Source: Polytrichum commune (taxonomy: Eukaryota; Streptophyta; Polytrichopsida; Polytrichales; Polytrichaceae). Taken from it: DNA of 64,000 nucleotides. The notes below the pieces were generated by a model. It searched no databases. It was given only the letters and a program-made list of their open reading frames with translations, and was not told where the DNA came from. Position numbers and translations under genes: made by a program. The DNA lies in contig OX485806.1 of NCBI GenBank assembly GCA_950295325.1, forward strand, positions 55,671,169 through 55,735,168, written 5' to 3'. This document shows, piece after piece, positions 1 to 64,000 of this stretch (position 1 is its first letter; every line of letters starts with the position of its first letter).

Positions 1-1224
1 CAACAACAACAAACCACTTGGCAACATGTCCTTCACCCGAAAGATAGTGCTTCCCGCCCTAACATCCAATGTCGTAGGCGCCTCACGTTGGAGATAAACA
101 TAATCCCTTTGTTGGAATCTCCGCAACTGAGGTCAGCAAGCACCACTGCGAATGCGCGCATAACGCAATGTGTCACGGTGTTGAGCAATGGACAAATTCT
201 CCATGGCTATAGGCATGGCTCTTTGGAAGAATTGAGCCCGCTCTTGCAAACACTCTACCCAAATGTTTGGATCATCCAAGTCCACAACAGGAGCTAGCTT
301 TTCCCAAATGGAATTCGGGAGTATAGGCTCACGTCCATAAAACAACTGATACGGGCTGTAGGACGCCAAAGAGACATGCCTACTATATCGATAGCCCATA
401 GCAATCCAAGATAACATGAGGTCCCAATCCCGATGGCTTCCCCGAAGTAATCCATACTTCCTCAAGTCATGTTTGGTTGTCTGAACAACCCGTTCAGCCA
501 AGCCATCCGCCTCCAGATGATCCCGAGAGGTGGTGCGGTGATCTATGAGCGCCTTGGTGCACAACTCCTCAAAAACACCGAGGAACTCCCTCCCTTGGTC
601 CGTCAATACCATTGCCGGTGCTCCAAAACGTGCCAACACAAGATCCAAAAAGGCGGCCGCGGCCAACTCTGTAGAGTTTTGGGGTAAAGCAACAAGCTCA
701 ATCCACTTGCTAAAATGCTCCACCATCACCAACACGTACTTTGTTCCACGTGGCGTGACAACCAACGGTCCCGCAAAGTCCAGCGACCAACGGTAGCCCA
801 ATCCCATGATAGGTAAGGGTTGTAATTGAGGTGACAAGGTCTTAAAGCTAGATCTGACCCGGTCACAAACTCCGCACCTCCCGACATAAGCAACCACCTG
901 TTGATACATGCCAGTCCACCAATATTGGCCACGCAACATCGAATGTGTCTTGCGTATGCCAAAATGACCAAGTTCCTTGTGCACTTGTCGCACCAAGGAG
1001 GCCCTCTTATCTGGCCTAGGGACAATGCGCCTTGTCCCATCCGACCACAATCAAAACAACAAACCGTTCTCCTAATGGAACCTTGTTATTTGATGTCCAA
1101 TCCTATCCCTTTCCATTGTCGATGTCGACGAAGGAAAAATCCCTTGCTAAAGCTTATGCAATACGGGAAGATCCTCGCATATATCCGCAATAGCTTGAAG
1201 TCGATTAGTCTCATCATCCGAGCC
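1..1224 (-). pseudogene. Integrase region of the methyltransferase-type gypsy element
   Basis: The minus strand encodes the HHCC zinc-binding domain (HKELGHFGIRKTHS, then CGVCD) and the catalytic core with the three acidic positions in SLDFAG, VLTDQG and DGLAERVVQ. The part from 1050 to 133 is open for 305 codons. After a TGA at 133-135 the same frame continues to the window edge with a basic C-terminal segment (REAPTTLDVRAG). The stretch 1050-1224 is a linker from RNase H with in-frame stops. The protein closely resembles the second copy at 31.97-33.17 kb, which carries a PHD-like finger further downstream, so this copy may have one beyond base 1. Confidence 0.85.
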
Positions 1225-3250
1225 CTATATTGGAACCTCAACAGCCGCACCAGAAAATAAGGTGAGGTAAATAGCCGCGTGCCAACCTGGAACCGCCTCT
1301 CGATCACAATCTCCATGGCACCTGGCCCCGGTCAAGTCGTCATCCGAAAGACTTGGATTGCGTGAGAGTCCATCTGCATCCAGGTTGGTAATCCCAGCAC
1401 GGTGCACCACCTTAAAGTTGTACTCTGCGAGCCCAAGGATAGGGCCCACACAGGTTCTTAATGTCTAGAAGTAATAAAAACTTGTTATTTATTTTTCCAA
1501 TAAAAAATTAAAACATAAAAAGTGTGGGTTTCAAGTTGGATCGTGATTTAAGCTTAAGCTATAGTGCTAGTATTAATTAGTTAAAGATGGACAAAGAGTA
1601 ATTAGGAAGGGGCCAGGGGATTGTCGGATTAGGCCTTGGGTTCAAGGAGCAGGGTTTTTAATTGCTTGAATTAGGAGTGGTTGGTGCTCATTCTAGGGGG
1701 GGCATCACTGCACCCCTAGAAATTCCCGGGCCTCGGATCAGTTGGGGCCGTTAGGAGGTTGCTGGTTCTCAGAGAACTCTCTCTCACCGAAAAGCCACGA
1801 AATGCCGCACCAAGGGAGCGGCGAAGGAGATTTTCGGCAGCTGGGAAGGAAAAGAGGCACCTAGGCAGCACCAGGAGGGAGTGCAGGAAGGATGGGTAAG
1901 GCCGGAACTCTGAGGTAGGACTGATGTAAGAGGATGGTACGGCAGAGAGCTGCAAGGCGCTGAGAGAGCATGAATGAGGGATTGAGTGTGGCAACAAGAG
2001 GGTGAGGGTGGAGGTCAAGGCACCAGCAAGGGAATGCGGGTGAGTAAGGGAACTGAACCCACCTGTGGAAGCAATGTTGCCTCTTGAACCGGGGTTGCAC
2101 AAAATTGGGGGGGGGGGGCGTAGCTGCAAGCAGGTATGTTAATGGGGTGGGGAAGTTCGAATGGATCTCTCGGATTCGAAGACGAATTTTGCTTAAGAAA
2201 CACTTGACAAATCAAAACTGAATGGGCATTGGTTCGGGGAGGCTCGATCTACATTGGGAAGTGTTTGACCTCCCTGGCGAATTGGTTGAAGTTCCTAGGA
2301 GCCACATTTTTATTGCAGACCTGCGGGATAAATCTGGGTTCCCCAGAATTGGGTGGACACGGCCCACGTAGCATTATGCCTGGGATTCACCGAGGAATGG
2401 GTAATTGCTAGGTTTAATTGCAAACCGAACAGAACAGGGCGGCGACTGAATTGTGGGTGAGCCAGAGAGGACATGGGACGAGGGAGTGCAAGGGGGGACA
2501 TGTGCCGGGGCGTCGGGATAGCTGCTGGAACGCGGCCGAGGTGCTAGACAGTAGGGGCAGGGTACCGGCCCTTGGTTGGGAGTGAGACTTGGTGGTACAG
2601 GGAGGTAGTGGTTAGGGGGAATCAATATTAGGGAATTAGGACAATCAGCCAACAATGCAAAAGACAAGTAGTGTAGGGCTTAGGGGTTGGGGGTTGGTAG
2701 TTAGTAGTATAATTAAGGTAGTTTAAGGGTTTGAGTTGGTTATGTTGAACCGGTTGTGGTTGATATTAGGAAGGGATGGGAGTGCTTCGAAGCGCTCTCA
2801 ACTTAATTACTTTTGACTAAGGGGTGTATTTGGAGAATTATCTTGCTCCAGGAAGGGGGGTTTACATTAGGAATGTCACAAACATGCATTCTAGCATATG
2901 TCAATTGTGAATCCTCACCTAGATTACGACGCTTAAAGGTGGGTGGTTTAGGACTGACATACTCTTGGAGCAATAAAACCCACCTGGCGAGCTTACCAGT
3001 AAGCTTATCCGACTCCATGAGCCACCGTAAAGGTTGATGATCAGTCACCAAAGTAAAGCGCTGAACATAGAGATATGGCCGGAAATGGACAATAGTCCAT
3101 ACTGTTGCCAACGCCTCCCCTTCATACGATGAATAATTAGCCTCTGCACTATTGTTGCTTCATGAAGCATAAGCAACAACTCACTCCCGGCCAAAATCCT
3201 CCTTCTGAGTGAGAACTGCTCCTAAACCCAATGAATTCCAATCCGTATTC
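1225..3250 (-). pseudogene. RNase H domain of the same gypsy element, split by a solo LTR
   Basis: The first half (about 3250-2960) carries YSSYEGEALATVWTI, TDHQPLRWLMESDKL and LARWVLLLQEY, typical of gypsy RNase H. The second half (1425-1225) carries NFKVVHRAGITNLDADGLSR, the usual domain end. The two halves join in frame once the LTR at 1426-2959 and one copy of its 5-bp target duplication are ignored, so the LTR is a clean secondary insertion. A stop and some decay occur near 3160-3230. Confidence 0.85.
1426..2959 (+). mobile_element. Solo LTR, family A (TGTGAGCCC...GGGCTGACA type)
   Basis: The repeat begins TGCGAGCCCAAGG and ends GGACTGACA, and is flanked on both sides by TACTC (1421-1425 and 2960-2964), a 5-bp target duplication typical of LTR retrotransposons. 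It is 1534 bp and holds no retroviral domains, so it is a solo LTR left by recombination between two LTRs. Its termini match the elements at 5919-7366, 9465-11281 and 35756-38307. The open frames within it show no recognisable protein. Confidence 0.85.
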
Positions 3251-4560
3251 AACTAGAAAGATTTGGAAACATCAGGACATCGAAGCACTGGAGCTGTACC
3301 TAGTCTCTCCTTTAATGTCTCAAATGCATGTTATTGCTCACGACCCCAAGTCCAAGGTTGGTCTTACTCGTGAGAATGGTGAGGAATTTGTCAATCAAGC
3401 TAAAGTTCTTGACAAATCGCCGGTAGTAATTCGCCAAACCCAAGAAAGCACGAAGTCTTGGCACATTGAACGATGCTGGAATCTTTTGCAAGGCGTCCAC
3501 CTTAGCTTGTTGAACCCGAAGACCTCTTGGAGCAATCATATGCCCCATATATACCAGCCGGTCATGAAAAACTTGCACTTGCCGTGGTGCAAACGCAATT
3601 CCCAGCGCTGCAACCGTTCAAAAACGACTTGTAAATGCCTCACATGCTCTTGTGGTGTCTTGCTGAAGATGATTACATCGTCTATGTAACACCGAGCAAA
3701 GAGCAATCCAGAGAGGACCCGGTCCATCACCCTCTTAAACTCAGCAGGTGCATTCTTCAGGCCAAATGGAAGAAGCTTCCAAAGAATCAAGTTGATCCTT
3801 CCCATCTTGATCAACTCCCCAAAATCCGGTTTTCACCCGGTCTTCCACAAATAATGGGAGTTGGTGATAGCCGGATCTCAAGTCCAAGGTGTTAAAGACT
3901 CGAGTTAATCCAAAGGCATCCAACAACTCCTCCGGGATTGGCATAGGACACCGATCTGACTTGGTCTTCCGATTAACTCAACGGTAATCCCCGCACATCC
4001 GCTTCTCCGTCCAATTGCCAAAGATATGCTTCTTCGATGGCATAACCGTAGCACAAACATACTCTTCGTTGGAAAATTCGATTAGCCTTGCTACCAAGAG
4101 CTCACGGCAACGAGCCTGAACGCCAATCCGCTCGGAAACACTGAGCCTATAAGGTCTCAAAAAAATGGGATGGTCGTCCTCCAACTGAATGTGGATGGGT
4201 TTTCCTTTATAACCTTCAAGATCTTGAAGGCTAAAAGCAAAACACCTCCGGTACGAGCGAATAAATGCTCATACTTTCCGTGCCTCAGCGCCAGTGAGAT
4301 GAGGGCCCAATTCCAATGGCCAATCATAAAAATTTGTGGTCTCCCTCTCCACTAGAAGAGAACCACCTGGTGCTGGCACAGACTCTAACTGCTTATGAGA
4401 GGAGGGGGGCATTAACCATGCCCCCAACCTCCGTGCTAGCAATAGAATCCATCCCCTCTTCATCACCACCAATATGTGGTGATGAAGCCCACCACCGGAG
4501 GTGAAGAAGCCAAAACAATATAAACCCATTGAGCTCAGAGCTCCTCCATCACCTGCTGCT
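3251..4560 (-). pseudogene. Reverse transcriptase of the methyltransferase-type gypsy element
   Basis: In minus-strand order the region shows the N-terminal RT segment (HIQLEDDHPIFLRPYRLS), the fingers motif around EKRMCGDYR, the palm segment RVFNTLDLRSGYHQLP with a catalytic Asp, LLPFGLKNAPAEFKRVM, and the catalytic YIDD box at 3677-3688 (most gypsy elements have YVDD or YIDD). The thumb follows with FLGLANYYRRFV near 3430-3400. Frames change near 3800 and 3560, so several pieces in different frames make up one ancestral domain. It lies directly downstream of the methyltransferase. Confidence 0.85.
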
Positions 4561-4574
4561 CGAACCGAAAGATT

Positions 4575-5912
4575 CATTCGGTTTCTCCAACTATGACCTC
4601 AATTCCTTCCTCCATGGATGTGGACCGCTGTGCCCCCTGACTGGAATCCTCTGCCCCCAGAGACAACAACTGGTCACCATGATGCCGTTGCAATGCAAGG
4701 CATAAACCAACAGTCCACACCATGGTATGAAGATCCATGGCTTGGCCCAACACGACGTGTTGTTGGCCCTCAGAAAGGCCAAAAGCTGCGGTGGTGCCAG
4801 TGCGGAATCCCATGGCCCGCTCCTGTTCGTTAGCCAAGGGTTCAGTGTGGGTTTTGTTGTGAGCATCCCACACCATATCCGGCCCTCGATCGCATAATGC
4901 AAATGATTGTGGAAACGTCATAAAGGTGGGAAAAACCCACCTCGGTGCCCCCACTTTGTTGACCAATACCAACAAGGGTAAATCATCTCGAACAACCGGC
5001 AAAGAGGTCCGGTTTGAATCCAAGATGTCATCCACCTTCTGATCAAAAGGTGGAGGCACTACAAAAAATGCTGCAGCTAAAGTAGATGATAGTGTGAGGT
5101 TGGTCCAAACCCACCGAGGCCGGTGGGCATAAGAACCAATGCTTGCGGCATCTACAAAAATGGGATATCCAAGGTGTTGACGAACATAATGACCGCCTTC
5201 CAACACCTTATCCCGAGACTCTCCCAACAAAGGTACATTCTCAAAGATATACCCTGGAGGGGAAGGTTGGTGGGTAAACTACCATTGCATAAACCAGATG
5301 AGGTCCCAGAAAAGGCTAGACCTAGGATCCTTTAAACCTTTGCCTGCTCTAGCACGTGAGTGGCCTTGGCATGGCCATCCGGCAATCATCATATCCATCG
5401 AACCCAAGTGTTGTAAGTGCGCCTCACTAATGAGTGTGACATCACAAGGGAGACGTGAAAAACACGCACGAATGGCAATCGAGTGTAACTGCTGGGGGTA
5501 CAATACCATCAACTGGTGAAGATGGTGACGAGACACACGGGTGGACACTGGAAAGTTGTCCACATAGACATACCGTCTGACCGTGAGGCCGGCCTCCAAT
5601 ACGATTGCTAAGCCTGTGCCGATGCCTCCAAACAGTTCCACCAAAGTGATCCCTGCGTCTGGCGGGCGCCACATAATGAGGTGTGCCAACGCCGATGGGC
5701 TATCAAGTATGACCGGTGTCGTAGAGGCGAGAGAGAGGACAATGCCCTCACATCGCCGGAATAGATCGGCGGAATCACGTCAAGGAGGGAGGGGATCCTT
5801 GGGTGTCATATCCCGTTGATCGTCTATACTCCCCATGAATGCCAGTGATTCCTCCAACAATGCGGAACCATAAGGCAAAGCAACCACAATAGCACCACAT
5901 CCAAAGACCATG
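4575..5912 (-). pseudogene. Cytosine-5 DNA methyltransferase captured in a gypsy pol
   Basis: The enzyme family transfers a methyl group from S-adenosylmethionine to cytosine C5. The key motifs appear in order on the minus strand: motif I (ELFGGIGTGLAIVLEAG, about 5640-5590), motif IV with the catalytic Cys (GWPCQGHSR, PCQ at 5366-5374), motif VI (FENVPLLGE, ENV at 5234-5242), motif VIII (AHRPRWVWTN, near 5120), then ERAMGF (about 4830) and a motif X-like LGQAMDLHTMVWTVGL (about 4750-4700). A variable stretch near 5080-4880 may be the target-recognition region. The domain is about 420 residues, close to a minimal catalytic domain, with no BAH, CXXC or PWWP domain seen. One long frame runs through all the motifs but has stops near 5783, 5280 and 4575, so this copy is inactive. 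It lies in frame between protease and RT, so it was probably made as part of the polyprotein. Family identity is strong; target specificity cannot be told. Confidence 0.9.
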
Positions 5913-5918
5913 GATATG

Positions 5919-7366
5919 TGTCAGCCACAAACCCCCACCCTTATGCGTCGTAATCCGGGTGAGAGCCAGTGGCTCACATTTAACACTCGAGCCTTCCAAT
6001 ATCTTTGAATAGTTCTAGTTCATCCAATGTTAATGCAAACCACACTAGTTTTATTCCACACAAGAAGTACAAGCATTGAAGAATGATGTTCCTACATTGG
6101 CCTAACCCTACACTTCCCTCACTACCCCGTTGCTCTGGTACATTTTCCCAAGTCCCCTTCCAACATGCCCAAAAACCCTCGAATCATGGCAGATCTAATC
6201 TATTTTAAACCCAAGGAACAACCCTAATCACACCCCTTTCACACTCGGTGATTAACCAAGCAGTGCACAACAATAGGTCCTTCCTGGCCATGCCGGTAAG
6301 CCATCTTCAGTCTGCCCATGTCAGCCTTAAATCAGCGTTGTTCACCCGTATTGCGCGCCCGTCATCGCCCGTCATCACCCATCGGGTGCCGGGCAGCAGT
6401 GGACTGCCAGTATTCTCCCCTGGTTTATTGTTTCCTTGCGGCATTCTTAAGGCCCAAGGCGACTCAGATAATACTAAGCTTGTGGCAGCCCTTGGGCAGC
6501 CGCTCCTCATCTCCTGACTGCCTCCTTTCCTTATCGACAGCGTTGCAGGAAGGAGATCGGCTCACCCAGGTGCAGCTCTCCATCCTATCAGCCCATCTGC
6601 GATTGATCTATTAGCGTCTGAACCCGCTCGCAAGACAGTATGAAAATGCAATGCGGTGCTGCTGGATTCCTAGCTGCCTTTGAATCCCCATTCAATCTCC
6701 TGGCATTCTTCAAGTTTGAGTTCCCTCACTTCTGCATGATCCACCAAGCTATTGTATGCACCCGGCCACACCTTGGTTCACCTCCAGTTCGCATCCATCT
6801 TCCGCAGTTCTCCTCCCTGTCCACAACTCGCTGCCGCAGTTAGCTTCCGGCAGAACAGCCGAGAGAGTTCAAAGAGAGGGCTCCCAGGTCGAATAGGGGA
6901 TTATCTTTCCGGCAGCTAGGAATTCCGGTAGTTGCCCATCCTCTTGGGCCTCCTGCCCCTAAACGAGCAAAAAAGAATCCCAAAACCGAAAGTGGAGAGC
7001 CACCCCATTTTGATCAACCTCCCTCTTAGCCCAACACTAATTTTTTCCCAGACCCGACCGCGAGCTTCCATCCACTAACTTGACATTAGGATGTTAATCA
7101 AAATTAGACTAAGGCAATGCCCCACAACTAATCCACCTCCTTGTATTAACTAATATGAATCATGGTTTCCCCACAGCTCTACTTACTTCAGGACTCAGTC
7201 AAGCCGATGGGTGCACCACCTTCCTACCCCGTTGTTGAACTAATTAAGATCCTAAAAACTACAGTTCACTCTTTTTATATTTTCCAAACACTCATGCAAA
7301 GAAAAACCTAGGCCCTAATAACATTCTGAGGTTAAAAACCCATGTGGGCACCATGTTGGGCTCACA
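5919..7366 (-). mobile_element. Solo LTR, family A, reverse orientation
   Basis: On the plus strand it starts TGTCAGCC and ends GGGCTCACA, the reverse complement of the family A ends. The 5-bp duplication ATATG flanks it at 5914-5918 and 7367-7371. Its length is 1448 bp. It separates the protease from the methyltransferase of the gypsy element. No internal coding domain is visible. Confidence 0.85.
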
Positions 7367-7867
7367 ATATGGTGCTATGGTTGCGGCCGCCGCGAATGCC
7401 ACAAGAATAAGCTCCATGTGGTCGTCCCCAGCTGAACAACCTTGTCGGATCCACGCCTCCTCGGTCCAGTTGTCCAAACCAAAGCCAAGAGGATAAAATG
7501 TTTGCTGACCAACTAAAATGTCATAGTTGGTTGCATCTGTCACCGCACACCTAAGAATAAGAGGTGTGGGTGGATCTCCAGGTTTCATTCGGAAGCTAAG
7601 TTGTAATGGCTTATGCGTATAACATGTGGCCCGCTCCACGTGACCAATGGATGTGACGATGGTAAATGGAAAGGGAGCCAAATCTTTGGCCACCAATCCC
7701 AACTCTTGGGCAAGCCTCTTGCCGATCATAACCGGTTGTGCCCCTGAATCCATCATCACACAACATGGAGCAACTCCAGTTGCATTGCCCCCAGTAGGAC
7801 TGACCACCAAAATGTCGGTATCATTCACCATACGTACGACATTCCTTAATTCGGGAAATAACAGATA
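7367..7867 (-). pseudogene. Aspartic protease (retropepsin) of the methyltransferase-type gypsy element
   Basis: The minus strand encodes CCVMMDSGAQPVMIG, with the retropepsin D-S-G catalytic triad at about 7750-7742, and a later hydrophobic segment DATNYDILVGQQTFYPLG that matches the second conserved part of gypsy proteases (ILG/ILV then W/F). The open frame continues into the solo LTR. On the other side coding ends at about 7867, where opposite-strand integrase sequence begins. A frame change is needed to pass from here into the methyltransferase. Confidence 0.75.
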
Positions 7868-8530
7868 GATTTCAGATAGATCATAGGAAAACAACTCCTT
7901 ATCATCCGCATACCAATGGTCAAATGGAGCGTGTTAACGAGCCTTTGGTGAGCATCCTTCGCAAGATAATTCACGATTCGAAGAAGGATTGGGACGTCAA
8001 GTTAACAACAACATTGTGGGCTTATCGGACAACCTTCAAGGTGACAACACAAGCCACTCCATTTTCATTGGTGTATGGGTTAGAGGCTACACAACCTATT
8101 GAATTCGAGGTGGAGTCACTACGAGTTGCAGTCGACTTGCGTCTTATACATAGTCAATCATTGAGGAATAGGCTGACAACATTGGAGGAACTTGATGAGA
8201 GGAGAAAAATGGGAGCACAACACATTGAAGCCATCCAAAAACGAAGGAAGATCATATTTGAAAAATGACACAAGAAGATGGCACTAAGGCCAAATATGAT
8301 GATGATGATTCAAGATGCTAGAAAGCTTGAATTTCCGGGTAAGTTTGATGCAGTTTGGTTGGGGCTGTACCTCATTCGTGAGGCATTCACAAATAATTCC
8401 TTGCAATTGGATGGGGAGAGCTTCCCAACTCGAACATCAGGCAGTCGGTGCAAGGAGTACAGGGCCTAAAATGACAACTTGCCTACGAAGCAAGAGATTC
8501 TGTGATCCATCCCCTGATGGTCGCCAGTTA
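7868..8530 (+). pseudogene. 3' part of a gypsy integrase (first copy)
   Basis: The plus strand encodes the end of an integrase core and its C-terminal region: LTTTLWAYRTTFKVTTQATPF, SLVYGLEATQPIEFEVESL, NRLTTLEELDERR and the end KFDAVWLGLYLIRE. This family differs from the methyltransferase-type element. It begins inside the core, has a stop at about 8266 and a change of frame before 8278, and ends with a stop near 8469. The short stretch to 8530 matches the one between integrase stop and LTR in the second copy. It is about 80% like 8745-9464 by eye. Confidence 0.75.
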
Positions 8531-8744
8531 TGTGAGCCCAAATTGGTGCCCACATGTGTTATTGACCGCATCAAATATTAAAATTTGGACTTTTGACGCT
8601 GCAATTAAAAATTCAAAAGATAAAAATAATCATGTTCTCGAGTGCATGCTTGAATTGAATTAGGGGCTAGTTGTTAGTTCTTGGTTGTTGAAGGGGAGAA
8701 AGACAAGTTGGGAATTGTTTAAGGGTTAGCTAGTTAAATTATTA
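8531..8744 (+). repeat. 5' fragment of a family A LTR
   Basis: The stretch starts TGTGAGCCCAAATTGGTGCC directly after an integrase end, as expected for a 3' LTR. It stops after about 214 bp, where integrase sequence (SDRGTHFLNE) resumes at about 8745. It shows that family A LTRs belong to the gypsy family whose integrase ends lie at 7868-9464. Confidence 0.65.
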
Positions 8745-9464
8745 AGTGATAGGGGTACCCACTTCTTGAACGAGATGTTTCAAGATCTAACCGCTAGATT
8801 TAAGATAGATCATAGGAAAACAACTCACCATCTACAGACCAATGGTCAGACGGAGCATGTTAACGGGACTTTGGTGAGCATCCTTCGAAAAACGGTATTG
8901 GACTCGAAGAGGGATTGGGACGTCAAGTTAACAACGACATTATGGGCTTATCGCACAACCTTCAAGGTCACAACACAAGCGACTCCATTTTCTTTAGTGT
9001 ATGGGTTGGAGGCTATACTATCCATTGAGTTCGAAGTCGAGTCATTGCGTGTCGCTGTGAAGTCACGTCTCACAGATAGTCAGTCACTACGGAATAGACT
9101 GACAACATTGGAGGAGCTTGACAAGAGAAGGCGGATGGCAGCTCAACACATTGAAGCAATTCAAATGCGAAGGAAAACTACCTTCGACAAACGCCACAAA
9201 AAGAGAGCCTTACAACCAGTTATAATGATCATGATGCAAGATGCAAGGAAACTCGAATTCCCAAGTAAGTTTGATGCAGTTTGGTTGGGTCTTTATCTCG
9301 TTAGGGAGACCTTTCCTAAAAACTCACTATAATTGGAGACTCTAAATGGAGAGAGTTTTCCAACACAAACATCAGGGAGCAGGTGCAAGCAGTACAGGGC
9401 TTGAAGACAACTTGCCTACGGAGCAAGCGATTCAGGGAACTTAGTCCCAGATGGCCGCCAATTA
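8745..9464 (+). pseudogene. 3' part of a gypsy integrase (second copy)
   Basis: The frame opens with SDRGTHFLNEMFQDL, which includes the second catalytic Asp of the integrase core. It goes on with NGQTEHVNGTL (third acidic residue), TTLWAYRTTFKVTTQATPF, YGLEAILSIEFEVESLRV and ends near 9331 with a short tail to 9402. The frame is open for about 195 codons, better kept than the copy at 7868. The upstream half of integrase is missing. It leads straight into the LTR at 9465. Confidence 0.8.
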
Positions 9465-11281
9465 TATGAGCCCAAAATGAGATGCTCATATGTGTCTTAG
9501 GATTAGTGATCACACAGTAATTAGTATTGGTGCTTTTATTATAAAATATAAAATATAAAAGGTGTGCTCTCGAAGCTTTGTTTTGACATTGGCACTTAGA
9601 CTTTAGATCTAGAAACATTGTGTTATGGTTAAAGAGGATTTTGGGAAATCAACTAGTAGGTGAATTTTAAGTTTATTTCGGGGTCTTATTAACTCTTCGA
9701 ATCCAAAACCTTAAGCCTCACGGTTGGGCTGGAAGTGATTGATATAGGCAGCGAAAGTGTCTGAATAAAGGGTAGGTAGTGTTAATTGTGGGAAGGGGGT
9801 ACAATACCCCTAAGAATTTTTGGGAGCAAGGCAGTTGGCAGTTATGAGGTTGTTGGCGGCAAGAAAAACTTCTTCTTCGAAGCCAGGGTGAACAGGGGAG
9901 TTGCCGAGGGCGGAGCCCTGGAGCAACCGCGAATCTGTCTGGGTGTGGAAGGAAAGAAGTTGGCTGCCCAGGCACTTGTTAGTTGATGTGAGAGAAAGGA
10001 GGAACGGAGAGACCAGTGGAGATTATAACCAACAACCATTGCAAGGCCAGTGGAGGTGTGCGCATCGGGGAGCCTGCATTGGTGCCGAAACCGTGGAAGT
10101 GAGGAAGTCAGGAGACATGGTCCTAATGGTCAATGACGGGGATTTCAATTCGTGAGGTGGAAGGTTTGATTGGCATTCGGTGCCATCTAGGGCAGCACAT
10201 ATCAGCTCAACACATTGGCTGTGAGTGTTGGTGAGTTAGTGGGATTCTCTATGAGTGTGTGGAAAATTACGCGTTGAGAGGGATTAGTGATTTAAGGTTG
10301 AAATCAGTGAAGGGGGAATTTTGGTTTGGTTGCAACTAGGGAGGTGCGGAAACGCTGCCAAAATCAAGGCCGAAGCTACACATTGGGCAACAGCAGATAG
10401 CTGCCGAAAATTGATCGAAGGGTGGAGCTTCAGAGAGGCCTCAGTGGCCACCTCAGGCTCAAGGTGATGTAAGTAAGATCTAGGGTGAAAGACAATATTA
10501 TGGAGGTGCTAGATCGGATTGGGAGCATGGTAGCTGGAGTGGTCAGAGTGTGATCTAAACCAATGTTGGAAGGAAGTGATGCTGCTCTGGAGTTCTGAGG
10601 AGTTTAGGAGTTACCTGCTGGCCTCTTCCCCTTCGGGGATGACTCGACCAGATGTCAAGGGAGGTTCAGCCGTGCATGCACTAGCCAAGACCTAGAACTG
10701 CATTGGCTCTAGTTCAGAAGAAGCTTCCGGGTATCAGCTACCTCAAAAGGTGTAAGTCCGAGCTTCAACCTGGTCGGGGTATTGGCCGGGTATAAACCAG
10801 GAGGAAGGGCCTAGCTGTTGGGCTTAAGGCTGATTAGTTACAGAAGCTGGTGGCTTTGGACTGGGAGGTCACGGGAGGAAGGCTGACCGGGACTGCCGGT
10901 TATACTCACAGACCAGGGGACTGCCGGTACTTGGTAGGAATTAGGGAATAAAGGAAACTTTGGATTATAAGGGAAGAGGTTCCAACTAGTAGTATTTAGA
11001 TTATACATAGTTAATTATGACATATTCCTTAAGCCTAGAATTAGGATTAGGAGCTAAACTAGTGTGTAGTTCATGTTGGTGTGTGTTGGACCACAAGATG
11101 TGGAGCATTTCTGAATGTTGATTACCTTGTGACCTCTAATAAAGAGTTGAGTGTTTGAACAACCATCTTGGTGTGGTGGAAGGGATGGAGCCTAAAAGTT
11201 AGAGAGTCATAGGAGGACATGTGAGCCTTAACCTCCTACATGGACTAGGACGCATTGAAAGGTGGGGGTTTAGGGCTGACA
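9465..11281 (+). repeat. Family A LTR (3' LTR of a truncated gypsy element)
   Basis: It starts TATGAGCCCAAAATG right after the integrase end and stops at TTTAGGGCTGACA (11281). The length is 1817 bp. The first base pair TA instead of TG is probably a mutation. The matching 5' LTR and the rest of the element are not in the window. The segment just before the end (GACTAGGACGCATTGAAAGG) is shared with the other family A LTRs. No coding region was recognised. Confidence 0.75.
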
Positions 11282-14200
11282 AAAGGGGGGGAGAGTACAG
11301 GCAGGGAAGGCCCGGCCTGCACTAGCCTGCCGGCCGCCGCCGACCACCGCTGGTCCGGGGAGGAGCCAGGGGGCTCCAGCTCCTGGCAGAACTCCTCTCC
11401 CCTTTGTTTTTTTTTATTCGATTTTTTTTGTGATTGTTTGATTCAAATTTTCTCTTTAGAATCACAACTCCGCTTCCAAAGATCAATGTCTCGAATGTAA
11501 GCTTGAATGTGAGCAAAATAACACAAAAATCCGTAGAAAATTCAAGGATTTCTCACCACACTCCAACTTGATGTATCATTCACAAGAAAATATTTTGTTT
11601 CTTGTTGCTTCAACAATCCGCGGTTTTCTCTGCTCCAAAACTCCGGAACTTCGTCGCTCCTTACCCCCACGCGCCCCCTTGTGCGTTAAATGTCAAGAAT
11701 CAAGAAGAAATAAAACATTCTTGCCAAGTGAGAAGGAAGAAAGTCAAACACTCATAAGAGCTCTAAATCTCTCTTCAAATGCACACAATGAAGCAAGCTA
11801 TCTCTCATTCCACCACGGGAGAATCCAAGAGTATAAGTAGGGGAAGAAAAACTCAAGATTTATTGCAAAAACATGCAATCTTCACCTCACACAAGCTCTT
11901 TTCACACACTCACTCACAATACTTGACTTGGCAAGAATGCCAAGCCAAGGAGGAGGCTCCTCACTTAGGAGCCTTCCTCTCCACACATAAGATTCATCCA
12001 TCCAAATTTAAATGGATGAAACCCAACGGATAAGGTATGGCCGCCGACATCGCATACCGTGACAATATACACAAATGTGGACATTGTATGTCTACCAACA
12101 ACACAATAGATGCATGGGTCCTTAATTGACCACCTCACTTTACGCACTTTACTAGACTCATTTTAGAATGAATGAATTACCAACATAAATTTCATTTGAC
12201 CTATAGACCACAAGCTAACCTACCCTCACATATATACCTCCACCACCATTACGCCCCCTTTTCAACTCCCACCTCTGCTAAAGGAAAACTGTAAATTGAA
12301 GATATTTGAAGCACCACCCCATGATTTTATTACCCTTTCCCACACATATAAGTTTCTAGCCCTATGCGGAGGATCCCCCACTGCCATTGCCAAACAATGG
12401 ATTTTCTATCTCTTTGGGGCAACAACCAATTTTGGGGTTAGTTGCTTTACGAGACTTTGATGGGTTCATTACACAATTGGACAACCCTTAGATATACCTT
12501 TTCGGTGGTAATTCAATCTTAGATATTATGTAATACTTCAAAATCTTAATTATTTGACAAAGTTTTAAATAGAACTTTCATGTTGATAAAATCATGGTGT
12601 GCATTTCAATCAAATTACTGTGTAACAAAATTTATGAATTATAAAGTTAGTAATGTAAAGGAAGGTTGGTCATTTTCTTAAAATGCATTGTATGAGATGA
12701 ATTATCACTCATATTCATTGATTTGACATTAACATCAATATTTTATGTTATTTATATCATATATTTGTTATTAATGATTGGTTTTAAATATTTTTATTAA
12801 TTTTTGTATTTAGTTCCATTCATTGATTCTCCATGTTTATCATATGATTATGAAACAAATTATGAGACCTAAAAATCATTCAAAAAGGAATCTAAACAAA
12901 GAAAATATCATAAAATAGGATGAGCAAAGGTAATTCAAAGAACCAAGAAAATATGATGATCTCAAAGGTGAAAAAACAAGATTAAAAAATCACATAGATT
13001 AGGTACAAAAATAAAACATCAATGTTTAAAATTTGAGCACCAAAAACCTATAAACATGCATGAAGGTCCAAATAAAAATAATTCTTTCAAAGAAGATAAT
13101 AATTTAAAACAAAAAAGAATGAATGTTTGAAATAATGGCTAAACAATGAAAAATTTGAACAAAACTCATGTGCAATGATTAAAAAGTTTAAATAAAATCC
13201 TTTAAATAGTTTATGTGACATGTGAAAAGACAAAAACGAAGATTGTTCCATATTGCTATAAGTTGGGCATATTTGCAAAATCAACAACTTAGTGTACTTG
13301 CCGGGGGGTACATTCTTCATTATCCTATATGATGTCTGTGGGTCACTATGAAATAAAACCCCCTATATATGGGACCTTTTGGAGAAACAAATATATGTAA
13401 TAAATGCTTTCACTATATATATAACATAAATCATGATTCAATAAGCCTTTGTTCCATTAAAAACCCACTTCATTATCCAATGAGAAAGTCATTGAATAGT
13501 TTTTAAACCATAGCATGTAACCTAAAAATTGCATCAAACATAGAAAGACTAATTCTCAACAATTTGGTCTTATTCAAAGAAAAAAACTCACAAGATCCCA
13601 TGACATGTCCAAGAGTCTTTAGTTTGGAAAACTTGAGAACCAAAATGTAAACCCCAACAATAATGGACAAGATAGTCATTGATGATTCATTACTATATGA
13701 CAATAATGGATGAAATTGAAAATTGGATGAAACCAACACATCTAATGTCAAAATTTCCTCTAAACCTTATGGTGCCCTTTTGTAAATCTACTTTTCCTTA
13801 ACAAAACTCTCGATAACAATTTAAAATTTACATACTAAAGAAAAATAATATCTCTCCATTACATATATTATGTACGCGCTAATGCCTCAAATATTAACTT
13901 TTTTTACACTCATGTTAGTTCATGTGTGGTATGAAAAATCCACCCCGGGTACACTAACTTAACCATTTATAGGATTTCTCAACATGCATGTATTGATATC
14001 ATGTATGCCCATTGCCATGTTGATAAACCCCTAATGACCTCATCACCATCCCCCCATGGAGCTCTTTAAGGGATAAAAAACAATTTTTTTTCTTAATTGA
14101 ATTGTCCTACTTTGTCCTATTACCCATGCCATGTTGCCATGTTAGCTATATGCTCATCACCTTCCCTTGGGCCCATTTTATACACAACTTAGGGCCAACC

Positions 14201-15909
14201 CAATTCATGAGCATTAAGCAATTAACTTTTTGCACACCCAACCTTGTCACAAGTAAAGTGACAAGGCCCAAATTTAGGTTGCAATGTTTTTAAGGGGAAA
14301 GAGGTCAACCTTCCATGGACAAACTATAGAAAATTCATTATCCAACGATTGAGCTCAATCCAACCCATGTTGAGAGTTTGGACCAAAGAAAAACTCATTC
14401 CTAGTTACAATATGACTGAAAGGTTTGGCGCCAAAGTTGGGCCACCTGGCATGTGACATGGGATGAGTGAGTGTTCGGGCCCAACTCTAGTAAGGTTGGG
14501 GCATCTATTCTTGATAAGATAAAATTATTTTCATTTGTTTAAGAAGAGTGATATTGGGAAATTATATTTCTTGCGAAAAAAATGCAAAAATATATTGAAA
14601 TTTCTTCATGAATATGGAAATTACTAAAAAATTAAAATGGTAAAATTAGGGTAACACATAGTTGATCTTTAGGTTAACCCATAACCACACATCTAAATGC
14701 TAATGCTTGGTTATAATAAGTGTCAAAATTCTTATGTGGATTGTCAATTACATGCCCCCACCACATAAACGATAACTTCATTCACTTTAAAAATATAGAT
14801 TTCACTCATGTCGGCATTACATAACCCTAGTGAGTAGTGAAATGGACCTGGTCGACTATGGATGCCTCGACCTTATAAAACCCTTGGTCCGGATTTTATG
14901 AAATCGAGCAATCTTTATTGGGTCAAATTTGTAGAGTTCGAGTTGGCTCTTAATCTAACCCCAAGTATAAAATGGGCCGTAACTCCCCCCATCATGCCCA
15001 CCTTTTTGCACTTGTAATCCCCCACCTTCCCACATTTAATTCTTTTTTTGGGTCACATGTTCATTAAAAGAAAGATTTTTTTACACGTGACAAGGTTTTT
15101 TCTTTATAAGCCACATGAATACATGTTATTTGTGGTTGACTCCCACCATCACCACCTCCTCCTCCGTTGCATGTCGAATATAGACGGGAGTGCTTGTGCC
15201 ACGAATCCCGACTTACGATAGTGACCGAACATTCGCAGGGGGCTGTGTCCAATAGAACTCCGTTCCTTGCCAATGCTACATGAACCGTGGAACGACCTCA
15301 ACATGTAGACTAACTTAACAAATCACTGCTACACGTGTACACTGGACTCATGTAGTAGCAGGGGAAAGCGAATCATGGTTTCGTGGAATGTCCGCAATGC
15401 ATAAACGATGCACAAGAATTGACCGCGCAAATCCATGGACACAGTGAGGGCAAGTTGCGGAACTTATAGGATATTGGAATGGACAGTAGTGTTCTTCGCA
15501 ATTGAAACTGATGGGATCTATTTTGGCGGCTGTCCTCTGCTACGAGGTTTGGAGGCCTCTGACGGAAGGAGAACCGCACTACAATTTTCAGTGACGTGTT
15601 GTAGATAGTAGATGCGAAGTTAGAGAATGGAACTTTTGTTTTTCAAAGGCTAGACATTGTTAGTCCCAAAGGATACTTTACTGTGTTGTGTCGTCTTGAA
15701 ACATTAGCAAGCTTATGGCGCATGTAGCAAGACGCTGGTTCTCGCAAAGACGAAGTGGGTAAAATTCTGAGTTGGTGTTTTGAATACATGGACATCACGA
15801 AGTATAATCTCTAGAGTTGTGGGGGAAGTATCGGTTGTGAGAAATTGGTGATTAACGCACTGACCGCACCCGGATATCTTGGCAAGGGGGAGAGGGGAAA
15901 GGAGGAAGG
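11282..15909. other. Intergenic region without a recognisable gene
   Basis: The first 120 bases are GC-rich, then long AT-rich stretches follow (12.5-14.7 kb). Only short chance open frames are seen, without protein motifs. The last 800 bases (from about 15.1 kb) are less AT-rich and lead to the start of the gene at 15910, so they probably hold its promoter and 5' UTR. I cannot place a TATA box or a transcription start. Confidence 0.5.
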
Positions 15910-18900
15910 ATGACGAGGGCTACGAGGTTCTCGTTACCGGTGGTTCTTCCTGGAATATTTGTTGTGGCAGTGTTATGGATTGGACGTACTGCAGCAGCTA
16001 AATGTCCTTCAAACAACTCGTTGGTTGGTTTTAGGGCGGACATTGTCATGGTGCAGCATCAGCTGCGTGGCTCAATTTTTATTGTTGACGATTGTACCTT
16101 TACTGTAAGCTTCGCCGTTCTTTGGCTGCCCATGAAACCGCTGATGGTGTTACAGTTTTATAACGGATTCTCTTTGATTATCCAAGTTAGCGCTTTGCGA
16201 GAGAATCCTCTGGGTTGTATTTTTGGCTCAGCTACTTTGTCGGCATCACAAGTTCTCTCATTTTGCTCGTTACATGCTTTTGAGGTTTTGTTTTCGTCGA
16301 CGAATCATTTATTGAAGTTTATGCAGTGGTTTGCATGATACATTCTTGGCCGTCAGATTTGTTACTCCTGTGAAAGGACTTTTGGGCGCACTTCTGTTGC
16401 AGGTTTAATGACAACTGGAATCAAAGATGGCATGCGGTGTTGGACATGACCCATTGGGGTCAAGACTGCATACATCATGCTGTGCTTGTCACCATATTTT
16501 GGGAGAAATTTTCGCTTGTTTGTTGCTGTTTTGACTCTTATAAAAGAATGCTGTTTGATTGCAACCCTGAAATGTGTCCAATCATGGAGCTTACAACTGT
16601 GCTCTGTGTGTTATTGGGATGTCATTCATGAGTGGGGATGAGTTGACGTGTCCATTTTGTGATTTGTGAGTCTAGTGGCTAGGTGAAATGAAGTAATTAT
16701 TGCCACTTCAATCTAAGTTCTAGTAGAAGAGGTGGTATGTCTGTCAGTTTTTTTTTCTTTTTTCAATCAGAGTCTTCCATGACGACAGAGGCACAGGTGT
16801 TGTCTAACTTTTGGTTAAGGAATTAATCTTGAGTTTCTTTGTGGCATATCGCAATACAGTATTCAATAAAACGCCATGATGGCACACGCTTTGAGGATTG
16901 ATCTGAGAATCTATGATGCAGGTAACTAGATTTGACATGTTACCAGGAATAGATGTGTACTGGTGGGGTTCTCTGGGGGACGACATCGAAAGCCTCCTCA
17001 GTGGACAACCGGTATCAGAGACCAAATTGTCTGGTTCATATAGCAATGCTAATATGGAGGTATGTCTTATCAGGTTTTAGAAGAAAGGAAACCCTTTCTT
17101 TTGCACTCTTTTCAAGATTCCTGGAATTGCTCATTCTTATGATTAAATGATGTTATCTCTAGTCACGTAAGCATGATGGGTACCTCCTTCAATGCTGATG
17201 GCACAGGGCGTGTTAGCAACAATTTAAATTGATAAAAATAAGATGAGACTATCTTTCGTAGGTGATTAGGATAGTGTATGATTCAGAACTTGACAGTTGG
17301 TTCTTTAATCCTGATGTTGTATCTAGTGTGGATGATTTATTTTGCTTAACAGGCCTTGCTGTAGTTGTATCTCCCACCATCTTGAAGCAAAATTTGCATA
17401 TATCTGAATTTGCTTTCTTTCTTTGACAACAATTTTAAGAAGTGGCATGGATGTTTGATTGCAGGTCACTTTGTTGAGCAGCCTTACATGGGATGATATA
17501 AAAGTACTTAGTGTATGGGATAGCGCCACTGCATCAAACTTTGGCCACATTATGTTACAGTCTATCCTTGTTGCCCCGCCTCCAGTGAGTGGTGGTCTTA
17601 TGGCAGGGGCTCCTAGCTCTCCTGCTCTTGGACCTAGTTCTCCTGCTCTGGGACCTAGGTCCCAGTTGTCTCCTGCCCCTGCAGTTGATAGCTTCTCTCC
17701 TCCAGCTCAACAACAGAAAGTGGGTGAACGGCAACCAACTATGTTTGACAACTGTGTGTCATTAACGCCCTCATTTCGAGTCCGGTGGACTTTGGGTTTT
17801 GTTCAAGGTACAGTAGACATTGGGCTTGAGTATGCGCTCACAAAAACACAGTACATGGCATTTGGGTGGGCCAAACCAGGGAGCACCAAACAATACATGC
17901 TAAATTCGGATGTGGTTGTTGCTGGCATAGACGACAAGGTATTGGCTTCAACCAATCACCAGGGTTCTATTGTGATATGTGCCCTCCTTGTTCACTTTGG
18001 TTGATGCTTCTGATAATTGGATAGTGTGTTGGATAATGACACAAATATTGAACTAACTATGCTCCATGACAATAGGTTATTGCAGTTCTGTTTTAAGAGT
18101 TCTGTTGGGGTTCACATGACACTCTTTAAGTACTTATCTTTGTCTATGCTGAACAAGTGGCTTTCGCACCAATGTCAGATGGTTAGCTACAGGAGTATCC
18201 TCTCAAAGCTAGATAGTTTATATCTCTATTTGGCATTTATCATTTCCTTTGATGCTTAATTGGCAGGGTGTTCCTTTGTCAGAGGATTATTATGTTAGTT
18301 CTTACAGTGAATGCAACTGGGATGCCATCAAGCCATCTGGTGTTTGCCCTGATTCTCTATTTGCGGGTACTACCAAAGGTCTTAACAATTCACAAATGCT
18401 CCACAGTCAACAAACTGATGGTAAGATTTTTGTTAAGGCTGCATGTTACTCAATGATGTGCATCTGCAGCCTCAAAACATTTGAAGCTTATGATTGGACT
18501 GCCAACTGACTCCCTAATATGAACTGCATCCTTACATGTCATTTACCATGGCCTGAGATACCTTGTCTTTTGAATATGTAACATCCTGCATTTGTGAGAC
18601 TTTTGATTGAGTACTGAATTGAGCACATCTTGAGACTGAAGTGTAATGATTTATAAGAATTTGACTAAGTTGGTTATATCTGGGACATCTTTGTCTTCAT
18701 CAGGTGTGGTAGAGGGATAATGCGATATCTTTGTGGATGGCCCCGACTGCACAGAGCAGGAGGAGGTGATAAAGTTTGGATAGTGTAGCTCGAGATTTAG
18801 TCTGGTCTCCATTGACTGAAGTTAGCCCTGGCTACCTCATCCACTCTGTGCAGCTGGGGCCAATGATGACTACAAGGTGTAAAGTGCACGCGAACCTGTT

Positions 18901-21900
18901 CTTGTTGATTACTTTCAATATGCATTTCTAAAACTCGCATTTGGTTAGGGTGACATCCCTATAGGTTGTCTTTGTTTTGTAAGAGATTGTCTGCACATAG
19001 GTCAACTGCGGCTTGAAAGGTTTGGAAGAATGAGATTGTGTTTTCTGACTGGTGTGATTCTCTAAAAAAATTACTAATATTGAGTAGTACATTGGCAAGT
19101 GGTGTTGATAGAAGTTTACTTTGAGATGCATCTTAATCAACTATCTGTTATCACTATATCTTACTTTCCATCAAAACTTGGACAATTTTGAAACTTAGGT
19201 AAGCCTAGTGCCGTCAACAAAGATTCTAACTGAAGAATTTTACTTCTGAAATTGCAGGAATTACACTAGTTCGATATCGTCGTCCATTAGTTAGTGAAGA
19301 CCTTCAGTATGATGTATCAATTGACCCAACAGAAACCATGATGGTAGTATGGGCAATGGGGTCTTTGGCATCTGATAGTTCACGAATCCATTTTGCACCT
19401 CAAAACCATGGTATGCCACTGGGTTTGAAGTATGGCTATCTAAACCTCACTCTTGGAATTACAGCAGACCAATGTAATGGTCCACTTCCTGCTTCCAATG
19501 CGTCTCAAGGCAACATCGTAGTAGCAGATCGAGGGACCTCACTGGTAGTGACATCTGATGTAGCACATGAGTACCCCAATCCACCAAACCCCAAAAAGGT
19601 CCTTTATATTAACCAAAAAGAGACTCCATTGCTCAAGGTGGAACGAGGGGTACCTGTGACCTTTGTAGTTCAAGCTGGCCACGATGTTTCATTCTATGTT
19701 ACCTCAAATCCTATCGGAGGATCTCCACGAACTGCTGATAAAGTTTATGCTGGTGGGTCTGATGCACATGGGGTTCCAACCCTACCATATACTCTTAAGT
19801 GGCTGCCAGATCGAAAGACGCCTGATGAGGTCTACTACCAGGTACTTTTGTGGTGTTTGTTCACAAGGAAACATCTAGTAGGATGTATTCAAACTATAGG
19901 GTTTGACCACTTGATTAAGAAATGGCAATGAGGATTCTAATAAGCTCTATGCTGAACTGTGGTAGTGAGCGTCAGTGGATGTCTTGTCACTGCTACTTGA
20001 CCAAAGTAATGTACTCTTGTTTACACCAATTTTCAGAGGGTCATATAGAGAGTCGATAGGGACTGCTGACCTACTGGAAGTGTTGTGTATGGCAAAAGGT
20101 TATGGCTTGCTCATGTTTTGATGTTAGGATTGCTGCGTAGTTTCTGTGATGTACACCATGGGTAGGGTGTGGTCTAGAGACTTGTGTCAGGTCCTATTGT
20201 TCGACCTTTTAAAGTAGGTTTGGTTTGCAGGCATTCTTTCAGAAAAAAATGGGATGGAAGGTACAAGTTGTGGATGGTGGACTCTCAGATATGTATAACA
20301 CAAGTCATCTACTTGCAAATGATGAAGTAAGTTCCAGTCGTTGCATATTGTTGCGCATGTGGAGATGGACGCCTTTGTGTATTTCTGCAAGAGGTTCAAA
20401 TACAGTGATGTGAAGGCAAAGAGAATTTTCCTTAACAAATTGGCTTGTAACCCTGATTGTTGAGTGTTTTTGGGTGATGTGGTCTCCTATTGAACTTAGC
20501 ACGGTGCCAATCTTGAGATCTGGTTATTCAATGCATGTTAGGTATCTCTCTTTTGGACGTTGACAAGCACAGATGTTTTTTTGGCTGTTCGAGGGGAACG
20601 TAAGAGTGGTTATCTTGCTGTTGCTCTTGGAAGGTCAGTATTCAATCAGTCTTGCATTGCGCGTCAGATAAATTGCTTATGTGACAGTACTGTAGACTTG
20701 GCTTTTAATTCTTCTCATAAGTCCTGAGTGCCTATATTTGAGTTTATGAGGTTTCATCATTTAAAAGATGATGTAATCCAGCACATTCTGTCTTTCAATA
20801 TTAGAACTCAACCCTTAAAGGACATGGAGGCGTCCCCAGGGCTCCAAGATGCTCAAAAGTACTTATTTGAACTAATTTCATTATATTTATCTGGTCCTGG
20901 CAAAGTGACCCTATCTAAAAGTAACTTATTATTCATTTACATACTCTGATTGGACAAGAGCATATGAATAAGAGATCATAATTTAAATATTTGATCAAGA
21001 TTCAAATACATAGTGAGTATATTTGGTCACCAAGGTCACATATGATCTCTTGTAAGATAGTTTCAAGATTATACATGAAAAAGAAACATGAGATTTATGC
21101 TTTGTGAGGTCTTGTAGAAATGGTGTACATGGGCTCTATGATGAAACCCTGTCCTAGAGTGGTTTACAGTGTTAAGAGTTCTAGTCTGGCTTGATGCACT
21201 TTTGATCTCTTATGTAAGGGTAGTTTTGCCTTAGTGTATTTGCAACTTGGCATCTGATTAAATTTGGGTGTTTGCAGGACCTTTCAATGTATTAACATCT
21301 AGATGCATGAAGATTTGTTTTCTCCTCTCCTCTTGTCCTGACAGTCAACAGGGTGGTTGGCAGCATTTTGAGTGGTTTGGGTGTACTGCAAAGACTGTCC
21401 TTGATGTTCTATTGACATGTACCAAATATAAGTAGTAAGTACTCATGTTCGATCCATTGGTAGAGGGTAGTGCCTCTGATTTCTGAATTGCAGGTTAGCT
21501 ATTCAATAATGTGAGATCATCCATGTGATGTGCAGTGGCATGTTGAACTCCTTTGCCTATGTGGCATGGATAGATGGTCAAGGGAATGGACACATTGGCA
21601 CCTATTGGATTGATGACAAGGATGCATCAGGCATACACCCTACAGCTGAGTTCCTTTTGAATAAAAAATGTGAACGAAAAGATGGGATTATCACTTTCGA
21701 GTTTAGCAGGCCTTTGAAACCGGATTGCCAATCAGGACAAGAGTGTAAGAATGTGATTGATCCTACAAATGCTCTTAAAATGGTTTGGGCCATGGGTGAT
21801 GAATGGTCAGGTACACTTTCTCTCACTTTGCATTATTTTCAGCTAAACAAGTGATTTATTTCATTCACCAAGGATAGCAGTGCTTATAGCGACACTCTCA

Positions 21901-24900
21901 AGGTTTTTGCTGAATTTGGGGCTCTTACCATTTTTGGAAAATGTCAAGAAACTTAATGTAGGGTATTGAATGGGTTAGAAGCTCGCCCATTAAATAATAC
22001 TTCGAATTTTTTAATTATTGTGATCCCTATAAATCGTCAAAGTGCACTAAAGCATTAGGTCTTTTGGTGTCATGTAGGGGGTCCACTAATGTTGGATTGT
22101 TAGGTGAAAACCACCTCAAAATCAGCTTAATAGCATGTAAGAGTCTTCTATTAACCGATGGTATTGTTGACCTTTTGTGGAACACCTCTTACACCGCCTC
22201 ATTAAGTGGGTAGATTCTAGATTAGCCATTGTGATTGATCAAAGTTGTTGCTCTTCTTATATTGTTCCTACATCCTTCTTACACTGCCACTATAAATAGC
22301 CAATGTGGTACTATTTTGTACTTCATGCCGCATATGATTAGTGGTTTTTATCTTTGGCTTCCTTAATTCACTGTTGCACTCACTTGTTGACAATTTAAAC
22401 TTGAAATATAGGTGTTGCTTCAAGGCTTGTGGTACTTTCAGGCACACATACCTTTGTGTGTGAAACTCACAAAAATCAAGTAGGAATTTACAGTTATTCT
22501 AATTGTTCATTTTGTTCTAGATACCTTATAAATGTCATTCACTAGCTTCATTTGTGCAACTTAACTAATAGTATGAAGCAGTGTTTGGGAGATCTTTGGG
22601 CACAATCGATCAAAATGAATCAGTTTCCAAGTCCAACCGGTTACATGTTTTGATCTTTCGGTTTATCTTTATTAATTTGAGGTATATTTCATAGATTCCT
22701 TTGAATAGTCGGTGATTTTCCTGAAGTCTTGAACTTCAACTGGTTATTTCTCGAACTCAACCGGTTCATTTGTAACTAGCGGTTGGTTCTCCCTGTTCGT
22801 TGGTATGGAGTTCATTAGATTTTAATGTTTCTAACTCTCTGTTATGTTGTCCTACATAACTAAAATATTTCATTCACAAGCTTCATTTGAACAACTTAAC
22901 TAGGAGTATGGAGTTTTTATTATTCCTACTTTTGTTGCATTATTTATCTTGAATACATATCATGTTGCTTATATTTTGTTGGGACCATTTTCCGGATGGG
23001 TACACATTCATAACCAGATATTTGTATGTAGTGGTTGGCATTTTGACGGTCTTTTTGAGTGGTAATATACTATATGAACTTGCATGTTCACTTTCAAGGG
23101 CTTGTTAAGTAAATTCAAACAGTTTTTGAATGAGAAACTATAAGCATGCTTTGGGCCATGTTTACAGTGATGCTTTGCTGTCAATTTGCTATGGGTTATG
23201 CAGCCTGATTCAATGTTTCACTCTGTTCATCAAAGCAGATAATTTGACAAATGGAAATATACATGCCATGGTCAGCACTACACCAACATTAATATATTTG
23301 GCAGCTGGGGCTGCAAAGGTGGAAGAGCTACAACCTGTTCTTGCGGTACATTCTTATAACTGGCAGCTCAGAGTCATTAGTAGTGTTGATATGCCACTAT
23401 ATGTAATGTTCTCTACACTTGACGATGACTGGCATGTCATCTATTGGTACAGCCCCTTCTATGAAATTGCTTGCTAACAACCTATTTTGGGTTGCAAGAT
23501 GGTCTTAACATGTTAATATGAAGTGAGCATATTCTGTTTTTAAAGCCACAATCTTACGTCAAGAAGATTGCAAGTGGCCAGCTAGAAGCTTCTGGATCTT
23601 GTACTGTGAGGTTTATAAGTGTTCTTTGAACATCAATACTTACAAGGATATCTTAGAATTATTATCTTTCCAATATTCAAGTCAAGGTAGATTTTGAAAT
23701 TTTCCAACTTGGCACAGATAATTCCCTCCTATCACACTAATGGGTACACCTACAATAACGGAGCTGAGTTAGATTTCAAAACTCTTAATAAGTGTCTTTG
23801 AGATGCAGGTCCATGGATTTATGATGTTTCTGGCATGGGGAGTGTTTTTCCCGGGTGGTGTGATGGCTGCTAGATACATTAAGCACATCAATCAGAATGG
23901 CTGGTTACCGTAAGTAGTTTACTCTTTGAGTATACTCTCTGGAACTTCATTTTGTATTATACAGATATGTTTAGTCAATATGGAAACAGGAAGAAAGTTC
24001 CAACTTAATATCTTCGAAGAGCCATCCTCTGTAGGTATTTGACTGTCATATTCCTGAGAATCTAGGTTGTTGGGCATAATGACCATTAAAACTTTTATTT
24101 CAATTCAGCAGTCAATCTGATTGCATGCACTGAAAATCCTTATGGCTGGCTGGTGTATCTGCAGTATTCACATCTATGCACAGACCTCAGGAGTATTTGT
24201 CACCTTTCTTGGACTCTTATTTGCTGTTGCTGAGCTTCGAGGGTATATTTCTCTCAATTAAAATTTGTAGAGTTGATTCCTTTTGTAATTGTATAGGAAT
24301 CAGGCTGAAACAGCTAAACTTGGCGGGTGTATTGCAGCACCAGTGGAGTGCTTGTTTTCTTGCTTAGCTCAAAAAGGTATAGGACTATTAATCAAGGTTT
24401 AAACATTTCAAGAATTGTTCCATTATTATTTGTATCAGCTCACAACATTGTGCTGTGTAGGGTGGAGTACAATAACATACACATGAAGCTTGGTATTTCC
24501 TGCATACTTATAGTCTGCTTACAAGCTAGCAATGGGTACTTGAGGCCCAAAAAGACGTCTAGAGGCGAGCGTCAAGGAATATTACGTAGTATTTGGGAGT
24601 GCTTCCACTTGTATGACATCTGCAAACCTATTTCTAACAGTATCGCATTCTTAATTTTCTATGTATATTTTCTTAATCAAGAAGTGCTGGACTAGCTAAT
24701 TACAAGTTTGAAGGTCAGATATTTGAGGTGTTCACCAGGGTTTTGGCAGATCCTTGTCAATTCTATATGAAGGTCACATGCATAGCCACCAATGCAGATA
24801 CTAGCTCTCTGATAATATGGGGTGTGGTCATGAACAGGTTCATGGGACGATTGGCATTGTTGTTAGGATTCATTACACTTCTTACAGGTGTTGCACAATT

Positions 24901-25439
24901 AGGAGCACGGGACTCGTTTCAACATGTGAAGACATTAGAGTGGGTTGTATTTGCTTGGTTTGTAGCGCTTGCTGCCATATCTGGGTACATTGAAATGCAT
25001 GATTTTTGGATCAGGTACATATGGTTTCTCTTCTCAATTCTTGCATATTCTAGTTACTATTAACTTAAACAAGGCAGTAGCCTGAAAGATTGAACTCAGA
25101 AGTTATTCTCAGAGATATATTCAAGCACTCTCCCTTGAAAGTTGAAGGATGTACATAAATATTTATGTTAATATATAATTCAACAACTGAAAAGTTCACA
25201 AGTTCTAAATATTCTGTAATTGAATTTGGTCCAATTGCCACCATATTAGATTCATTGAGCAATGGTGTTTGTGTAGGGCTCAGCGATACAAATCCACTAT
25301 TGAGCAAAGCTCTATCATACGAGACAGTGAAGATGACACAGCAGATCTACTGGTGCCTGCACAAACCAGATTCTTGGGCCAAAATTCAAATGAGTGGTTT
25401 GGAGCTCTTGATAAGGAAATCCAATTACAAGCGTTTTAG
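15910..25439 (+). CDS. Cytochrome b561, DM13 and DOMON domain protein (like Arabidopsis At5g54830), 14 exons
   Basis: Family members are thought to be membrane electron-transfer proteins. Exons: 15910-16104, 16922-17059, 17465-17938, 18267-18420, 19258-19841, 20231-20326, 20542-20633, 21536-21810, 23239-23345, 23809-23909, 24165-24242, 24461-24610, 24838-25014, 25277-25439. All introns are GT-AG and phases agree; the total is 2784 nt, 927 residues, close to the roughly 900 of the Arabidopsis protein. Order: signal peptide (1-29), DM13 (about 31-145, with MVQHQLRG and DDC), Pro/Ser linker (148-195), first DOMON (about 207-370, MAFGWAKPG), cupredoxin-like segment (about 430-500), second DOMON (about 545-690), b561 membrane domain (about 705-870) with four histidines, H707, H741, H772 and H814, as expected for two heme pairs. 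The ATG follows an upstream AG-rich stretch and is the only one giving a signal peptide. No frameshift or stop was found. The longest intron, 21811-23238, has no recognised insertion. Confidence 0.93.
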
Positions 25440-28400
25440 TATTCAAATGCCCTTGCAATTATCAGGTACTAAGGGATTTGAGCATTTATTTGTACTAACA
25501 AGGGAGATGTCACCAAAATTTGGGGCATGTCACCCAATTTGTTGGAAGCAATTTGCACATTCACTATACTAAATACATCACCAGTGTGGTGGAGACGTTC
25601 CATAGTCCTTGTGGTCCTCATGGTCCAATCAATGTGGGACTTTCTATGGATGTGGTGCTTTGAACTTTATGTAAAGTAGGAAACTTTGTGCACTTTGAAG
25701 TGCACATAACATCCCCATAGCTTTGGGATGCATCAATTGCACCAGAGACGGGAGTTTGTGTCAAGGAATAGTTAGGAACAATATAAGGAACTAATTGTTA
25801 AATTTGTTGTAAGACCCTATTTTGCGTGTGGGGCATAAATATTGCACATGTGTAGGGAACCTCTCTGGTGTTTGTTAAATTGAGCAGGGCGGGCACCTGT
25901 TGCAAACTTATGCCCCCTCCCCACTTGACATTAGCTAAGCCTAAAAGTGGGTTCTTCAAAATGAGCGTTCACACCATCGACATTATCTAGTGCCGAGCCT
26001 AGTTGGCAAATGATGTGGCATGGCTTAAAAGTGGAGGTTTTAAGCTAAAACTACCGACCCTCCCATCGGTACCTAGACATGAGGCAAGAATGTAGGACCT
26101 CTAAAAGTGTTGCCTCCCGCTCTTGTGATTGGTTGTTTTTAGTCTTAGCTATGAGGGCACGGGGAGCTCCATTAACAAAAACCGATGGTAAGTATCAAGG
26201 CATTTGGGGATGGGACGAAAACTATCCAACATTCATTGGTTGGTAGATAAAACGATGAACATGTGTGAAAGCTACGTAACTAAAACCTACTTGGAAATCT
26301 CCAGAGCAAGTTCTTGTAGGTGCATTGGGATAGCCGGACGTGTCCGCTATAACTGAGGGAGCTTTACCTGGGTTTTAGGAAAGTCTTTGGTTATTTGCTA
26401 ATGTCAAGTGGGGAGGGGGCATTAGCATTATTAAGGAATCAGTTTGATGGAGTCCTAAATCTGTTTGGCATTTGGCCTAGAAATGGCTAAGTTGCTGCTA
26501 CAAAGCCATGTGTAAATCACTGGAGATGTATGCCATCAATCATCGGTGAGTAGGTTGAAGGGTGCTGCAGCCTTGTGGATTGCCGAATGCTGCTGACAGT
26601 TTGGAGGCTAACCTCACACCTGCCTCTCCATGACCTTGCACTGGTGCTGGTGTGTGCCACCTTGGTGGTGACCTGATGTGTTAGCCAATTCGGATTCAAG
26701 TGACACCTGCTGCCAGGTGTTCCATAAACCAACCGTCTGACCCCTTACCAACCGAACTTCCTTGGGTGGCAGTAAAAGCTTAGACAAGGTTGCTGATGGG
26801 CCAAAAAATAGCTGGTGGTTTTAGGCATGCATGCCTTATTTATGTTCGCACTGTACACATCATCGACCTGATCCTGCATACGTATAGTTTTTTTTTAAAC
26901 TCAAACTGGAACTAACCTACTTGGTCTAGGTAAAATCATATTGCTCTTCATTTCTTCCAGTTTTCTCTACAGTACAGTTTCAACCCACCCTACTCTAAGG
27001 TGTCCTTATTACACCATTTCAAATGGTCCCCAAAATTACTGCGATCAAGAAGTATCTCCTTAGATCATGCTTATTACCCCTTGTCTGATGTCGCTGTTTT
27101 TAAGGTGATGGAGCTCTCCAGGAAATGCTGCACTCCAATTTTGCAAGGCATCTTCACAGACTCTCTACTTGACATCAAGTGGGAGTGCCTGTGGCAGTGC
27201 TTGCTGCTCCTTTACACACTTGTGAGCTCCTCACAAATTTGAGCATGTTAGCACTTGCAAATTGCTCCATGCTGACTCAAATTCCGACTGCAGTAAGCTG
27301 CTGCAAGCAAAGCCATCCCCAAAGTTGGTTTGGACTCCAGGTTGTTCGTCTTTAAGGTTGAGCAGATTTTGATGTTAGGATGGTCACATTGTGCATTTGG
27401 AAGCTTCATTTTTGCCAAGGTACTTGCACCGGAACTGTGTGCGCACTCCTCTAGATTTGGACCCCAAGCTGCCCAGGATGAAATGGACCAACTATTGGCC
27501 CTCCAAGTATATTTAGATATAAAGCTGCGCTCTACACTAAACAACAAACAAGCTGATTTGCATTCACATCATTCTTTGATGCAAATTGCTCAAACTATGA
27601 GGACATGTGGTATGCAGACATATTCAACCAGATTGGTGCCTTTATAAGTGAAGGGCTTTCTATGACTCTGGCCATATTGATTCTAAGCTTTCAATACTTA
27701 TTTTTTATTTTTTATTTTTCAATTTAATTTAATTTTTGAAATCATGAATTCATGATAGGCCAACACCCAAAGGTCCCTCATGAAATTACATATGATCCTT
27801 GCTACAGTAAGTCCCCAATGGAGGCACCTCATGTACGGTTAAGGGCATGTACGAAAACATGTCATTTATGTGGAGGGTATTGCTTTGAAGTTTAAAAAGT
27901 ATTTGGACCCTATTGTTATCTAATTTTCTAACATGCTCAATTATTTACAGCCAATGAGGTAATCCTCACATCTATGAGGACATGTTATCCAAGGGCTATG
28001 TGAATTATAAAATTTGATTATGAGGTGGGACTGATCATAATCTAACAAACCATTACTTCATGATTGTGCATAGGTACTAGATACATTACACTGCAACGTA
28101 AATAGCAACCAGTTAATATAGACTCAATGCAGAAAACTAGGGAGATGGATATCAATATTATTGCACATGAACAACAAAACGGTAGAACCGTGAAGCTCTC
28201 TCCTTTCTTATGAAAGACTATGACTGTGGCTGTCCATTTTGCTCATGCCAGTCTATGGCTATTTATTATACCTATAACCAAACCATTCTTGGATTTTGTG
28301 CACCTTCTTCTCAAATGCTGGACTCAAGCTATTCATTTATCACTTGAAAATCTAAGAATAATGGATCCTATATATAATCAATGTTATGTACACATTGAAG

Positions 28401-29429
28401 TTGCTTTCACTGCGAGCATATTTGCACACATTGCCAAGTGTGCTTGCTTACACTACATAGCCATCCAACTAATTCCAAGGCAATATTTTCATGATGCCTC
28501 TACCATGAAAACTGGAATACAAGCACATGGCATTTGGACTTAGTTGAATAAAATTACAAAAGGGAAGAGAGAGGACCATTTGGATTGAGTGGACATACAT
28601 ATGGGGTTTGCTGTTGTGGATTACAATTATTTCCAGAAATTTGAACATGTATAAGACATGTAAAAACAATAATTTTCTATTTGTCATAAATAAGTTTTTG
28701 ACCTTTCAAAAAAAACTATGCTTATACATATTAGATTTTAGGTTTTTTATATTTCTTATAATCCACCATGTTTAAATGTATTGGTGGCCTCGACTTTTAA
28801 GGCTTGCCGAAGGACATTCATTCCTATGTAACCTTTTGATTGGAGAATACAAACTTTGCGTGCACAAACTTGGGTGATTTTTGTTATGTCTTGATTTAGG
28901 TGGGAATGATTTTGCACATTACCGTTGTAATTGAATTACAATTGTTCTCATATCTAAAACAGATCGCGTAATACTATATTTTTTCTTTTTCTTTTGTATG
29001 TCATGTATATATGACACATGTAAACATATGAGTTTGTATCACATTTTTGTCTAAAGACAATATATTGTCATCATTCGAAGGTGACCTAGAAGAATTATGG
29101 AAGGTTCAATAATTCAATTCAATTATATGCAGTTCAATTACTAAATATATCAAAATATATTATATGAAAAATATATTAGAATACATTATATGAAGAATAC
29201 ATTAGATTATTATATATATATATATTGAATTTTTTAAATGCACAACCATCCCCAAACCCTAGTATTACTCTAATAAAACTCCAACTCTTCAATTCGCATT
29301 TTATTTTCAGTAGATATCAAGAGGATAGTGCATATAGCGCAATCAATAAAACTTGAAATACATTTTGAGAAATCTGCATTAAGGAAAACTTTGTTTTGAG
29401 AGATGAGTGCTCACCACAAGGTGGCATAG
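25440..29429. other. Intergenic region, no gene recognised
   Basis: Apart from the small inverted-repeat element at 25911-26421, I see only short open frames without motifs on both strands. Composition turns strongly AT-rich after 28.7 kb, with a TA repeat near 29208-29225. The first part must hold the 3' UTR of the b561 gene; I cannot place its polyadenylation site. Confidence 0.5.
25911..26421. mobile_element. Tourist/PIF-Harbinger-like MITE
   Basis: A 25-bp perfect terminal inverted repeat begins TGCCCCCTCCCCACTTGACA at 25911 and returns inverted at 26397-26421. The 3-bp sequence TTA flanks both ends (25908-25910 and 26422-26424), as PIF/Harbinger elements make. The element is 511 bp and has no coding capacity. 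The termini differ from those of the G-run elements further right, so its driver is not the one identified in this window. Confidence 0.75.
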
Positions 29430-29433
29430 TTAA

Positions 29434-29799
29434 TACCTTCTACTATCACAAAGTTTTCATATGCATTAAACTAGTTAAGTAAGATTGAATGCAACTAAGT
29501 CTAATATATTCTGATTAATCCCAATTAAGCCTAATTAAATCAGAAAATATGCTTACCAAATTAATTAAGCCTAATTAATCATAAATCATATTTACTGGAG
29601 TTAATTCCATTTAAATCATGATTAATTCCAGTAAGTACATTTTATAATTAATTAGGGTTAATTAATTTGGTACGCATATTTTCTGATTTAATTGGGCTTA
29701 ATTAGGATTAAGTAGTATTAATAAAAATTTATTAGACTTAGTTACATTCAATCTTAACTAGTTTAAATGCATATGAAAACTTTGTGATAGTAGAAGGTA
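29434..29799. mobile_element. Fold-back MITE with long arms and TTAA duplication
   Basis: The left arm (29434 to about 29597) and right arm (about 29630-29799) are near-perfect reverse complements, so the 366-bp element can fold into one long hairpin. The ends are TACCTTCTAC and GTAGAAGGTA. TTAA stands on both sides (29430-29433 and 29800-29803). TTAA duplications are typical of piggyBac, but a class assignment from this alone is weak. It is AT-rich and has no open frame. Confidence 0.75.
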
Positions 29800-29803
29800 T
29801 TAA

Positions 29804-29895
29804 ATATATATTAGATATTAGATAGTATAGTATAGTATAGTATATTAAAATATTTATTAATATTAAATTTAATAAATAAATAAATAAATTTTAGT
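29804..29895. repeat. AT-rich simple repeats
   Basis: Short runs of TAGTA units (29823-29845) and AAAT/TAAA units (29870-29888) lie next to the fold-back element. They look like microsatellite growth and carry no gene. Confidence 0.6.
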
Positions 29896-30234
29896 TTTAT
29901 TTTAGAATGACAAAGTCCCTTTGAATTGGAAGTGACAAAAATTATAACCTCAGTGTTAATGAGGATTTTGTAATATTTTTGACTTCCAAGTTAATTACAT
30001 GCTTTATTGGCGGTTTCATTTTGAGAATGAAATCTAGTCAATTGCTTATTTACTCAATGGAAGTGAACATATATATTGGATTTGAGACCTTGAAAATGAA
30101 GTGCACTCAATATGGGATTTGTGGACAAGTAGCCTTCAAAAACCCAAATACAATTTATTTTTTGAAATCAGGTGGGCGGGCAACAATTTTCGGGCGGGTG
30201 CCGAAAAAATGGCGAACTCTGCCCCTGACAGAAT

Positions 30235-30270
30235 ATTCCCCCCCCCGAAAATTTCGTGGGGGGGTACTTA
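30235..30270. repeat. C-run/G-run hairpin next to the acyl-CoA oxidase donor site
   Basis: On the plus strand a run of nine C is followed by GAAAATTTCGT and a run of seven G. It can form a short strong hairpin. It sits only a few bases from the exon end at 30273 and may be a remnant of a G-run-ended transposon, but no target duplication could be seen. Confidence 0.4.
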
Positions 30271-30272
30271 AC

Positions 30273-30443
30273 GTCCTCCATAGTTTTCTCTCTCTGCTTC
30301 TCCATGGTTTGGTTGAAATCAGGAGACACAAAATCTTGGTCACCCACCCTTTTGGACACAAAAAGATCACTGCCAGCCATCAATGCAAATATGGCATCTC
30401 TGACTTCTAGGTTATGTCCATCCAACATAAATCGCATCACAAA
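30273..30443 (-). pseudogene. Single exon of an acyl-CoA oxidase (ACX3-like N-terminal segment)
   Basis: Peroxisomal acyl-CoA oxidases catalyse the first step of fatty acid beta-oxidation. This exon of 171 nt (57 codons, phase 0 at both ends) lies between an AG acceptor (minus strand, before 30443) and a GTTAAG donor (after 30273). It encodes MLDGHNLEVRDAIF, SDLFVSKRVG and FVSPDFNQTMEKQREKTM. I recall these as the N-terminal part of the plant ACX3 type, where the core is FVSPDYNQTMEQQRE. The exon itself has no stop. Exon-like segments with good splice sites lie upstream on the same strand (for example a GTAAGT donor at about 30570), but I could not match them to ACX. No downstream ACX exon was found in the next 14 kb to the left, so this is either a gene with very long introns, a fragment, or a captured piece. 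The donor is followed at once by a C/G-run hairpin. Confidence 0.65.
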
Positions 30444-30449
30444 CTTAAT

Positions 30450-31250
30450 AAAAGCAGGGGCATTTGCACATAATTACAACAAAAGTTGTCAACACCCAAT
30501 GATTCCTCAAACCTATTCTCTGGAAAAAGAGTAGAAAATTAAATTTATAAAAAAAAATCAGTCTAGAGAACTTACAGGGGTTGCAAAGGAGCTCTAGTTT
30601 GACTTTCATCACAACTTCCAATGCAACTGTTTGAAGACAAATTTTGATACCCAGTTCATGGCAGATTCCATCACATCTTGCAACTTCATCCCAAAAACCC
30701 CAAACAGTTTCGGAACATCCACCCCATCAACAGGCTCTTCAACCCAAAACCACTCGATTTTAGTACTCTCTTTGCTCAAAATAAAGCAGTATGCTGCAAT
30801 TGCAACCCTTATTGGAGATACAAACAGATTCTGAATGACCCAGCTTCAGCAATCTGGCGTAGAGCTCCTTCTTTAAAAGGTTACTAAAAGGATGAGAGTG
30901 ACAGTATAAAACGTTAAAATGATAAAGTTGATGAGAATAGATAAGAAAGACGCAGACACAATGTGACAAGAAACACCTCAAGACCACTTAAAATACCTTC
31001 CGCTTCTGCAATTTTTCTGTTTGTGGTGTCTCACTATTAGTGACGGTGGTGGGTCAGAGTGCTAATACAAAATTAACTTGTGCACATTATAGCCTAGCCT
31101 GCCTGTTAGTACCAACACTAACATCTCAAATCTCAAATATTATACTGCAGCTAGAGACTGACAACCCAGATTTGTATGAGTCACTTGATAAGAAGAAGGA
31201 TGCAAACCAAAGTACGCACTAGACACATTACTGAAGGAATAACTTAATAT
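30450..31250. other. Region with unassigned exon-like segments on the minus strand
   Basis: On the minus strand there are open segments with good splice-like borders, for example one ending at a GTAAGT donor near 30570 and one with an acceptor near 30890. One frame around 30840-30610 has protein-like composition (WVEEPVDGVDVPKLFG), but I do not recognise it. It could belong with the acyl-CoA oxidase exon at 30273-30443 or be chance. Confidence 0.25.
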
Positions 31251-33171
31251 ATATGAAGAGTTGGACTTACATCACACTCTCACATGTTCTCAATTTCCGA
31301 ACCCACGATGCCACATATCTCACAGACCAGTTGAACTTCTGGACTGAACTCAAAGACAAGATCCTCCTCACTTGTGCTTCCATCTTGATTCAAAAAGATG
31401 ATGTAGGACGAGAGTATGTTATCGCATATGCTTCATGCAACAATAACAAACTTGAGTCCAACTATTCATCCTATGAGGGAGAGGCATTGGCCACTGTTTG
31501 GGCCATCTCTCATTTTAGACCATATTTATATGGTCAAAGATTTACTTTGGTGACTAATCATCAACCATTTAAATGGCATATGGAGTCGGATAAGCTCATT
31601 GGCAAGCTTGCTAGATGGGCATTGCTACTCCAAAATATGATTTTGGGGTTGTTCATAGAGCAACAACCTCCAACTTGGATGCTAGATAAACTCTCCCGCA
31701 ATCCAAGTCCATCGGAAGAGGATTTAACCGGGGCTAGAAGGCACGGAGATTGTGATTGAGAGGCGTTTCTAGGTTGGCATGCTTCGGCATATATGGCCCT
31801 AATGGGTTAATTCAAGTTTTGAGAAACCAAATCAAGGTGCAAATGAAGAATTTGACAAGTCCCAAGTAATTGGTGATGTCTGGGAAGACTTTCCAATCTT
31901 GCACAAATTAGCATGGGGCATTTCCTACAACCGTCTCGGCTATAGAGCGGGATAGGAGTTCTCACCGAATAACACGATTCCATCGGGAGAATGGATTGTT
32001 ATTTTGTTTGTGGCAAGATGGAGCTAGGCGTATAGTTCCAAGGCCTGATCAGCGTGCTCTCTTAGTACGACAAGTACATGAGGAGTTGGGTCACTTTGGG
32101 GTGCGTAGAACACATTCGATGTTACACAACCAATATTGGTGGAATGGCATATACCAGTAGGTTGCTACCTATGCTGGTAAGTGTAAAGTATGTGATTGGG
32201 TTTGGTCAAGCTTCAACACCTTGTCACCCCAATTACGTCCTTTATGTATTATGAGTTTGGGATATCGATGGAGTTTGGATTTTGCGGGACCACGCATCCC
32301 TAAACCACGTGGGGCAGAATATGTTTTGGTGATGTTAGAACATTTCAACGAGTGGATTGAACTTGTTCTTTTATCCCAAAACTTATCTGAGTTGGTAGCC
32401 GCTGCATTTTTTGATCGTGTTTTAGCATGTTTTGGTGCACTTGCTGAGGTGTTAATTGATCAAGGAAAGGAGTTTCTTGGTTCTTTTGAGGAATTGTGTA
32501 CCCAAACCCTTATTGATCATCATACCACATCACGAGATCATCCAAAAGTAGATGGTTTGGCCGAACGTGTTGTTCAAACGGTCAAACGAGGTTTGCGCAA
32601 GTATGGCGTACTTCGTGGGAACCATCATGATTGGGACCTTATGTTTCCATGGATAGCCATGGGTTACCGGTTCAATAGACAAACATCTTTGGCTTCGTAT
32701 AATCCTTACCAATCTCTATATGGAAGGAAACCTATATTGCCAAATTTTATTCGAAAAAAATTGAATCTAGTTGTAAACTTGAATGACCCAAAAACTTGGG
32801 TTGAATGTCTACATGAGCGGGTTGAGTTCTCCAAATTAGCCATGCCTATGGCCATGGAAATTTGTCTATCGCCCAACATCCTGATACGTTGCAATATGCT
32901 TGTATTTGTAGCGGTATTTATCGACCTCAGTTGCAAAGATTCTCCAAGGGAGATTATGTCTACCTGCAATGTGAGGCACCCACGATTTTAGACGTCAAAG
33001 CATGACGTACAATCCTTCGTGTGAATGATCTCCTCGATGTGGCATTTTGCTACTTGAGTAGTAGGATGAAGAAGAATATCGAGAGCATTCTAAGAGTTGC
33101 GCTCCATGTCACCTTTCCATTGAGGGGACCTTGCATTCCGAATTGGTGGTGGTGCTTGAAGGTCTTTCATG
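31250..33171 (+). pseudogene. Second methyltransferase-type gypsy pol fragment: RNase H and integrase
   Basis: From about 31370 the plus strand encodes RNase H (REYVIAYASCNNN, YSSYEGEALATVWAI, RFTLVTNHQPF, LARWALLLQ, LDKLSRNPSPSEEDL). After a stop at 31757 comes the integrase: HEELGHFGVRRTHSML and KCKVCD for the zinc domain, SLDFAG, LIDQGKEF and DGLAERVVQ for the catalytic acids. It is closely related to the copy at 1-3250. Stops occur near 31757 and 32158 and frames shift near 32860. The 5' part, with any RT and methyltransferase, is missing. The reading continues in frame to about 33171, where the Mutator-like element cuts it; the rest is at 47059 onward. Confidence 0.85.
33161..33171. repeat. 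Left target site duplication of the Mutator-like element
   Basis: GGTCTTTCATG here and GGTCTTCCATG at 47059-47069 differ at one of 11 bases. Both lie at the same point of the gypsy coding frame, so they are the duplicated target. A duplication of 9-11 bp is characteristic of Mutator-like elements. Confidence 0.8.
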
Positions 33172-33252
33172 AGGGAAACTATCTTATGAGTGGTGAGCGG
33201 TGAGCGGTGAGCAGTAACACATGAGCAATGAGCAGTAACATATGAGCAATGA
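33172..33252 (+). repeat. Left terminal inverted repeat and subterminal GTGAGC repeats of the MULE
   Basis: The end reads AGGGAAACTATCTTATGAG followed by GTGAGC-type heptamers (three GGTGAGC-like, then AATGAGC twice). The right end at 47008-47058 holds the inverse with a slightly different order. Repeated heptamers at the ends may be transposase binding sites; that is inference. Confidence 0.75.
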
Positions 33253-33379
33253 ATCCAAATTTAGTAAAGACACACGGGTTTAGGGTACACAACCAAATTT
33301 TTGACAAATTAATTGCATATTTTCAATTGTAAATTGTCAATATTTTAAATGAAGCACAAGTGAAAGGGCCCTATTTCCA

Positions 33380-34145
33380 TGGATCATTTAAAACACTTTC
33401 AATCCATTGCTGATTTTTAATATAATAATCCAAACCAATTTATGTCATTTATTAACATCCTTATACATGTTAGTTACAACCAATATTTGTACAATTACTT
33501 ACATTCCACAACACCAGCAAGTTTAAGTAGGTGCATAACATCATTATACGTATATGTAGGTGCCATAATTGTGAGCCACTTAAACCGCTCACGGGTTGAG
33601 TTAAGGCCCAGAATCTACAAAAGAAAGGAAATTAGATATTAGAAATAATCAATATGTAGGTAATTACTAGGTTTTGAGACATCCGCATGTGGATGCGAGT
33701 TGTGTAAGAGACTGGTATTAGGTCTGGATCAACCCGGGTTCAAATCCGGTTGGTTACATTGATTGGTGCTATCCCAAATTGAGCTAGTAATAAAGCAAGG
33801 ATAATCTATAGGCGGATACCAAGAAGACGTTACTACGCGGATGCGCGTAGAATCTTCTCAATTATTTTTAATTTTTAGAAACTTGTTATTATTTATCTGT
33901 GTGAATCAATCAAACCGCCCACGATTGGGTCGTAGTCTAAATAGAAATGAAGTTACTGAATCATTTGAAATACTTTCAGTCCATTGCTAATTTTTATTAT
34001 AATAATCCAAACCAAAACATGTCATTTATTGACATTCAAATATATGTTGCTTAATAGAATACTTGCAATATTACTTACATTCTACAATACCAACAAGTTC
34101 AAGTAGTCGCATGACCTCATTATAGGTATATGTAGGTGCATGAAT
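33380..34145. repeat. Partial direct duplication of the transposase 3' end
   Basis: About 200 bases at 33380-33590 and at 33952-34145 are alike: both hold TCATTTRAAAYACTTTCARTC-type sequence, a stretch with ATAATAATCCAAACCAA, and the end with GTATATGTAGGTGC. The second copy includes the last codons of the transposase and the donor-like site behind it. The spacer (about 33600-33950) has a B-box-like GGTTCAAATCC at 33740-33750 but no complete tRNA. Confidence 0.55.
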
Positions 34146-37100
34146 GAACTTGTCACTCTCGTAATCCACCTTGCACAAAAATCTAAACACATAATAAAGA
34201 TGTTTATAATACACCCATTTTCCTTTCTTTCCCAATGCATGAGAGGACATTTTTGTGAAATCCGGGCATGTGCAATACGGGATGTTGCCAATTGTGATAT
34301 GGTAGGTCATATCCTGCTTGGAGACAATGTTGATTATCACTCCAAAGCCCGGATATGGAATGCTAGTGACCCCAACCACATAGTAACCTTCCATGAGTCT
34401 GGCGCTCTCCCATTTGTTTTTGTGATCCGCCAGCGGTGCTGTTGGATTACGACGCACTGTCTTCCCAAACCTGAATGTAGGGTGGGCGTCCGGGTTTGGT
34501 GGCATACAAAAATGCAAGCGAGGGATGAGGAAAGTTGCGATTGTTGAAAGCCTACGACGAGGAGACAATGCCTCCCTCTGCTGTAGTTGAAATCCAACAT
34601 TTTCAAGTGCCAAAACCTCCTCTCTCGATAGATTGGTACCTATCTTCACCGGCCACGTGTTGGGTACTATAGGCCAATCCAACACATATTTATTCTTACT
34701 GCCACTCACACAACGCTTGATATCGTCAGTGCAAAACCAAAATTCATACTCCACATTGTTGGGAGAGCGAAATTCATTCCTGAGCCCTTTGTATGTTGGA
34801 GCAGGTGTGCCATGTTTCCCAGTCCCGACTTTGACATTGCACATAGTCCCTGTGATGGCCTGTAGTGCCCAACATCGTTTGGCTGAGTTGGGTGGCAATC
34901 TTGCAATGTGCTACTTACAAGAAAGACAATTAGTCTCTAACACGGATGTAGTATGAGCCACACCATGAATTGCAGAACTCAACGATTCCTCTATGCGTTG
35001 ACGAGTTGCTCGGGTGTTGGGACAATGAATGAAATAGTTCACTTTGTCGGATCGATGAAAGTCACAATCAGCACCCGGTGGTAGGTTGAGTTTGCGTTTG
35101 GTGGAACCAAAAAGCTTTGATCCTTCCAATGCACAATCTCTAGTGTTGACGTATTTTGCCCCTGGATAAGACTTCATAGCATCAGCCAACATTTTTAGAT
35201 CTCCACACCTGGCAGCCGCTTTGAGTTTCAAGGATGCCGAATCAGGACCTTTACCATCAGACCCCCCTTTCAACCATGTCCGGTAATTTGTAATTTGCAT
35301 GAAGGCACGGATCATGTTGTCCACTGTAGCTTCATATAAACAAGTCATCTTGTTGCCGGACTGTTGGAGCCATTTGTTGTGTACAGTCTCTGCAAGGTTG
35401 CATGTTGGCATTTACGCACGTTCTTCTATTGTCATATCCTATGAACAACACACAAATATGAGGATAAGAAAAATATAAGATATATATAACAATGGAAGAA
35501 AAATGAATGACATTGAATAATGAATTTTGATTTTGATATGTACTTACAAGTAACATGTGACCACCCCATTGTCTGTAACAAAAGTGCCAAAAACCCAACC
35601 ACTCTGAAAGGCCAAGGATGTTTTATTCCGAGGCAGCTCCGGATGACAACCACCAAGAACAAATCACATGATACTTAGTCTCGGCGTCGTCCATCATTTT
35701 CACGTCATTGTAATCCTTGCATATTTGCTTGTGTTGAAACTGCAATGATGGTTTGTGTAAGCCGCAATCACCCCCACCCTTCAATTGCGTCCTAGTCCGA
35801 GTGAGGGATCATGAGCTACATTCAAGTATGCAAGTCACAAGTGCAAGCAAGAAAAAGATTGGGAGAAATGGTGTGTATAACACCCTTTTTCATTAATTCA
35901 AACAAGCATTCACAAATGCTTGATTGTCTTACAATGTCAAAGCAACAACTAACCCATTAAATCCCCTTTGTATCCAAAGCTAATGGTTACAACCTCCTCC
36001 TACTAGCCAATGAATCTAACCTTCTCCTACTCATTTAACCCCAAGGCCTTTGGCTCACCGCCTTAACCTAACAACATCTCAGGCCAAACATCCCCTGTTG
36101 CACCACAACACGGATTGGTTCCGGCTCAGAAGCTCACAACGCTCCGTGTGATAACATTTGTTCTTCCTTCAACCATCCCACCCTATCCTGCCACTAATCC
36201 TTGTAGCAACTACACCTACTAGTATGAGTGGAACCTTAATCACTGCACAGATGCCAAACTATCCCATCCTTCCCGGCAGTTCCCGGTAGTTTGTCCTCGG
36301 TGCTCCAGTTGCGCCAGTAAGAGCTCCAGCGACCATCCCCTTTTTCCTTCCTCCACCTGGGTCATGCACACATGCACGTTGCCCGGTGTCCTGTTGCCGT
36401 GCTCGCCCCCCACAGTTTCTCGTGAACAAGTCCTCTCATTGCGACCCCCCAGGGTGCACCATCAAATTCTTGCCACTCAGCTCTCGCATGCTTCCGCGCA
36501 ACTGCTCTGCTCTACTATCTGTCGGTCCGTCCGAGACGCCGCTGCCCGGATCGCCCCTTCGGTCAATCCCCGCAGCGGATGAATGATGCTGCCACCGCGC
36601 CCGATCACGAATCCGCATGCCAGTCGACTCCGATGATCTTCACAGCGCGTCACGGGGACCAGCACCAGGAGCCGTGGAAAGGGAGGTACACCCGAGGTGT
36701 GAGGATAGGAGGCAGACTCATGAAGACGGACCGTCGGCGAGAGGAATCTAGTGGTATAATTTTGTTATGAAAACAGAGCTTCCAACAATTGCCACTAGTG
36801 GCGGTGGCAGCAGGATGGGTTGGTTGTAAATTTCGTAGTCACTCACGAGGGCGTGCAAGAACAAGACACAAGAAGTGGCCTAACATTCATGAATCAGAAA
36901 AAAAGGAATGAAAAATTCAATTGAAAGAAAGCTAAAGAACTCGACAGTAAATTGGTGCAAGGAGATAGCAAGGATGCCGACAGCCCAAAGAAAAATGCTC
37001 AGTTTCGAGTCTAACCACCGCCGTTTCATTACCACTCCTAATTCCACCTTTGATCAAGCATCTGACTAGTTCGGATCATCTCACTCCAATAATCTACCTC

Positions 37101-40100
37101 CTGAATAATAAACCAGCTTGGACTTTAGGTGCAGTGCCACGGCCTCGCAGCTGATGCTGAAATGTGGTGGGTTTCTCTTCTCTTCTCACTATAGGTTCGT
37201 GCTACAAACTTGTGGTACCCACAGATGCCTAACCCTCCCGTACGTTATTCAACTCCAAAATTGACATTTCTTGCAAGGGCAAACTTGAATGGTTGTGGAT
37301 GTCTCAACCATGCAGTGCATTGCGTACCTCCGATGTCCCACCGCTCCTCACACCCTCTTCTCCACCGTTGTGATCATACGAATACTGGTGTCCAATCTTA
37401 CTCGCAATACCAAATCAGTTCGAGGATCCCGTCACTTCTCCCTGCTGAGGTTGCGATTTTTGTTGCCTCTCTCTACATCCCACTTCCCTTTGCACCTACA
37501 GGTTGCTGATCGCGGAGACGGATCTAGGGGCTTAACGCCCGGAGGTTCTTCTTCTCAACCTTAGTCGCCCTCCTCTTTTCCGAATCCCCGATGTCACCGA
37601 TCGGAGAGCAACACTGTTGCCGTCCTTAGCAGAGCTGCCAAAAAAAAACCACGCCTCGTTACTCGACTTTATGTAGACCCCTCCCTCACCGAGGATCTTC
37701 GCTACGCCACCATCTCCACTGCTTCCTGCAAAACGGAGCTTCCACATGAACCGTGTGTTCCCCTCCTCCGCCTTTCCTGCCTGGCCTCATTCCCCTGCAA
37801 AGCAGGGGCTCACCTCCTCTTCCTTCTCTCCTCTACTACATGCATTCATTTCCCAACGAAGTTGGGCTTCGTTTTTTTTTTTTTTTTTTTTTTTTTTCTC
37901 TCTCTACCCTTCTTCTTGCCTAATGAGCTCTCCACCTCCTACCTCCCGAGACCCCTCCAACCTTTTTTTTTTTCCCCGGGTTGCCCGGCATCTTTCGGGC
38001 CGCCCGAGAGAAAAAACGGGTTGAGACCTTTTCCCTTGGCCTCTCCCCTTTTAGGCTCCACTTTCCCACTCCTTCACTTGACTTCTTCTCCCCCTAGACT
38101 CACACTTAACCACTTATATTTTACTCCCCTTTAATCCTCTAAGGTTTATTGCCCTTCCTAACTCTTATTCATCCTCTAACTTAATCCAATCAAGATTTTT
38201 GCCCCTTCGCGTTTCTTATCTTTTTTACTACTTCCGAAAATACAATATTAAGGTTTTAACAGAGTTTTACGGTTAAGTCTTAATGTGGGCACAATCTTGG
38301 GCTCACAGTTTGATATATTTTTGGGTCACATTATCCAAGCTCGCAGACCAATGGAAAAGACATGTACGCTCACGTGCAACCATGGGTAGACTTGGGTCAT
38401 CATCTCCGTAAATCGTCCTCACTGCATTCCAATTAGCTTGAGTACTATCAGCCATAAACCCTTTGAAATTTACGTTTGGTATACCATTTTCTGCCATGAC
38501 AGAATTCAAATTCTTCCAAAAGAGAATTTATACTGCACCATCTTCAGATTGCATGTCACAACACGCAATGGTTAACACTTTATAGTATCGACTGTCGTAC
38601 ACATGGCAAGCCATTATCGTCCAGTCTTTCAAACGTTTGACATGGTCAAATATAATCCATGAATTCTCCATATCCCCCCGACTTGCATCTTTTTCACAAG
38701 TTCCACACCACTACCTGGAAGGTCTACAGACATTTTAAAAACAAACATTTTATCTTTTGATTGTCATGGGAACCGACTACCATGGACGAACTTAAAAGCA
38801 GAGTGGTCTTTAAGTGCCATAATACTATCCATAGTTTCCATTCCACTACGCAAAAAATGCTTTGATCCAGATACAAAGTTACGACAATTTGGGGACGCAA
38901 GAGTTCTGAATTTGTCCATGACCACCTTTAAAGATGAACCGACCAAATGATGGTTATCGCCACTAGCGGGAGATTTGAGAAGGTAATCAACCAGAAATTG
39001 TTTGTTCGTTACCATAACTATGGCTGAATTTTTTGTTGTGGGTGTTTTCAATACTTCATTTGCAACGCATTGGTATGTCATGTCCAATGATTTACGACAT
39101 GTGTCATTAGCCACAGATTGATCATGTACACCAAGATGAATACAAGCCCTGGACATTCCAACAGATGTGGAGTGGATGTATATTATTCGAGCATGACACA
39201 AAGCAATGCACACAGGTGTGGAACGACATACCTTACACTCAATAGTGGACCTAGTAGGGGGAACATTACCCACAATAAATGAGAGAGGAGTTGAACTAGC
39301 CCATTCAGTGTTGTTCCGGAGACCCCATTGCGATGCATGTAATCACAATAGTCATTAGGACATTGGAGATGACCTGCACAAGTAGACCGCTGGAAGGATA
39401 ATCCAAAATCATTTTGGATATTTGTGGTTTTGGTGGTACACCAAGGGTGCCCGTCGTACATCTTGTCCATACCGTCCATTGAGCGGCCATACGTACTTGG
39501 AACTTTAAGTGTCACAGGGGGCAAGAGAAACAAAATGTCGCCATTAAAAAAAGATGGTAAGTACTTGACATCTCGAACATTTATATTATCAAAATCAATG
39601 GATGCGAAATCTGACTCTGATCTTTTTCTTGACTTTGTAAGCTTCAAGGCATCAACAATAGTCAACCCTATAGATGAAGGTGAAGGGTGTAGTGGAGGAT
39701 GTTGAGAAGGTGAGATCTGGGGAACCAACCTATTGTACATAGGACCGCATGGAGATTTGGCTACATGTATAGGAAGTTGTGAAGGAGTGGAATGAAGACT
39801 CTTAAATGGAAATGGCAATGTGTTTGAAAGATCAACAGATGCATAAATGTCATCTTCTGAATCTGATAGTACAAACACACTGTCGTCAATGGATTCAAAT
39901 TTAACAGGTGCGACAGAGGGAATTTGAACTGTGAATGTACCGGATTCGTTTGTTAATATGACAATTGAAGCTTACATCTGAGAGTCAGAAAGACCTATCA
40001 CCCTAAATGAACCAGGTCCTAAGATCCACATAAAACCAACCTCGGTTTTATTTTTTTGAACCAAAACCGTTTCATACACCTTTCCATCTGCAGAGTACAT

Positions 40101-40220
40101 GGTTCCTATCTGGAGGTTGAATCTCAAACTAAGCAAATCCCCCGAGACATCCACATGACCATCATCTTGAAGTGGCAAAATGAAGGGAACAACAGATCCG
40201 TGAGCTCTAATGGTAGCCAT
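34071..40220 (-). pseudogene. MULE transposase with SWIM zinc finger (broken)
   Basis: The transposase cuts and inserts the element through its end repeats. The minus frame starts at ATG 40220 (MATIRAHGSVVPF). A Cys/His-rich part (HLQCPNDYCDYMHRN, then CKVCRS) lies at about 39390-39200. The DDE core follows (HVYDSRYYKVLTI near 38600 and FKGFMADSTQANW near 38450, each with an acidic residue). After the solo LTR comes DYNDVKMMDDAE, an intron at 35439-35547, then TVHNKWLQQSG. The SWIM finger (YCTCPDF...WVYYKHLYY, about 34277-34160) has Tyr where the third Cys of CxC...CxH is expected. Lesions are a TAA at about 39972 (or a splice donor there), a frameshift near 39250, a stop near 38545, the LTR at 35756-38307 and a stop at 34911. 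The frame rejoins across the LTR once one target copy is removed. The active ancestor would be about 1100 residues. Confidence 0.8.
35756..38307 (-). mobile_element. Solo LTR, family A, inside the MULE transposase
   Basis: On the plus strand it runs from TGTAAGCC to GGGCTCACA and is flanked by GTTTG on both sides (35751-35755 and 38308-38312). At 2552 bp it is about 1 kb longer than the other family A LTRs, so it may hold extra repeats or an insertion. It contains poly-T runs at 37870-37897 and 37963-37972. No retroviral domain is seen. Confidence 0.8.
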
Positions 40221-41284
40221 GGAGAAGAAGAAATAGATGAACAACACATGACAATAATCTTGGATCAATGTCGCTTTTATATTGAATGATGAAGAATATA
40301 ATAATAGATGTAAATGAAAATAGGTGATACCATAGCATCTAATAATATAAAAAGAGACAGATCATAATAGTAGTTAGAGAATATTTGCAACCAAGGCATA
40401 GAATCCTAAACCAGATCTTAAAAAATATCTCCTTTAGAAACTAAGTCATAGGAAACTTGAATCCACAAACGAATTGTGTAATATAAGATTACCACATGGG
40501 ACAAATGCAGGTACAGATATCATGGAGAAAATGACGTTAAATAATAAACATGTTGGCAGAGTTTTAAAATGCGACTGGGCAGGCTGGATATAGATGTAGG
40601 AACAATTAAAATTGGCCGAGAAAGTAAATAAATGGCCATTATAAATAGAACAAAATGGATGTAGAAGGTTGGGATATCAGAAAAATTTGGCGGATATAAT
40701 CAAAATAGAAGCATAATGAAAGACACGTTGAAACAACTCGGTCATTGGACGCCAATTGCAACACGGATGATCGTAATATGCGCCAAGTTTATGTGAGCTA
40801 TAAACACCAGAAGAATGTATGAAAGTGGAGTGGTAGAAGACATATCATAGATACCAATGATGGTGGAAGATGTGGAGAGAAAACCAGTGAGGCGGAAGAA
40901 AAGGCGTAGGAAAGCTTTGTGTTTTACTTCTAAGAAAAAGAGGTTAAGAATGAATGTAGGAAAGAAGAATGCAAGTAGGGAAGGGAAAAATATCCTTTTG
41001 ACTATGATAGAAGAAACTGTGAAGAAAGTGGATTTTGATACCATATCGACAATGGCGATGGAGGACGATCAAGGTGCAAAGAGAAAAGAGCATGCACAGA
41101 TTGTATTTCGGAGTCGGAAATGAAGACGAGTTCAAAAAACAAAACAAACAAAAAAATAATTTAGCTTCACTTTCATATAATTTAATAGTGTATTGAATGA
41201 AAATGAGGTAGAATATGACATTTACATGTAAATAGAAATTATTGAACGATTTAAAATGATAGAAATCTTATTGAAGTGAACCTT

Positions 41285-42012
41285 GTGCATTAATGCACAT
41301 GGTATATGGGATGAATAAGAGAGCTAGAAAATTAGGAGGGGAAACCATGTGCGTCAACGCACATGGTTCTTCATTCTAATTGATAACCTCTTTAAGTCGC
41401 TACGACATGCCCTGTGCATTGACGCACAGGGTTCTTCATTCTAATTTATAATCTCGCTAAGTTGCTACCACATGGCCCGTGCGTTAACGCACAGGGCATG
41501 TGATAGCGACTTAGAGATGTTATATATTAGACTGAAGAATCCTATGCGTTGACGCACAATGTATATGACAACGACTTAGGAAGGTTATAAGTTTGGAGGG
41601 GAAACCCTGTACATTGATGTATAATGTATGTGGTGGCGAGTAACAGAGATTGAAAGTTAGTTATGAAAACCTTGTGCGTTAACGCACAGGGTTTGTGGTG
41701 GCGAGTAAAGGAACTTGAAAATTAGTAGTCAAAACCCTGTGCATTAATGCACAGGATATGTGGTGGCGAAAAAGGGAGCTTGAAAGTTAGTAGTGAAAAC
41801 CTTGTGCGTTAACTCAAAGGGTATGTGGTGGCAAATAAGGGAGCTTAAAAGTTAGTAGAAAAAACCTTGTGCGTTAACGCACAGGGTATCTGGTGGCGAA
41901 TAAGGGAGCTTGAAAGTTAGTAGTGAAAACCATGTGCGTTAACGCACAGGGTATATGGTGGCAAATAAAGGAGCTTGAAAGTTAGTAGGAAAAACCCTTT
42001 GCGTTAATGCAT
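41285..42012. repeat. Array of twelve 65-bp units with a palindromic core
   Basis: Each unit holds a version of GTGCGTTAACGCAC, a perfect 14-bp palindrome, usually inside a wider ACCCTGTGC...GCACAGGGT inverted repeat. Core starts are 41285, 41349, 41414, 41479, 41544, 41609, 41674, 41739, 41804, 41869, 41934 and 41999, so the spacing is 65 bp throughout except one step of 64. Cores at 41479, 41674, 41869 and 41934 are perfect; 41285 and 41739 have the variant GTGCATTAATGCAC, also a perfect palindrome, as expected from C-to-T decay of both CpG sites. 41609 and 41999 are most degraded. A further perfect copy lies at 42337-42350. The array lies between the divergent transposase (start 40220) and ParB-methyltransferase (start 43062) genes. 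Confidence 0.9.
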
Positions 42013-42336
42013 AGGATATGTGCCAACGACTTGGAAAGCCAAAATGTAAAAAGAGAAGCCTATTGTATGAATTTGAAACGACGTATAGAGGGTAGGAGCA
42101 AGGAATTTGTCAAAAATGGGGTAAGAATGCAGAAAATGAGGTATGTGTTTGCTCAAATATTGATGCAATATATGACAGGGGTTTAAAAATCATAAAAAGT
42201 AGTAGGAAATTTTTTGTGCCCGTAAGCACAAAATCTATGAGGTGGCCGAAAACAATGAAATACATAGACGAATGAGTAAGAGAAATTATTTCAAACAAGA
42301 AACCTTTCTAGACCCCCAGCTAGGCACATAGACCCC

Positions 42337-42350
42337 GTGCGTTAACGCAC
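42337..42350. promoter_or_regulatory. Isolated perfect copy of the array palindrome
   Basis: GTGCGTTAACGCAC stands here within CCCCGTGC...GCACAGGGT, 325 bases beyond the array and about 700 bases before the methyltransferase start. Its wider match shows it is related to the array and is not chance. A binding or modification site role is inference. Confidence 0.6.
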
Positions 42351-42439
42351 AGGGTCCGCCCTAGTTGTTTAGGGTGAGCCGCCACCCTAATCAACCAATA
42401 CTAAAGCTATCTAGGTCGCCCCTTATGATTTTTTTTGCC

Positions 42440-42920
42440 TTTCTTCCTGTTGTTGGTGGTTGTGTTTAGTTGTTGTTACTGCTGCTACTATTGTTGTTCT
42501 TGTTCTTGCTCATGTGTTGCTGATGGTGTTGCTACTACTTCTAGTGATGTTGGTGTTGGTGTTGGTGGTACTAGGTCTAGTTACTAGTATTTTGTTGTAC
42601 TTGCTAGTGGTGTTACTGGGTTAAGTTGCTTATCTATTGTTGTTATTGGTGTTGTTCTTCTCTTGGTGTTACTTCTGCTGGTGTTGTTATTTTACTGTTG
42701 GTGTTGGTGTTGATGCTACTGTTACTACTGCTGCTATTGTTGGTCTTGTTGATGTTGCTGGTGGTACTAGTGCTGTTACTAGTGCTGGTGCTGGTGCTGT
42801 TACTACAACTGGTGCTGTTATTTTGTTGCTGGTATTGTTGGTGTTGCTGGTGCTGGTGTTCCGACTGTTGGTGTTATTCTTCCACTGGTTTAGAGTTTGA
42901 AGTTGTTGTTGTTACATGTA
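42440..42920 (+). repeat. GTT/GCT/GGT-rich low-complexity tract
   Basis: About 480 bases of imperfect TTG, CTG, GTG and ACT triplets lie just upstream of the methyltransferase gene. Open frames across it give only Leu/Val or Gly/Ala strings and are not real genes. It may be transcribed as leader sequence. Confidence 0.7.
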
Positions 42921-43061
42921 TTCTTCTTTCTCTAAATCATTTTTTTTAAACATGTCGTCGTTTGCAACCTTTACTTTCAAATATTTATTGATATTTCTAG
43001 AACTTAGTTCATCAAAATGATTTCAAAAACTTACTTCATTGTTTGCATTTAGGACCACACA

Positions 43062-46000
43062 ATGGATGTGGAGAAAACAATTCCTAATTCCACTAATGAA
43101 GATTCAATAAAAAATTCAACTCAAGATCGTCCATATGTACAAATTTATCATGATCAGGACATCTGTTCAAATCTTCATAATAAGAAGAAAAAAAAATTAC
43201 CTGAACCCCTCAATAATTTTGACTCCGATGAAGACAATGATGGTGATAATAAAACCTATCCAGAGAAAGTGTGGGAGCTTACTGACAAACAAAAGGTCAA
43301 TTCTACAGCAACAATTTCTTCAATTCGTGCTAGATCCAATTCTCGTTTGTTTGTACCTTTATGTCGCATGGTTCCTATGCCTATTGTGCGTCCTGCTTTA
43401 AAGGGAGATATTACTAAATTGGAGGTTGATTTCTTCAACGGTTATCGTGATGGTGACCATGCATTTTACATATCGGCCACTAATTCTAAGGGGGACTTTC
43501 AATTTGTGGATGATGAGGTTCGTATAACTTGGAGCCCAAATTGGACTCAAGCCAATGCAGTGTTTGATTCTCATTTGAAATCAAACCCTTCATTTACTTC
43601 ATACAAGAATAAAATGCTCTTCATATGGGATGGTAATCACAGATTTTTCACTTGGAAAAATTACATTGACCGCGTACATACCGAAAATTATGAGTATCAT
43701 GTTTTTGTGAATTCTATCATTTTGGCGCTCCAACCTGACGACATTCCAAGTTTGTTTACTGCTATGCACGACATCAACAAGTAATGCTCTTACCTATTAG
43801 TTTTCTTTCAATTATTTCTCATTTATTTTTTATTTTTTAAATTATGTCATCCTAAAACTAATCAATTTAATGTTTTTTCAGGTCGACTGAGAACTCTCAC
43901 GTTTCCACCAATTTGGTGTACACTTTGTATCGGATGCAAAGCATTAGTACGATGCCTTTGACTTCCTTAAAAAAAATTGGATTCCAAAAGTTATAAGCGA
44001 TGTGAGGAGAAGTCCGTCGAAACTTGGTATTCTTTGACGCGACGAATATTTTTGGATTACATGTACAGTGTAAGTTCATCTAAACTTTCTTATTGTGTTA
44101 TTTATGTTTATTCATCTTCATTCACATTTTATCTATATGTACTCATAAATTTTCATTTTTTTTAAATTTTTCAGCAAGAACTTGCTGAGGCTAGCAATAT
44201 TGCTCTCAACCATTACAATGAGACTCATCCCCTTGAAAGAACATCAAAAGGAGTTTCAAAAGCAATATCCATAGCTGTCAACAAAAAACGTGTAATGTTG
44301 TCTTCGATTTTTACAAAACAACTGGCGATTGCCGATATCAACCTCACACATGCTTTCCTTGAAGAAATTAAGCACCATTGGGGTTTATTTTCGGTGCCTG
44401 AAATATTACAAGAGAAACTTCATCGTGTGGTTGTCAGTAATGTTGATGCAGAAGTCAAAGTCGGATGGCTCAAACTTTGGAATGACAATAAGTTTGACAA
44501 AGATGCATTGCATTTCCCGAAGTCGTCCCTCTCTGATTCTGCACTTGATGATTGGTTATCGAAATCCACATATTGGGCACAGCTGGAAAAAAAATCTATT
44601 GAGGAGCTTCATAGTATTCTTTCATCTCCTCTTTAATTGCCAGCACATGTGCCTACTCTCTCCGAGTATATCCAAACCAGGAAGTTTGTGGCTTTCAATT
44701 CAATATTTTATCGTGAATTCAAAAGCGGGAAAGTAAAAAAACACAACGCTTGGGATGAGCAACCTAATATTGATCTTGCTATGAAACATGTTTTATACAG
44801 GTACAACCTCATCTTTACTATTTTTAAAAAAAAATTTACATGTTTTAAATTATCATTCAATATTTGGCTCATAATATTTTTGTGTGTCGATGCTTTCGAT
44901 ATGTTTTGATTCCGCACAAGTGCGTTACAGGGGAACCTCGTTTCTTTCCAAATTGACATGATACTGGTGCAAAAGATTCATGCATGTTCACTACTGAGAT
45001 TTGTTTAGATTGGTCGCTCCCACACTATGAGGATTGTGGTTGGTATTTTGATTGTCCTAAGGATGCATGTCCGCCAAGTGAGAAGGCAATCCGTCAGATA
45101 AATGATACAGAAAAATAAATCCTCATGATACTGCAATCTTGCAAGTACAAATTGTGCAGCTTAAACTTAGAGAGCCAAAACCAAAAGAGACAAAACGTCG
45201 AAAAAGAAAACTTGTTCATGAAAACAAAATAGAAGATCAATCAGAAATTTCACAATATGAAAAATTGCTTGTTCTTTCTAATGATTTGGATAAGAATACA
45301 CTCGGAGGCGAAAGTTCAAAATCTGGGTGCGATGTATTGGAATTTCATTACTCTAGCACCTATGATGCTATTCATCGTGCGTCAATGAATGTTTTGAGAA
45401 AATAGTTATTCATACTGAAGAATTTTCTCACGCTCTCTTTTGCTCAATCTACTGCTATCAAGAACAAGTCTGAAGGGGTGGATGTAGGCCCTCCTGAGTG
45501 GATCCAATGGCGGGCATTTATTGAAAACGTAAGTGATCTTGATTTTGTAATTTCTCTTTTATTCTTACTTTCATTTAGATTTTTTATATTTTATATTTTT
45601 ATATTGTGATGTGTTGTGGTATTTCAGTTCAATGACAATTGGGAATTTTATGTCATGGGAAGTCCGACTCCCTTTGCCGTTGACTTGGTTTTTTTCCAAT
45701 GTCCCGACGGTCTTGATTTCAACCTCTCCAATAGACTTGCTAAAATTCCTCTATGGAATAAATATGATAAGAACTGGATGATTGCAATAATGTCCTTGTG
45801 CAAGTCCATCTTGTCTGACGATGACATCCTCATAGTATTTTCTGCTATCGATATGCAAACCAAGAAGGTTTTGAATTCAACCTTACACAACAGCAACATG
45901 AAAGTTCTTAGGATTTTTATTTGCCTGAATTTGTACATGGTTTTCAAGGATCCAAAGTGTCCAACCTACACCGTAAGTATAACACCTCACAATTGTTTTT

Positions 46001-46875
46001 ATGTAATTATTTTGGTGTTATTTGTATTGTATATAGTTTTAACATTTTTTATATTTTTTTGTAGACTCCGGCATTTATGGCTCATGTCTTGGTAAGGGAT
46101 TTTACTACCACAAAATCCACGAGACAACCAAAATCCACGTTTTTAGGCTCTGGATTGAAAAACAAAAACTTGCTTTTCAATTTTGTGGATGAAAAAAACA
46201 TGCTTATTCAGAAATCGGGAAGACCTTGGAGGGGGCCATATCAAAAATCGCCTTGTTTTTTTCAAGACATTATTGAATTGTTTACACCAACAAATGGACG
46301 CGTTGTTGATTTGACATGTTCCACTGGATCTTTTATCCTAGCAACACGCGCATGTGGCAGACATTTTCTTGCATTTGAAGGTGATAATGACATATTTGAG
46401 CACATATTGAAACCACTTTTGGAAAAGGATTTGAAAGAGGGGTCATCTAAGGAGAATATTCAAGATCTTACAAGAGAAAATAATGACCTCTCGGATGAGG
46501 AGATGCTTGAATTTGAGTGTGAGTGAGTTTTGATACAATAATTGTTCTTTCATTTCATTAAATTCATTAGTTCATTTTGATTTCTTCAATTTTATTTACA
46601 TATTTGATCGATTTTATTTCAGGAATACGACTACAAAGAGGACATGTCTCCCGTTTTGGGCACATAGACAATTCCTACGAAGTCCAAGCCGTAGCCCGCG
46701 TCTCCCATCATATGTCGAGAATGTTGCAATTGCAATGTTAAATATCGAAGATTCGGATCCAAATGAAGAATCTTGCTATAGTTCCAAAATCAATTCGCAA
46801 TGCATAGGTGTTCACATATATATAGATGACGAGGCAAAAGATAGTTTCATGTCCAATGCTACTAGCAATGAATAA
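43062..46875 (+). pseudogene. ParB-like domain joined to a beta-class DNA methyltransferase-like domain (MULE cargo)
   Basis: A multi-exon gene: 43062-43780, 43882-44069, 44175-44800, a fourth exon from about 44890-44935 to 45528, then 45628-45972, 46065-46522 and 46623-46875; the listed introns are GT-AG. The first exon has ParB-like features: a GYRDGDHAF segment and MLFIWDGNHRFFTWKNYID (DGNHR matches the ParB/nuclease-type D-G-x-H-R box). The last exons resemble beta-class amino-methyltransferases, which modify adenine N6 or cytosine N4: KSGRPWRGPYQKSPCFFQDI, then VVDLTCSTGSFILATRACGR and HFLAFEGDND, matching the C-terminal SAM-binding motif (DxFxGSGT, then an acidic GiE-like strand). An N-terminal position where DPPY would stand reads VDLVFFQCPDG, so catalysis is doubtful. 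Lesions: A-run frameshifts near 43968 and 45112, stops at 44634, about 44957 and 45403. The ancestor would be about 1070 residues. ParB and methyltransferase partners are common in bacteria and phages, which may hint at its origin. Confidence 0.7.
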
Positions 46876-46999
46876 ATATTTGCATTTCATGTTGTTTATC
46901 CTTTCCACCCCTCTTATTATTAAACCTTAAAATCATCATTTTTTAGACCAAAATTCCACGGTTATAGGATATTGGTGGCCCTATTACCAAATATTTCAC

Positions 47000-47058
47000 C
47001 TTCATCACCGCTCACAAGTTACCGCTCATTGCTCACCGCTCATAAGATAGCACTCCCC
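47000..47058 (-). repeat. Right terminal inverted repeat of the MULE
   Basis: Read on the minus strand it gives GGGGAGTGCTATCTTATGAG and then GGTGAGC, AATGAGC and related heptamers. It is followed on the plus strand by the second target copy GGTCTTCCATG (47059-47069). Confidence 0.8.
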
Positions 47059-47487
47059 GGTCTTCCATGTTTTATTTATGGTGAAAATAAAGGTGCGACA
47101 AACATGTTGTTGTGTGACACATGCCAACGAGGTTGGCATATGGTATATTTAATTTCATCATTGACTTCACTGCCTTCAGGTGATTGGATTTTCCCTCAAT
47201 GTTGGAGATCATCAAGTCATGCTACGTCTTTGGACAAGCTTTGATTGTTTCTAGGAAGGTTATTTATTATTGTCATGACGACAACATTGACATTTTTGGT
47301 GACAATGCGCCAGATACGAGGTAAGGCGTAACTTGATGGGTAGATTGCGAGAAGATTCGACAACAAAAATCATCGAAGGCAACTTAAGATGGGGCACATA
47401 GCCTACAAGTTTTGTTGTGATGTTATTATCTAGTTATTCTTATAGTCGTCGGACGGATCCTTAACGTCAACAAAAAAAATGGAGAAA
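47059..47487 (+). pseudogene. PHD-finger end of the gypsy pol, right of the MULE
   Basis: The frame continuing from 33171 gives GLPCFIYGENKGATNM, LLCDTCQRGWHM and LTSLPSGDWIFPQC, the pattern of a PHD zinc finger (Cys4-His-Cys3), a domain that reads histone H3 tails. Several ligands are lost (Tyr or Phe at three expected Cys positions). A stop comes at about 47242. The following 240 bases are non-coding and end in an A/G-rich stretch (47472-47487, AAAAAAAATGGAGAAA) that looks like a polypurine tract. Confidence 0.75.
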
Positions 47488-48136
47488 TGTTGAGCTTCAT
47501 CTTTGCCGTGGCAATTGAAAAAACTTCATTAATTTGTATAGGCCTAATTGATAGACATGGGCATCTTTCTTAGCTAGGAGGGGCAATTGAAAGTGTATCA
47601 ATAACACACTTACTGTTATTTTATTGCATGTTTTTTTGGTTATATTTTTTTTGCACAATATGTTATGTGTATTTACATGATAGCCATCACGTGGTATGTT
47701 GTCGAGCACTAAGCCATGTCTTGGTTAGTTAGTTTTTAGATTAATTAATTTTGTTGCATTACCTAAGCATTATGTTAGTACAACCTTTGGGGTAGTTACC
47801 CGGGTTAAAATGGTTGTTTAGGAGTATTTTTGCCTTGTGGAACCTTGCCACCTTTTGAAAGGTTCTCACCCCCTTGCTGTGAGACCCACTTAGGGTTAAG
47901 CTTGGAGGGATTTAGGCACGGCAACTCCCTCGGTTTGGCATTCTTGCCAAATCAACTGTTGTAATTGTGAGAGAGAGCTTATGCTATAGGGTTTGCTTCA
48001 AGCATGGCAAATTACCATTGAATAAAGCTTATGAGTTCTCTTCATTTCTCTTACACTCTTGGATTCTCCCTGTGTAGAGTGAAAGATAGTTTGCCTTGTA
48101 TCAAGTGAGTCTTGAGAGATGTTATTTTTCTTGACA
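47488..48136 (+). repeat. Candidate 3' LTR of the methyltransferase-type gypsy copy
   Basis: Directly after the polypurine-like tract the sequence starts TGTTGAG and a plausible end TTTTTCTTGACA lies at 48136, giving 649 bp with TG...CA ends. AATAAA at 48021-48026 would be the polyadenylation signal. No second copy is in the window for comparison, so the ends are a guess. Confidence 0.4.
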
Positions 48137-48406
48137 GTATATAATATCTCATTCATTACTTAGTTTTTAGACATCAATCTCATTCATGGAAAGTTTATTA
48201 ATACTTATTGTTATTGTTTTATTACATGTTTTTTTGGTTATATTTATTTGCATGATGTGTTATGTGTAACAATGTGTATTTACTTGACAAATAATTATCT
48301 ACTTATAAATGATTATAGTCTTCTTTAAGTTCAGCTTTAAATAGATGCATTATATTTTAAGTGTGTCTATAAAGAATTACACATTTTTATATGTTGATAT
48401 TTTTAT

Positions 48407-48743
48407 CTCGGGGGGGTAGTCATTGGTTGGAGTAGCAATATACGTGCGACCAAATGATAGGGTATTTTAAAAACATGGGGGCTAAAAATTATAAATGGAC
48501 TTAAGAGTAATATAGGGTATCAAAAATGGCATTGGACATCTTTAAAGTACTATAAGGTATGGAATAATAGGTAATTTGGAATTATAAGTAATGCAAGCCA
48601 TTTTTCTATTAACCCAAAGTAGAAATTTACATAATGATAGCATGTGAAAAAAATAAGAGAATTGAAAGTAATACCCCCCTATAAAATAGTGGTTGTTCGC
48701 ACCTTTATCCTTAACTTTTTAACACACTGCCCCCCCCCCCCGA
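48407..48743. mobile_element. MITE with CTCGGGGGG ends and an 8-bp duplication
   Basis: It starts CTCGGGGGGG and ends in a C-run plus GAG. ATTTTTAT stands on both sides (48399-48406 and 48744-48751). The 8-bp duplication fits hAT-type elements, but the G-run end is unlike the usual CAGGG hAT end. It is 337 bp and non-coding. It shares its ends and phrases such as TAATATAGGGT with the element at 52402-53708. Confidence 0.75.
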
Positions 48744-50035
48744 GATTTTTATATAGCGCATAATAGCTTAAGTTGATTTTTTGGTTAGAGTGTCAATGAT
48801 ATCATGATAGCATATTTCTCACATTCAAAGTGGAATAATTATTATAGAATAAAGATGGTTCCAATTATCCTTTAATGAAGGTTCGAACATTTTTTTAATT
48901 TTTCTCATTATATTTAAAACAATTAAATTATGATTATTTGACTTATTAGATATTGTGGGATTTTTCACATCATTTCTACTTTTGAATAATCAATTTCATT
49001 GCAAGTAATCGAAAACGTATTTATAATTAAAATGTTTTGGTTTTTAAATATATATCAAAATATGGGGTAACTTTCTTTATGTTAAGAGACTTATGGTAAT
49101 GAAAAGCAAACATGATAAAGTAGATGTGAGGTAACAAATGATGATGTTTCTTATGCCAATTGCATGCCTCATTATTTCACCCACTTTCTTTCTCTCTATG
49201 ATTGCCTCGGTAACACTCACACATGTGGCTTCTTAATTATATAAGAACCTCTCAAGTATCAAGTCTTATTTTCTTGCTTAGCAACTATATAATCAATTTC
49301 TCATCCAAAGTATTTCTTTCATTTATCTGTCTATCGTCATCTCATGTGAGTTTCTATAATCAATCCTCACACAATTTAATTCTCTTCCACTTACACAACA
49401 ATGCGCGCCTCATACGAGTATCTATACATAACACTCTTCAATCATAATCTCTTGATTTGATGATGTTCATGCTGATAATTATTTTGCCTCTACCTTGATT
49501 AACTATGGAGAAAGTTTGAGCTTGAAGCTCTTTGCATTCAAAAAATGATAAAAGTATAAAAGACCTAGCTCTCATAGCGTATCTCTTGTGAATAAGGTGT
49601 GCATACTTTAATCCTAACTCTATATGTAGTAAGAGATGGAGCCTAACATGTGACACTATCCTAAATTGCTAAATCCCTTGTTCTTGAAAAGAGATCCTAT
49701 ATCCTTCATCCTCAAAATGTAATAGATTGTGTTAAAAAATCTTCCTACCAATATCTATGTTTGGAAAATTTCCTAAGGGTAACCAAGAAGTTGTTTCTTG
49801 GCCCTTATAAACTTCCACTTTTGTTCTCTAACCTAGGTGGCCTAAGTGGTATTTAATCAACATGGAAGCCACTACACCTAAGTGGCTTGCTATGTAGCTT
49901 AGCAATTTCAAGTAGTTCATTAATCCTAAGTGTCTTACAAATTAAATGGTGGTTTCCAAAATAGCTAGACTAATTACGGTGAACTTTTGTTTGTTGAAGC
50001 CTTAATACCCTCATGGTATTCGGTCGATAGGCGGC

Positions 50036-50169
50036 CGATACCTAGTTTGGTGGCCGCTTATATCCGGCCATTGGCTTACTTTAACCGACCTCTCTCGGTG
50101 TACCAAACTAGGTATCGACCAAACATGATAGAGACAATACACTTCAACTACTGTCTCTATCATGTTTGG
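50036..50169. repeat. Two consecutive perfect hairpins
   Basis: CGATACCTAGTTTGGT (50036-50051) returns inverted at 50102-50117, and a second 18-bp arm at 50119-50136 (CCAAACATGATAGAGACA) returns inverted at 50152-50169. The two hairpins are one base apart. This may be the end of a fold-back element; no target duplication was found. Confidence 0.6.
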
Positions 50170-50370
50170 CCGTTGTTTCCCCCTGCTCGACCGCCGTTTG
50201 TTGTGACACCCCCAACGTGGTGTCCTTGAACTTTGGTGTTGCCTTTTGTTTATTCCCAATCACCCCTATCCTTGGTGTTGCTTCGTTGTTGAGTATTTTT
50301 GTAACCTTCCCCCTTTGTTTGGAATTGTGTGGGTTTCTTCATCAAACTAATTGTATGATTCTAAATTAAT

Positions 50371-50436
50371 TAGATCTAACATGGATGGTCAATCACAAAT
50401 ATGGGCCCATAATTACTTATTGCCATGTTAGATCTA
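50371..50436. repeat. Short inverted repeat
   Basis: TAGATCTAACATGG (50371-50384) returns inverted at 50423-50436, giving a 66-bp fold. Function unknown. Confidence 0.5.
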
Positions 50437-51161
50437 TAGTCAAATGTGGTTTTGCCAATCTCTTCACTTAGTTCTTCATATCTTCTCCAACAATACATAT
50501 GTTTACCTTTCAATTGGGCAAAAACTTTCTCAACTCTCCATCTTTTGTGAAGAATGTTTTTCTTCAATAAGTCTAACCTCTTAAATCCATTTTGAATATT
50601 CCATTTTCACAAAAGTTACTATAAATCAAGTACTAAGCGTAGGTAGCTCTCATATTTTTTGGAATTTGATCTCCGTCTTGTGGATATTGTATTATGGTGT
50701 TGTGTCTTCTACCTTTTTAGGGTGGTCTCTATTTTCTTCTTCCTTCATTTGTAACCTGCCCTTAGATCTTTGTCCTTGCCAAGGCATCCCTTATGTGTCC
50801 CCACATAAGCGAAGATAATCTTTTATGCAGTTGGCCACCAATATGTTTTGTGGGGGTTTTATTTGTCACCACATGCATTGTCATACTCAAGGTCAAATGT
50901 CCTCCTCACTCACATGTGGCTAGCTCATTGGAGATGCATAACGTTGTTTATGGGTTGGAAAAATCTTCATGAATGTTCTTTTCTTTATTGTGATTTTTTT
51001 ACTATTTATTTTTACTTCCTCTTGGTGTTTGTTGTTTATCATCTTCCTTTCTTCCTTTGGTAGTATAAAACACTAAAGTAAGAAATTCACCAATCTTATC
51101 TTGATGGTAGCGCCATCCTAAGAACATGTGTGACTAATATTCATATATTTGACCTTCATTT

Positions 51162-51352
51162 TAAAAAAAATTGGCATTCATGGCAATAATCCCACCTTTC
51201 TTTCCTTTTTGTTGGCCACCAATAGAATGTTGCCAGAATTAGGTGCCATGTTTGAAGAGGGTGGTGTTTGCCTACTTGCTCGTGGACTTCATTAATGACC
51301 TCCTCTTTGATGTCCTTGGAAATGCATAACTTTTCTTTCCCACTCAAACTAA
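51162..51352 (-). pseudogene. Integrase zinc domain of a third gypsy element, cut at its 5' side
   Basis: The minus frame encodes ISKDIKEEVINEVHEQVGKH, ATFYWWPTKRK and WDYCHECQFF, the HHCC domain at the start of gypsy integrases. The frame stops near 51160. At 51352 it meets the G-run that starts the GC-rich block. RNase H of a gypsy element on the same strand lies on the far side of that block (61.7-62.3 kb), as expected if one element was split. Confidence 0.65.
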
Positions 51353-52401
51353 GGGGGGGGGGGGGGCACACCTGTGGTGTCCATGCCGGGTATGGTGCCG
51401 GGACTAGTCTGTGGGAGCTAACTGAGACCGCACAAGGGGGTGCCCAAACGGACCGGGTAGGAGGCTGTCACACCTTGTCGGCATGTATTTCTTGCCGGAA
51501 ATTCTTGAAGAGTTGATCTATGTGTTGGTTTCTCACCATTGGTAAATACCAACGTTTTGATTGAGTCATTGGATGATGTGAATGATAATCTGAAATCTGC
51601 GATGAAAGTCATCCCTTCCGCGGATGACTCGCGGTGCAAGCCCGGCACTGCGAGCTCGGTTTGGGGTTTGGCGAAGTCTGCGAGGAGGGGTGTGCGGGCA
51701 GTCGACGGAGCTTCGAAGGAGCGAACTTTCCCGCCAGGTCGAACATGCTTCCGCAAACCTGAAGGTGAGCAATTTCTCTGGCATGAACTTGTCGTTGTGC
51801 AGAGATGTGTGGGACACTCACAGATAACCAGAGAATATCGAAAACAGGGTAGAGGAGTCATTCGTGCGGGTGTTGTGGCGATATCCACTTTTTGTCGTCG
51901 GGAGCAAACACCTTGCCGATGCTGCCGCACGGATGGTCGAGGGTAATCATGTGTTGTGGCGCCTGGTTTTCAGTTAGTGTGCCGACGTGAAGGGGGGGGG
52001 GGTGCAAGGGTTGTCGGGCACCGTCCTTTCGCCGAGTTTTTTCGTGGGCCGCCTGTCGCGCTTGCTTCAACGCCGATGATTGCCTTCCGTGGCGGTCGTT
52101 GGCGCATGGGAGTCCGCCGTTGTTTGGGCGGGGTCGGTGCCGGCAGTCCGGCATCGTCCTCTGCTAGTGTCTGGGAAGCACGACCACATAGAAAATGTGG
52201 GGAAACCCCCGGCAGCAGGCAAATGTGTTGTTCTTCGAGAAAAACACAACCACGACACTTAGTATGCAAGGGGCAGTTTTTTTGGGCCACATTGCCTTCC
52301 CGCCTCCACATCGCCCTCCTGAATCCAAAAACAATGTGGCCGGCCGTGGTGTTCGCATAATGTGGCAGAGTGCGACAGATGGAGTTCTGTTGGGTCCCTT
52401 G

Positions 52402-53708
52402 CTCGGGGGGGGCACTGGCGAAAAACGTAGGAACTACGTGCGATAAAATATAGGGTCTTGTATAAAAATTTGGCGTAAAATTTGTAAATTATTAGATGTA
52501 ATATAGGGTGTTTTGGGATTGTGAAACATGATTATATGTAATATAGCATTTGACAAAACATGATTAAATTACCTAAGTGGTACATATAAAATAGCATGGA
52601 GAAAAAACGATAGTTTCAAAAATTAAATACTTTACCACCAAAATATGGCATGTTCTATATAGGAAGGGTTCAAAAGATAAGGGTGAAGGTTGGTACTAAG
52701 TGGGGCAATTGTTGGCAACCCATTGACTTGATGAAACGCGCAGTCCAGAACATAAATAGAGAAACGCTCTTCCCAACTGCTATGGCTTACCTCCATTGGT
52801 TCAAAAAACAACCGGGTCTCAACAAATATAAGTATGTTGAGAGTGACTGTGTGTGGGTTGATGTGGATGCTATTATCTCAACTATGTCTCTACTGTATGA
52901 ATCAACAGCAAAATCTACACATTAGATGAGGTAGATGCAAACTCATTGAGTGAGTTCATTTCAAGTAAAAAATAAAACCTGCTAAATTTGTACTATCTCA
53001 CACATGTGGAGATATAATTTGGAAAAAGGGCTGAATGATCATTAGTATACCTAGAAATCTGTAGTAGTCATTTCAGTTCGAGTACCCTCATATCTCCCAC
53101 ATGTATAAATGGTAGCCTAGCTAGTTTAGGTGGATTTTGCTTGCATGGCGTGGGATTTTCCTCCAATGTGTAGGATTGGAAGATCAAGGCATCAATTGTA
53201 GGAATTCTGCAAACCTCGTAAATGTGACTTTGAGACACATGTGGTTGGCCTGTTCCCTAAGACCTCAAGGTTTCTAACTGTGTTATCCAACACAATTTTT
53301 ATTCGTTGGCTCGTGTTGCTTAATGACATGTAGTTGCAATCTTTTGTTGTTATTGTTTAGTGTTTTGCTTTGCCCGGACTTCACTGTGACCCTGAACCCT
53401 AAACCCTAGTAAATGTTTGTTTCTCTTACTCTATACATGTGCTTCTAACGAGAATTCTACTGTATCATACACTTTAAGGAATGGGGGCAATCAGAGGAAA
53501 AAAAATACATATAAGTAATATAGGGTACCATAAAATCAACCATCCAAGAATTTATAATTACCAATAGGGTGCAAATAATCACAACAATTTACCATTATTT
53601 CAAAAATTAGAATCCCTTATAATCCTTTCTCATAGGTAAATAGCCCCCATTTTAATAGGTCATTATCGCAGGTGTATGCAAAATATACAAGGGAGTGCCC
53701 CCCCCGAG
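52402..53708. mobile_element. 1.3-kb element with CTCGGGGGGGGCACT ends and an 8-bp duplication
   Basis: The 15-bp end CTCGGGGGGGGCACT (52402-52416) returns perfectly inverted at 53694-53708. GTCCCTTG flanks both (52394-52401 and 53709-53716). It is AT-rich inside, unlike its GC-rich surroundings, and so is a later insertion. The 92-codon open frame at 52650-52925 (KVGTKWGNCWQPI, WFKKQPGLNKYKYV) is not recognised and no transposase is seen, so it is probably non-autonomous. Confidence 0.85.
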
Positions 53709-54735
53709 GTCCCTTGGGAACACCAAAATTTCTTTAAATATGCATGGGGTCCGAGTGTGGCATTGTTTCACTCCTAGCCCGCCACCCATGCACATTCAAA
53801 TCTCCATGAACAGAATGCACGGCATAATGGAAATCCAGGTTGGGTGCAGGCAGTGTTCGGTCTGTATGGATCGAGCTTCTGCAAGTGTTGGCCGCAATGC
53901 TCGTCGAATGCGCTCTCCAGTCAACTTTGGGGGGTTAGTCATCCCGTCCTCCTCTGAATTCAATTCACCCCTGCCCGTTTGGCCGGCCATCCCTGCAAGT
54001 TGTCCACTGGCACTGTGAAGTGCCTGGGATTCCCATTACAGGACATTTTTTTAAAATAACCCGTAGCAACCATTTCATCTGTTTTCCTCTTGTTCGAATG
54101 CGTTCTCGCTATCCTTCTCTGTGGGGCTCTTCCAGGCCATGTCAATTGGCCGATTATGTGTTTCGGTTTCGATACCAATTGTGCTTTTTGTGGTGCCTGC
54201 TTTGCAGAGCTGCGTCCTGGGGTTTGACTGCAGTGCTCGTCTTCAACCGCCACACTCTGTTTCTGCACTGGCCCGTCCACAGCTGCGTCACGGATCTCCC
54301 CTTGCATAGGTCAATGTTCCTGGCTCCAACCGCCTGTGTTTGCAGCAAGTCGAATCCCCCCCTGCAATTCTTCGCTACATAGATAAAGTTCCGTGGATTT
54401 GGGCATTTTTTCAAACATTGACTGAAATTTGTGCACTGCCCGACTTTTTGTTTATCTCCATTCATGGTGGCAAGAGGAGACCACGCTCTGTGTGTGCCGT
54501 GTCTTCGTGCGATTCTTCATGTGTCGATGTTGTGCACAATTCTGGGTGGGACTTTGCTTCTATTCGGGGCACCAATACCTTTCCTCTATACATTCAATTA
54601 ATGTGTGCATCTTTGTGCCTCTCCTATTGCAGACATTTGGATTGATCATTTCCCATGTGATTGGCTTGGATTCTTTGTCGAATGATGGATGAGATTGTGC
54701 ATTTAGGGGAAAGCTCGTAGTGCCCATCCACCTAG

Positions 54736-55935
54736 GTGCCCATTTACGCGGATTGCGAATTTGGTTCGGACTGTGCGGATGGCCAGGCCCCTGCTTCGGT
54801 TGCACCGACGTCCACCACATCAGGTCTCAATGCTCCAGGCACATCACAAAGCGCACGGTCGTCGTCGGGTCCATCTCAATCACAAGCTGCGGCACCTCCC
54901 AAGGTTCGTGGGCCCAACTGGACCGAGGCTGAGATGCTTGTCCTCATTGCCCAGAAACGTATTGAGTGGGACGGGAAGCATAATTGCAATCAACCTTCTC
55001 TTGCAAAGTTTGTGTATGGAACCACAGCCTGGAAATTGGTATTGGTTGGATGCATGGGTGTAGTGGGATTCCGGGTGAGGGATACCGACCAAATTACCAA
55101 TAAATGGGATGGATTGATTAAGGATTATAAGAAACTCAAGGAGTACATAGATGGCACAGGTTCCGCCAATTGGTGGGGATTGAGTAGGGATGAGAACAAA
55201 CAATTGTCGAAGACTAGGAAGATGTCGTTGGAGTTTAGTGAGTCCATGTACATGGAAATGGAGGCGTTTGTTGGAAAGAGACAAATATTTGGCCGTGCCA
55301 CGGATGTGGTGGATTCCGACCGGGTGGCGCCACCGACTAGAAGGCATTTTGGTCGCTCCACTCCCACCCCACGCGCTCAATGTTTTGGTGGGGTGGGGAG
55401 CCCCATACCTGGTGCCACGACTTCCTCAGACTATCCTATTGGGGGAACTCCCGGAGACGATACGCCGGGATCGACGGGCCGGAAGAGGAAGGCCGTGGGC
55501 ACTGACAATTTGGTTGACTTTGTGAAGGACTTTAATTTTGAATACCTAGCACGTGTTGAGGCCCAAGACAAAGATAGACAAGCATGGAGGACTGACACGT
55601 TGGCATTTGACAAGGCGAGGGAGGTGAGAATTGCACAAAAAGATACAGAAGTTATTAACATGGATCAAAAACTTTATGAATTGGAGGTCGAGAGGACCCA
55701 GAATCTAGGCAACATGACTGGCATGCTACTCATGTTGGCGTCGTCTATGGACACTCTCACAAGGTCTTCTACTCAACCTGCCTTTCCTTCATTGTGGGTT
55801 TCCTTCACAATCCTCCCCTCCTCGGTTGTCTACCTATGTGATTGGCATTTTAAACTCGAACTAGGTAGTCCAAGAGGTCCTCCCTCGCCATTTGGCCTTC
55901 CAGTAATGCTCTTTCCTCACTCTCGAGACCCATAG
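54736..55935 (+). CDS. Myb/SANT (trihelix-like) protein of a PIF/Harbinger element
   Basis: PIF/Harbinger elements encode a second protein that binds the element ends and helps the transposase enter the nucleus. The frame is open from at least 54736 to 55935 (about 399 codons). The first possible start is GTG, so the true start may be upstream through an intron or a lost ATG. Order: Ser/Pro-rich leader (1-55), a Myb/SANT-like domain (about 58-165) with GPNWTEAEMLVLIAQKR, GFRVRDTDQITNKWDGLIKD and YKKLKEYIDGTGS, a Pro/Gly-rich linker with a basic GRKRKAV patch (possible nuclear signal), then a charged helical part (about 265-330). The last 28 codons lie antisense to the transposase gene end, so the natural C-terminus may lie earlier. 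No internal stop. It converges with the transposase gene. Confidence 0.75.
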   Translation: MPIYADCEFGSDCADGQAPASVAPTSTTSGLNAPGTSQSARSSSGPSQSQAAAPPKVRGPNWTEAEMLVLIAQKRIEWDGKHNCNQPSLAKFVYGTTAWKLVLVGCMGVVGFRVRDTDQITNKWDGLIKDYKKLKEYIDGTGSANWWGLSRDENKQLSKTRKMSLEFSESMYMEMEAFVGKRQIFGRATDVVDSDRVAPPTRRHFGRSTPTPRAQCFGGVGSPIPGATTSSDYPIGGTPGDDTPGSTGRKRKAVGTDNLVDFVKDFNFEYLARVEAQDKDRQAWRTDTLAFDKAREVRIAQKDTEVINMDQKLYELEVERTQNLGNMTGMLLMLASSMDTLTRSSTQPAFPSLWVSFTILPSSVVYLCDWHFKLELGSPRGPPSPFGLPVMLFPHSRDP

Positions 55936-57475
55936 GTCTTGGAGGCCTGAAGACATCTTCTTCGTCTCTTTGTGTGTGGTCAATGTCATCCATAGGCGGA
56001 AGATCGCATTCTATTAGAATTTGATCCAATGTGCGGTCCTTGCTGGCTAGCAGTATGTTGTGCAAAACACAACAACAATGCACAACCGTAGGTAGGAAAT
56101 CTAGCTTCAATGTCGATTTTGTGCCGATTTCTTTGAATATTGCTTTAAGTATTCCAAACCCTCTTTCGACGCTCATGCGCATCGAGGAATGCTTCCGGTT
56201 GAACCATGCTTCCTCCTTTGACAGTGCCAATCCCATGGGTCCCATCTTGAACGGAGTGATGCACCAACTCAAGAGTGGGTACCCACGGTCAGCCACAATA
56301 TAGGGAGGGAATGAGAGACCCGTTCCCCAAGTCAATGGATCATCATGGAAACCCCCCATTATGCCTTCCTCGACCTTTCGGTACAGCTCCGTGCTTTTGA
56401 AGTGTGCACTGTTGTGTAGAGAGCCAGGAGGCCCAGTGTTGATGGATGTAAAATAACACTTGCTATCAACAACACCCTGAAGCAATATAGAAAAAGACTT
56501 ATACCGGTTGCAGTGGTCGGCCGCCACAATAGTATTCGATGGCGCCGCAACATAGATATGTGAACCGTCGATGGCGCCTATACAGTTAGGAAACCATTGC
56601 TTGGATTGGAAACCTGCCACAGTGCGCATCAATCTTCGTCCAACCGGCCACGCAATCAAATGTCCGAAGTGTGTGCTTATGGCAGGGCATACTTGTCGTA
56701 ATATTTCATGCACGGTGGACTTGCCCAGTGCGGCCTTGTCCGCGACCAAAGGTATGGACACGCCGTGCATGAGTTTAAACAGTGTAACCACCACTTTCTT
56801 CTCGACTCCTATAGGTTGTCTCCAATGGGTGTGCTCTCCTTGTATGAATGGTCGAAGGTCGTTCACAAGCCTGTCGAACGTCCTTCTTCTCATTCGCAAG
56901 ATATCGTAAAACACGTCCGGTGTGTAGATGTTAAAGAGGTATTCTTCAAACCAACACGTCGACCTTGGCTTCACATACCATTTTGCATTTAAAACCCCAA
57001 TATGCCAAGCAATGAGGTCAACAATTTGCTTCAGATATGGGTGTTGCAATGCATCGTCTTCGGGCTCGTACCATCCCAATGTGTTGTGCGGCGCCATATC
57101 CAATCCATCCCCATCTCTCCTCCTCAACTTTTTCTTGTGTGCAATGTGGGCGTCACTCGCCTCCAACAATGTTGTGTACATGGCCACGATGACCACGCAT
57201 ATGTCAATGCATGACATTACCATGCGAATAACAGAGGCGATATCCAATGCGCCCATTGAGGTTGGTGGTGTCCCAAGGTGCAGGGGAATGTTGGCAAGCC
57301 CATCGAATGCACACAAGGGCACAATGCATGGAGTTGGCGAAAGTGCTAGGGGCGGAGTCCGCATCCCATCTGGAGGCCAATCTGGAAGGCCAGATAATCG
57401 CGGCGATGAGGAGGACGGCAGATCGACACGCTTCCGCGGAGGAAGAGGTGGCCGGCAAGGAGATGGAGGATCCAA
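55850..57475 (-). CDS. PIF/Harbinger DDE transposase (intact frame)
   Basis: The enzyme excises and inserts PIF/Harbinger elements, making 3-bp duplications. The frame is 541 codons without a stop, somewhat above the usual 350-450, with a Pro/Ser-rich start that suggests the real start may be at one of the later Met codons (for example around residue 73 or 85). A helix-turn-helix-like part (about 185-265, RRRTFDRLVNDLRPF, KSTVHEILRQV) precedes the DDE core. The three acidic residues are seen: about D303 in CIGAIDGSHIYVAAP, about D396 in YIVADRGYPLLSW, and about E437 in SMRMSVERGFGILKAIF. All key positions are kept, so it may be active. Its 3' end overlaps the Myb/SANT gene by 86 bases on the other strand. 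Confidence 0.9.
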   Translation of the reverse strand: MDPPSPCRPPLPPRKRVDLPSSSSPRLSGLPDWPPDGMRTPPLALSPTPCIVPLCAFDGLANIPLHLGTPPTSMGALDIASVIRMVMSCIDICVVIVAMYTTLLEASDAHIAHKKKLRRRDGDGLDMAPHNTLGWYEPEDDALQHPYLKQIVDLIAWHIGVLNAKWYVKPRSTCWFEEYLFNIYTPDVFYDILRMRRRTFDRLVNDLRPFIQGEHTHWRQPIGVEKKVVVTLFKLMHGVSIPLVADKAALGKSTVHEILRQVCPAISTHFGHLIAWPVGRRLMRTVAGFQSKQWFPNCIGAIDGSHIYVAAPSNTIVAADHCNRYKSFSILLQGVVDSKCYFTSINTGPPGSLHNSAHFKSTELYRKVEEGIMGGFHDDPLTWGTGLSFPPYIVADRGYPLLSWCITPFKMGPMGLALSKEEAWFNRKHSSMRMSVERGFGILKAIFKEIGTKSTLKLDFLPTVVHCCCVLHNILLASKDRTLDQILIECDLPPMDDIDHTQRDEEDVFRPPRPMGLESEERALLEGQMAREDLLDYLVRV

Positions 57476-57859
57476 CTCGGAGGCAGATTGAGGAGCTACC
57501 TCTTCTTGTGGTTGTGGGACCTTGAGGCATACAATATTTGATTAAGACTAGGCAACAATGTACATTCGCAAATTTTGGGTAGTGACAGTCTCACTAAACA
57601 AACTACGGCCATGGTATAGGCATGTGTAGGGAAATGGCAGCCAGGAAATGGAGAACGCAATTAATGACAAGCAAAGACAAACGTGAAGATGATAATTATT
57701 TTTGTCTTATGTTGGGAGTTGGCATGTTCACCTCCATTACACTGAAGCTCTTAATTTGAATTTATTGATGAATGAAAAACTGAAGTCGGAATATTGCACA
57801 CACATTGGAGTTTACAACACAAAGTCCTTGACTAAATGGGAAAATCGTGGATGTCGTTT

Positions 57860-59260
57860 TTAATTTCCCGTGGTGTCCACATCTGTAAGAGAAATTATAA
57901 ACTGAAAGCACCTGTGCATGGAGATTTTGGAATGCCAAGTCAACTGCCGCCAGCCTCTCCCTAACGGCATGGAAAGGGTTGGCCCGGGGAGCGCTATGCA
58001 AGTACTTCCGCAAACTATCAATTCATGCATCCTCATCCCGAACCATGAACAGTAGCGAGCGCCCAAGTTCATGCGATTCCAAATCCTCCTCGGAATCGAA
58101 CCGAAGCATGAGTGCTCGAAGATCGGTGCAATCCTCTTGCAACTCCCACCTGCAATACATCTCCACAAGAGGAAGCAGCTGCATGCATGTGCTGCAGACC
58201 ACCTGTGGGGACGGAGGAGGGAAATGAACATGACGCCGCCACACTAGTTGTCCTGCGAAACATAACCATTGTGGAGACCCTTCAAAACCACACATAACAT
58301 CCAACCACAAAAGGAAAAGAAAGCTAAACCCACCAACCAACAATTCCACGAATGCAAGGAATGGAGTCACGAACCCAATTTGGTCGCCCGGAATTCGGAC
58401 TCATGTGGCAGCGAGTGCGAATAATAGGCATAGCAGAAGAACTTGTACCCCTCCCAGTAATCTTCCACACTGCAAAAAAATGTTCGTGACTCAAAACCCC
58501 AAGAATTCATAAATGCAAGCCCCACATAGCACTATCTGTGTATTCACACCAAATGCCAAGCTATTTTGCATACGAACATGGTGAAGCAGCTCACGCCGTG
58601 GCACCCGACCCCGGAAGGCGTGACAACCAACCTGGGCTACACCCTGTTTAGTTTGAACACCGGATGTCTCCCACTCCAATGCAGACTGAAAGTTTGCGTA
58701 GTTCAAGAATAGAGCTTGTCCAATCTGAGAGCATGGCATGTGGGAATTTTTTGCGTAAAACCGGGTGCCACATAGACTATGTGAATGAAGACACAAGCAT
58801 ATTTCATGTCCACAACACCATAAAATCACAACACCGTGAACGGACAATTGCTATATATTCAAGAAACTCGGAGCACTCAAATTTTGGGCGCCAAAAGTGG
58901 GCGTCCTCAACGTTTTCAAATTCAGAGGGATGAAGACAATAAAAACCCCCCAAAAAATTGGGTGGTTTTGCATGCAGGCAGAAGGCCAAAACTTTGCATG
59001 CCAGAAAAATACAAGAAAATGAAGGCAGAGGATGCCTCAGGGCCAGAAAATCACAATGCCTTAACATCCAACATGATGCACCGCAATCGGGGGACTGCAG
59101 GATCCAACCAACATGCACCCTCAATAAACCTTTAGAGCTGAAACCAGCAGGCTGGTTGTGACCACTATACTGAAGGACATAAGGCTTTGTGTTCAGCATG
59201 GGATGCAGCTTGCGGGTGCTGGGCCAGGCCTCGAGCATGTTAAAAGCAGTGGGCATGTAG
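57860..59260 (-). other. Exon-like open segments of an unrecognised gene
   Basis: On the minus strand several segments have protein-like composition and good splice borders: near 58470-58380 after a TTTTTTGCAG acceptor (VEDYWEGYKFFCYAYYSHSL), 58200-57910 after a CACAG acceptor (RFDSEEDLESHELGRSLLF, then after one TGA the segment NPFHAVRERLAAVDLAFQNL), and 58780-58550 (NYANFQSALEWETSGVQTKQ). They may be exons of a gene carried by, or standing next to, the Harbinger genes. I recognise no family. Confidence 0.3.
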
Positions 59261-61429
59261 GAGCTGCAATGCTATTCCCGCAGTTGCGCCCTGAACGGCT
59301 CAAACTTGGAGACTGGCTGGAAGGATAGTCGCAAGTTGCACTAACCAATTCATAAGCAGTCATGTTCCGGGCTCATGGTTGAGATCGGAGCTGCCCATTA
59401 TTGAAGCCAAACGGGCGACGAATATATATATCAGCGTCACGTAGTGCCTTGTGAAGCTTCTTCCTATTTCGGGATTGTGTTTCGGAGAGACAGTGGCCAC
59501 ACCTGTTCCATGTAACATGACCATGTCCAACCAAGACGACGGCTATGCACCTCGGTATGTGCAGGCAGCACACCTCGGAGCAAGGAACCGTGTAACAGTT
59601 GGGGGCACATCACACATAAAACTGAAGGACCGTGACCATTTCCAACTAAGGGCCCGGCAGCGGCAAGCAAAATACACAGTTTGGAGCACACAAGATATAG
59701 CAAACACTACATTCACGGGCGAATGGGGCAGAAAATTACACATACATGCGCGGAGATAGAGAATGTTGTGCATATCCACATCGGAAGGAAAGCAAGGCAC
59801 CCATAAAATTATCCTGAAATAAACACATTGCACATACAAGCAGAACCCAACATTGCCACACTCGGATGGGCCAGCATTCCAAAAGCAAAAAAAACTGCAG
59901 GCCTGCAAGTGGCAATAATTCGGTGCAGAGACCGGTTTGAAACCATGGCCGCAATATGGATTCTAGCTATGCAAACCACCCGCGAACCCATGTCTCGGTC
60001 GCAGAGTAGAGAAACTGGCGCAGAGCACATATTTAAGTATGTGAATTCTAAGTCTGGTACTAGTGTTTTTTATGTCACAGAGGTCTGCTCTTGTTGCTGG
60101 CTCCGTTCGCCCATGAAACCATCCGGGCGGTGGTCGGGGGACTTGGAGATCCAACTGCCAATCGTGACTGCATTCGAAGGGAATTCGTGTTCCTGTCTGC
60201 AGTAGCTTAGGCCGCCATGGTGGCCGGGATGAGCAGCATGGAAAATGGAGGCTGTTTGCAGAGAATCCAACCTCAAAAAGGACCCATTTAAAACCAATGT
60301 AGCCCATGCCCTCACTCTTCGTAGCACGCCATTGAATCCCTCCCACTAGTGCTCCCCGCAGTTGCAGCCAATACCGGGTGTCGTGACATTCTCAACACCA
60401 ATTCTCGCCATTGCTCCCTCCAGCTAAACCCGTGGGTAGTGTTGATGCAGGCGGTGAAATCTCAATCCAGGAGTGGAAGGCTGCACATATATAGAGCTGC
60501 AGGTTGGACGAACAGACGAGGAGGGTGGAGGATGGGAAGGGGGAGAAACGGTCGACTAGTTATGTTGCAAGATCCGCATAAGGGAGGGCCTGCCAGGGAA
60601 GGCAGCACGTTCTGGGCTCACCGGGCGAATACGATCTGCTGCTCTTCCCCTGCGCACATCAAACCCGTGTTCCGATCCCAAGAGGCAAAACCCTAAACTC
60701 TATCACCCCACCCCTGTCTGGGGCGATGCGTGGAAGAGTATGTAGCGGATTAAACGCCAAGCACACCTATATATATATCTCGCGGAGCACGACAAAACCA
60801 CAGCACCGCCCACCGCAATGTGCATACATGCGAGGATCGTGTATTGCCGATTCCACAAGCAACCCACCGCACATGAGGCAGCTCCCAAACAAATAGGCAC
60901 CAGAATGGCGACACTTCTTCAAGTCCTCATTCCTACGTCAGAAGATTGGTCGCGAAGCTTCAACACGGTGAGGCGGCGAAACTCTGGGGAGAGGGACAGG
61001 GGGAGAAGATTGTCCCACAAACAACAATGAAAATGCTCCCACCCGCACAACCAAATGCTCCCACCCGACCACACAAATGTCCAGCCAAACGACTAGGAAA
61101 AAAGAAGAAGCATGCACTACTCACCCGAACTGCAGCTCCCGAAGCTCACTGTCAAGTGTAGTCACAGGTGCACGCTCCATCTCACTTCGAACGAACCTGG
61201 GAGCATGGGAGGTGGGGAGGCGTCGGAGCGTGGGAGGCGACAGAGACGTTTGGATGAAAGTGCGGGGTGCTCCGGCACAGGCGCACCCTGTGCGGCCCCC
61301 CCTCATGTGCCCGGCTCATGGACCGGGTAAGCTGCCTACCCGGTTGGTAGCTTCCGGGTAGGCCCTTTTCAAACGCCGTCCCGGCCCAGCACCACTGGGT
61401 GCAGCCAGGCTCTAAGGCTAGTTCACATA

Positions 61430-61662
61430 GGGTTCCAAGTCCCAAGTCCCAATCTTTGAGCCTCAAGAAACCATTAAAATATGGTCATTAAAGTCGGATT
61501 TTGATTATTTTATGCAAAAATATTCATGAGACTTGTGTTGAGAGTTGGGTCTAGTTTTTTGTACGAACCAGTTTTCAACACAAATCTCAAGCCTCACCTC
61601 CAAAAAGTGTTGCCATGTGGACATCCATGTCATACTTGGGACATAGGACTTGGGACCCTTTG
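61430..61662. repeat. Inverted repeat at the right border of the GC-rich block
   Basis: GGGTTCCAAGTCCCAAGTCC near 61430 returns inverted near 61660 (with four or so mismatches), enclosing about 230 bases. It may be a small MITE lying between the Harbinger block and the gypsy RNase H. No clear duplication was seen. Confidence 0.4.
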
Positions 61663-61679
61663 TGACCCGGCATTAAATT

Positions 61680-62268
61680 TTCCACTCACCAATTTTCCTT
61701 CATCTTCTACATATGGTTTGCTTAGTCTTTTATTCCTATTTTATTCTTTTTGGTCACCTCTGGTGAGAATAGTCTTCCATGCGTTGAATACTCCATGAAA
61801 GGTGGCCTTCATTCCACTTTGGGTTGAATGTGAACCATGAACATATTAACTTCCGGGAATTGGTCGCCAACTCTTTTTGCATGTTCCCCACTTTCTATGG
61901 TAGATGGGTGTTATGCCATTACATGTTTCCATCCATAACTATAAACTGTCTAAAATTTGTACTCTTGTAGCAAAAACATCCACCTTGTAATCCTTTTTTA
62001 TACCAATAATTTGTTGGTCAAGTATAGCAAAGCTTGGAAGTTGATGTAAAAGATAAAATGATTTGTTGGTAGGTAGTGATGTAACTTTTGCACCAAGTAA
62101 ACCATTGCTAAAACTTTGCTTTTGATTGTAGTATAGTTTTACTCTTCATTTTGTGAAGAATATGCTAGCAAAATATAATGGAGAATCCACCATTTTTCAA
62201 ATGTTTTGTACCAACATTACTCCTATAGCTATGTTTGATGCATCACAAGTATCAAACATAGCTATAGG
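61680..62268 (-). pseudogene. RNase H part of the third gypsy element
   Basis: Minus-strand frames give CDASNIAIGVMLVQN near 62250, LAMVYLVQKLHHYLPTNHF, LLYLTNKLL, RITRWMFLLQEYKF and VGDQFPEVNMFMVHIQP, the usual gypsy RNase H and the linker to integrase. Frames shift several times and stops are frequent, so this is an old copy. The continuing integrase zinc domain is at 51162-51352 on the same strand, about 10 kb away. Confidence 0.7.
62222..62268. repeat. 47-bp near-perfect hairpin
   Basis: CCTATAGCTATGTTTGAT (62222-62239) returns inverted at 62251-62268. One arm lies in the RNase H coding sequence, and the homology seems to stop at the other arm, so the hairpin probably marks a rearrangement point. 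Confidence 0.6.
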
Positions 62269-62781
62269 ATCCAATATATAGCTAGGGTCCAAGGCAGAAT
62301 GGCGTTTTTGGTTTCCCAATGGAAAAAAATTCAAGTTTGCCCACTTTGAAAGCCTCTAGAGAGATCACAAATTGGTATTTTATCTTGAAATTTTTACCAT
62401 GAACCTGAAATCAAGTTGTTAGTATGCCTACCAAACTTCAAAGCCAAATAATTCATCAAAAAAAATTTATTCAAAATCTACCAATAGCTGTGGAAAAAGT
62501 TTCATTCCTACCAACTTCGACAGCCTCCCAAGAATTGAAAAAAAATTTCCTTACTTTGATATTTTTTTGGTAGAAATGGAATATATGGTAAAAATCTAGA
62601 GTCTAAAAGATTAGTTAAAAAAAAGATATTTCCAATCTACCAACATGTGTTATTTTGCGGTATGCTTGTGGAAATCATTTTCACTACAACCAACTTTGAC
62701 ACCCTTCCAATGGCTAAAAAATGGCCCATTTGCCATGAAATTCTTATCACAAGATAAGCTACATGTTAATGATAAGTGTGT
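62269..62781. other. Non-coding stretch
   Basis: AT-rich, repeats of CCAACTTYGACA-type phrases near 62500-62700, no gene recognised on either strand. Confidence 0.4.
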
Positions 62782-64000
62782 TGTGAGCCCAAAATGGTGC
62801 CCACATGTGTTCTTAACCTTTTGAAACTATTAGAAGTTATGTTTTGATGTTTTATGATTATTCACAAAAATATAAAAAGAGTGAGGCTTGAGTGAAGTTA
62901 TGTTTAGACCTTAGGTTGATTAGAAGTTTAGAGGTGTGAAGAAAGTTCCTTAGTTAGGTGAGTATAGTGTGTGGTGAACCAAGGGTGGCTCCTTGAGTTA
63001 AATGTTTGAATTAGGATCTATGTTGTTGGTTTAAGAGTTGAAGGCTTAAATGATAAGATAAGAGCCTATAAAGTAGGAAAGGATCAAAAAGTTTATCTTG
63101 AGCCTTGGGGGTGCCCACCTACTCTCTTGAAGGATAAGATGAGAGCCTACAAAGTAGGAAATGATCAAAAGGTTTATCTTGAGCCTTGGGGGTGCTCACC
63201 TACTCTCTTGAAGGCTTAAATGATAGGATGAGAGCCTACAAAGTAGGAAATGATCAAAAGGTTTATCTTAAGCCTTGGGGGTGCTCACCTACTCCTTTTC
63301 ACCTCACTATATAATCCTCACTCTCCCCTCTCCTTTTTTTTTTTTCTTTGTGCTCCTTAGCACCCCACCTGTTATTAATGTGGGTGTGTAGGAAGCAAAA
63401 AAAGAGCACGTGTGTGTGCAAGATCTCAAGGTGAAGAACCAAGACTAATTAGCCTTAAAATTAGTTGACACTTGTAAGGAGTAGTCTTTGGTTTGAGGCA
63501 TTTAGAGTTTAGCTCGTTGTGTTTAACTTATAGAATTTAGACTTATATCATTTAAATTTATAGTGTTTAGAATTATGACATTTAGAATTGTAGCATCTAG
63601 ATTCATGTTAGATTTAAAGCATTCAACCTTGTAGGCTTTAAGGCGGAGGCCACTTAGGCTAGCTGCTGGTTTGAAGTTGGAGGCAGTCGGCTTAGTTGCC
63701 AAACCCACCCCCCTTAAGCGTCCTAGTCCGGGTGATGGTCTTGAGAATCACATGTAGTGTATGTAGCGTGAAAATTGATCTCTTCACATCATTAAGCATT
63801 CGTGTCATTTTGAATTACTTTGTTTATTTAGAAGTAGCCTTTTGGCTTGTGGTCGCGTTGGCCTTTTCTAGGGTCCAACCGGCGGCCTTGGCAACACAAA
63901 CTCTCAAGGATATTCTCCTTTGGCCTTTGATTATCCTTTCCTTCAACTTGCCCTTGCTAGAGTCCTCCATTTTATCCATTTCTTATAAGCGATTGAATCT
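62782..64000 (+). repeat. LTR-like sequence, family A start, runs to the window edge
   Basis: The start TGTGAGCCCAAAATGGTGCC matches family A LTRs. A TATA-like CTATATAATCC lies at about 63307. Near 63690 the sequence CCTTAAGCGTCCTAGTCCGG matches the inner end of family A in the opposite orientation, so two LTR pieces in opposite directions may meet here. No far end is visible. Confidence 0.45.
63053..63300 (+). repeat. Three tandem copies of an 81-89 bp unit
   Basis: AGAGCCTA(T/C)AAAGTAGGAAA occurs at 63061, 63142 and 63231, each followed by GATCAAAA(A/G)GTTTATCTT and AGCCTTGGGGGTGC. The copies differ by few bases. They lie upstream of the TATA-like box in the LTR-like sequence and could be an LTR enhancer array; that is inference. 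Confidence 0.8.

What the first reader, a model, noticed from the sequence alone, without database searches (positions are those of the whole stretch)
33172..47058. A Mutator-like transposon carrying a ParB-like plus adenine/cytosine-N4-type DNA methyltransferase gene
Seen: clear MULE ends, an 11-bp target duplication, a SWIM-type transposase, and a divergent spliced gene whose first exon has a ParB-like D-G-N-H-R box and whose last exons have the SAM-binding motif of beta-class amino-methyltransferases. Known: ParB and such methyltransferases are often paired in bacteria and phages; plant MULEs are known to capture other genes. Inference: a phage- or bacterium-like module was taken up by a eukaryotic transposon and may mark or protect transposon DNA. 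I do not recall a description of this combination.
Basis: partly seen in the sequence, partly recalled or inferred. Interest (0 to 1): 0.9.

Follow-up and report, generated by a model that had tools for sequence, protein, structure and literature searches.

The report
Plant transposon with ParB-methyltransferase-like accessory gene
A broken jumping gene from what is probably a plant carries, beside its transposase, a second gene resembling a bacteriophage DNA-binding and DNA-methylating protein, but its methylating centre looks lost and the space between the two genes holds a row of palindromes it might bind.

Summary
The element is real: 33172-47058, matching terminal inverted repeats, an 11-bp target duplication with one mismatch. 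A transposase-like gene (minus strand) and a seven-exon gene (plus strand, about 1,070 residues if read through) diverge; this copy is broken. The plus-strand gene belongs to a family (42 relatives of exon 1, 48 of exons 5/6, all short fragments). Its exon 6 is homologous to the SAM-binding half of permuted (beta-class) amino-methyltransferases (profile-profile E 2.6e-9 against 11 phage enzymes). Exon 1 has a ParB-like D-G-N-H-R box; that assignment is only probable. The catalytic [D/N/S]-P-P-[Y/F/W] motif is absent in the window and in all 20 close relatives covering the site, so a dead methyltransferase fold is likelier than a DNA-marking enzyme; more distant relatives were not sampled there. 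New here: 12 palindromic sites (TGTGCGTTAACGCACA), eleven on a 65-bp period, between the two genes (0.24 expected per window). Prior art: a 1,104-residue ParB-like plus N4C/N6A-methyltransferase protein, opposite the transposase, in a brown-algal Sola1 transposon, with green and red algal cases cited. This is a new variant of a known kind. The host-genome search did not complete, so intact copies could not be sought.

The parts
33161..33171 (.). left target-site duplication ggtctttcatg
   Evidence: read; 10 of 11 identical to 47059-47069
33172..33260 (+). left end / terminal inverted repeat with short GAGCRGT-type direct repeats
34071..35411 (-). C-terminal part of the transposase-like gene, with C-x-C ... 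K-H (SWIM-like) stretch; frames broken
   Evidence: no Pfam MULE/SWIM hit
35750..38300 (.). stretch in which I recognise no transposase reading; poly(T) at 37872-37897; nature unresolved, boundaries approximate
38300..40220 (-). N-terminal and D...D...C-x-x-H part of the transposase-like gene, broken frames; boundaries approximate
   Evidence: motifs recalled
41284..42351 (.). array of 12 palindromic sites (consensus TGTGCGTTAACGCACA), eleven on a 65-bp period, between the two divergent genes
43062..43780 (+). exon 1: acidic N-terminus plus ParB-like domain (D-G-N-H-R, H-D-I-N-K)
43882..44069 (+). exon 2 (frame broken in this copy)
44175..44800 (+). exon 3, function unknown (one stop in this copy)
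44891..45528 (+). exon 4, Cys-containing and basic region (broken in this copy; start approximate)
45628..45972 (+). exon 5: presumed catalytic half of the methyltransferase fold; motif IV position reads QCPDG (QFPDG in 9 of 20 covering relatives)
46065..46513 (+). exon 6: SAM-binding half, motif X-like KSPCFFQDIIELF and motif I VVDLTCSTGS; 3' end approximate
46623..46875 (+). exon 7: C-terminal tail
46990..47058 (-). right terminal inverted repeat
47059..47069 (.). right target-site duplication ggtcttccatg
   Evidence: read

Best explanation
This is an old, inactive copy of a two-gene Mutator-like DNA transposon. SHOWN: a transposase-like gene and a divergent spliced gene lie between inverted repeats flanked by a target duplication; the second gene has, in its last exons, a beta-class amino-methyltransferase-derived SAM-binding half; the catalytic motif is missing in this copy and in all 20 close relatives that cover it; an array of conserved palindromes lies between the genes. 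PROBABLE: its first exon is a ParB-like domain. INFERRED: the second gene is the element's own accessory protein. Its ParB-like domain, perhaps with exons 2-4, binds the palindromic array. From there it acts as a non-catalytic architectural or regulatory protein, controlling the shared promoter region or keeping the element from being silenced, with the methyltransferase fold used as a scaffold or sensor rather than to add methyl groups.
For: Ends and duplication. Conserved family: 42 exon-1 relatives (all E 2e-19 or better) of 157 candidates, including a group of six at 40-45% identity; 29 invariant columns in 13 aligned sequences (window and 12 of the 42, chosen for completeness). 48 relatives of exons 5/6 of 83 candidates. 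SAM half homologous to 11 phage amino-methyltransferases, hhalign E 2.6e-9, 96% probability; a typed exon-6 piece hit 83 phage records at E up to 10 (best 3e-4); of the 20 listed, 19 are annotated as methylase/methyltransferase, one has no annotation. Catalytic tetrad standard in 0 of 20 covering relatives, while A-F-E-G-D downstream is kept in 22 of 24. Palindromes: 12 matches with up to 3 mismatches, all in 41284-42351, against 0.24 expected in the whole window; between the left block plus lone copy and the right block the palindromes are 77.5% alike, the spacers 48.2%.
Against: No direct evidence that the protein binds the array. ParB assignment is weak: DUF1015 E 0.009 for 1 of 13 members (the window), no ParB_N hit; profile against phage YcdA E 0.022 and against F-plasmid SopB E 0.54, neither significant; structure models too poor to decide, pLDDT 48.0 and 52.5. 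Full D-G-N-H-R is kept in only 9 of 24 covering relatives (D-G-N-H in 16). Motif I is eroded too: its glycine is kept in 13 of 24, so many sampled fragments may simply be decayed copies. The 20 sequences that cover motif IV are all close relatives (58-87% identical); the six at 40-45% were not sampled there. The palindrome copies show little arm-to-arm covariation (97 of 2000 shuffles reach the observed pairing), and symmetric changes could be CpG decay. Exon 5 is not recognised on its own (E 0.066), so the motif IV alignment is an inference. That relatives sit in elements with these ends is untested.
Confidence: 0.45

Rival explanations
1. The protein is an active transposon-encoded N6-adenine or N4-cytosine methyltransferase that binds and marks its own element (the first reader's reading, and the suggestion of the Ectocarpus authors for such proteins). 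This copy and the sampled relatives would be decayed.
For: Same domain order as phage ParB-methyltransferase fusions (PMC12704722 passages). Same suggestion made for the brown-algal protein (PMC12477816 passages). Many sampled fragments are visibly decayed, and distant relatives were not sampled at motif IV.
Against: 0 of 20 covering relatives have the catalytic tetrad, and 9 of 20 agree exactly on QFPDG, which points to a shared ancestral state rather than separate decay. In the bdelloid enzyme, SPPY to APPA abolishes activity (PMC8885841 passages).
Confidence: 0.25
2. Passive gene capture: a host or bacterial gene fragment carried along by a MULE (Pack-MULE) with no role for the element.
For: Plant MULEs capture genes (recalled; Pack-MULEs also mentioned in PMC12477816). 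This copy is broken.
Against: Conservation down to 40% identity with 29 invariant columns, many family members, and the same pairing described in another transposon type. No dN/dS could be measured.
Confidence: 0.12
3. The palindromic array is an ordinary minisatellite or hairpin-forming promoter repeat, or a transposase-binding site, unrelated to the ParB-like protein.
For: Units are a clean 65-bp tandem; the three palindromes tested fold as hairpins (z -3.7 to -4.2); repeats bound by transposon-encoded proteins are known in other plant elements (recalled). No arm covariation.
Against: The palindromes, not the spacers, are conserved between blocks, and a lone copy at 42336 keeps the palindrome in a different surrounding. 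Their position next to a ParB-like gene is suggestive, no more.
Confidence: 0.4
4. The exon-1 domain is not a ParB fold; D-G-N-H-R is a chance likeness in an unrelated domain.
For: No ParB_N profile hit; models of low confidence.
Against: Box order I-V-R-P / D-G-N-H-R / H-D-I-N-K parallels ParB (recalled), and DUF1015 aligns over the same box; D-G-N is nearly invariant in the 13 aligned; the published transposon protein pairs ParB with the same methyltransferase type.
Confidence: 0.2

Closest known systems
ParB-like + N4C/N6A methyltransferase protein of transposon Sola1-1_Ec32 (Ectocarpus; PMC12477816, passages read)
   Same: Protein of similar size (1104 aa; here about 1070), same two domains, encoded on the strand opposite the transposase in a large DNA transposon (21.5 kb; here 13.9 kb).
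   Different: Brown alga and Sola1 element against a probable plant and an element with an 11-bp duplication and long inverted repeats. Whether theirs keeps the catalytic motif, or has a palindromic array, was not in the passages I saw.
[quoted passage not shown] Petroll 2025 - cited in PMC12477816; neither held, not read)
   Same: Cited as ParB-methyltransferase transposon proteins.
   Different: Not testable here.
Phage ParB_N-N6_N4_Mtase fusions, e.g. Halobacterium phage phiH YcdA (L016)
   Same: Same domain order.
   Different: Phage protein is 419 residues with D-P-P-Y; the protein here has several hundred extra residues between the domains, introns, and no catalytic tetrad.
DNMT-carrying retrotransposons of dinoflagellates and Klebsormidium (PMC5890265, passages read)
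   Same: Eukaryotic transposable element encoding a DNA methyltransferase-related domain.
   Different: C5 enzymes in retrotransposons; here an amino-methyltransferase fold in a DNA transposon.
Bdelloid N4CMT (PMC8885841, passages read)
   Same: Permuted amino-methyltransferase of bacterial/phage type in a eukaryote.
   Different: Active SPPY enzyme with a chromodomain; no ParB domain mentioned in the passages.

Membership tests
Transposon ParB-methyltransferase accessory proteins (Ectocarpus kind) | encoded inside a DNA transposon, opposite strand to transposase | tested here: met
   (transposase identified by motif only)
Transposon ParB-methyltransferase accessory proteins (Ectocarpus kind) | ParB-like domain followed by N4C/N6A methyltransferase domain, about 1100 aa | tested here: inconclusive
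   methyltransferase half clear; ParB-like half by motif and weak profile
Transposon ParB-methyltransferase accessory proteins (Ectocarpus kind) | sequence homology to the algal proteins | not testable with these tools
   sequences not held
Beta-class amino-methyltransferase (PF01555) | SAM-binding half with motif I, in permuted position | tested here: met
   hhalign E 2.6e-9 over query columns 160-239; PHROG E 1.7e-6
Beta-class amino-methyltransferase (PF01555) | curated Pfam cut-off 26.7 bits | tested here: not met
   22.0 bits, joined exons 5+6
Beta-class amino-methyltransferase (PF01555) | catalytic [D/N/S]-P-P-[Y/F/W] | tested here: not met
   window QCPD; 0 of 20 covering relatives; position set by a non-significant exon-5 alignment
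ParB/sulfiredoxin superfamily | D-G-x-H-R box | tested here: met
   window DGNHR; DGNHR exactly in 9 of 24 covering relatives, DGNH in 16
ParB/sulfiredoxin superfamily | ParB_N profile (PF02195) | tested here: not met
   no hit at E up to 10 or for any of 13 members at E up to 1
ParB/sulfiredoxin superfamily | ParB fold | tested here: inconclusive
   models pLDDT 48.0 and 52.5, too poor to decide
Mutator-like elements (MULE) | terminal inverted repeats with 8-11 bp target duplication (definition recalled) | tested here: met
   11 bp, one mismatch
Mutator-like elements (MULE) | MULE transposase / SWIM profiles (PF10551, PF04434) | tested here: not met
   no hit at E up to 10 in the broken pieces or the joined piece; pattern D...D...C-x-x-H and C-x-C...K-H seen by eye

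The most novel reading that the evidence does not exclude
A eukaryotic transposon has taken over a phage partition-like switch: a ParB-like nucleotide-dependent clamp loads at a parS-like array of palindromes between the element's two genes, and the fused, catalytically dead methyltransferase fold serves as a SAM- or modified-base-sensing arm, so the element carries its own 'centromere' and reader to resist silencing or control its promoters.
Probability: 0.15. Interest if true: 0.85.

Novelty: new variant of a known kind. Interest (0 to 1): 0.55.

Why it matters
If ParB-methyltransferase proteins recur in unrelated transposon types of brown, green and red algae and now in a probable plant, they are a general transposon accessory module whose job is unknown. 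A lineage that keeps the protein but has lost the methyl-transfer motif would separate binding from marking. The palindromic array beside the gene offers a concrete DNA target to test; the passages I saw of the published description do not mention one.
Full report
WHAT IS THERE. Its ends at 33172 and 47058 share an inverted repeat of 30 columns at 90%. The 20-base end motif, with up to 3 mismatches allowed, occurs only at these two places in 64 kb; mean 0.00 in 100 shuffles. The flanks are ggtctttcatg and ggtcttccatg, an 11-bp duplication with one mismatch (by arithmetic, 34 of 4^11 11-mers lie within one mismatch of a given one, about 8 per million per comparison). On the minus strand a transposase-like gene runs from about 40220 to 34071 with broken frames and, between about 35.75 and 38.3 kb, a stretch in which I recognise no transposase reading. 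It shows a D...D...C-x-x-H pattern and a C-x-C...K-H stretch like MULE transposases (recalled), but no MULE or SWIM profile hit at E up to 10, so the MULE name rests on ends, duplication and motifs.

THE SECOND GENE. On the plus strand seven exons between 43062 and 46875 give about 1,070 residues if read through (my splice model). Exons 2, 3 and 4 carry frame changes or stops in this copy. A search with exon 1 found 42 relatives among 157 candidates, all at E 2e-19 or better, at 40-81% identity; they are fragments on short contigs (longest 10,881 bases) without organism names. Six of them (P0032, P0034, P0035, P0036, P0038, P0039) form a distinct group at 40-45%. A piece of exons 5 and 6 found 48 of 83 candidates. 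In 13 aligned exon-1 sequences (window and 12 of the 42, chosen for completeness) 29 columns are invariant, and D-G-N is nearly so. Many relatives are themselves decayed: of 24 covering the box, 9 have DGNHR exactly and 16 DGNH; of 21 covering the second box, 16 have HDINK.

THE METHYLTRANSFERASE HALF. Exon 6 matches PHROG DNA methyltransferase families (E 1.7e-6, 2.5e-5). Joined exons 5+6 match N6_N4_Mtase at E 1.8e-4, 22.0 bits, under the curated 26.7; 2 of 17 members scanned match it. Profile-profile comparison with four phage methylases gave E 1.9e-8 and with eleven E 2.6e-9, 96% probability, over query columns 160-239, which hold the motif X-like, I and II stretches. Exon 6 alone by tblastn found only 4 phage records, best E 0.05; a typed 73-residue majority-like piece hit 83 phage records at E up to 10, best 3e-4, and of the 20 listed 19 are annotated as methylase or methyltransferase and one has no annotation. 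Order is that of the permuted (beta) class. The presumed catalytic half, exon 5, is not recognised alone (E 0.066), but its best alignment puts VDLVFFQCPDG on VDLILTDLPYG of the Cellulophaga phage enzyme. Of 20 relatives covering that site none has [D/N/S]-x-P-[Y/F/W/H]; 9 read QFPDG. These 20 are close relatives (58-87% identical); the distant group was not sampled there. Motif I begins D-L in all 24 relatives covering it, but its glycine is kept in only 13. In the bdelloid N4CMT, changing SPPY to APPA abolished methylation (PMC8885841, passages). I therefore judge the sampled family to be, most likely, a methyltransferase fold without the reaction.

THE PARB-LIKE HALF. The box order in exon 1 resembles ParB (recalled). 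Support is modest: DUF1015 at E 0.009 for one of 13 members, the window itself (PMC12704722 names 'DU1015' among domains fused to the ParB fold, passages); and an in-register but non-significant alignment (E 0.022) to the ParB domain of phage phiH YcdA, itself ParB_N plus N6_N4_Mtase. Against F-plasmid SopB the same profile gave E 0.54. Two AlphaFold models were too poor to decide (pLDDT 48.0 and 52.5). I call this probable, not shown.

THE PALINDROMIC ARRAY. Between the two genes, 41284-42351, lie 12 matches to TGTGCGTTAACGCACA with up to 3 mismatches and none elsewhere in the window; 0.24 are expected in 64 kb. At up to 5 mismatches there are 13 in the 1.5 kb around the array and 13 in the rest of the window, + strand. 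Eleven lie on a 65-bp period (the first step is 64, one step is double), one stands alone at 42336. Between the left block plus lone copy and the right block the spacers are 48.2% identical, the 22-bp palindromes 77.5% (13 units). A control for covariation between palindrome arms was weak (97 of 2000 shuffles reach the observed value), and paired changes may be CpG decay. Single strands fold to hairpins better than all of 200 shuffles for the three tested. The inference that the ParB-like protein binds these sites is mine and untested.

WHAT IS KNOWN. [quoted passage not shown] PMC12704722 (passages) reports ParB-fold fusions to N6_N4 methyltransferase domains as frequent in phages. PMC5890265 (passages) reports C5 methyltransferases in retrotransposons. 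So the kind is known. What I found no description of, in ten searches of the open library judged by title and abstract start, are this element type, a probable plant host, the loss of the catalytic motif in the sampled family, and the palindromic array. The host is probably a plant: a reading frame with the At5g54830-like domain (E 2e-50) lies at 19230-19931.

LIMITS. The host genome could not be searched; relatives are protein fragments without context; the splice model is mine and the exon 4 start and exon 6 end are approximate.

Noticed in passing
133-7933 (minus): A Ty3/gypsy-like retroelement (protease 7933-7292, weak at E 0.001; reverse transcriptase fragments about 4268-3300 seen by eye; integrase 1050-133, E 5.7e-14) carries between protease and reverse transcriptase a C5-cytosine methyltransferase domain (5779-4577; pieces joined with X give PF00145 E 6.5e-11, 42.7 bits against cut-off 22). 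Compare the Klebsormidium DNMT retrotransposons (PMC5890265). Two methyltransferase-bearing mobile elements thus lie in one window.
   Followed up: partly
17459-19931 (plus): Fragments of a plant-type gene: At5g54830-like domain at E 2e-50, with weaker DM13 and DOMON matches below cut-off, pointing to a plant host.
   Followed up: partly
54736-57541: PIF/Harbinger-like pair: Myb/SANT-like ORF (54736-55935, plus; E 2.6e-5, just below cut-off) and DDE_Tnp_4 transposase (55850-57541, minus; E 4.7e-27).
   Followed up: no
31670-33028: Second gypsy-type stretch, 70% like 29-1388 in inverse orientation, close to the left end of the transposon.
   Followed up: no
29426-29807: A 382-bp stretch that matches its own reverse complement at 83%: a long imperfect palindrome.
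   Followed up: no
33380-33563 and 33957-34139: A 184-bp direct repeat (82%) near the end of the transposase; the stretch between contains GGTTCAAATCC, like a tRNA-type B box, perhaps a SINE (motif recalled; ARAGORN found no tRNA).
   Followed up: no
47101-47244: Just outside the right end a frame reads CDTCQRGWHMVYL, resembling a PHD finger seen in some retroelements (recalled).
   Followed up: no
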